Shown piece by piece: positions 1 to 33,483 of a stretch of DNA of 33,483 bases. A program made the position numbers and the translations under genes. The notes beneath the pieces were generated by a model, which made no database searches, was not told the DNA's origin, and saw nothing but the letters and a program-made list of their open reading frames with translations. The stretch is from a virus: the IMG/VR virus record IMGVR_UViG_3300005253_001075, positions 1-33,483 of that record; one strand, 5' to 3'. How positions within the stretch are numbered: the first letter of the stretch is position 1; each line of letters opens with the position of its first letter.

Positions 1-1901
1 ACACGGAGCTTCGTATCTCCCAAGAAGCCCAGATTGTCAGGCAACGCAAGACGTCCAAAAACGTCTACGGTCTCCTGTTCGATGACCAGAAGGACATGCC
101 GGACAAGGGCACGTTCACCGAGTGGCGCCGCAAGTACATCGGGCGTCCTGTATCTGAGCATCAGAAGGAACTCGTTCAGGCTTATGAGGATCGATCGAAT
201 CTGGTTGTCTTCACATTGATGCCACCGGGATCTGGGAAAGACACCACAGCGGGCGACTTCCTTCTCTATGAGACGTGCGATGACCGTTACTTGCGTACCG
301 CGTGGATCATGCGTGGAGTCGATTTCGCCAAACGACGTGTAGCAGAGCGCCTCGACCCATATCTCACTAACCCACGCACCTACCGCGACGCACCTCTCGG
401 ACCCGACTGCACCGTACCGACAGGGAATCTTATCGAGGACTATGGGCCGTTCAAGTTCAAGAAGGGCATGGTCGATCGAGAAGGCAACCGGTGTGAGCCG
501 ACGACGTGGACGAAAACTGAGATTTACTTCCTCAAAACCGGGGCAACAGAAGCCGACCCAAGCCTGTGGGCTACAGGGATGGAGGGTCAAACCTATGGGT
601 CGCGAGTCGGTTTGATGGTCATGTCCGACGTGTTTGACCGTGAAAACCAGTTGACCGTCACGAAACGCGAGTCCCAGTATCAGTGGGTGATGGGTACGGC
701 AATGTCACGTCTGGACTCTCGGGGACGCCTCATCTTCCTTGGCACCCGTTGTCTATCTGGTGACAACTATGAGCGTCTTATGAACGCGTTCGTCGGTGAG
801 GCTCCGGTCGTATATCAGGGCAGGCATTACACGAAATATGCGAACGGTGTCGCCGTCGTCATCATGCCCGCTATTGAACATGACGCCGAAGGCAACGAAG
901 TCTCATATTGGCCTGACGAGTTTCCACTGGATTCACACTTCGAACTGCCGGATGGTACCCGTATTCTGACTGAAGACGCTGACGAGGCGTATCTCGCTCA
1001 GAAGTATGGCGGCAGGGTCAAACGTATCCGTGGCCTGCGTGAGATCAGGGAACGTGACCGCGACCTGTTCGACACGATGTATCAGCAGAAGCCGCCCGAC
1101 GAGATCACTGGGGACTTCACCGACTTGACCCTCGACGCGGCCGACGATGAGGAACGCACATACGGTGTGTACCGTCCGAACGAACTCATCGTCATCGGCG
1201 CTGACCCTGCCCGTAGCGCTGGTGCTGCTTGGGTCGCATGGGGGATAGATCGTGACAAGGGCACCATCACACTCATCGACTACTTCTTCGGGGAGAAGCT
1301 CGGTATCAGTGGCATCAAATCGAAGCTGGTCCTCCAGCCGATCACTCTCTACAACCCGGTGTGGTACTGCTATGAGACGAACCGTGAAGCTGCGGTCATC
1401 GAAGATCCTGAGATCACGAAAGTGTTCGCGGACCTCGGTGTGAATCTGCAACGGCACAACACGAACGTAGGGAACCGCGGCTCCATGACGATCGGTGTCC
1501 CGTCGCTCTCCTTCTATATGCGGTCTAAGATCATTCGCTGGCCCACGATGACCGCCAAAGATCGCGATCGGACACAGTTGGTGAAAGACCATTTCAAGAC
1601 GTGGGATCGCAAAGAGGCTCTGAATCTGAATCGTGCCGCACTCAAATCGCATCCTGACGATATTGCTATGGCCGCTTGGGTAGGGTTTGTGAAAGCTCTC
1701 GCCCTGTTGCAGCGGCGTTCCGGTGGCCGCAAGAAGCAGGCGATGCCGGTGCCTCACAAGATCCAGGAGAAGTTCGATCGTATGGCCGAGCGCAAACGTG
1801 AGAAGAAGTATGTCAAGAAGCGTGAACGCCACCCGGCACCAAACATGAGAGAACTACTGAATGCGGTGATAGGCTCCGACGGAGGTGAGCAATGGCCCTA
1901 G
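1..1901 (+). CDS. terL: Phage terminase large subunit (window-edge partial)
   Basis: Packaging motor ATPase and nuclease that pumps phage DNA into the prohead through the portal and cuts it. The frame is open to base 3, so the first ATG at 96 is internal and the true start lies before the window; joined to the GTG at 33462 it would give about 640 aa. Counting from Met at base 96: Walker A PPGSGKDT at 43-50, a Walker B-like hydrophobic stretch ending in SDVFDRE near 175-185, and coupling-motif-like LIFLGT near 210. An RNase H-fold nuclease follows, with Asp370 in GADPA, Glu427 in YETN and Asp521-Asp522 in HPDDIAMA, the usual three acidic positions. The tail is rich in Lys and Arg. The stop overlaps the portal start by 10 bases. 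The family is secure; no small subunit lies next to it. Confidence 0.95.
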   Translation, partial: TELRISQEAQIVRQRKTSKNVYGLLFDDQKDMPDKGTFTEWRRKYIGRPVSEHQKELVQAYEDRSNLVVFTLMPPGSGKDTTAGDFLLYETCDDRYLRTAWIMRGVDFAKRRVAERLDPYLTNPRTYRDAPLGPDCTVPTGNLIEDYGPFKFKKGMVDREGNRCEPTTWTKTEIYFLKTGATEADPSLWATGMEGQTYGSRVGLMVMSDVFDRENQLTVTKRESQYQWVMGTAMSRLDSRGRLIFLGTRCLSGDNYERLMNAFVGEAPVVYQGRHYTKYANGVAVVIMPAIEHDAEGNEVSYWPDEFPLDSHFELPDGTRILTEDADEAYLAQKYGGRVKRIRGLREIRERDRDLFDTMYQQKPPDEITGDFTDLTLDAADDEERTYGVYRPNELIVIGADPARSAGAAWVAWGIDRDKGTITLIDYFFGEKLGISGIKSKLVLQPITLYNPVWYCYETNREAAVIEDPEITKVFADLGVNLQRHNTNVGNRGSMTIGVPSLSFYMRSKIIRWPTMTAKDRDRTQLVKDHFKTWDRKEALNLNRAALKSHPDDIAMAAWVGFVKALALLQRRSGGRKKQAMPVPHKIQEKFDRMAERKREKKYVKKRERHPAPNMRELLNAVIGSDGGEQWP

Positions 1902-3781
1902 ATTTGGAAGACATAAAGCTGGCCCGTGAATGGGGTCTCGACTTCCACTCCCAATGGAAAGCGCAGCTTCGCACCAACGACGCCATCGCCTCCGGTTTGT
2001 GGCAGATAGCTTGGGGCGACGGTGAAGTAGACGACGCCTCACCTCTCGTACAGAACGTGTACCTCGGTGCTCTCGAGGACAAGACGAATACTGCCGGTGC
2101 AGGGAGTCCCGCCATCTTCGTGCCGCCGCCGCCCGGTACGACTGAGGATCGTGGCGAGAAGATCGCGCAGAAACGCAAACGCGTGTACCAGTCTTATGGG
2201 GACCGTTCCGACATGCCGAAGCTGCGCAAGAAGCTGTACCGTGACTGGCTTCATGCCGGTGCAGGGTTCATGATCCCGTGGACCGACTTCTTCGATGAGA
2301 ACTCACAGCCGACCCCCACAGCGTCACGGGCACCGTACTTCATGCACCTCGATCCCAGACAGGCGTACCCGTTGGCTCACGACAACCGTGACCGTCTCGT
2401 CAAGATCATGTTCATCCGACAGCGGCGTGTCGCCTCTTTGAAGGAAGAGTACGGTGCGAACCTTCCGGCGTTCAGAGGGTTCAAGACGTTCAGGACGCTC
2501 AAACAGATGGACGATGCCGAGTTTCTGGAAGAGGTCTGGTATTTCGACTCAACATATTGGGGTGTGGCGTTGGGTGATTCTCTCCTGTCGCGTGAGCATC
2601 AGGGGCGTGCGATTCTTCCGAACACGTTGCTTGACAGTATCGGTGGGTCGAATCTGGTGTGGGTCGATGAGCCGACGAAGCATGGGCTCGGTCGCTGCCC
2701 TGTCCTTGAGATGAAGCGTTTGACTCATGACGGCTCATATCGGGGTGCGCTCGAAGATGTGATCCCGGCAATGCGTACTGCTCAGAATTTCATGGCCCGT
2801 CTGCTCGATGACATGGAGCAGAACATCTATGCCCCGGTGGTGTTGGACAACATCGAGAATGAAGAGGATTACGGGCCTGGTGCGATTCTGCGAGGTACGG
2901 GTGACGGTCGTGCGGCGATTCTGCGTGACCGCCCGAACGTCAACTTTGAGGCCCAACGTACTGTCACCGACATCATCTCCCAAGCACACAGGCAAGCCAC
3001 TTGGCCGGTGCAACGTTCAGGTGACGCAGATGCATCAGTCGTTTCTGCCAAGGGTGTTGTGGCTCTTGCCGGTTCGTTCAACTCTGAGCTCGCTACGGCG
3101 CAGCAGGATATGGAAATGACCCTGATGGATGCGAACCGTGTCGCCGCGGCGTTTGATGAGAAGCATTGCTTCGGGTTGAAGAAGATTCATGTCATGGAAG
3201 GTGTGAGGGCGTTCAACGTCAAATACGATCCGGCGAAGCTGTTCAAAGGCGACTATCGCAACAAGGTGTCGTACGGCGATTCGACGGGGATGGACGAATC
3301 GAACCGTCTCACCAAACTGGCTCTGTTGAGGAATCTTGAAGCTATCAGTCTTCGTACGTTCATGGAGAAGTCTGGGGCTACTGAAGATCCGTTGCAGGAG
3401 GAACGCGACATCGCTATTGAGAATCTGACGAAGATGTTCTACACGGTTCTGCTGCCGCAACAGATCGAGCAGGGCAACATCTCAGCTTTGCAAGACTTCG
3501 TTGTCCGCATAGATGATGATGGTGAGACTGTGCGTTCCGCGGTGCTTCAGACGATCAAGGAATTGGAGATTGCCGCGGGTCCGGTGCCGGGTCAGGGCGG
3601 TAACGGTCAGGGCCCGGGTGACGTGATTCAGCAGATGCGTTCGTTGGCTTCGGGCGGCATTCCGGGTCAGGCCGCGGGGCAACCCGAGCCGCCGACGATA
3701 GGTAGAGATTTGCAGAACATGCTGCCATCAGGTCAACGACGGCTAGTATCAGAGACAGCCCCAGGCGGCACCGCCGCGTAG
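1892..3781 (+). CDS. Phage portal protein
   Basis: Probable portal: the dodecameric ring at one capsid vertex through which DNA enters and leaves. It is 629 aa, in the range of podovirus portals, starts inside the terL stop behind a GGAGGTGAG ribosome site, and sits directly after terL, the standard place. The chain has the mixed alpha/beta look of portals, a mid-protein helical stretch around MRTAQNFMARLLDDMEQN (about 290-310), and a Gln/Gly/Pro-rich C-terminus after residue 560. I see no motif that proves the family; the call rests on size, position and general likeness. Confidence 0.82.
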   Translation: MALDLEDIKLAREWGLDFHSQWKAQLRTNDAIASGLWQIAWGDGEVDDASPLVQNVYLGALEDKTNTAGAGSPAIFVPPPPGTTEDRGEKIAQKRKRVYQSYGDRSDMPKLRKKLYRDWLHAGAGFMIPWTDFFDENSQPTPTASRAPYFMHLDPRQAYPLAHDNRDRLVKIMFIRQRRVASLKEEYGANLPAFRGFKTFRTLKQMDDAEFLEEVWYFDSTYWGVALGDSLLSREHQGRAILPNTLLDSIGGSNLVWVDEPTKHGLGRCPVLEMKRLTHDGSYRGALEDVIPAMRTAQNFMARLLDDMEQNIYAPVVLDNIENEEDYGPGAILRGTGDGRAAILRDRPNVNFEAQRTVTDIISQAHRQATWPVQRSGDADASVVSAKGVVALAGSFNSELATAQQDMEMTLMDANRVAAAFDEKHCFGLKKIHVMEGVRAFNVKYDPAKLFKGDYRNKVSYGDSTGMDESNRLTKLALLRNLEAISLRTFMEKSGATEDPLQEERDIAIENLTKMFYTVLLPQQIEQGNISALQDFVVRIDDDGETVRSAVLQTIKELEIAAGPVPGQGGNGQGPGDVIQQMRSLASGGIPGQAAGQPEPPTIGRDLQNMLPSGQRRLVSETAPGGTAA

Positions 3782-3791
3782 GAGGAAAAAC

Positions 3792-4067
3792 ATGCCCCTA
3801 TCTGTAACCCAACCGGCAGCGAGTGAGTTGGCTAGGACGCCAGTCATACGCCTCACGTCTGCCCGATATGCCCGGTCTACATGGTCGCCGCCCGGCATGA
3901 GCTATGGCATTGATTTCAACAAGAGCGGCCACGGGTTCATCAGCGAGACCCATTTCAATGACCACATCGGGTTCGATATGGCCGACAGTATGGGCATGAC
4001 GGTAACACGCATGACCGCAGGCGACCCCACGACCCGCCGTGTCGCTAACGAACAACCCACCCGATAA
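3792..4067 (+). CDS. Small structural-module protein, unknown
   Basis: A 91-aa protein with a strong site (AGGAGG) eight bases before its ATG. I do not recognise it. It is neutral to basic, has a central GIDFNKSGHGFISETHF stretch and no membrane segment or Cys. It lies between the portal and the three lectin-like paralogues and is probably co-transcribed with them; the same AAGGAGAC ribosome-site cassette that precedes the paralogues begins right at its stop. A minor virion or decoration component is possible but not shown. Confidence 0.7.
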   Translation: MPLSVTQPAASELARTPVIRLTSARYARSTWSPPGMSYGIDFNKSGHGFISETHFNDHIGFDMADSMGMTVTRMTAGDPTTRRVANEQPTR

Positions 4068-4080
4068 GGAGACAGCAATT

Positions 4081-4776
4081 ATGCCCGACACAATTCCTAC
4101 CAGTCCCGCGGATGGGACTCACATCTTTGACGACTTCCACTCGAATGCGGCGGTGACGACTGGCCTGCTCGGCAGCCTTGACTGGCTGATGACGACAGTT
4201 GGCGGCGGTGCATCTACGCCTTCATACCTCGCTTCCCAGAATGGGGTTATGAGGCTGACATCGGACGGCACGACCGCCCGTGGTTTGGCTGTCCATCTCA
4301 TGCCTGACAAGGTGACGTTGGGTGGCGGTGATGGCGTCTTCGTCCGTGCCCGTATCCGCTTGGCGACGACCCTTACCGGGAACAACTTCCGTTTCGGGTT
4401 CTCCGCTTCGGTCACCTTGACCGAACCAGTCGTCGGCGTGTGGATCGATTGTGATTCCGGTCTCCTGTCGTTCGACGTGGCCTCCACCAACGGTGACATA
4501 TCGAAGGCTGTGACGGGCGTGAAGACACTGACATCCGGCACAACGATGATCGTTGATGTTTGGCACGATCTTGAGCTGCGTCTCTCCGGCACAAACGCCA
4601 ACGGCGGACCTGACCGGATCGACTGTTTCGTAGACGGCGAGTTCGCCGGTGCGATCAAGAACTCACTGCTCGGCTCTGCCGAGACGATGGAGTTCTCTAT
4701 CGTCGCTTGGGACGACGCCGGTACAGCACAGAAGTTCGACATTGACTACTACGAGGCGTATATCCCCCGCGTCTGA
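4081..4776 (+). CDS. Lectin/LamG-like virion protein, tandem copy 1
   Basis: First of three adjacent paralogues, 231 aa. The start at 4081 is chosen over an in-frame ATG at 4039 because AAGGAGAC lies just before it and because the copies then align from SPADGTHIFDDF near residue 8. Shared landmarks are GLLGSLDW, GNNFRFGF, LSFDVAS, GTTM, the Asn-Gly-Gly-Pro run and a C-terminal FDIDYYEAYIPRV. The beta-rich pattern, with an FVDGE strand late in the chain, resembles concanavalin A/LamG jelly rolls, which often bind glycans in phage fibres or capsid decorations. Its place between portal and capsid genes suggests a virion surface role. The fold is inferred from pattern, not motif proof. Confidence 0.8.
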   Translation: MPDTIPTSPADGTHIFDDFHSNAAVTTGLLGSLDWLMTTVGGGASTPSYLASQNGVMRLTSDGTTARGLAVHLMPDKVTLGGGDGVFVRARIRLATTLTGNNFRFGFSASVTLTEPVVGVWIDCDSGLLSFDVASTNGDISKAVTGVKTLTSGTTMIVDVWHDLELRLSGTNANGGPDRIDCFVDGEFAGAIKNSLLGSAETMEFSIVAWDDAGTAQKFDIDYYEAYIPRV

Positions 4777-4792
4777 CAAGGAGACAACAATC

Positions 4793-5503
4793 ATGCCCGA
4801 CAACTTTTCTTCAAGTCCCGCGGACGGGACACACATATTCGATGACTTCCACAATAACCTGGCACTGACGGACGGCCTGCTCGGCAGTCTCGACTGGAAC
4901 ATCACGGCTCTCGGTAGCTCGGCTACTCCTTCGTTCATCGCGTCACCGAACGGGATCATGAGGCTGACGGCGGCCGGGGCGACTGGTGATGGTTTGGCTG
5001 TCCACCTAACGGAAGACGCCGTGACGTTGGGCGGTGGCGATGGCGTCGTTATCCGTGCCCGTGTCCGAATGGTCACGACCCTTACGGGGAACAACTTCCG
5101 CATCGGTCTGGATGATTCGCTCACCTCGACGGACGGCACCGTAGGCATATTCTTCGTCAGCACCGCAGGTGTCCTGTCATTCGATGTGGCTTCTAGCAAC
5201 GGCGACGTGACGAAGGCCGTGACAGGCATCTCGACACTGACATCAGGCACAACGATGGTTCTCGGCACATGGTACAACATCAAGTTGGAGCTCTCTGACA
5301 CGAACACCAACGGCGGTCCTGAGACCATCAAGTGTTTCGTTGACGGCGAGTTCGGTGGGGAGATAAGCGCCAACGCAGGCGTCCCCTCGCTGCTCGGCTC
5401 CACCGAGACGATGGAATACAAGATCGTGATGTGGGACTCCGGTGCCGGTGCTGCTCAGGTCTTCGAGATCGACTACTACGAGGTATATATCCCCCGCGTC
5501 TGA
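4793..5503 (+). CDS. Lectin/LamG-like virion protein, tandem copy 2
   Basis: Second copy, 236 aa. The start at 4793 matches copy 1 (both begin MPD) and follows TGACAAGGAGACAACAATC, the same inter-gene cassette as before copy 1; the longer upstream frame overlaps copy 1 and is not used. It is closer to copy 1 than copy 3 is, sharing GLAVHL, VTLGGGDGV, TLTGNNFR, LSFDVAS and CFVDGEF. It has a short insertion (SANAGVPS, near 195-202) before LLGS.ETME. Likely a beta-sandwich, glycan-binding or decoration protein as for copy 1; the biochemical role is unknown. Confidence 0.8.
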   Translation: MPDNFSSSPADGTHIFDDFHNNLALTDGLLGSLDWNITALGSSATPSFIASPNGIMRLTAAGATGDGLAVHLTEDAVTLGGGDGVVIRARVRMVTTLTGNNFRIGLDDSLTSTDGTVGIFFVSTAGVLSFDVASSNGDVTKAVTGISTLTSGTTMVLGTWYNIKLELSDTNTNGGPETIKCFVDGEFGGEISANAGVPSLLGSTETMEYKIVMWDSGAGAAQVFEIDYYEVYIPRV

Positions 5504-5518
5504 TAAGGAGACGAAACA

Positions 5519-6214
5519 ATGACATCTTTCTCAACCAGTCCCGCGGATGGGACACACATATTCGATGACTTTGCCTCCAATGAGTCGATAGCGGACGGTC
5601 TGATCGGCAAGCTCAATTGGGATATGACGACGATCGGCAACGTGTCCGTGCCTTCATATGTAGCGGGACCGAACGGGATTCTGAGGCTCACGACGGCGGC
5701 TACCGCCGATGGCGATGGTGTGGCGCTCACGCTAGAAGATGATGTCCTTGTCCTCGCCGGTACGAATCAGGTGTTCCGTTGCCGGGTCCGGTATCCAGTG
5801 GAGATTCCCACCAACAACTTCCGTATCGGGTTCCTTGATGTACTCACATCGGGGGAGCCTGAGGTCGGAGTGTGGATCAACTCAGACGGCGGGCTTCTGT
5901 CCTTCGACTGCGCCAACACCACAACCGACAAGACGAAGGCAGTCACCGGGGTTCCGACGTTGACGGGTGGGACGACAATGGTTGTCAACACTTGGCACGA
6001 CCTCGAGCTTCAAATGTCTGGTACGAATGCGAACGGCGGCCCCGATACCATCTCGTGTTTCGTTGACGGATTCGCGGCGGGCCAGATCACAGGAAACGTG
6101 ATCGCTTCTACCGAGGTGATGGCGTTCGCCATTACGCATTGGCAGGACTCGGGTGGCGCGGACGCTCAGGCGTTTGACATCGACTACTACGAAGCCTATT
6201 TGCCACGCAACTGA
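5519..6214 (+). CDS. Lectin/LamG-like virion protein, tandem copy 3
   Basis: Third and most diverged copy, 231 aa, preceded by TGATAAGGAGACGAAACA. The ends are the best conserved parts: SPADGTHIFDDF at the start and FDIDYYEAYLPRN at the end; the middle differs most (VEIPTNNFRIGF replaces TLTGNNFR). The pattern fits duplication followed by divergence, with selection to keep the N-terminal and C-terminal segments, perhaps the attachment and interface parts. Same inferred fold and virion role as copies 1 and 2. Confidence 0.8.
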   Translation: MTSFSTSPADGTHIFDDFASNESIADGLIGKLNWDMTTIGNVSVPSYVAGPNGILRLTTAATADGDGVALTLEDDVLVLAGTNQVFRCRVRYPVEIPTNNFRIGFLDVLTSGEPEVGVWINSDGGLLSFDCANTTTDKTKAVTGVPTLTGGTTMVVNTWHDLELQMSGTNANGGPDTISCFVDGFAAGQITGNVIASTEVMAFAITHWQDSGGADAQAFDIDYYEAYLPRN

Positions 6215-6235
6215 CAGGAGTGACAGGAGTGGCAA

Positions 6236-6592
6236 GTGACTGCAAGGGCAACTACAACATCTGAAGATCTGGTCCCGAAGGGCTTACCACAAGGTTCTCG
6301 GCAACAGATCCGGCAACAGATGCAAGAGGCCAACGTGCCTCTGAGTTCAGAGGGCGGTGGGGGCGCAGGTCTCTCCCCTAGCTCGGCTGCGGTTACCCCG
6401 ACCGCGGTTGCCCCCGCCGCCCCTGTCTCCCGTGGCGACCTCGCCAACTTTGACGTGTTCTCAAATCGGGAACCGACTCCCGGGTTCCAAGCCACACCTC
6501 AGAGGCAGGTCATGTTTGAGAAGGTCAGGCAGTCGGATAATCTGGTGATGCAGTCCATCTTTCAGAGGATGGCCGGATACAAGGAAGGCTGA
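6236..6592 (+). CDS. Small Ala/Pro-rich protein, unknown
   Basis: A 118-aa protein starting at GTG behind AGGAGTGGCAA. The N-terminal half is Gln/Arg-rich and then Gly/Ala/Pro-rich (AAVTPTAVAPAAPVSRG near 53-69), looking disordered; the C-terminal third (FEKVRQSDNLVMQSIFQRM) should be helical. I do not recognise it. It sits two bases before the giant gene and could be a linker or assembly partner of that protein; that is inference from position only. Confidence 0.7.
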   Translation: MTARATTTSEDLVPKGLPQGSRQQIRQQMQEANVPLSSEGGGGAGLSPSSAAVTPTAVAPAAPVSRGDLANFDVFSNREPTPGFQATPQRQVMFEKVRQSDNLVMQSIFQRMAGYKEG

Positions 6593-6594
6593 CA

Positions 6595-9500
6595 GTGACT
6601 TTCGACCAGCGACCCGAAGATGCTGATGTCGGGTTGGAAGGGTCTGTCGATCCTCCTGAGCTGTCTCTCCCTAGCGAGCCTGAACGTCCCCGTTCACCGA
6701 TTGGGCCGGGACGCAGGCAGAGGCAAGCACCCCGGACGTTCGGACCCCCCGCACCGCCGGTGATGTCTGGCGGTCGGCGTCGTGACATGATGTCTGGCGG
6801 TGCCCGACGTGTACCGGAGGGGTGGACCGCAGGAGACATGACGATTCTTGAGGGAATGGTCAGGGCGGCTCATTACATGGTCCCCAGTGAAGATCTGAAC
6901 AAGATCACTCAGATGGTGATGACCAACTCTGACCCCTCCATTATCCAGTCGGGCTCTGCCAAGTTCGCACGTCAGTTGGGTCTGTCCACTCGCGAGATGT
7001 TTGAGGAAGAAGCCGTCCTCAAACTCCTTGGGTTCGTCAGTGATGAGGATGCGTTTGCTCAGGCGACAGTGGATAGGTTCTATGAGACGGGGGCGGCTCT
7101 GGCGAACACGTCGAAGCTGTTTGCTGAGTCTGAAGAGATCAAGATGACTGTGACTACTCATTGGCTTGAGGCTGAGGATGTCCGCGGTAGAATCGCAGGG
7201 CAACTCGCTGAACGTGGTCTCGTCTTCGGGGTTGGAGACAAGATTGAAGGGTTGCGTGGCAAGTCTCTTAAGTGGAAACGTGACGGCGACCAGCTTGCGT
7301 TGCGATGGTTCACAGAAGATCCGAAGCCCGGTGAAGATGCTTTCGTGGATGTGCTGATTCATCTGAAACCGGGGACTGAGACGAACACCAGTATCGACGC
7401 TGTGACCGAATATCTGTTGGCTGTCGGTGGTGTAGCGCATGTCGTCGCCCCCACATCTGGTGATGTCCCTGGCAGGCAGAACTTCGTTGGTGCTCTGTTT
7501 GAGGGCGCGGACGACATGCTCAACTGGGCGCAAAAGTTCGGTGGCGGATACCTTGAAGAGACGATCAGTGAACTGTCCACCCAGATGTCTACGAGTCTAG
7601 CTGCCGTTTCGATGAACCCTGTCCCCGAGCAGCAGGAGGCAGATGATGAGGCGGTGAGGGAGCAGGAGTCGATTCAGGCGGTGACGCGCACGATGCGGGA
7701 CAATACTGCCGTTGCGATCGCTCGCCGGGAGATGTTGGAGAATCCTGAGCAAGCGATGTCAGCCACTTGGCAGGCCGGTCTTGCCGGTGCCGCCATGCTT
7801 GAACAGGACGAGTTGGAGGCTCAGGCAACAACGATTCTGTCTGACCTCGATGCCGCGGAGAAGCGCAGGCTTGAAGAGCAGTCGTTTCTTGGCGAGTTCA
7901 TCGAACAGGACTTGGCCCCCCCAGTCCTTGGAGCTCTTGAGGTGTGGATTGAAATGCTGTATTTCGGTGGCATCGTCATTCTCGACGCTACCAACATTGA
8001 CGCTTGGATCGAGATAGCTCAGGACATCAGTGAGAACGGTATCGACGCCCTATTCGATCCGATGAATCTTCAGAAGTTTGTGAGCCCTATCGATCTGGAG
8101 TTCGTCATCGAGCAGGTTCGGAACATTCAGGAAGAGGGGCTTCCGAAGGCTCTCGCCGCATATGTTGAGGCGACCCAGGACACCACGTTCGCAGATTATT
8201 ACGGTATCGATCCCGAGTCGAATTGGGCTGCGTGGGTCAACCAGGCCGGTCTTGTCGTGTTCGATCCTGTGACGTGGGGGACGCTCGGTGCAAGCGCTTC
8301 GTGGAACGCTTTGAGACGCTCAGTGCAGACTGTCGCCGGTGTTGAGAGGATCATGCAGTCGCGGAATATGCTGTCCGCCATAAAGAACATCGCGGTGAAA
8401 GACAGTGTGGGGACCGTGATGATTATGCAAGAGGGCAACATGGGAAGCACCGCCATTGCAAAGCTGTTCCGTATCGCGGGGACACACGTTGATGACAAGG
8501 CTGCCCAAATTGCCCAGATGCAGGAGATCAGAACGATAATGAAGGGTCCGGGTGTGTTCCCCGCCAACGGCGGCTTCTACATTCCGTCGCCTGCCGCGGT
8601 GATGCGACGCAAGACAACCCTCGGCATCTCCCAATGGTTCAAGATCGCCCCTAGTGACACGAAGGCACGCAGCTTCATGCAGGACGTTCTGATCCGTGCC
8701 TCCAATTCGCGGTCCATCAACATCTCTGAACGTGAATGGCTGTCCGAACGGTTCCGCGTCATCCAGGTGAAACATGCGGGTGACGCGAAGGCTATGGCTG
8801 ATGACGCGGCTCGGGCGGTTGAGACGTATGAGGCGTACAGGGCTGGTGACATTTCGGTTGCGATGATGGAAGGCCGCTTCCACAAACTGAAGGGCGAGAT
8901 TGTTGATCTTGACATCTCTCTGATGCCCGGTGAGGTGAAGCAGATTCCGAAGCTTCGCAAGCAGGTTGGTGAGTGGAACGACTCGGTGACTGAACTTGAC
9001 AGGCGGATCGCTGGTGCAGCAGATGATGCTACGAGGGAAGCCTTTGAGACTTCACGCGCGCAGGCGATCAAGAACCGTGACGAAACCCAGGCGCTCCTAG
9101 ATGTCAACAGTGGTGAAGCATCTCGGCTGTACGATCAGCGTGTCAAAGACCTCGCCGGTAAACAGCGAGAAGTCAAACGCATCGAAGGGCTTGTAGAAGA
9201 CCTCGGAACCGCAAGCCGCGACCGCTCCCTCCTTGAACGTGACGCTCTGAAATATATGGCCGACTGGATGGAGGAATGGGGAGTCCCCGTCAAACTGAAT
9301 CTTGATGGTTCGACCAAAATGCACCCCATCTTCGGTGACATTCCGCTGTTCGATCTGGACGATGTTGTCGGACCTCGCGGAGCCTCCCCCACTAGAGGGG
9401 TAGACAAGGTGAGTGGCCTGTCTCCGCTGGGCGCAGAGTTTGAAGCGACGTTTGAGGGTGTACCGCGCGTGTGGGCTGAGCTGCCCGTGTCACCTACCGA

Positions 9501-12500
9501 GCTGTTGGCGTGGAAGACGATGCAGCGCAACGCAGGATCGCGGCTCATGTGGAAGGCAATCAACTCCCCCACAGGGCAGATCGTCAAGGCGACGATGGAC
9601 AACGTGCAAGCCATTTTTGCTTCCTCCGTCCTCTTGAATCCGATCACCGCTACCCGCTCCCACTTCGATGAGGTGATCCGTTTCTACGAGAACAACGGAT
9701 TCTCCGTTGACCTTCTGAAGTCAACGTTCGCCATAGAAGGGAAAATCGGACCTGAAGCCCGAGCGTTCAGCCGCGACGTTCTAGACAACTTTCTTGCACC
9801 GAACCAGCAGATGTGGCAGTTGGTGAAACCCGGTGACAGGGGCCAATGGGTCCACGCTGAACGCTGGATCAACGGTTCCCTAACGAAGCAAGAACTGTTT
9901 CAGGGCTATGCCCGCGCGGTCGTCAACAGTGGCGGTGACGAGGCAGCGGCCCGTGTCATCTGGGAGAAGTTCTGGAACGAACGGGGCGTCAACTTTGCGA
10001 AGCGCACCACGGTCAACGGGACACCGATCACGGCAGGGAACTCATTTGATATCGTCAGAGACGGATTCGACAACTGGCTCGGTGGCTTCAAGGCGGTCGA
10101 GAAGAAGGGTCGGATTACTGCGCCGGAGGCCCGCAAGGAGATACTGAACGCTGCGGCGAACGGGGTCGATGTGAAGTGGGGGCCGAAGATATGGCGTCAG
10201 TTGCCTGAGGTGCCGGCACAGGTTTCAACACAGGCAGGCAGCAAAGCGTCCGGTGCGTTCCGTCACACAATGGATGTGGCGTTCCGCGCAGGCTATGGTG
10301 CTCCGCAGTCACGCCGCGGCGAAGTGTTCTACGACCATGCCTACGAGTGGGCCAAAGGCGTCTACGACGAATCGTATGCGGGCAAGATGCTGAATGCCAA
10401 ATGGCTTCTGGATAACGGTCACGCTACCTCAATGAACCATGCCCAAGAGATCCTGAATCAAGGCAGACGTTCCCAGGTGGTGCGTGACCTCATCGCTGAA
10501 TCAGGCATGGTGATCGAATCCGACCTTCGCAACGCAGCCATGCGATATGCGGCGTCTTCGGCTGACGACATGATGTATACGTTCAGTGCCACTTCGATCT
10601 TCGGCAAGAAGATTGCCCGTGTATATCCGTTTGGCAGGGCGCAGCTCGACTACTACCAGTGGTGGTGGAAGAAGCTGACCCAGCCGACCCAGTTCGTCGG
10701 AGGCCAGTTGCCCGTCCTTGGCGGCGTGAAACGTCTCGCCTCTGTCCCCGCAGTCGGCGGCAACCTTCGCCTCATTGACCGCATGGCCCATCTGGTGAAT
10801 CTGAATACCACTGGTGAGCGTCCCGGTGTCGGCACTCCGGCAGGGATTGTGAATCATTTCTCTTTCCTTCCCCAAGCGTTTGATGAGCAGATACTATTCG
10901 ACTTGTCGCCCGGTGTCACACCGATCGCCGGTTGGGCCGCGAACCTTCCTTTCGTTCCCGACTCAGTACGCAATTTCATTCAAGAACTCCACCCGCAGCA
11001 CCGCATCTTCACCGAGCCGTATGACAACATGGGCCAAGCGTTGGCCGACACTATGGATGTGCTGTTCCCGAAGGGCGGCATGTCGATCAGGAATCAAGTG
11101 GCTGCATACACCCGTCTTGCAGCTCAGGCTGTCGCAATGGTGACGTTGGATTACGACCCGAACCTGCCAGTCACAGATGAGCAGCAGCGGCGCATCACAC
11201 CGATCATCAACGCACAGATGGGCGGTTGGGCCGGTGGCCCGTGGTACTTCGACCGGGTGAAAATCGACATGATCGACTGGTTGAAGGAGAACGGCAACAA
11301 GACCCTGCCGGACAAGAGCGACGACGATCTGCTGTTGGAGTTCGGGTTCCGCAACGACGAGGTATCCATCGCGTCCCTTGGGGAACAGAACCTTGATTTC
11401 CTGTCCCGCGTAACAGGAGAGGTACGGTACGGCGGTTCCGACTTCTCATCTGTCGATGGCCTTCTCGGTGTAGACCAGTTCGTGGACGCGTGGTTCGAGT
11501 CGGGTTCCATATCTGATGCTAAGCGAGATTCCCTTCTGATTGGTTGGGAGCTTGTGAACTCAGGCGAGGCGACTGTGGATCAGCGGGTCGGGTTCGCTGA
11601 CGAAGTACTCGGGGTGCTCTTCAACAGTGGGGTGCTGACCGACGATGAACGTATCGAGTTCATCGCGCGCAACATCGGTGTCCACGCAAACATGGTGTCA
11701 TCGCGTGAAGTGAACCTTGGTCTGATCCCTGTCGATGTCGCACCGGACATCAAGAGAGGCCGCATAGATACCGAAGACCTCGACCGTGCCAAAGAACTGT
11801 ACCGGCGCGGCGACAAAGAAGGATGGCTGGAATACCGGGACGCCACCGATGTCCGATTCGACATGCTCACCTCACGCCACCGTTCCGTCCGGGAGTTCCT
11901 CGATGTCATCTACAAACGTGCGACGAACGGGCTGACGATTGACAAGCGCAGCCAAGTGATCGGTGAGGATCGTTTCTCCCTGTCAGACCTTGATGTCAAC
12001 CTGACCCCCGAATGGTGGCAGGAACACGGCTCATGGCTTGAAGACCTCGGCACGTTCGGCCTGTCCGATGATCTGGTGGGCCAGTTGGTTGCTGGCGACA
12101 CCGTGGTCATGTCTCTTGAAGAGTTCAGGCAGGTCATCCTTGATACGAAGGGTACGTTCGGCTACCAGTATGAGGCCACCAACACTCTTGAGGCCGAACT
12201 GAACCGTATCGGTATCGATGACCGGCCTATGTCTTCCATCGGTATCCGTCTGAGTCAGATGCCCGGATTCGATGATGCCGACTTCGACAACACGGTCGGG
12301 CTGTCCCACTATGGGAAAGACCTCGCCAAAGACTTCAACGCTGCACTCAATCTCGGGCAGCGGGAGTTCGGTTGGAAAGGTCTCGATGAATGGGATGTTG
12401 AGTGGATAGACGAAGAGAAACGTGACGACGACGGGAACATTTTCGTGGTCAGGCACAGCCTTGAAGGCCTACGCTCACGGTTCCGTGTAGCCATTGCGCT

Positions 12501-13071
12501 CTCGGGTATGAACGCCACAGACGATAAGAGCTTCAGCGAAGAGAACTACGAGAACAGCCTGTACGGTCGCAACCTCGGTGATCTGAATTGGACACACCCC
12601 GAACCGCCGACGCTTGACAAGCTCGAACAGGACTGGTTTGAGACCGACACGCCGGAGCTTCTGTCCGTAGTAGATGGTGACACCATCAGGATTCCCACCG
12701 ATGACGGTCCTGCGTTCGTCAGGTTCATCGGATTGAACACACCTGAGAAGGGTGAGGACGGATTTCGGGAATCCTTGGAAGGTCTGGCCGATATTCTCCT
12801 TCAGGCCGACAAGGTGCAATTCGTTGTGTGGAAACCCAACGAGTACGGATTCAGAACCAGGGCATTCACTATTGAAGAGGATGTTGTGGTGACCCGCGAC
12901 CGTCTCCTAGTGTGGCTCTACATCGACGGTGTGCCCCTGTTCGACCCTGAAGAGTTCTCCCGCCAGAACGTTCGTGGCGTTAGGACGGGTGGTAGCGTCC
13001 CGGACTATCAGGTGTTGCTTGACGCTGAGATCACTCGCCGCGAGGTAGCATCCAGGGAAAGGAGTGACTGA
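6595..13071 (+). CDS. Giant 2158-aa virion-module protein with C-terminal SNase-like domain
   Basis: The largest gene, nearly a fifth of the window. GTG start behind AAGGAAGG. The first 80 residues are Pro/Arg/Gly-rich and probably disordered. A hydrophobic stretch near 440-465 and a long predicted coiled coil near 783-870 precede a mostly helical middle. Near 2023-2120 there is a staphylococcal-nuclease-like pattern: VVDGDTIRI (Asp2027, Asp2029), VRFIGLNTPE (Arg2043, Asn2048, Glu2051) and RDRLLVWLYIDG (Arg2103). These match SNase Asp19, Asp21, Arg35, Asp40, Glu43 and Arg87, except that Asp40 is Asn here. Its size and place between portal and scaffold fit an internal or ejected virion protein of a podovirus, which is inference. 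I found no polymerase, lysozyme or MuF signature. Confidence 0.88.
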   Translation: MTFDQRPEDADVGLEGSVDPPELSLPSEPERPRSPIGPGRRQRQAPRTFGPPAPPVMSGGRRRDMMSGGARRVPEGWTAGDMTILEGMVRAAHYMVPSEDLNKITQMVMTNSDPSIIQSGSAKFARQLGLSTREMFEEEAVLKLLGFVSDEDAFAQATVDRFYETGAALANTSKLFAESEEIKMTVTTHWLEAEDVRGRIAGQLAERGLVFGVGDKIEGLRGKSLKWKRDGDQLALRWFTEDPKPGEDAFVDVLIHLKPGTETNTSIDAVTEYLLAVGGVAHVVAPTSGDVPGRQNFVGALFEGADDMLNWAQKFGGGYLEETISELSTQMSTSLAAVSMNPVPEQQEADDEAVREQESIQAVTRTMRDNTAVAIARREMLENPEQAMSATWQAGLAGAAMLEQDELEAQATTILSDLDAAEKRRLEEQSFLGEFIEQDLAPPVLGALEVWIEMLYFGGIVILDATNIDAWIEIAQDISENGIDALFDPMNLQKFVSPIDLEFVIEQVRNIQEEGLPKALAAYVEATQDTTFADYYGIDPESNWAAWVNQAGLVVFDPVTWGTLGASASWNALRRSVQTVAGVERIMQSRNMLSAIKNIAVKDSVGTVMIMQEGNMGSTAIAKLFRIAGTHVDDKAAQIAQMQEIRTIMKGPGVFPANGGFYIPSPAAVMRRKTTLGISQWFKIAPSDTKARSFMQDVLIRASNSRSINISEREWLSERFRVIQVKHAGDAKAMADDAARAVETYEAYRAGDISVAMMEGRFHKLKGEIVDLDISLMPGEVKQIPKLRKQVGEWNDSVTELDRRIAGAADDATREAFETSRAQAIKNRDETQALLDVNSGEASRLYDQRVKDLAGKQREVKRIEGLVEDLGTASRDRSLLERDALKYMADWMEEWGVPVKLNLDGSTKMHPIFGDIPLFDLDDVVGPRGASPTRGVDKVSGLSPLGAEFEATFEGVPRVWAELPVSPTELLAWKTMQRNAGSRLMWKAINSPTGQIVKATMDNVQAIFASSVLLNPITATRSHFDEVIRFYENNGFSVDLLKSTFAIEGKIGPEARAFSRDVLDNFLAPNQQMWQLVKPGDRGQWVHAERWINGSLTKQELFQGYARAVVNSGGDEAAARVIWEKFWNERGVNFAKRTTVNGTPITAGNSFDIVRDGFDNWLGGFKAVEKKGRITAPEARKEILNAAANGVDVKWGPKIWRQLPEVPAQVSTQAGSKASGAFRHTMDVAFRAGYGAPQSRRGEVFYDHAYEWAKGVYDESYAGKMLNAKWLLDNGHATSMNHAQEILNQGRRSQVVRDLIAESGMVIESDLRNAAMRYAASSADDMMYTFSATSIFGKKIARVYPFGRAQLDYYQWWWKKLTQPTQFVGGQLPVLGGVKRLASVPAVGGNLRLIDRMAHLVNLNTTGERPGVGTPAGIVNHFSFLPQAFDEQILFDLSPGVTPIAGWAANLPFVPDSVRNFIQELHPQHRIFTEPYDNMGQALADTMDVLFPKGGMSIRNQVAAYTRLAAQAVAMVTLDYDPNLPVTDEQQRRITPIINAQMGGWAGGPWYFDRVKIDMIDWLKENGNKTLPDKSDDDLLLEFGFRNDEVSIASLGEQNLDFLSRVTGEVRYGGSDFSSVDGLLGVDQFVDAWFESGSISDAKRDSLLIGWELVNSGEATVDQRVGFADEVLGVLFNSGVLTDDERIEFIARNIGVHANMVSSREVNLGLIPVDVAPDIKRGRIDTEDLDRAKELYRRGDKEGWLEYRDATDVRFDMLTSRHRSVREFLDVIYKRATNGLTIDKRSQVIGEDRFSLSDLDVNLTPEWWQEHGSWLEDLGTFGLSDDLVGQLVAGDTVVMSLEEFRQVILDTKGTFGYQYEATNTLEAELNRIGIDDRPMSSIGIRLSQMPGFDDADFDNTVGLSHYGKDLAKDFNAALNLGQREFGWKGLDEWDVEWIDEEKRDDDGNIFVVRHSLEGLRSRFRVAIALSGMNATDDKSFSEENYENSLYGRNLGDLNWTHPEPPTLDKLEQDWFETDTPELLSVVDGDTIRIPTDDGPAFVRFIGLNTPEKGEDGFRESLEGLADILLQADKVQFVVWKPNEYGFRTRAFTIEEDVVVTRDRLLVWLYIDGVPLFDPEEFSRQNVRGVRTGGSVPDYQVLLDAEITRREVASRERSD

Positions 13072-14060
13072 TGGCCGAACCGGAAACCGCTGATGGTGGT
13101 GTAACCGTCAGGCTGGAACGGATAGAGAAGATCCTCACCACTCCAACGCCTCCCAAGTATGCGACAACTAGGCCAGAGGACTACAGGTTCGTCCGCAAGT
13201 CCTTCGCCGATCAGTGGGATCTCAACGTTTCCGATCTCACTTTCCGCATCAACTCTCTGGCCGAACTGTGGAGGGAAGATCACGGTGGAGTGTGGCCCAG
13301 AGGCACAGACCTGTTGGGATGGGATGTGGCACAGAACTCGATATGGACCTTCGCTTCAGGAGCCTCGAATCTCCCAGCGACTATCACTCTCATCAACGAT
13401 GACGGTAGTGAGCAACGATGGTTCAACAATCCTGTGCGCGGCCTGATTCCGGTACCTGCCCCGATAGATGCTCCGTTCACCGAGGAAGCGCTCCAGGCGC
13501 GACGCGGAGCAGTCATCTCTGCCGCGGATCTTCCGTCGATCCTCGCAGGCCTTTCCCCTATCAGTCAACCCCGCGGTGGTGGCGGCACGGGCCGCAAAGC
13601 TAGATCCTTCGACCGCAGACAGCTCTCAGAAGCCGCGACGAACAGATGGCGCGGCCTACTCCTAGAGGAACCTGAGGACGCTGAACTCGACAGCCTCGTG
13701 TCGGACTACATCACAGAGGCCAATGCCTTCTGGATCAGGGACTCAGGTAGTCTCGACTTCGACACGTTCGTCACCGACCGTATACGGACTCAGGACAGGC
13801 ATGCCTTCCTGTATGGCAAGAAGCCGGAGTTCCAGTCTGAAGCTGAGTACATGGGCGGCTTCCGTCAGACGGTCAGCCAGTTCGGTCTCAGCTCCGCAGG
13901 CGAACTCCGCGAATTGGAATCTGGAGCTTCGTCTGGTGTTGGCCTTGCCGGTTTCGGTGAACGGGTGTCCCGTACCCGCGAATCAAGGCTCATCAATCAG
14001 GGCTCGTTCTCTCAGCGCCTTGCGGGTAGTCTCGCAGGGTCAGGGCTTGGAGGTTCATAG
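13071..14060 (+). CDS. Virion-module protein of unknown function (329 aa)
   Basis: ATG shares one base with the giant gene's stop (TGATG), so translation is likely coupled. The N-terminal half is globular (aromatic-rich, with RPEDYRFVRKSFADQW near 30-45). The middle has a Gly/Arg-rich linker (PRGGGGTGRKARSFDRR, near 165-181), followed by a helical segment beginning LSEAATNRW, and the C-terminus is Gly/Ser-rich. I do not recognise the family. Sitting between the giant protein and another large unknown, it may belong with them as a core or ejection protein. Confidence 0.75.
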   Translation: MAEPETADGGVTVRLERIEKILTTPTPPKYATTRPEDYRFVRKSFADQWDLNVSDLTFRINSLAELWREDHGGVWPRGTDLLGWDVAQNSIWTFASGASNLPATITLINDDGSEQRWFNNPVRGLIPVPAPIDAPFTEEALQARRGAVISAADLPSILAGLSPISQPRGGGGTGRKARSFDRRQLSEAATNRWRGLLLEEPEDAELDSLVSDYITEANAFWIRDSGSLDFDTFVTDRIRTQDRHAFLYGKKPEFQSEAEYMGGFRQTVSQFGLSSAGELRELESGASSGVGLAGFGERVSRTRESRLINQGSFSQRLAGSLAGSGLGGS

Positions 14061-15613
14061 TGGCTACCGGAATCCAGCTTCTCGATGACATCCTCACATT
14101 CATCGACAGGACTTGGCCCGAACTTGAAGGGTCGCTCCCTGATGCACGGGTGCAGGGTTGGGTTGCTGAGATCGAGTCGGGGACAGGCAGGACGGTCGAA
14201 CAGATCCGTCTCGATATCCTTCAGTTCGTGGTCGGTGACGAACGTATCGACCAGTTCGCCGGCGACGTGTTTGAAGAGTTCGGCCTTGACCCTGCCACTG
14301 GGGACGAGACTGCTGAAGAGCGCATTCAGCGTATCAGTGACGAGTTGCAGAGCGGGGAGAAGACGTTCGCGGGTTTGCGCGAAACGCTTGCCGGGTTTGC
14401 TCCGCCGCCTCAACGTACACCCGACACGATAGGTGGACGCCAGATTCCGGCAGGAATGCGCCTCATCCGCATCACTGATCCGTCGGGTACTGACGCGGGT
14501 GAACTGTTCCTCCTTGTCGGTGACGTGTTCGGTGTGAACCTTGCCTATGAGATCGGTGATAGGGCTGCCCTCGATGAACAGTTCGGCGGCATCACCAACT
14601 TCGAATCGTTCGAGACCTTCACTCAAGCCCAGTTCGATGAATCCGATACGCTGCTTGTCGGCACTACCGACGAGCTTGGCCCAGAATCGTTGCAGGCACA
14701 GTTTGAGCGTGACATCCGGTCTCTCGGGTTGGAATCGCCCCCCGCTTGGCTCATAGCCGACCGTGAAGCCATGACCGTGTTTGTCACAGCAGTCAACGAA
14801 GGCTGGTCTACCGAACGCACCAACAATGCCCTGTCAGGAACACAGGCGTTCAAGGACCGTTTCATCGGTCTAGATGTTGTGATGAACCAACTGGGTACTT
14901 CTTCCATCACCGAGGGGATCGCCGAGTTCACCCGACGTGAAGACCAGATTAGGCAGTCCCTTCTCGCGTCTCGTGGCCCCTCTACCGACGTGTCCCAAGA
15001 AACCGTCACCTCCCTCATCGCGTCCGGTTGGCAACCCGCGGAGATTGAGGAACTGCTCGGTCTTGAGAAGCGGGTGAGGGACAACCCTGCCGCTATGGAC
15101 AACATCAACCAGATCCTCGTCTTTCAAGGCTTCGACCCTTTGGACCCTGATGACTTCGTTCAGTTTCTACAGGATCAGGATGCTTTGAGCCTCGACCCGT
15201 CGTTCACACCGTCAGACATCTTCGAGTCCATAAACGATGCCCTACGGTTCCAAGCCCTGTTGACTGAAGGTATTGAGGTCGATCTCGGATTCGCTACGGA
15301 GCTTGGTACTGGGGTGTCTGAAGGTATTGCTTCTATCGATCAGTTCTCCCGTCAGGCACAGTTGGCTGCCGGATTCATCGCAGCGAATCAGGCAGAACTG
15401 AACTTCGAGAAACTGGGCCTGTCGCGTGAGGACATCATCGCTGCTCAGTTCGGTGAGGTTCCTGAGGGTGGAAGGCCCGTGTCCGAGGTCAACCAGATCC
15501 TTGAACAGTTCGCACGGGAACGTTCAAAGGCGGCGCAAGGATTCTCGGGTGGCCAGTCGTTTATCGACGCTTCGGGCCGTCTGAGGACTCAAGGGTTCGC
15601 TGATTTCGCCTGA
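14060..15613 (+). CDS. Virion-module protein of unknown function (517 aa)
   Basis: GTG start overlapping the previous stop (TAGTGG). Acidic and mostly helical. Many short repeats of acidic-aromatic motifs (FDPLDPDDFVQFL near 354-366) and an Ala/Gln-rich helical segment near 430-460 (QFSRQAQLAAGFIAANQAE). No enzyme motif is visible. The gene ends the block between portal and scaffold; the three large unknown proteins in a row recall the sets of inner-core proteins in podoviruses, but I see no sequence link to the T7 gp14-gp16 proteins. Confidence 0.75.
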   Translation: MATGIQLLDDILTFIDRTWPELEGSLPDARVQGWVAEIESGTGRTVEQIRLDILQFVVGDERIDQFAGDVFEEFGLDPATGDETAEERIQRISDELQSGEKTFAGLRETLAGFAPPPQRTPDTIGGRQIPAGMRLIRITDPSGTDAGELFLLVGDVFGVNLAYEIGDRAALDEQFGGITNFESFETFTQAQFDESDTLLVGTTDELGPESLQAQFERDIRSLGLESPPAWLIADREAMTVFVTAVNEGWSTERTNNALSGTQAFKDRFIGLDVVMNQLGTSSITEGIAEFTRREDQIRQSLLASRGPSTDVSQETVTSLIASGWQPAEIEELLGLEKRVRDNPAAMDNINQILVFQGFDPLDPDDFVQFLQDQDALSLDPSFTPSDIFESINDALRFQALLTEGIEVDLGFATELGTGVSEGIASIDQFSRQAQLAAGFIAANQAELNFEKLGLSREDIIAAQFGEVPEGGRPVSEVNQILEQFARERSKAAQGFSGGQSFIDASGRLRTQGFADFA

Positions 15614-15747
15614 GTTACGGTAAGGTACCATCAGTTACCCGCTGTAAGGGATCGCCCTCCTTGCGGATCAGACGGGAATGGGCAGACGGAACCACACAGT
15701 TCGTCGTGTACCTCTAACGGCGACTACTTAGCCACAAGGAGGATCAA
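15614..15747 (+). promoter_or_regulatory. 134-base leader before scaffold and capsid genes
   Basis: The longest gap inside the late operon. It holds a hairpin at 15642-15666 (CTGTAAGG paired with CCTTGCGG, two G-T wobbles, nine-base loop), a KpnI-type palindrome GGTACC at 15624-15630, and ends with a near-perfect site, AAGGAGG, eight bases before the scaffold GTG. I found no convincing -35/-10 pair. A separate start, processing or stability element for the strongly expressed capsid genes is likely but unproved. Confidence 0.35.
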
Positions 15748-16287
15748 GTGGCAGAAGACAACGCAACCACCGAAGACCTGCCAGAGACCGTAACCCGCGT
15801 AGCGCACCAGCGCATGACCGATGAACGGAATGAAGCCCGTGCTGAAGTTGATGTGTTGGGCAAACGAGTTCAGAAGATGGCATTCGAGAGTGAGGCACGC
15901 AAGCACTTCTCATCGAAGAAGCACGACGACCCCGAGTGGGCCGCCGACATTGCGTTGCCATCTATCTTGCAAGCCGATGTTGAACTCGAAGGTATTGGTG
16001 CATTCTTGGACGACAAGTTTTCAAGGCTGTACCCGAAAGCGAACGAACCCGGGACGGAACAACCAGCGGCAGATGACGGAATCCCGTCACCCGACGCTGC
16101 ACAACCGCCAGGGTTCGCGAAGCCTTCCCCCGCCGCTGAAGGGTCACCTCCAGGTGAGAAGAAGTACAAGTACTCTGACCCAGAGATTCAGGCTCTCATC
16201 AACGCCAACGATGGCGAAGGCTTGAAGAAACTCATCGACGCAGGCCAGTACGAAGGGTTGTCCGCTTCCCCGCTTGTACCGGGGTAA
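15748..16287 (+). CDS. Putative capsid scaffolding protein
   Basis: 179 aa, acidic, GTG start behind AAGGAGG. A helical coiled-coil-like stretch (about 10-55, RMTDERNEARAEVDVLGKRV) leads to an acidic segment, a Pro/Ala-rich linker near 95-130 and a short Lys-rich C-terminal helix (near 135-165). Coiled coil plus flexible linker plus short C-terminal contact helix, located directly before the major capsid gene, is the usual scaffold pattern. The family is inferred from layout and composition; no protease motif is seen, so the scaffold is probably expelled or degraded by another route. Confidence 0.7.
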   Translation: MAEDNATTEDLPETVTRVAHQRMTDERNEARAEVDVLGKRVQKMAFESEARKHFSSKKHDDPEWAADIALPSILQADVELEGIGAFLDDKFSRLYPKANEPGTEQPAADDGIPSPDAAQPPGFAKPSPAAEGSPPGEKKYKYSDPEIQALINANDGEGLKKLIDAGQYEGLSASPLVPG

Positions 16288-16315
16288 CCGAACCTCTGAA
16301 AGGAAGGTGAGGTGA

Positions 16316-17194
16316 GTGGCGAACGAAGTAACGTGGAGCAACCTGCAAGGTGAATACTCTTATGAGTACCGTCTGCTCGCAGATTCCATCATCACAGCGC
16401 TCTACGAGTCGCTCGACATGCGCCAGTTTTCGATTGTGAAGCAGATCAAGAACTGGGCGTCGAACGCGGAGCGCTTCCCCAAGACCCCAACGCTCGTAGC
16501 GTCGGGGCTGACTGAAGGCACAGACCTCGTAACCAACACAGCATTCGCACCTACCCAGGTGACGCTGACCGTTGGAGAAGTTGGTCTCAAACTCACAGTC
16601 ACAGATCTGATGGCTATGGGCGGCATCGTCGGCATAGCGCATTACGGTCAGGAAGCAGGGAAGGCAGTGGCCGAGAAGCGCACTACCGACCTTGTGGCTC
16701 TCATGTCCGGGTTCTCAAACTCGGTTGGGACAACGAACACAGACATCACCGAAGCCTTCTACCTTGCTGCCATCGCACAGTTGCGTGGCGCCAAGGTCAA
16801 GAGACCGTATGTTGGAGTCCTTCACACGACTTCGTACTATTCGGAACTCATCGGTTCGATCGGTTCGACGTTCTCGGCCCTCGCCAATACTGGTGCAGGT
16901 GTCCGTGCAGAGTCGAACGATCTGCCGGGTGCAGGCGACGGGGGTATGGTTGGTGAGCTCTTCGGCACCACCGTGCTCATCACACCGCTTGTTGGCGAGG
17001 ATGGCAACAGCGACAAGATCAACGGCATGTACAACCCGAATCGTGCCATTGGTTACGTGGAGAAGTGGGCCATCAGGCCCGAGATGGAGCGAAAGCCATC
17101 GCTCCGTGGATCGGAGGTGGTCGTAACGGCCGCCTATGCCGTTGGGGAAACAGACGATATTTCGGGTGTCCGTATCGTCTCTGACGGCGTGTAA
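16316..17194 (+). CDS. Major capsid protein, HK97-like
   Basis: 292 aa, starting at GTG behind AAAGGAAGGTGAGG, right after the scaffold. The sequence has the style of HK97-fold capsid proteins: an N-terminal arm, PTLVASGLTEGTDL and the following beta strands (TQVTLTVGEVGLKLTV, near 80-95), a helix AEKRTTDLVALMSGF (the spine-helix type, near 119-133), and a late RAIGYVEKWAI...MERKPSLRGSEVVVTAAYAVG strand set near 242-282. I cannot tell whether the arm is cut. Position, length and a strong downstream hairpin agree with the main capsid gene. Confidence 0.85.
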   Translation: MANEVTWSNLQGEYSYEYRLLADSIITALYESLDMRQFSIVKQIKNWASNAERFPKTPTLVASGLTEGTDLVTNTAFAPTQVTLTVGEVGLKLTVTDLMAMGGIVGIAHYGQEAGKAVAEKRTTDLVALMSGFSNSVGTTNTDITEAFYLAAIAQLRGAKVKRPYVGVLHTTSYYSELIGSIGSTFSALANTGAGVRAESNDLPGAGDGGMVGELFGTTVLITPLVGEDGNSDKINGMYNPNRAIGYVEKWAIRPEMERKPSLRGSEVVVTAAYAVGETDDISGVRIVSDGV

Positions 17195-17200
17195 CCAGGC

Positions 17201-17237
17201 GTAGAGATGGGGGAGCGGTAGCTCCCCCTGCCTCTAC
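17201..17237 (+). terminator. Strong hairpin after the capsid gene
   Basis: Seven bases after the capsid stop. The inner stem GGGGGAGC/GCTCCCCC is eight perfect pairs around GGTA; an outer stem GTAGAG/CTCTAC extends it beyond a small internal loop. No T-run follows (CCGACAAGG), so it is more likely a partial terminator or an RNA 3'-end stabiliser that raises capsid mRNA over downstream genes than a full stop. The next ribosome site follows at once. Confidence 0.75.
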
Positions 17238-17257
17238 CCGACAAGGAGAAGGAACAC

Positions 17258-18106
17258 ATGGGAGCAACCAGAGGAACGAAGAACAAAGCCAAACGGATGT
17301 ACGAAGGCGAAGAATTGTCCTACACCGCTATCGGTAAGAAGGTCGGCTTCAGTGGTCAGGCGGTATCGAAGTGGGCGAAGGATGAGGGCTGGGTCAAGTT
17401 TGGATCTGGCTACGTTCCGAAGGCTGAGGCTGTCGAAGACGCCCCTCCTGCTCCGTTGGAGCGTTCCGAAGTTGAACTGCGTGAACGCCTCTCACTACTC
17501 GAGGCCCGCAACAGGGAGCTTGAGAAAGAGAACTACGACCTGAAGCCGACACGCGAGTTGAAGGGCATGTTCACCGACCGTGTGAAATGGCTCACCGAAA
17601 ACTCCCCCGAAGGTGAACGCTACTGGATCAACCGTGCCGAAGCAGAGTACAAGAAGGTCAACAAGGAACGGGCACAAGAAGGACTCCCAGTATTCGATGT
17701 CAAGGAGCATCCTGAGATCCTTGAGGATCTTCTGATCGAGTTGAAGACGAAGGAGTCGATGCACATTGACAACTCTGCTGTCGAGGTCGCCGCGCGCAAG
17801 GTGAAGCTCTACATTGAGCGCAACGGGATGCCGACGATCGAGCAGATTCCGATGGAGAACCAGATCAACAACATGGCTGGGTCTCTCGCTGACGGCATCA
17901 TCCGTTACACGCGGAAGGGTTTCAAGCTGACAGACCCGTTCCTGTGTCCGAGGGCCGGGTGTTTCAAACCTGCCGCGTCTGATGAGATGAAGCGGTGGAA
18001 GTATGACGGCTACTGCACCGAGATTCACCGTGCCGAGGTTGAGGGTGAGCAGAAGTCTCCGACTTCCGGTTTGCAAACGAGGGACGTGTTGAGCGGTGTC
18101 AGCTAA
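17258..18106 (+). CDS. HTH protein resembling terminase small subunits
   Basis: 282 aa. Residues about 5-45 (KAKRMYEGEELSYTAIGKKV then GFSGQAVSKWAKDEGW) read as the winged/homeodomain-like HTH found at the N-terminus of many small terminase subunits: 'Y..GE..SYT.IG..VG.S...V.KW.K..GW'. A coiled coil follows near 70-95 (LRERLSLLEARNRELEKENY), then a helical body and a Cys-bearing tail (CPRAGCFKPAA...YDGYC, near 229-252) that may bind zinc. Known small subunits bind the packaging site and drive the large subunit, and usually sit just before terL; here the gene follows the capsid gene. It could instead be a DNA-binding head protein. RBS AAGGAGAAGG. Confidence 0.6.
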   Translation: MGATRGTKNKAKRMYEGEELSYTAIGKKVGFSGQAVSKWAKDEGWVKFGSGYVPKAEAVEDAPPAPLERSEVELRERLSLLEARNRELEKENYDLKPTRELKGMFTDRVKWLTENSPEGERYWINRAEAEYKKVNKERAQEGLPVFDVKEHPEILEDLLIELKTKESMHIDNSAVEVAARKVKLYIERNGMPTIEQIPMENQINNMAGSLADGIIRYTRKGFKLTDPFLCPRAGCFKPAASDEMKRWKYDGYCTEIHRAEVEGEQKSPTSGLQTRDVLSGVS

Positions 18107-18596
18107 CTGGGAACCCATCAGCGAAGACGATGTGAAGGACTGGCGGAAGCATCTTGACAAGGGCACTATCCGCGAGTCCAACACTGCCCGTACGGTCGGC
18201 TATGAAGAGGTTGAAGCTGACGGTGATTCCGTAACCATCACGAAGGCGCCGACACATATTGCTCAGGCTGCTGTGCCGCGTGAGGTTGCTCAAGAGATCT
18301 TCGGGATGATGTGGGAGTGGGGTCGCAAATCGCCTGACGCGTTTGCGTTGATGGTTCAGATCATGCGCAACAGCAACCCCGAGGCGTTCGGGCATCTGTC
18401 TGACGATGAGCTGCGTACCAAGATTGAGCAGCATGCGAAGGATGCTGCCCGACAGGCCACTGAGGACGTGTATGCGGGCCAGTGGGACAAGGGCAACGAT
18501 CTGGACATGTGGCAAGGTAAGCCTCTGGTGTACTCAAATCCTTCAGAGGATCTGATTGTCCTAGGCACTAACGAGAAGGTGGACGAGGATGAGTGA
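18096..18596 (+). CDS. Acidic structural-module protein, unknown
   Basis: 166 aa. GTG start lies inside the end of the HTH gene (11-base overlap). Mostly helical and acidic, with an aromatic-rich AQEIFGMMWEWGRKSPDAF patch near 65-83 and a helix DELRTKIEQHAKDAARQ near 108-124. Not recognised. Position between capsid and tail-adaptor genes suggests a head-completion or connector role, but there is nothing motif-based to show it. Confidence 0.72.
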   Translation: MSANWEPISEDDVKDWRKHLDKGTIRESNTARTVGYEEVEADGDSVTITKAPTHIAQAAVPREVAQEIFGMMWEWGRKSPDAFALMVQIMRNSNPEAFGHLSDDELRTKIEQHAKDAARQATEDVYAGQWDKGNDLDMWQGKPLVYSNPSEDLIVLGTNEKVDEDE

Positions 18597-18717
18597 CCAT
18601 CTCGCTAGACCTGGCCCGATGTATTGGGATTGGCGTTGCGTGCGATGCAGCGAGGATGTCTATACACATACTCGCTGGTGGGAGTTCTTGTGGCGATGGA
18701 TCACTAAGGAGGACTGA
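18589..18717 (+). CDS. 42-aa Trp- and Cys-rich microprotein
   Basis: Starts ATGAGTGAC inside the previous stop (eight-base overlap); its own stop overlaps the next ATG (TGATGG), so it is locked between two genes by coupling on both sides. Contains CVRC and a run of Trp (YWDWRC, RWWEFLWRW), a zinc-knuckle-like head with an amphipathic Trp-rich tail. Too short to assign. Both overlaps and a good GAGG site support it as a real gene. Confidence 0.6.
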   Translation: MSDHLARPGPMYWDWRCVRCSEDVYTHTRWWEFLWRWITKED

Positions 18718-19622
18718 TGGCTACGCTCGCCGCGATGACCGACGATGTTCTCGACATGGTGTACGGCGTTGCCCGGATCGAACGCCCCGCTGAGGACACT
18801 CTGGTCACCGCCGTGTCCGGGACCACTGATGTAGCGTGGGAGTTGACCACGCCTGCCCTGTGGAAGCGTGGCGACTACTGCGAAGATCAGGCCGCTGGCG
18901 AGATTGTGATAATGACCACCGACCATCCCGCGGCTGGGAACGATGTGACGGTGAGGCGAGCCCAGAACGGTACGACTGCGTTGGCTGCATACGCCACAAC
19001 CGACGTGTTCTACAAGAACCCGATCTTCCCCCGCTACCGCATCGAGCGGTTCATCAACGAGACGGTGGACAATGACCTGTTCCCCCATGTGTGGATGGTG
19101 GGAGAAACCACTGTGTCGTTCACGGTCGGTGACACCACCTATGAGATGCCTACCGACTGTGGCGATGTGACCCAGGTGTACCAGTCCGATCTGAACTCTG
19201 ACGGCAAGTTCTATCCGATTGACACTCAGGCTTGGGAATACGTTGCCGTTGTTGCTGCTGCCGAGTCCACGAACCAGAACTTCCTTCGTATCCGTAAGGT
19301 CATTGATGAGACTGCCACGGTGTATGTGACGTACAAGCAGAAGCCAGATTCGTCCTCGCTCACTGACCTGTCTACGCCGCTCGCGGCGATGGTGCCGTGG
19401 CGTGTAGTCGGGAAGCTGCTGGCCGGTACACGTCTCACGCCTGCACGGTCGGCTCCCGGTAGGGCCACCCCTGTAGCGAACCAATCCGGCTCCCAGCTTT
19501 CAAGAGACTTCGCAGCGTTCGATGTCGAGTTCCGGCGTATGCGTAAGGATGAGCAGAACCGGCTGAACAGGCAGGTTCCGATCCAGAAACGGTTCCAGCG
19601 TTCGAGAGTCTGGGTTGGCTAG
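18717..19622 (+). CDS. Tail tubular (head-tail adaptor) protein candidate
   Basis: 301 aa. ATG overlaps the microprotein stop by one base behind AAGGAGGAC. N-terminal helix (AAMTDDVLDMVYGV), then a beta-rich domain (about 25-110) around TTALAAYATTDVFYKNP, a helical FPRYRIERFINETVDNDLF segment at about 102-120, and a C-terminal basic helical tail (EFRRMRKDEQNRLNR, near 271-285). The sequence style and the order capsid-adaptor-nozzle fit the gp11-like tubular adaptor that docks on the portal in podoviruses. No invariant motif is seen; called from context and architecture. Confidence 0.6.
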   Translation: MATLAAMTDDVLDMVYGVARIERPAEDTLVTAVSGTTDVAWELTTPALWKRGDYCEDQAAGEIVIMTTDHPAAGNDVTVRRAQNGTTALAAYATTDVFYKNPIFPRYRIERFINETVDNDLFPHVWMVGETTVSFTVGDTTYEMPTDCGDVTQVYQSDLNSDGKFYPIDTQAWEYVAVVAAAESTNQNFLRIRKVIDETATVYVTYKQKPDSSSLTDLSTPLAAMVPWRVVGKLLAGTRLTPARSAPGRATPVANQSGSQLSRDFAAFDVEFRRMRKDEQNRLNRQVPIQKRFQRSRVWVG

Positions 19623-21388
19623 TGAGCGACGGGACACTTGGCACAGTCGATATCGTTCTGCCGCATTGGTTGGACCCTGAGGTTCGCTATCAGCGCCTCT
19701 ACAAGCCTGTCACCCCTGCATCGAGGGTGGTGACAGGTTCAGACGATTCGATAGCGCCAGAGACTGATATCGCTACTTGGGTGATTGACGACTGGTCCGG
19801 CGGCGAGGGCGACCGGATTTGGCGCGACCGTGGGAGGTATAACACTTCTGTTGCTGTGATACCGTCAGTAGACGGTAAGGGCGGAATAACAATTGGCCCA
19901 ACCTGGACCTACACCGTCTATCAGTCGTCAGCGGTTGCACGCGCTGGCGGACGCACAATTATGGCGCGAGACATGGACGACTCGATTTACTCCGTCCTGA
20001 ATAGTTCGTTCAGTGTGCTGTGGTCCATAGGAGGAACAGCAGGCAAAGACGCCGTATCTATGGCCGCAATCGACAGCACCAACATTTTTGTACTAGACGA
20101 AGACGGTGATCTTCGCAAGGTTGCCTCCGGTGGCAACTCGCTCCACTACGCATCGTCTGGATTCACCGACATCGTGTCCTATGAGGGCGTCCTGTATGGT
20201 CTACTCGGTTCCGACCTGTATTCGATAGACACCACTACCGCCACCACTCGGACACTTGTGTCTGACGTGACCGCGGTGAACGTGGTTGTCGACACTCGGG
20301 TAAAGCTCCTGTCTGTGTCTGATGTTGGACCGATATGGGCCGTGTGCGCCGACGACGGGCAGACACGCATCATGGAGTACAACGTCCCCGCAGACACGAC
20401 CTCCGTATCTCACGACCTACCGACCGACGTGTACTTCTACGACCTGTTCTTCCATGCTGGCATCTACTTCACCACATTCAAGACATCAACGGCGCACCTC
20501 TACCTAGGCGACGGATACCTCTATACCGTGAAAGGTGAAGCACGCTCGACCATCGGACCTTTTGGTGCATCGGCGTTCTCTCAACGAATGGCAATCGCGG
20601 GTATTCGTGGAGATCGTGTGTATATGGCCTACAACGAGGCCTTGCATGTCTACGATTTGACCGATGGGGCTCTCATCACGGCAGCAGACTGGTCGCCGTC
20701 TGCACACGGAGAAGCACATCAGGCTTTATTGACCAATGGTCGCATTCTTATTGGTGGCTCTGCTGGTCGCCTTTATGCGAATCCGTCGCAAGTTGAGTAT
20801 CTGAACGATCCGTACACGCTGACCACTGGTATGCACGATTATGGATATGTGGGACTCCCAAAACTGATTCATTCTGTCACCGCGACACTTGATTCAGCGC
20901 TCGTATCGGGCAGGTCATGCGAGATCGGATATTCTCTTGATAATGCCGCCGTCGTGTTTCTGTCCAATGATTTTGCCACTGGCGAAACCACACATACCTG
21001 GGATGTTTCCACCAGTACCTCATCTGTGATAGGTACAAACATTGAATGGTCCATACGTCTTTCTGCTGGCTCAGTCACCGAATCGACTTCTCCGAAGGTC
21101 ATGAAGCTAGTCTCCGACGTGTCCGGTGCAGCCTCCCGCATTGAATGGACTGTCGCTGTGGACCTCGGTGAATCCTCGGTGAACGTCGGCGGTGATGTGA
21201 TAGCCGCCCTGAACGCATTGAAGACCACTCACGCCGTTGTCGAATGGTCCGACCCCCAGCAGGTCAGCCAGTACACGGCACCTGAAACCTTCGACGTGCG
21301 TATCTTGGAAGTGTCTACACCCGAACTGTCTACCGACGGTTTCACCTCTGCTGTGGTCAGGTTCCAGACAATCGGGCTGGTGGGATGA
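19622..21388 (+). CDS. Tail nozzle-like protein, predicted beta-propeller
   Basis: 588 aa starting at GTG that shares a base with the previous stop (TAGTG). Begins with a segment seen in nozzle-type proteins (VDIVLPHWLDPEVRYQRLYK, about 8-27) and then has many repeated beta-blade patterns with hydrophobic-Gly/Asp-loop spacing (for example YEGVLYGLLGSDLYSID, about 190-206; RGDRVYMAYNEALHVYDL near 325). T7 gp12 and P22 gp10, the podovirus tail nozzles, contain beta-propellers, which fits. The C-terminal 200 residues are Ser/Thr/Val-rich beta. Probably the tube tip that follows the adaptor; receptor contact is possible. Confidence 0.6.
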   Translation: MSDGTLGTVDIVLPHWLDPEVRYQRLYKPVTPASRVVTGSDDSIAPETDIATWVIDDWSGGEGDRIWRDRGRYNTSVAVIPSVDGKGGITIGPTWTYTVYQSSAVARAGGRTIMARDMDDSIYSVLNSSFSVLWSIGGTAGKDAVSMAAIDSTNIFVLDEDGDLRKVASGGNSLHYASSGFTDIVSYEGVLYGLLGSDLYSIDTTTATTRTLVSDVTAVNVVVDTRVKLLSVSDVGPIWAVCADDGQTRIMEYNVPADTTSVSHDLPTDVYFYDLFFHAGIYFTTFKTSTAHLYLGDGYLYTVKGEARSTIGPFGASAFSQRMAIAGIRGDRVYMAYNEALHVYDLTDGALITAADWSPSAHGEAHQALLTNGRILIGGSAGRLYANPSQVEYLNDPYTLTTGMHDYGYVGLPKLIHSVTATLDSALVSGRSCEIGYSLDNAAVVFLSNDFATGETTHTWDVSTSTSSVIGTNIEWSIRLSAGSVTESTSPKVMKLVSDVSGAASRIEWTVAVDLGESSVNVGGDVIAALNALKTTHAVVEWSDPQQVSQYTAPETFDVRILEVSTPELSTDGFTSAVVRFQTIGLVG

Positions 21389-21389
21389 C

Positions 21390-21713
21390 ATGACTGACAG
21401 AATCGACCTACTGGAACAGAAGGTGGAACGCATCGTCATCATCCTTGAAGGCGAACCCGTCCACGACCTCGACAACAACATCATCGGACGCGAAGGCGGC
21501 ATGGTCGAGTTGGGTCAACGATCCGCCGAACAACTACTCGTCATCGAACGCCAACTAGGACGCATCGAAACCGGAGTGAACGGTCACAAGCCTGTGTGGA
21601 CGAGGACACAGAAGATTGGCGCCACAGGCATCGGTGCTACTCTGCTGGTCGGGATCTTGTCGTCAGCGTGGTCTACGATTAGGATCGTCGCCACATGGAT
21701 AGGACAAATCTGA
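21390..21713 (+). CDS. Coiled-coil plus C-terminal membrane helix protein
   Basis: 107 aa. The start at 21390 is one base past the nozzle stop (an upstream in-frame ATG lies inside the nozzle gene and is rejected). Residues about 1-30 form a coiled coil (MTDRIDLLEQKVERIVIILE), a second helix follows (SAEQLLVIERQLGRIE), and one membrane segment near 75-97 (GATGIGATLLVGILSSAWS). This is the shape of XhlA-type hemolysin/holin helpers and other small lysis proteins, and it directly precedes the lysin. A role in lysis or membrane anchoring is likely; exact type uncertain. Confidence 0.65.
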   Translation: MTDRIDLLEQKVERIVIILEGEPVHDLDNNIIGREGGMVELGQRSAEQLLVIERQLGRIETGVNGHKPVWTRTQKIGATGIGATLLVGILSSAWSTIRIVATWIGQI

Positions 21714-21744
21714 TGGTTCTCGGCAACGAACGGAGGATCGAAGC

Positions 21745-22347
21745 ATGACCCAAGCAGCAGAGCAATGTCGCGAGTACATCGAAGCCAAATACCTAGGTGT
21801 CCGTATCTCTCGTCTTGCGTGTAGGGACACAACCAAGGGCGACATCTCGCAACATTCTGCCTACGACGGCTACGACTCGAACGCCCTAGATATCATGGGT
21901 GTAGTCGGTGGGACGTGGGATGAGAACGTAGCTCTCATCCAGGAGATCGTTGACGACCTGAATACACATCTTGAAGAGTGGTCGATACGCAAGATCCTGT
22001 GGCAGGTAGCTAAACACTACGGCCACGCACACATCGACTACTACCCGATGATTACCATACATAAGTGGTGTGGCGGTCCCGAGACGCCTACATGGCGGCT
22101 GTCGAATGGTGAGACTGTAACGACGAGAGACCCGGCCCCTGAGAACGGGCCATACGACGGGAGTGACACGATGCCTGCTGACCCTTATGACCCGCCCGAC
22201 TCGTGGGCACGCGAGGACTGGACTTGGGCTGAGAACGCACACATCATGACCGAGGACTCTGACCCTCACAAGACAGTGACGAAACAGGAGATGGCGGCCT
22301 TCCTCAGACGGACGGTTAGGCACATCGACAAAGGAGGACACGCATGA
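21745..22347 (+). CDS. Endolysin: M15-like peptidase with SLH-like tail
   Basis: 200 aa, predicted to cut host peptidoglycan cross-bridges. Residues 37-49 (HSAYDGYDSNALD) resemble the His...Asp zinc site of D-Ala-D-Ala carboxypeptidase/VanY-type (M15) enzymes, and HAHIDYYP at 94-101 supplies the later His pair (His37, Asp49, His94 or His96 as zinc ligands). Residues about 153-190 (SWAREDWTWAENAHIMTEDS then TVTKQEMAAFLRR) read as one S-layer-homology-like repeat, a cell-wall-binding unit. RBS CGGAGG. The order, membrane protein-lysin-holin-like, supports the lysis role. The family call is by pattern; the spacing differs from textbook M15. Confidence 0.68.
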   Translation: MTQAAEQCREYIEAKYLGVRISRLACRDTTKGDISQHSAYDGYDSNALDIMGVVGGTWDENVALIQEIVDDLNTHLEEWSIRKILWQVAKHYGHAHIDYYPMITIHKWCGGPETPTWRLSNGETVTTRDPAPENGPYDGSDTMPADPYDPPDSWAREDWTWAENAHIMTEDSDPHKTVTKQEMAAFLRRTVRHIDKGGHA

Positions 22348-22523
22348 ACATTGACACAATCAAGTCGGTAGCCAAGGCAATCGCAGGAGGCTTCGTCGGT
22401 GTCGCCGCTTACGTTGTTGGAGCTGGAGTGAGATTCGATGATCCGCTCTGGTTCGCAGGACTCGTCCTGTTCCTCGGTGCTGGCTATGGCATCGTATGGG
22501 TGGTACCGAACAAGGCAACCTGA
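22344..22523 (+). CDS. Small holin-like membrane protein
   Basis: 59 aa, ATG inside the lysin stop (ATGA overlap) behind AAAGGAGG. Two hydrophobic segments, near 13-29 (IAGGFVGVAAYVVGAG) and 35-53 (LWFAGLVLFLGAGYGIVW), separated by a short charged turn, with a short charged tail: class II holin shape. Coupled directly to the endolysin. Could be any small inner-membrane protein, but neighbours make holin the best reading. Confidence 0.62.
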   Translation: MNIDTIKSVAKAIAGGFVGVAAYVVGAGVRFDDPLWFAGLVLFLGAGYGIVWVVPNKAT

Positions 22524-22524
22524 C

Positions 22525-22680
22525 TCAATTCGGTTTCGACCGAGACCCGTCCTCCTGCTCAATGGTGTCACACAGGCCGCACCAGTAGCCGGAGACAGGC
22601 CGACCGTAGTCTGTCTCTACAGTCTTAGAAACCGTCCACGGTTTCCCGCAACGGCAATGCGTTGTTGATCGGTCACTCAT
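22525..22680 (-). CDS. 51-aa zinc-ribbon-like microprotein
   Basis: Leftmost gene of the minus operon. ATG at 22680 overlaps the end of the RHH gene by eight bases (ATGAGTGA). Contains THCRCGK near 7-13 and WCGLC near 33-37, two Cys pairs about 24 apart as in zinc ribbons. Its stop is one base from the holin stop on the other strand, so the two operons converge with no space between. Function unknown. Confidence 0.66.
   Translation of the reverse strand: MSDRSTTHCRCGKPWTVSKTVETDYGRPVSGYWCGLCDTIEQEDGSRSKPN
22530..22543. terminator. Small TTCG-loop hairpin at convergent gene ends
   Basis: TCGGT-TTCG-ACCGA, a five-pair stem with the very stable TTCG tetraloop on the plus strand, seven bases past the holin-like stop and inside the 3' end of the convergent minus gene. 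No T-run. It may stop or pause rightward late transcripts. Short enough to be chance. Confidence 0.35.
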
Positions 22681-22819
22681 CGCCGTTCTCCTTGGAGAGA
22701 GCATCCAACAGGGCCAACCTCACGAACAGGTCGACACCGACCACCCGCTCATCAGCAGCTTCGATGACCTTGAGGTATAGGTCTTCGGGCATTCGTATCT
22801 GAACCCGAACGTCATCCAT
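22673..22819 (-). CDS. Ribbon-helix-helix-like DNA-binding protein
   Basis: 48 aa. The start at 22819 (MDDVRVQIRM) is chosen because GGAGGAACCGC precedes it; a longer frame begins inside the neighbour. VRVQIRMPEDLYLKVIEAAD, then an Arg-Leu-Ala helix (VRLALLDAL), is the Arc/CopG pattern: a beta strand for DNA contact, then two helices. Likely a dimeric repressor of phage promoters. Overlaps the genes on both sides. Confidence 0.68.
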   Translation of the reverse strand: MDDVRVQIRMPEDLYLKVIEAADERVVGVDLFVRLALLDALSKENGDE

Positions 22820-23048
22820 GCGGTTCCTCCAATACGATGTATCCGCGCTCCCGCCCGTGCCCGCAACACACCGATGTAGCTCCCTTAACATGCCCGACAC
22901 ACGGGTCTTCACCCTCAGCCGTCGGCGGCAAGTAACAACGTGGGCAGATACGGGTGATCGGGTAAACCGGCGTACCAGTGTCTACCCAATACCAGCGGTC
23001 ATCGGCGTAGAAGGCGTCGTGGCCGAAGATGATGCCCGTTGCTGTCAT
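22812..23048 (-). CDS. Cys/His-rich protein (78 aa), unknown
   Basis: Has ICPRCYLPPTAEGEDPCVGH and VCCGHG in the second half, probably one or two zinc sites, and an aromatic N-terminal half (FYADDRWYWVDTG). ATG overlaps the upstream nuclease stop by four bases and the stop overlaps the RHH gene start, so it lies in the coupled chain. Not recognised. Confidence 0.66.
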   Translation of the reverse strand: MTATGIIFGHDAFYADDRWYWVDTGTPVYPITRICPRCYLPPTAEGEDPCVGHVKGATSVCCGHGRERGYIVLEEPHG

Positions 23049-23338
23049 GGGCCTTCCTCAATCAGGTCAAGCAGCTCAGACAGTTTGAGCCACACATGCC
23101 ACTCGCCCCTATCAGCACGCACAGCCACGAGGTTCACATCCTCTAACCAGCCCTCGAGCTGTTTGGACACAGGATTCTCTCTGCGCTTTACTTCGATGAC
23201 TCTGCCGTTGAAGGCCACAACGTCTGGACCTTCCTTGTACATCGCTGAGATCTTCTCGGCCACGAAGCCGTTGGCGCGGAGTACACCGACGAGCTCGTTT
23301 TCGCCTATTGCGCCTTTCCTGCGCTGACTGTTACTCAC
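23045..23338 (-). CDS. PD-(D/E)XK nuclease-like protein, resolvase type
   Basis: 97 aa. The GTG start at 23338 follows GGAGGACAGC and overlaps the upstream gene's stop as GTGA; upstream in-frame ATG not needed. Residues 8-15 (KGAIGENE), 37-51 (GPDVVAFNGRVIEVK) give Glu13 or Glu15, Asp39 and Glu49-Val-Lys51: the motif of VRR-NUC and small Holliday-junction resolvase-like nucleases. It could resolve branched DNA before packaging or act in recombination. The catalytic set is intact. Confidence 0.72.
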   Translation of the reverse strand: MSNSQRRKGAIGENELVGVLRANGFVAEKISAMYKEGPDVVAFNGRVIEVKRRENPVSKQLEGWLEDVNLVAVRADRGEWHVWLKLSELLDLIEEGP

Positions 23339-23463
23339 CGCTGTCCTCCAAACTTGATCGCTACACCAATCATCGGAACCATCAGATACAAGGTGCGTGT
23401 CCGACGATCCCAATAGGCACCGATCCACAGGTCATACCAAGCGAACACGGGCCTAACCCTCAC
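23335..23463 (-). CDS. 42-aa aromatic microprotein with GTG start
   Basis: Begins VRVRPVFAWYDLWIGAYWDR, then a hydrophobic TLYLMVPMIGV stretch. Stop TGA is shared in GTGA with the nuclease start. The YDLW.GAYWDR..R.LY...P pattern resembles small uncharacterised phage proteins seen in many phages. RBS AGAGGTGA. Function unknown; the four-base overlap and conserved-looking pattern support a real gene. Confidence 0.62.
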   Translation of the reverse strand: MRVRPVFAWYDLWIGAYWDRRTRTLYLMVPMIGVAIKFGGQR

Positions 23464-23496
23464 CGTCTGTCACCTCTGGCCACACCTGGCAATCGA

Positions 23497-23697
23497 TCAT
23501 GTTGCCCTCGCTCTCGCCGTATGGCCACCCCACAGGCCATGCTGCTCCAACATCCTGACCTTCTGAGCATGACACTCCGGTTTCACTTCACAAACGAGAC
23601 AGTACTCGATGCAGGCCTCATCCTGTTCGGGGAGGGGACCGAAGAACCTGAGGTCGTAGGAGTCTTTGCAGGCTGCGTCGCGGAACCAGTCATCCAT
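23497..23697 (-). CDS. WhiB-like Fe-S regulator
   Basis: 66 aa. WhiB proteins carry a 4Fe-4S cluster and bind sigma factor region 4 to steer transcription; they are confined to actinobacteria and their phages. Visible: WFRDAAC at 4-10, then C33-x2-C36-x5-C42, so four Cys (10, 33, 36, 42) in the family spacing, and GLWGG at 54-58. The C-terminal basic part is short (HTARARAT). The start at 23697 fits GGAGG spacing; an ATG one codon upstream is possible. The closest lead to an actinobacterial host. In mycobacteriophages WhiB-like proteins can repress the host gene; here the target is unknown. Confidence 0.88.
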   Translation of the reverse strand: MDDWFRDAACKDSYDLRFFGPLPEQDEACIEYCLVCEVKPECHAQKVRMLEQHGLWGGHTARARAT

Positions 23698-24040
23698 CAT
23701 CCACCTCCACAATCAGCTTGCCCTCAATGTCCTTCACAGACAATAGGCGCCCATCGGCGATCATCCGATGCACCGCCCTATGAATCGTCTCATCCTTGAT
23801 GTCGTGCCTGCGCTGTATCAGCCAAACGAGTTCCTGAATCGACATCGCACCGAACGTCTCAAGATGATCTGTGATGATGCGCGGAGCCGTGTTGGCGAAG
23901 GGCTCACCACCTTTGGCTTTCCAATACCGGGTGTGTCTGTCTACCGCTTTGGCTGCACGGCACGGATCGCACGGTGTCTCCCCGTTGAGGTAGTGGCGCT
24001 GGTAGGCGGCGGTCGTGCCGCAAGGCTTGAGGGGTTTCAT
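23690..24040 (-). CDS. Cys-pair plus winged-HTH-like protein
   Basis: 116 aa from the ATG at 24040 (site GGAGAAGGA). N-terminal CGTTAAYQRHYLNGETPC and DPCRAAKA, a motif common in actinobacteriophage small proteins; then about 45-105 looks like a winged helix (MSIQELVWLIQRR, DETIHRAVHRMIADGRL). Likely a DNA-binding regulator. The stop overlaps the WhiB start by eight bases, so the two are coupled. Confidence 0.7.
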   Translation of the reverse strand: MKPLKPCGTTAAYQRHYLNGETPCDPCRAAKAVDRHTRYWKAKGGEPFANTAPRIITDHLETFGAMSIQELVWLIQRRHDIKDETIHRAVHRMIADGRLLSVKDIEGKLIVEVDDG

Positions 24041-24240
24041 TCCTTCTCCATATCGGCCCGATCCCATTGAATCTCTTCACCCAGATGATCCGCGCACAGC
24101 GGCTCCTTGTACCAGAACTGTTCAACGGCTTGCAGGCCACAGTACTTGCCTGAGCAGGCTTCATCCAGATAGATGTGGTCGTCTTCTTCGGGCATCATGG
24201 CCGCTATCGACTGGTAGGATTCAGGGTTACCGCGCATCAT
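24037..24240 (-). CDS. Acidic Cys/His protein (67 aa)
   Basis: Start at 24240 is fixed by an ATGA overlap with the upstream microprotein stop; longer starts upstream read into that gene. Contains ACSGKYC near 27-33 and PLCADHL, a C-x4-C...C-x2-H arrangement that could hold zinc. Strongly acidic. Not recognised. Confidence 0.65.
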   Translation of the reverse strand: MMRGNPESYQSIAAMMPEEDDHIYLDEACSGKYCGLQAVEQFWYKEPLCADHLGEEIQWDRADMEKE

Positions 24241-24362
24241 CGGTGTTTCCCCAAGTAGATCGCGCCAAGTGTGATGCCCCAAAGCAGTCCCCACATTGAA
24301 GCGATGAACATAGCTCCGTCTCCGTATGGTGGTCCATTGAGTGCGTCTATCAGACTGCTCAT
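24237..24362 (-). CDS. 41-aa single-pass membrane microprotein
   Basis: Reads MSSLIDALNGPPYGDGAMFI then a hydrophobic ASMWGLLWGITLGAIYLG segment (about 21-38) and a short basic end KHR. Both ends overlap neighbours as ATGA, a strong support for a gene this small. A GGAAGCAG site precedes the ATG. Function unknown. Confidence 0.6.
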   Translation of the reverse strand: MSSLIDALNGPPYGDGAMFIASMWGLLWGITLGAIYLGKHR

Positions 24363-24375
24363 TCTGCTTCCTTCA
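24358..24375. repeat. 18-bp repeated gene junction, copy 1
   Basis: CTCATTCTGCTTCCTTCA, identical to 24549-24566, read on the minus strand as the ribosome site plus last codons (KEAE-stop) of one gene and the start ATGAG of the next. The two junctions are about 190 bases apart, around one whole gene. Confidence 0.8.
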
Positions 24376-24553
24376 TCATCAATCCGCCAACCATCGCCGC
24401 GTAATCAAGCAGGCAGTCCTCCCCACAGAGGAACCCGACAGTATGAATCGGGTCGTCTTCTTGCAATTCTCGGACTATGACTTGAATCCAGGTGTGCCTG
24501 ATACGTTTATCACATGATGCACAGTTGAGATAGCTCGTGATCTTGTCACTCAT
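24359..24553 (-). CDS. 64-aa zinc-ribbon-like protein
   Basis: MSDKIT start overlapping the gp3-like stop (ATGA). NCASCDKRI near 11-18 and FLCGEDC near 41-47 give two Cys pairs about 30 apart, a ribbon layout. Ends MKEAE. Small, probably cytoplasmic. Its flanks are the two identical 18-bp junctions. Confidence 0.66.
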   Translation of the reverse strand: MSDKITSYLNCASCDKRIRHTWIQVIVRELQEDDPIHTVGFLCGEDCLLDYAAMVGGLMMKEAE

Positions 24554-24566
24554 TCTGCTTCCTTCA
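24549..24566. repeat. 18-bp repeated gene junction, copy 2
   Basis: Second copy of CTCATTCTGCTTCCTTCA. On the minus strand it again encodes (V)KEAE-stop and the start of the next gene, so the 64-aa gene between the copies may have arrived by recombination at such sites. Confidence 0.8.
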
Positions 24567-25719
24567 CCTTCTTACGCGCAGCATCGAAACTCTTCTCAGC
24601 GAACTGTTTCAACTCAGGCCTCCGCAGATCCTCCAAATGCTCTTCGTTGTAATGCTTCATCAGCGAGGCAGCACGAGCACTCTCAGCCCACAAACCCACA
24701 GCAGCCATCATGCGATACAAGCGTCTCACACGATCCTGTATCACACCCATTATCCCTTCGTCAGGATTCTCTTCGAGCAGGGTGAGCAGGCTGACCCAAG
24801 CCAAATCGTCACCTTCCGGTTTGGTCGTATCGAACGGCTCCTCATCGGGGGCGTAGACGATGGCCTCGGCCGCCTCTACTTCCAATCTCGCCTTGTTCTC
24901 CATGAGTCGAGTCATGGATTCGACTTCTTCAATCTCAGGATCGTCCATCATCTCGCGAGCCTGCTCCTGCAACTGCTCCACAGTCTCAGGCTCAGGTGTG
25001 ATGGGGACAGGGGCAGGGAGAGGATGCACGGTCCCATCACCCCCACCCCCATCATCGACACCCGCCGGAAGGGATGGGGCCGAGTCAAGGAACGTGGACA
25101 GCGTATCAGCGAAGCGGAGCGTAGGCACCACGAACTTCTTCGTCGCCTCACCCGGTCTCTTCACCTCACGCTGCTCAATAGCGAACGTAGCCTCAGGCAG
25201 CAAGCCTGTCTTCTGCATCGTCTGAATCACCAACTGCATCGACATGGCAAGCTCAGTAGCGGCATACCAGCCCGTAGAGGACAGGAGCCACACACCAACA
25301 TCGGGAAGGTCAGGGAGCATCAGGTTGATACGGGTCACCATGTTGCACTCACGGTTGTCCGGATCACACACACATGGCAGGTCGCCCTCGCGGTTCACGA
25401 TCTGTTCACCGTCACATCGCCGCTGTAGGCCACCGGACCCCCAGTGCTCGTACCAAGAGATGTTGTCCGCGTCTTGTGGGGGGATCACGACGGGCAGCTC
25501 AGATGTTTCGGTGATGAGCGACCAGCGTGAGCTTGACCTCTCGTTTGGTTGCCACGCCTCGACCTTGCCGCCCCACAGTTCCGCAGCTTGAATGAGCAGT
25601 CCCTTGGCGACAGAGGTGAGGCGAACCGTCTTGAGCGACACGGGGCGTCCGTCTCTGGTGGTGCCGAGCCTGATCTGGCCGAGCTGTCTGGCACGCTTTT
25701 GGAGGGAGACTATGCTCAT
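24550..25719 (-). CDS. phiC31 gp3-like (recombination directionality factor family) protein
   Basis: 389 aa. The N-terminal two thirds match by eye the actinobacterial gp3-like family: SLQKRARQLGQIRLG start, LTSVAKGLLIQAAELWGG (about 33-50), a Cys-rich section RRCDGEQIVNREGDLPCVC then RECNMVTRINLMLPDLPDVG (near 99-140), LLSSTGWYAATELA (144-157) and REVKRPGEATKKFVVPTLRF. phiC31 gp3 controls the direction of a serine integrase. A Pro-rich linker and an acidic helical C-terminus (from about 212) are additional. No integrase is seen in the window, so the role may differ. ATG overlaps the upstream stop as ATGA. Confidence 0.6.
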   Translation of the reverse strand: MSIVSLQKRARQLGQIRLGTTRDGRPVSLKTVRLTSVAKGLLIQAAELWGGKVEAWQPNERSSSRWSLITETSELPVVIPPQDADNISWYEHWGSGGLQRRCDGEQIVNREGDLPCVCDPDNRECNMVTRINLMLPDLPDVGVWLLSSTGWYAATELAMSMQLVIQTMQKTGLLPEATFAIEQREVKRPGEATKKFVVPTLRFADTLSTFLDSAPSLPAGVDDGGGGDGTVHPLPAPVPITPEPETVEQLQEQAREMMDDPEIEEVESMTRLMENKARLEVEAAEAIVYAPDEEPFDTTKPEGDDLAWVSLLTLLEENPDEGIMGVIQDRVRRLYRMMAAVGLWAESARAASLMKHYNEEHLEDLRRPELKQFAEKSFDAARKKVKEAE

Positions 25720-25943
25720 GTAGCGCCTTGTTCGTTAAGCGGAAGGTCACCGATGAGATGCTCGACGCCAATCACGTTGTGAACGTTGGCATCAAGCCAG
25801 GGGCGCTCACCTTTCCGAATGACTCCATATCGTTCGTTTGTGCTGTCGCGAAGACCACCGTAGTAACCCCTCATGGCTGCAGTCTTGATGGCGTATTCGT
25901 GATCCATGCTGACCTTTGAGAAAAACCTGTTAAGTAGTTTCAT
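25716..25943 (-). CDS. 75-aa protein after the XRE gene, unknown
   Basis: MKLLNRFFSKVSMDHEYAIK start at 25943, behind AGGAG; ATGA overlap with the XRE stop fixes it, and its own stop overlaps the gp3-like start. Helical N-terminal half, basic, with GYYGGLRD near 26-33. No motif recognised. Second gene of the leftward operon. Confidence 0.66.
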   Translation of the reverse strand: MKLLNRFFSKVSMDHEYAIKTAAMRGYYGGLRDSTNERYGVIRKGERPWLDANVHNVIGVEHLIGDLPLNEQGAT

Positions 25944-26170
25944 GTCCCATCTCCTGATAGGTAGTCCTCGATCTCTTGGAGCGCTTCGGCGTATGCCTTG
26001 CGCTGCAATCCCTTCGGGTTCCTTGCCCCTGCTTCCCAAGCTACGATGGAGGATTCTGATACGCCTATTCGGGCTGCGAGTTGTGTCCTTGACAAGCCCA
26101 TACTCTCGCGCAGATGGCGGCAGGCTTGTGGGGTTGGGAGTTCGGGTGGTAGGAGGTCTGTTATCGCCAT
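25940..26170 (-). CDS. XRE-family HTH repressor
   Basis: 76 aa; start at 26170 behind AAAGGAT. Residues about 15-55: ACRHLRESMGLSRTQLAARI and GVSESSIVAWEAGARNP are the classic Cro/C1-type HTH. First gene of the leftward operon and next to the shared divergent promoter region, so it probably binds there and represses itself and/or the rightward early genes. Small, with only a short C-terminal helix, Cro-like in size. Confidence 0.85.
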   Translation of the reverse strand: MAITDLLPPELPTPQACRHLRESMGLSRTQLAARIGVSESSIVAWEAGARNPKGLQRKAYAEALQEIEDYLSGDGT

Positions 26171-26185
26171 GCCTATCCTTTGTAC

Positions 26186-26230
26186 TTGACTTCTGATGAT
26201 GAGTGTATAGGATGGTGCGTATAAAGTCAA
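26186..26230. promoter_or_regulatory. Facing TTGACTT boxes in the divergent gap
   Basis: TTGACTT at 26186-26192 and its inverse AAGTCAA at 26224-26230, seven-base perfect inverted repeats with 31 bases between, inside the 76-base gap between the leftward XRE gene and the rightward 26247 gene. They can serve as -35 boxes of overlapping opposed promoters or as operator half-sites for the XRE protein. The rightward one lacks a clear -10 at 17 bases (TATAGG at 14; TATAAA at 26220). Confidence 0.6.
26202..26230 (-). promoter_or_regulatory. Leftward early promoter
   Basis: On the minus strand, TTGACT (26230-26225), 17 bases, TACACT (26207-26202). Both boxes are close to the SigA/sigma-70 consensus. 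The predicted start near 26195 leaves about 25 bases of leader with the AAAGGAT site before the XRE ATG. It would drive all 13 leftward genes, which mostly overlap with no other gap except 33 bases after WhiB. Confidence 0.65.
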
Positions 26231-26246
26231 CCACGGAAGGAACCAG

Positions 26247-26450
26247 ATGCCAGAACCTCACGATTGGAATGCCGGAGACCCACCGCTCGGAACGGGTGAT
26301 ATGACCGTTCTGCTCCACGGACTGCATGTGCTGTCGGCGCCAGAAGATGAGTGTGGCTATCGTTGCTCACACGGCGGCGTTTGCACGCTTACAGAAGGGC
26401 ATACAGGTCAGCATGACGCCGACGGTCACTGCCAGTGGGGAACCGCATGA
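26247..26450 (+). CDS. Small Cys/His-rich early protein (67 aa)
   Basis: ATG behind CACGGAAGGAACCAG. Contains ECGYRCSHGGVCTLTEGH and GQHDADGHC near 35-62, a dense Cys/His set suited to zinc. First gene of the rightward operon, coupled to the nuclease gene by ATGA. Not recognised beyond the zinc-like signature. Confidence 0.66.
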   Translation: MPEPHDWNAGDPPLGTGDMTVLLHGLHVLSAPEDECGYRCSHGGVCTLTEGHTGQHDADGHCQWGTA

Positions 26451-27256
26451 CCATCATCCGCTCCACCGATCGCGACTCCTACCGCACAGACGAAGGCTCA
26501 GGACGCTTCTACTGGTGGCAAGGCGAAGGCCCGTTCATCAGCGTCACGAACGCCATCAAGCTCGGGATACCTTCGCCGTATATCGCCCCGTGGTATGCGA
26601 AAGTGGTAGCGGAGCATGTGGACAAGTATTGGGACATTGAAGGGGACATTCGCGCATCGTGTCGTGAGGCAGGAGCACCAGAAGCGTTTGTCAAGTCGCT
26701 GAAGGCGCTCCCAGTCGAGACTCGAGACGCTGCCGGTGAGTTCGGAACCCAAGTGCACGACATTTGTGAATCGATTATGCTGCGCGACCCCAGTGGTGGG
26801 ACGCTGACGGGCGATGATATGAAAATCATCCAGCGCGTGAGGCAGTTCATCGACTTCGAGAAAGTGATGAAGCCCGAGTACATCGCCGTAGAAGGCATCG
26901 TCTTCAACCGCGAGTACGGCTATGCCGGAGCATTCGACATCCTCTGCGACCTCCCTGGCCACGGCAGGGTCATCATCGACATCAAGACAGGGAAAGGCGT
27001 CTACGGATCGGCAGCGATCCAACAGACCGCGTATCGGCATGGCGAGTTCATAGCCGTAGGGACTGATGAGGTTCCAATGATCGAAACAGACGGGGCTATG
27101 GTGCTGCATTTGCAGGCTACCCAGTGGCGCCTGTTGCCTGTGGAGACGGGTGAGCAGTCATGGTCGGTGTTCAAATCGGCTCTGCACACTGCGAAGTGGA
27201 TCATAGAGCATGAGGCTGAGGCTGTTGGTAAGCCTCTGGTCAAGGGAAAGGGATAG
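26447..27256 (+). CDS. RecB/Cas4-like PD-(D/E)XK exonuclease
   Basis: 269 aa. Start at 26447 by ATGA overlap. Full RecB-type set: GTQVHD (His104), VEG (Glu149), GAFD (Asp164), IDIKTGK (Asp178, Lys180) and QQTAYRH (Gln192, Tyr195). Related proteins in actinobacteriophages are often labelled Cas4-family exonucleases; the four Cys of true Cas4 iron-sulphur clusters are not evident here. Likely 5' resection for recombination or host DNA attack. No CRISPR array or Cas partner is near. It lies in the early operon, with small unknowns downstream. Confidence 0.82.
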   Translation: MTIIRSTDRDSYRTDEGSGRFYWWQGEGPFISVTNAIKLGIPSPYIAPWYAKVVAEHVDKYWDIEGDIRASCREAGAPEAFVKSLKALPVETRDAAGEFGTQVHDICESIMLRDPSGGTLTGDDMKIIQRVRQFIDFEKVMKPEYIAVEGIVFNREYGYAGAFDILCDLPGHGRVIIDIKTGKGVYGSAAIQQTAYRHGEFIAVGTDEVPMIETDGAMVLHLQATQWRLLPVETGEQSWSVFKSALHTAKWIIEHEAEAVGKPLVKGKG

Positions 27257-27258
27257 AC

Positions 27259-27426
27259 ATGCCCCCTAAGCCCAAGACGATCTCGCTCACCCCTGATGAG
27301 GTGCTCATTGTCCATGCGGCTCTGGATACCCGGTGGTGCTATCTGGTTCAACTGTCCGACGACGCGAGGACGTTGCCAGAGATGGATCTCATTGACGACG
27401 TAATCGACAAGCTGAAGGAGAGCTGA
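27259..27426 (+). CDS. 55-aa small protein, unknown
   Basis: MPPKPKTISLTPDEVLIVHA start two bases past the nuclease stop. Helix VLIVHAALDTRW then an acidic amphipathic helix (IDDVIDKLKES) at the end. The stop shares a base with the next ATG (TGATG). Ribosome site weak (AAGGGAAAGGG). Supported by tight packing only. Confidence 0.6.
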   Translation: MPPKPKTISLTPDEVLIVHAALDTRWCYLVQLSDDARTLPEMDLIDDVIDKLKES

Positions 27427-27668
27427 TGAGCAAGCCGAAAGTGGAATACCGGATCGTCTGCCCCAACTTCGGGACACGCGGCCACTCCACCCACGTCCAT
27501 CCGAAGAAGACGCTCGTCAAGGCGCAGGAGAGGGCAGCAGCCCAAGATCGCCTCTACGAGCATCTGGCAAAGGTGAAGCCTGAGCCGATGTACTCGTACT
27601 ACCGGTCAGAGATAGGTTGGAGAGTCCAAACGAGGACGATAACAGAATGGGAGGAAGTGAACGAATGA
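27426..27668 (+). CDS. 80-aa small protein, unknown
   Basis: Starts in TGATG. Basic N-terminal half with CPNFGTRGHSTHVHPKKT near 12-29, then a helix and an aromatic tail (YSYYRSEIGWRVQTRT, about 57-72). No recognised motif. The end overlaps the next gene as ATGA. Confidence 0.62.
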   Translation: MSKPKVEYRIVCPNFGTRGHSTHVHPKKTLVKAQERAAAQDRLYEHLAKVKPEPMYSYYRSEIGWRVQTRTITEWEEVNE

Positions 27669-27901
27669 GCAAGATGGAAGGCCTATTCCGAATAGACGTA
27701 GACACGTTGAATGCTGGCGGGTTCGCTCCTGACGTGTTGAACATGGCACTCCATTGGGGCATTCTGGTACCCGTCGAGAAGTGTGAACACAATCGGTATA
27801 TGAAGCATCCTGATCCTGATTCAGACTTTGCTGTTGGAACCATCGACTGGTGTGAAGGTGCAGGATTGGAGGACGTGAACGATGAGCGACAAGAGGCGTG
27901 A
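27665..27901 (+). CDS. Cys/His protein with VEKCEH...WCEGAGLE motif, copy 1
   Basis: 78 aa from ATG at 27665 (site GGAGG, ATGA overlap). Contains VEKCEHNRY near 37-45 and DWCEGAGLED near 62-71; the same two motifs recur in the gene at 28186, even at base level (GTCGAGAAGTGTGA and GTGCAGGATTGGAG are identical). Probably a zinc-binding small protein and part of a local duplication. Function unknown. Confidence 0.66.
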   Translation: MSKMEGLFRIDVDTLNAGGFAPDVLNMALHWGILVPVEKCEHNRYMKHPDPDSDFAVGTIDWCEGAGLEDVNDERQEA

Positions 27902-28070
27902 AGTGTTACAAGAGATTGCAGCAGACGCAGAGGCAGACGTGAACAGATACGAAGGTCTGCCGTTCACAGGCAGGACGGTTGCCATGATTCATGGAGAGCA
28001 GAACGCGATGATCGCTTCGTTGGCGAATATCATCGAGACGCTTCTGCCAGAGGCAGACGATGACTCCTGA
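27882..28070 (+). CDS. 62-aa helical acidic protein
   Basis: MSDKRREVLQEIAADAEADV, then a TVAMIHGEQNAMIASLANI segment; mostly helical, acidic C-terminus. ATG lies 20 bases inside the previous gene. No motif recognised. Start ATGAGCGAC has the same shape as several other small genes here. Confidence 0.62.
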   Translation: MSDKRREVLQEIAADAEADVNRYEGLPFTGRTVAMIHGEQNAMIASLANIIETLLPEADDDS

Positions 28071-28186
28071 GCAAGCGATCCACATCGTCGCTCGTCATCT
28101 CAGTTTGCTCCGAATGTGGTGCTGTCGTGATGGACGACAAGCTGCACGACGAATGGCACGATGCTCTCACCGAGGAGAACAACTGA
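28060..28186 (+). pseudogene. Small zinc-knuckle gene apparently split over two frames
   Basis: Frame 1 from ATG 28060 reads MTPEQAIHIVARHLS and then loses sense. Frame 2, one base later, reads CSECGAVVMDDKLHDEWHDA and ends at TGA 28184-28186, but has no ATG/GTG/TTG start before an internal GTG at 28127. Removing one T from TTT at 28104-28106 would join them as one 41-aa protein with CSECG and DEWHDAL, a C-x2-C...H type. Either a sequencing indel, a frameshift mutation or a programmed +1 shift. Confidence 0.4.
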
Positions 28187-28440
28187 TGAGTAGAAACCTC
28201 TTTCGTGAATGTGAAAGATGCGGTGGCTGGGGATGGATCGAAGAACCCAACCGAAAAGATGGGGAAACCACATCTATCCAGGCAAGGTGCGAATGTGAGT
28301 CTGGTTTCATAACTGTCGAGAAGTGTGAGCACGGCAAGATAGACCCGCATAAGTTTCGACTGCTTTGCTACCACTTTGACGGAGAGACTTGTCGTAAAGC
28401 GTGCTGGTGTGAGGGTGCAGGATTGGAGAACAAGACATGA
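28186..28440 (+). CDS. Cys-rich zinc-type protein with VEKCEH...WCEGAGLE motif, copy 2
   Basis: 84 aa from 28186 (TGATG after the split gene). CERCGGWGWIE near 9-19 and ARCECESG near 34-41 form a DnaJ-like or rubredoxin-like Cys set; then VEKCEHGK and CWCEGAGLEN repeat the pair found at 27665. At least ten Cys. Probably binds zinc; function unknown. Confidence 0.68.
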   Translation: MSRNLFRECERCGGWGWIEEPNRKDGETTSIQARCECESGFITVEKCEHGKIDPHKFRLLCYHFDGETCRKACWCEGAGLENKT

Positions 28441-28745
28441 TCCCCGCCATCATCATCGCCGCTCTACTGATCCTGTTGGCTGCCGCGGTCGCTGTCGCCT
28501 ATCAGCAGGCCGATGTGATTCGTGCTTTGAAGGCTCATGTTGTGAGGTTGGAGGAAGCCGTCACCAACGCCCGCGAGGGCGACAACAAACGGGTGTGGGA
28601 ACTACGTCCTGATGCGGTGAATCCGATGGTCAAGCGTGGCAGACCCGACGGACAGCCACGACGGCAGCCTACGATGCCACCAGGTGAGACACTGATTATG
28701 CCAGATATGAGAGACATCCCAAGCTGGGGAGACGACGATGAGTGA
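28437..28745 (+). CDS. N-terminal membrane-anchored protein (102 aa)
   Basis: ATGA overlap with the previous gene. Residues 2-22 (IPAIIIAALLILLAAAVAVA) form a membrane or signal-anchor helix, then a coiled-coil helix (DVIRALKAHVVRLEEAVTNA) near 26-45, an Arg/Pro-rich segment and an acidic C-terminus. Likely a single-pass inner-membrane protein facing in or out; not recognised. Confidence 0.68.
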   Translation: MIPAIIIAALLILLAAAVAVAYQQADVIRALKAHVVRLEEAVTNAREGDNKRVWELRPDAVNPMVKRGRPDGQPRRQPTMPPGETLIMPDMRDIPSWGDDDE

Positions 28746-29043
28746 CCTACCGACAAGAGAAGAAGCGCAGAATCGTTGCGACTGGTTCAAAGAGGTCAGG
28801 GGTGATCGTTGTGGCCCTGATTGCGACCATCACCTCGATGGCGGGCTTCCTGAGGAACGACTACTCGTTGCTCGCGCTCGTGGCGAGTTGCAGACTGAGA
28901 CCGAGTGGCGAAACAGCCTCGATGACTCTCATGGCGGTGACATGTTTGCAGCCATTTGCGCTGGAGAAGTTGATGCAGGAGATAACAGTGATGCAGGGGC
29001 GGCTCGGCTCATCATTGCTGCTGCGTTGGGTGAGCAACCATGA
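28738..29043 (+). CDS. Acidic Cys/His protein (101 aa)
   Basis: ATGAGTGAC start inside the previous gene. CDWFKEVRGDRCGPDCDHHL near 14-33 could coordinate zinc; the rest is an acidic Ala-rich helical region. Not recognised. ATGA overlap downstream. Confidence 0.66.
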   Translation: MSDLPTREEAQNRCDWFKEVRGDRCGPDCDHHLDGGLPEERLLVARARGELQTETEWRNSLDDSHGGDMFAAICAGEVDAGDNSDAGAARLIIAAALGEQP

Positions 29044-29231
29044 GTGGCCTGTACCTAACGGCCGACAACGCGACATCAGTAACCGTGTTCTGTCCGAAGC
29101 CGAACCACATCAAACCGTGCTGGTGTCGCGGCGTAGCTAGTTGCGTCGCGTATGTCAAGGGACGCCGGTGTAAACGAATAGTGAAAGGCAGCGGAGTCCG
29201 GTGTTGGCAGCATGACGGTGAGCAACCATGA
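29040..29231 (+). CDS. 63-aa basic Cys-rich protein
   Basis: Basic, with FCPKPNHIKPCWCRGVASC and a later RC...RCWQHDG near 43-60; seven Cys in 63 residues. Probably zinc-binding. ATGA overlaps at both ends. No function assigned. Confidence 0.66.
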   Translation: MSGLYLTADNATSVTVFCPKPNHIKPCWCRGVASCVAYVKGRRCKRIVKGSGVRCWQHDGEQP

Positions 29232-29440
29232 GTGATCTCACTGTCCTCGAGATGCTACAACGCAAACCCAGGGGCGTCTGCGGCACCCAGATGAGAGGCA
29301 GATTCTCGGCCCGCATCTTCGAGCTCCGCGACCTTGGTCACATCATCGACAAGGAGCGGTGTGACGACCCGTGGCACGGACACAGGACGGTCCAGTGGCG
29401 CTATGTTCTCAGACAGGGCGCTCAGAGTTCACTGTTCTGA
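29228..29440 (+). CDS. Winged-helix-like DNA-binding protein (70 aa)
   Basis: LTVLEMLQRKPRGVCGTQMR (about 4-23), SARIFELRDLGHIIDKERC (27-45) and HRTVQWRYVL (about 51-61) read as helix, recognition helix and wing; the form 'R..ARI.ELR..G..I' is common in phage winged helices. Last gene of the divergent rightward operon and possibly its regulator. Confidence 0.7.
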   Translation: MSDLTVLEMLQRKPRGVCGTQMRGRFSARIFELRDLGHIIDKERCDDPWHGHRTVQWRYVLRQGAQSSLF

Positions 29441-29599
29441 GTTGGCTTTCGCGGCGTTCCCGTAGTCCTAGGAACCGAGCCCGTTTCAAGGCCTCTGGTT
29501 GTCGGTGCGCTAGTCCCTCTTGCCACTCTTGGAAGGGCTGGTGCTACTCGGGTTCTGTGATGCGTCTGCATCATTCAGTACTTGTACCGTAATCCCCCC
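29441..29599 (+). other. 159-base gap with no recognised gene
   Basis: After the winged-helix stop, one plus frame (29441-29560) stays open but has no start codon, and another open frame that ends at 29592 begins inside the previous gene and has Cys-rich but unrecognised sequence. No tRNA arms, no clear terminator and no repeat found. A CCTAGG palindrome sits at 29468-29473. It may hold the operon's end, an attachment site or a decayed gene. Confidence 0.4.
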
Positions 29600-29628
29600 T
29601 TGACACGGTGCTACTGTTGGTGTATCTT
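29600..29628 (+). promoter_or_regulatory. Strong SigA-type promoter
   Basis: TTGACA at 29600-29605, 17-base spacer, TATCTT at 29623-29628. The -35 is a perfect consensus match and the spacing is ideal. The start site would be about 29635, giving a roughly 50-base leader with the CGCACGG hairpin and ribosome site before the 29684 gene. It probably drives 29684-31969, up to the terminator at 31974. Confidence 0.85.
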
Positions 29629-29643
29629 GTCCCTATAGAGCTC

Positions 29644-29656
29644 GGGCGCACGGCCC
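29644..29656 (+). promoter_or_regulatory. CGCACGG leader hairpin 1
   Basis: GGGC-GCACG-GCCC: four-pair stem, loop GCACG, in the 5' leader after the strong promoter. Followed at 16 bases by CGGAAGG and then the ATG. One of four leader elements with the same GCACG loop and different stem bases. Confidence 0.6.
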
Positions 29657-29683
29657 AGGCGAGTACCACGGAAGGGGTACAGA

Positions 29684-29992
29684 ATGGGAACGAGAATCAC
29701 GAGGAAGGACGCTGACAGAGCCCTACAGTCCTACTGCGCTCTCAGCGGCCAGCCATACGGCCACTACAAGGCAGGCGAGTACGAAGATGGCCACCTAGCC
29801 ACCATCAGGAACGGCCTAGCCATCGACTACAACCCGACCTATGGCGGTTGCATCATCGAACGCATCGCCCACGATGGCGGCACTTGGGTAAGCCAACCCT
29901 ACAGCCGCGAACGCAAGACGCCGCGCGAGATGGTCGAGTACATCAGCGGCCTGTGCGCCGGGTACTCGGATTACAAAGAGAGTCCCCGATGA
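29684..29992 (+). CDS. 102-aa protein, unknown, first gene after strong promoter
   Basis: ATG behind GGAAGGGGTACAGA. Helical start (ITRKDADRALQSYCALSG) and then a beta-rich part (HLATIRNGLAIDYNPTYGGC near 44-64). Similar in character to small actinobacteriophage proteins of unknown role. C-rich codon choice differs from the surrounding minus-strand genes. ATGA overlap with the next gene. Likely highly expressed because of its promoter. Confidence 0.66.
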   Translation: MGTRITRKDADRALQSYCALSGQPYGHYKAGEYEDGHLATIRNGLAIDYNPTYGGCIIERIAHDGGTWVSQPYSRERKTPREMVEYISGLCAGYSDYKESPR

Positions 29993-30426
29993 CAGCCACC
30001 ATCACTCTCAACCACTGGCGAGGAACCTACCTAGCTCAGCTATCCCTCAACGACCGCGGCACCTTTGACCGCGACTGGCAGGAGGTCTCCAAGGTCGTCA
30101 AGGGCAAGGCCGGTACCGTGGCAGTCCGCTACTACTCCGACCTGCACGTCGGCTGGTACGAGTCGCGGGAGGGCTACCGGATGCATCAGGGGCAACCAAC
30201 CCCAAAGGTGTATCACCGTGTAGACGCTCTCACGGTCACCGTGATCGACTTTGAGACGCTGGTGGCGGCCCTGAGCGGTCCTCTGCCGGGATCTGATGGG
30301 GAGTGGGGTACCGATAGGTGCAAGTGTGGCCGTGAGGTCGACACATTCGATTGTGACGGGTTCCCACGCTGCCAAGCCCACACCGTCATCAAGGAACTCG
30401 CGGACAGTTTGGCGGTGCCGGCATGA
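29989..30426 (+). CDS. 145-aa protein with C-terminal Cys/His site
   Basis: ATG at 29989 fixed by ATGA. N-terminal beta-rich domain (TLNHWRGTYLAQLSLNDRG near 6-25; TVAVRYYSDLHVGWYES about 44-60) and a C-terminal CKCGREVDTFDCDGFPRCQAH (about 111-131) that can bind zinc. No enzyme motif seen; function unknown. Confidence 0.68.
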   Translation: MTATITLNHWRGTYLAQLSLNDRGTFDRDWQEVSKVVKGKAGTVAVRYYSDLHVGWYESREGYRMHQGQPTPKVYHRVDALTVTVIDFETLVAALSGPLPGSDGEWGTDRCKCGREVDTFDCDGFPRCQAHTVIKELADSLAVPA

Positions 30427-30608
30427 CCAACCTGCTGAGACGCTCCACACAGTCAATCGACTGGCAGCATGTCAGATGCACCCAGTGCGGCGGGACGTTC
30501 CCATACTCCCTGGGCGTCAAGGCACCATGGCCCGGGATGCCCGGAGTCAGGATGGTCCTCTGCTCGAAGGACTGCGCGGAAAGATGGATGGGGGATGCAG
30601 GATGTTGA
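30423..30608 (+). CDS. 61-aa zinc-finger-like protein
   Basis: RCTQCGGTFPYSLG near 18-31 and LCSKDCAERWMGD near 46-58: C-x2-C...C-x3-C, the treble-clef/FCS-like form also seen in small phage zinc proteins. Coupled by overlap to both neighbours. Confidence 0.68.
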   Translation: MTNLLRRSTQSIDWQHVRCTQCGGTFPYSLGVKAPWPGMPGVRMVLCSKDCAERWMGDAGC

Positions 30609-30802
30609 GATTGGATCGTCGTTGCCAAACGTGTAGCCACGGTTTCGGGGTACACCAGCGTTTGGGGAAGCCGTTGCATATTCGAAAGGGTGAAGTCGAG
30701 TTCTTTGAATCTGCTGCGGATGAGCGCCAAGTATGCACGGGATACCCTGACAAGATGGGTGCATGTGAGTGCCGGGAATATGTGAAGGTAAGGACACCAT
30801 GA
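30602..30802 (+). CDS. 66-aa Cys-rich protein
   Basis: ATG at 30602 in a seven-base overlap, behind GGGGGATGCAGG. Five Cys: CQTCSHGFGVH near 8-18, then a lone Cys near 45 and CECREYV near 56-62. A split zinc site is plausible. Ends in ATGA with the membrane microprotein. Unknown. Confidence 0.64.
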   Translation: MLRLDRRCQTCSHGFGVHQRLGKPLHIRKGEVEFFESAADERQVCTGYPDKMGACECREYVKVRTP

Positions 30803-30945
30803 GTGACAGCATGAAACAAGACGACATATTCGCTCTGTTCATGTTCCTAGTGGGCATATCGATAGGCATATTGCTCTTGCTGCTTGTCTTGGACAGCATC
30901 GAGGACGTGCTACGGGACATACTGACCGTGTTGGAGACACCATGA
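30799..30945 (+). CDS. 48-aa single-pass membrane microprotein
   Basis: MSDSMKQDD, then a hydrophobic segment near 13-32 (FMFLVGISIGILLLLLVL), then an acidic amphipathic helix (DSIEDVLRDILTVLE). ATGA overlaps at both ends prove the frame. May be a membrane regulator or small lysis modulator; no motif. Confidence 0.62.
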   Translation: MSDSMKQDDIFALFMFLVGISIGILLLLLVLDSIEDVLRDILTVLETP

Positions 30946-31157
30946 GCAGACTCCAACCAGCATCCACAATCCTGAAAGCAATAGCGGGACTCACCGCCAC
31001 CCTGGTAGCGCAGGACGCAGCGAGCACAGGAGCAGCAGAGACACGCCGCAGGCTGGTACGTCTAGCAGTCGCCCAGGGCTACACGCTGACCGAGATCGGT
31101 GAAGCCTCAGGCATCACCAGGCAACGAGTGGCACAACTAGCGAAGGAGAGTGAGTGA
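30942..31157 (+). CDS. Mini-HTH protein like sigma region 4.2, copy A
   Basis: 71 aa. Helical N-terminus, then TLTEIGEASGITRQRVAQLA near 48-67. This matches sigma-70 region 4.2 in style ('TLEEIG...G.TRERVRQIE') and is closely similar to genes at 32283 and 32744. It lacks the rest of a sigma factor. It may bind DNA as a dimer, or compete at RNA polymerase. Confidence 0.7.
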   Translation: MSRLQPASTILKAIAGLTATLVAQDAASTGAAETRRRLVRLAVAQGYTLTEIGEASGITRQRVAQLAKESE

Positions 31158-31390
31158 TGAGCGTAGCACCTATGGAACTGATCGAACGCGACGGAACGAC
31201 ATACACCAGGGCGATACACGAGGCCACCGGCGAACGGATATGGGTCGAGGTCCACAGCGACGGGACGCTTACCGCCGCTAACGGGTCGTTCTCAGGGGCG
31301 TTCGATCATGGCGACGCGGTGACACTCCTGGGCGACGAAACCGCCGATACGTGGGGTACGTTCAGAGCCGCCAAAGTGAGCGACCGATGA
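31157..31390 (+). CDS. 77-aa protein, unknown
   Basis: The start at 31157 (TGATG) is favoured over the GTG at 31154; GAAGGAG precedes. Beta-rich, with EATGERIWVEVHSDGTLTAA about 21-40. Acidic overall. ATGA overlap downstream. No recognised family. Confidence 0.64.
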   Translation: MSVAPMELIERDGTTYTRAIHEATGERIWVEVHSDGTLTAANGSFSGAFDHGDAVTLLGDETADTWGTFRAAKVSDR

Positions 31391-31746
31391 CCGAGTGGCG
31401 CTGCGTGGAGATGAACTGCGGAGCGTACGCGGTCAACATGGACGAAATGCTCTGTGCGTGGCACGATGAGAACCGCCTTAGCGATCAAGGAGGACCGATG
31501 AGCCACCCGATGAACGGTGATCTATCAGATGTACCCACACTGAAAGACGGCGACACGCTACACGTCGAGTACACCCTGGAAGGAGACGGAAGTATTACGA
31601 TCGACGCCTGGGAAGTAGAACGGGTACGGCCGCTACCCAAGCCAGTCAGACGCATCGGCATGCTCGGCTGTCTCGTGTACCTGGTCACCATCGTCACCAG
31701 TCTGTACCTGATAGGCCAAGCGATCCGATACGCGATAGGAGGATGA
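31387..31746 (+). CDS. Zinc-type head with C-terminal membrane helix, possible nested start
   Basis: 119 aa from 31387 (ATGA). Head has C-x5-C and a later LCAWHDE: CVEMNCGAYAV near 6-16 and near 32. The tail has a beta-rich part, then a membrane segment near 97-117 (MLGCLVYLVTIVTSLYLI). At 31498 an in-frame ATG follows a very strong AAGGAGG, which would give a separate 82-aa membrane protein without the zinc head. Two products from one frame look likely. Confidence 0.64.
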   Translation: MTEWRCVEMNCGAYAVNMDEMLCAWHDENRLSDQGGPMSHPMNGDLSDVPTLKDGDTLHVEYTLEGDGSITIDAWEVERVRPLPKPVRRIGMLGCLVYLVTIVTSLYLIGQAIRYAIGG

Positions 31747-31750
31747 GGAC

Positions 31751-31969
31751 ATGACAGACAGACAAAGCTGGCGACAAGCGACGACAGAAGAAGTAAATGA
31801 CGCAATAGAAGGGCACGGCTCCGCTCAACTGAGATGGATGATTCCCGACATTCGTCTGCAAGCCATCGCAGACGAATGGAAGCTACCGAATGACTTCAGG
31901 AAGTGGGACATTGTACGCGAAGGATACCCCGAGCTTGCTGCCCTGCTGGATGCGCTCGTAGCCGACTGA
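31751..31969 (+). CDS. 72-aa acidic helical protein
   Basis: RBS TAGGAGG eight bases before ATG. Helical: TTEEVNDAIEGHGSAQLRWM then LQAIADEWKLPNDF, LAALLDALV at the end. No motif; last gene of the promoter-29600 operon before a strong terminator. Confidence 0.66.
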   Translation: MTDRQSWRQATTEEVNDAIEGHGSAQLRWMIPDIRLQAIADEWKLPNDFRKWDIVREGYPELAALLDALVAD

Positions 31970-31973
31970 ACAA

Positions 31974-32008
31974 CAAGAGCCCCGGGACTCACACTCTCGG
32001 GGCTCTTG
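31974..32008 (+). terminator. Intrinsic-type terminator
   Basis: CAAGAGCCCCG ... CGGGGCTCTTG, eleven perfect pairs with a 13-base loop, five bases after the stop of the 72-aa gene. Downstream sequence is GCTTACG, no long T-run. The stem core AAGAGCCCCG is identical to that of the terminator at 33200. Confidence 0.82.
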
Positions 32009-32078
32009 GCTTACGAGAGGGAATGACGCGAATACATCACTAGACATACAAGGCTACTTGTGAGAAGATGAGGGGGAA

Positions 32079-32095
32079 GGCACCGCACGGATGCC
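32079..32095 (+). promoter_or_regulatory. CGCACGG leader hairpin 2
   Basis: GGCACC-GCACG-GATGCC, six pairs with one C-A mismatch, in the 105-base gap after the terminator; CGGAAGG and the ATG of the 41-aa gene follow. It needs its own promoter upstream; I see TTACGA-16-TACATC near 32011 as a weak candidate only. Just before it lies TGTGAGAAGATGAGG, nearly the same as TGTGAGAGGATGAGG before hairpin 4. Confidence 0.55.
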
Positions 32096-32113
32096 GCAAC
32101 GGAAGGACTAAGG

Positions 32114-32239
32114 ATGGAACGCAAGGAACTAGAGCGCAGAGAAGCCGAGGAACGCAAGGAACGTGCAAGGCTACGGCGTCCGATGTGGCGAGCGAACGCA
32201 TTCACAGCGAAACCTCGGGGACCGTACACGGCCAGTTGA
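32114..32239 (+). CDS. 41-aa highly charged microprotein
   Basis: MERKELERREAEERKERARL, then RRPMWRANAFTAKPRG: an Arg/Glu-rich helix that would be a stable single helix or coiled coil, followed by a basic tail. AAGGACTAAGG site. Preceded by a CGCACGG hairpin leader. Possibly RNA-binding by composition; not recognised. Confidence 0.55.
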   Translation: MERKELERREAEERKERARLRRPMWRANAFTAKPRGPYTAS

Positions 32240-32247
32240 GGGGCATA

Positions 32248-32264
32248 GGACTCGCACGGGACCC
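32248..32264 (+). promoter_or_regulatory. CGCACGG leader element 3
   Basis: GGACTC-GCACG-GGACCC: same loop, but only partly paired (C-G, T-G wobble, two mismatches, G-C, G-C). AGGAAGGGACAGC and the ATG of the 86-aa HTH gene follow. Weakest of the four as a hairpin, kept for the conserved core CGCACGG. Confidence 0.4.
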
Positions 32265-32282
32265 ACAGAAGGAAGGGACAGC

Positions 32283-32543
32283 ATGAACGAAAAGACCTAC
32301 CAACACCTTGCACGCATCACCCATGCGGCCAATCGTTTGCAAGCAGCGAGAGCAGAGGTAGACCCTGCAACCCTACGGTTCTACCACTGGATCAATGAGG
32401 CAGCGAGCAACGGGATCTCGCAACGTCTCATAGGAGAAGCAGCAGGAGTGACCCAACAGCGGGTAGCTCAGATCGTGAGAGAAGAGAGGATGAGCGACGT
32501 GCACCTCTGCGACATGTGCGGCCAGGCCAAGTGCGACCACTGA
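32283..32543 (+). CDS. Mini-HTH like sigma region 4.2 with zinc-like tail, copy B
   Basis: 86 aa; start at 32283 behind AGGAAGGG. Helical front, then SQRLIGEAAGVTQQRVAQIV near 48-67, matching copy A and sigma region 4.2 in the IG..AG.T.QRVAQ core. The C-terminus adds CDMCGQAKCDH (76-86), a Cys/His tail absent from the others, maybe a zinc site. Confidence 0.7.
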   Translation: MNEKTYQHLARITHAANRLQAARAEVDPATLRFYHWINEAASNGISQRLIGEAAGVTQQRVAQIVREERMSDVHLCDMCGQAKCDH

Positions 32544-32594
32544 AGCAGCAACGAAATGTACTAGGTGCCTTGTGATGTGAGAGGATGAGGTAGC

Positions 32595-32611
32595 GGCTCC
32601 GCACGGGAGCC
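32595..32611 (+). promoter_or_regulatory. CGCACGG leader hairpin 4
   Basis: GGCTCC-GCACG-GGAGCC, six perfect pairs, the best of the set. CCGACGGAAGG follows and then the ATG of the 37-aa gene. The stem differs from hairpins 1-2 with paired changes (GGCTCC/GGAGCC versus GGGC/GCCC), while the loop stays GCACG, which suggests selection on RNA shape plus loop sequence. Confidence 0.65.
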
Positions 32612-32633
32612 ACCGACGGAAGGATGCAAGGAC

Positions 32634-32747
32634 ATGATCTACACCGACTACCTACAAAGACACATCGACCGACTGACCGAGGCGCAGAAGCTCTACAGCG
32701 AGATCCTGCGCGAGGAGATGAGGGCAGAGAAGGGAGAAAAAGTATGA
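32634..32747 (+). CDS. 37-aa helical microprotein
   Basis: MIYTDYLQRHIDRLTEAQKL, then YSEILREEMRAEKGEKV: a single amphipathic charged helix or coiled coil. ATG follows GGAAGGATGCAAGGAC. Overlaps the next ATG as ATGA. The size is small, but a strong leader and overlap support it. Confidence 0.55.
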   Translation: MIYTDYLQRHIDRLTEAQKLYSEILREEMRAEKGEKV

Positions 32748-32968
32748 CAAAAGCAAAGTGGACAAACCTGACGCCCATAGAGCAGTACACCATGATTCTT
32801 CAAGATGCAACAGCAGAGAGACGAAACGCTGAGGTCTGGTGGCGCGAGACCATCCTGGAGGCTCTCACAGTCACAGACATGAGCCAGACAGAGGTCGGCA
32901 AGCACGCAGGAGTGAGCCAGCAGCGCATCGGGCAGATCGTGGCTGCAGCAGAGATGGGGACTCCATGA
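32744..32968 (+). CDS. Mini-HTH protein like sigma region 4.2, copy C
   Basis: 74 aa; start by ATGA overlap. Front helix (LTPIEQYTMILQDATAERRN), then MSQTEVGKHAGVSQQRIGQI near 48-67. Same core as copies A and B with more substitutions (VGKHAG, RIGQI). A third stand-alone member in under 2 kb. Confidence 0.68.
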   Translation: MTKAKWTNLTPIEQYTMILQDATAERRNAEVWWRETILEALTVTDMSQTEVGKHAGVSQQRIGQIVAAAEMGTP

Positions 32969-33180
32969 ATAACCGAGACTTCATCAGACGGTCGCCTACA
33001 ACGAAGCGCAGGCACCGTTTCATCATTGAACAGACGCCGGAAGGCTACGGAGTGACAGAGTACCGCGAACGCCTGTATCCAGGCGGTTGGGAGCGCTTGC
33101 TGTTCTCAGGAGAGTACGACTCGAGCGCTGAAGCACGTGAGTCCATCAACTGCCGTGGCTGGAACGGAGATACTACCTGA
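32965..33180 (+). CDS. 71-aa basic protein, unknown
   Basis: Start by ATGA. Basic N-terminus (RRSPTTKRRHRFIIEQTPEG near 9-28), then aromatic, beta-rich YRERLYPGGWERLLFSGEYD and SSAEARESINCRGW. No motif recognised. Last gene before the second terminator. Confidence 0.64.
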   Translation: MNNRDFIRRSPTTKRRHRFIIEQTPEGYGVTEYRERLYPGGWERLLFSGEYDSSAEARESINCRGWNGDTT

Positions 33181-33199
33181 AGCGATGGACTCAGCGACC

Positions 33200-33233
33200 A
33201 AGAGCCCCGGGCCATTGAAGGCTCGGGGCTCTT
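33200..33233. terminator. Strong bidirectional terminator hairpin
   Basis: AAGAGCCCCGGGCC, loop ATTGAA, GGCTCGGGGCTCTT: 14 pairs with one G-T wobble. It ends the rightward operon and, read leftward, begins six bases after the CCA end of the tRNA-like gene, so it can serve both. Stem core identical to the 31974 terminator. Confidence 0.85.
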
Positions 33234-33238
33234 CCGCG

Positions 33239-33306
33239 TGGTGGATGTGTCGGGACTCGAACCCGACTTACGTCTCGCTGCTGCTCTGCCATTGAGCTAC
33301 ATACCC
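33239..33306 (-). tRNA. tRNA-like gene lacking a recognisable anticodon arm
   Basis: On the minus strand: acceptor GGGTATG with CACATCC (one A-C mismatch, one G-T), spacer TA, D stem GCTC/GAGC around AATGGCA, T stem TCGGG/CCCGA with loop TTCGAGT, discriminator A, then encoded CCA. Between the D and T arms only 16 bases remain (AGCAGCGAGACGTAAG), where about 23 are expected, and no five-pair anticodon stem or anticodon loop can be made. Either a decayed tRNA or a tRNA mimic kept for its ends. No amino acid can be assigned. Followed at once by the strong hairpin at 33200-33233. -10-like TATCTT lies about ten bases upstream, without a good -35. Confidence 0.6.
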
Positions 33307-33461
33307 ATGAGCTTGAAGATACCAGACAGTCGGTGCCACTCCCCACCTAGACCCTGTCCAAGGCACCATACTCAACGATACCCCCCACCCGAGTGCCTTT
33401 TCCTCAACGAATACAACCAGAACCACCCACTCCCAAGATATGGAAGGAGCCTTGCCCCACG
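33307..33461 (+). other. 155-base gap before terL
   Basis: No supported gene. It is rich in C on the plus strand (CACTCCCCACC, CCCCCCACCC) and holds AAGGAG at 33443-33448 before the GTG at 33462. A minus-strand frame of 66 aa crosses it and the tRNA-like gene and is not credible. It could carry the terL promoter or the packaging site. Confidence 0.4.
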
Positions 33462-33483
33462 GTGACATCAGCGCCTCAGACAG
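33462..33483 (+). CDS. terL: Start of terminase large subunit (window-edge fragment)
   Basis: GTG at 33462 with AAGGAG 13 bases upstream, reading MTSAPQT and then a split codon. Joined to the first two bases of the window it gives Asp and continues without a stop into TELRISQEAQ of the open terL frame. The frame match and the ribosome site support a circle or a circularly permuted assembly. Confidence 0.6.

Follow-up and report, generated by a model that had tools for sequence, protein, structure and literature searches.

A staphylococcal nuclease-like domain at the C-terminus of a giant candidate ejection protein in a phage related to Beephvirinae

The locus and its genes

The window, meaning the whole stretch of DNA analysed here, comprises 33,483 bases and corresponds to the whole IMG/VR entry IMGVR_UViG_3300005253_001075. 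It is probably a genome fragment, because the ORF of the terminase large subunit (3..1901) runs off its 5′ end. This gene, like all others described in this paragraph, lies on the plus strand; it was recognized by PHROG_38 (E=3e-22) and by a Beephvirinae match in tblastn (1e-11), and its product is 69% identical to that of a second contig, L005, which is described below. The portal gene (1892..3781) matches the portal of phage FlowerPower (3e-20) and is 71% identical to its L005 counterpart. A giant ORF with a GTG start (6595..13071) encodes a protein of 2158 aa, a candidate ejection protein with a staphylococcal nuclease (SNase) domain at its C-terminus. The gene directly downstream (13071..14060) shares 44% identity with L005 positions 13065-14243 (E=5e-83). 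A probable major capsid gene (16316..17194) has weak matches to PHROG_283 (E=0.021) and to the FlowerPower major head protein (BLASTP, 0.022) and occupies the same position as in FlowerPower. The product of 18717..19622 resembles head-tail adaptors (PHROG_7578, 3.6e-20; PF24175 SU10_adaptor, 1.5e-5, just below the Pfam cut-off) and also has Beephvirinae matches.

Portal, terminase, adaptor, and gene order all mark this uncultured phage as a distant relative of the Streptomyces podoviruses (Beephvirinae). In the window, terminase and portal are followed by small genes and the giant protein, and then by the capsid and adaptor genes, which matches the arrangement in those phages. In FlowerPower and Immanuel3, the order is terminase, endolysin, portal, small genes, a giant gene of ~1640 aa, a ~280-aa gene, peptidase, glycosylase, and capsid. 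Podovirus morphology has been described for Abafar, a phage of the same group (PMC11536984). The placement of the giant protein in a virion module, proposed in an earlier note on this DNA, is thus backed by synteny with Beephvirinae podoviruses, with the capsid call being weak. The relatives suggest a host among Actinobacteria.

Between the portal and the giant protein, two long ORFs (4039-4776 and 4649-5503) share 128 bases, read in different frames; the overlap may be genuine, or it may stem from a misplaced start or a frameshift. On the minus strand, the product of 24550-25719 has 389 aa and contains a Gp3-like domain (PF18897, recombination directionality factor-like; 1.9e-33). It is shared with the Streptomyces phages mu1/6, VWB, and SF3, which suggests that genes have been exchanged with a different kind of actinophage. 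An exonuclease family protein (PHROG_298, 7e-31) is encoded at 26435-27256 on the plus strand.

The SNase-like domain

The C-terminal extension of the giant protein consists of two parts. The first, an adapter or linker (residues about 1891-2015; 12265..12639, plus strand), lies, in a low-confidence alignment, beyond the C-terminus of the relatives' proteins, and the second is the SNase-like domain (residues about 2016-2138; 12640..13008, plus strand). PHROG_452, annotated as endonuclease, matches the whole protein with E=4.4e-5, the domain alone with 1.9e-6, and the L005 domain with 2.7e-5; the match was also recovered in a six-frame search. A home-made profile built from 34 phage and bacterial SNases reached E=2.3e-10 against the tail, whereas the best value among 2000 shuffled versions of this tail was 0.62. 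Profile-profile comparison with hhalign gave a probability of 97.8% (P=8e-13). The Pfam SNase family PF00565 did not match the domain or the giant protein, nor was it found in a direct PF00565 search, and the tail is therefore classified, on sequence grounds, as a divergent SNase member.

The residues expected of an SNase active site are present. The motif VVDGDT starts at residue 2025; VRFIGLNTPE follows from residue 2042 and RLLVWLYIDG from residue 2103, each of them within 12660-13020. The DGDT motif (residues 2027-2030; 12673..12684) corresponds to Asp19-Gly-Asp21-Thr of the S. aureus enzyme, while Arg2043 (12721..12723), Glu2051 (12745..12747), and Arg2103 (12901..12903) are the equivalents of Arg35, Glu43, and Arg87, respectively. 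DGDT and these three residues are invariant in an alignment of 27 sequences, namely the two fusion proteins and 25 other SNases. The position equivalent to Asp40 is occupied by Asn2048 (12736..12738).

An AlphaFold2 (AF2) model built from the 27-sequence alignment had a pLDDT of 74 and a pTM of 0.67, and its strands and helices follow the order seen in SNases; known SNases were part of the input, which biases the prediction towards this fold. The S. aureus nuclease was the top match to this model in both Foldseek (probability 1.00, E 5e-6) and VIA-align (Z 10.2, rmsd 2.8, 118 residues). When AF2 was run with the two fusion proteins alone, the model was unusable (pLDDT 43). According to the model, with known SNases in its alignment, the OB-fold topology of SNases is present in the tail of the giant protein.

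The earlier note had described an SNase-like C-terminal domain from the letters alone. The motifs and the four residues it listed are all in place in the 2158-aa ORF, and its reading of the fold and of the residues is backed by the profile searches, by the conservation in L005, and by the OB fold that AF2 predicted from an alignment containing known SNases. By both profiles and model, the domain can be regarded as securely genuine, with its key catalytic residues intact and its nuclease activity predicted.

The Asp40 position

The same note had pointed to the change of the Asp40 metal ligand to Asn. The change is real and is present in both the window protein and L005, but it is a common natural variant and does not by itself imply lost activity. 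Asn is found here in 9 of 22 Bacillota and 4 of 28 Myxococcota hits to PF00565 and in all 11 SNases from related phages that could be read, while none of the 70 sequences in a Bacillaceae-dominated SNase set has it. The natural SNases of the Asn type that were inspected retain the Arg, Glu, and Arg residues. Since Asn is frequent in natural SNases, its presence is no sign of inactivity, and an activity loss due to Asn40 is unsupported. Asp40 thus appears not to be a strict requirement of the family; by sequence comparison, Asn looks ordinary and says little on activity. No published report of the measured activity of an Asn-form SNase was found.

A second phage with the same fusion

A portal search of IMG/VR yielded 80 loci, among them L005 (IMGVR_UViG_3300025889_014445), an independent contig and the one close relative found; it carries the same SNase fusion. 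Neither tblastn against phages nor a terminase search of genome contigs returned close relatives. The L005 giant protein has 2204 aa and is 44% identical to that of the window over its full length; by segment, identity is 43% in the body, 47% in the adapter, and 56% in the SNase domain. The stretch from DGDT to PE is the best-conserved measured part of the domain (64%). L005 retains the acidic pair of DGD and the equivalents of Arg35, Glu43, and Arg87, has Asn for Asp40, and carries Ala in place of Thr41. Because the domain is 56% identical between the two phages, against 43% for the body, it is kept by selection. Its occurrence in an independent contig, better conserved than the protein that carries it, also means that the fusion is not an assembly artefact. 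Upstream of the L005 terminase, a 390-aa ORF (2-1174) weakly matches a PHROG of unknown function.

The giant protein among its relatives

The giant protein itself belongs to a wider set. When the window and L005 proteins were compared with a profile of the others, hhalign gave P=3.9e-5 (probability 70.6%), compared with 0.28 for a reversed and 0.78 for a block-shuffled control. This homology is firm over about 92 columns alone, a core that holds the aromatic YPFGRAQ-like motif. In the window, the conserved core motif (DDMMYxFxAxSxxGKKxARxYPFGRAQxDYxQWW) spans residues 1313-1370 (10531..10704, plus strand) and lies inside both the best-conserved 100-residue block shared with L005 (69%) and the block aligned to other giant proteins. 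Pairwise BLASTP between the window protein and Beephvirinae-type giant proteins was not significant alone. In a longer alignment of low confidence, the relatives' C-terminus falls opposite window residue about 1886, leaving ~265 extra residues. This SNase-bearing extension is present in 2 of 36 complete giant genes, those of the window and L005; none of the other 34 proteins has an SNase, and the combination was not found elsewhere in the material searched. Transmembrane segments, considered as support for membrane insertion, did not recur consistently from one giant protein to another. In one locus (L053), the giant protein occurs as two adjacent ORFs of 768 and 827 aa (3113-5419 and 5391-7874), which is either a gene split or a sequencing frameshift.

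Stand-alone SNases are also found in this group. Podoviruses of the ct2KA10 type, among them ct2KA10 and the contigs behind loci L093-L107, carry a small separate SNase gene (in L003, at 24788-25225). All seven tested contigs with such a gene have a portal of the same family; the phage group therefore uses SNase in two ways, free and fused. On the origin of the fused domain and its relation to the free form, three trees disagree. The first tree groups it with SNases of related phages (0.87), and the others place it with two Myxococcota sequences (100) or loosely with cyanophage SNases; these placements are probably affected by long branches. Among the annotation rows read for other phage SNase matches, none was structural: they were called nuclease, endonuclease, or hypothetical, with one ‘cold shock protein’ and one ‘DNA replication/modification protein’. 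A genome from the Myxococcota search contains twelve PF00565 matches, two of them with in-frame stops.

Possible roles of the fused domain

We propose that the giant protein is the large, gp16-like protein with which a Beephvirinae-related podovirus delivers or ejects its DNA, and that a staphylococcal nuclease domain has been fused to its C-terminus in a small sublineage. Inside the head, the protein would lie close to the portal; it would leave together with the genome and bring its nuclease into the host cell to nick or cut host DNA and so help takeover. Catalysis would be metal-dependent phosphodiester cleavage by Arg2043, Glu2051, Arg2103, and the Asp2027/Asp2029 pair. In T7, gp16 is the largest ejection protein; it has an N-terminal transglycosylase, and its C-terminal part, which binds DNA, extends into the host cytoplasm (PMC8954989). 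By analogy, a C-terminal SNase would arrive with the genome and could cut host DNA. Packaging, ejection, catalytic activity, and the host DNA target are what we infer, and we give an active, host-cutting nuclease on a gp16-like protein an even chance.

One point against this proposal is the change of a metal ligand to a neutral residue. The Ca2+ that SNases classically require is in short supply in the cytoplasm. The phage must also keep an active nuclease away from the genome with which it is packed, and no inhibitor or immunity gene for it was identified. The broader claim, that podoviruses exist as a class whose ejection protein carries a working SNase, that they attack host DNA before phage gene expression, and that they spare their own DNA by metal starvation or packing, is more tentative and somewhat doubtful.

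The hazard of packing a nuclease with the genome would be in keeping with the SNase fold serving as a module for gripping or docking DNA, which would hold the leading genome end or ratchet DNA entry with little or no cleavage. The binding of DNA by the T7 gp16 C-terminus in the cytoplasm (PMC8954989) points the same way, as do Asn in place of Asp40 and, in L005, the replacement of Thr41 by Ala. Yet both phages keep the equivalents of Arg35, Glu43, Arg87, Asp19, and Asp21, conservation within the domain peaks at DGDT..PE, and Asn40 is frequent in natural SNases; we consider such a role unlikely, if still a serious competitor.

A C-terminal nuclease on a head-region protein encoded near the portal, present in two of 36 giant proteins, also recalls a polymorphic toxin, that is, a variable nuclease tail on a delivered protein used mainly against competing cells. 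MuF toxins, which often have nuclease domains, were proposed to be injected with phage DNA in this way (PMC5576092). Membership among MuF toxins was rejected: at E<=1, the Phage_Mu_F domain (PF04233) had no match in the window, in L005, or in any of four relatives, while positive controls were detected. Furthermore, the gene following the giant ORF has an L005 counterpart and is therefore not clearly a dedicated immunity gene, both known members share the same domain with no swap, and no integrase was noticed in the phage, all of which makes a toxin-style tail improbable. Least probable of all, and hardly to be expected, is a structural or tail-associated protein that is not ejected and whose nuclease works on DNA outside the cell, such as extracellular DNA or that of lysed cells: virion location does rest on gene order, and many SNases are secreted and draw on Ca2+ outside the cell, but the gene sits between portal and capsid genes, and its size and core motif are common to podovirus giant proteins.

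If the ejected-nuclease proposal is true, a weapon against host DNA sits inside the particle itself, and how a virion shields its own genome from a general nuclease becomes testable. Known ejection proteins have wall-degrading or DNA-binding functions. No paper on an SNase carried by an ejection protein was found in the open-access literature, where absence is weak evidence. Nuclease tails on phage-delivered proteins are already known; what is new is an SNase on a podovirus giant protein, not a new system.

Comparison with known systems

The window domain shares with staphylococcal nuclease (micrococcal nuclease, thermonuclease; PF00565, PHROG_452) the fold, the beta-beta-beta-alpha-beta order, DGDT, and the equivalents of Arg35, Glu43, and Arg87. 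It differs in lying below Pfam detection, in having Asn for Asp40, and in an insert before the Arg87 strand; staphylococcal nuclease is free or secreted, whereas the window domain is fused to a 2000-residue phage protein. MuF toxins likewise have a nuclease C-terminus on a head-module protein, whose injection together with phage DNA has been proposed. They come from temperate phages, while in the window phage no MuF domain, immunity gene, or integrase was noticed. T7 gp16 is alike in the working model only, as a large podovirus delivery protein with an enzyme domain and a cytoplasmic C-terminus; its enzyme is an N-terminal transglycosylase, in contrast to the C-terminal nuclease of the window protein. 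The counterparts of the gp9 (FlowerPower, Immanuel3) and ct2KA10 type resemble the window protein in gene position, core block, and giant size, and the phages that carry them have related portals, terminases, and adaptors. These gp9-type relatives are 1530-1900 aa long and lack an SNase, whereas the window protein continues into a C-terminal extension of ~265 residues.
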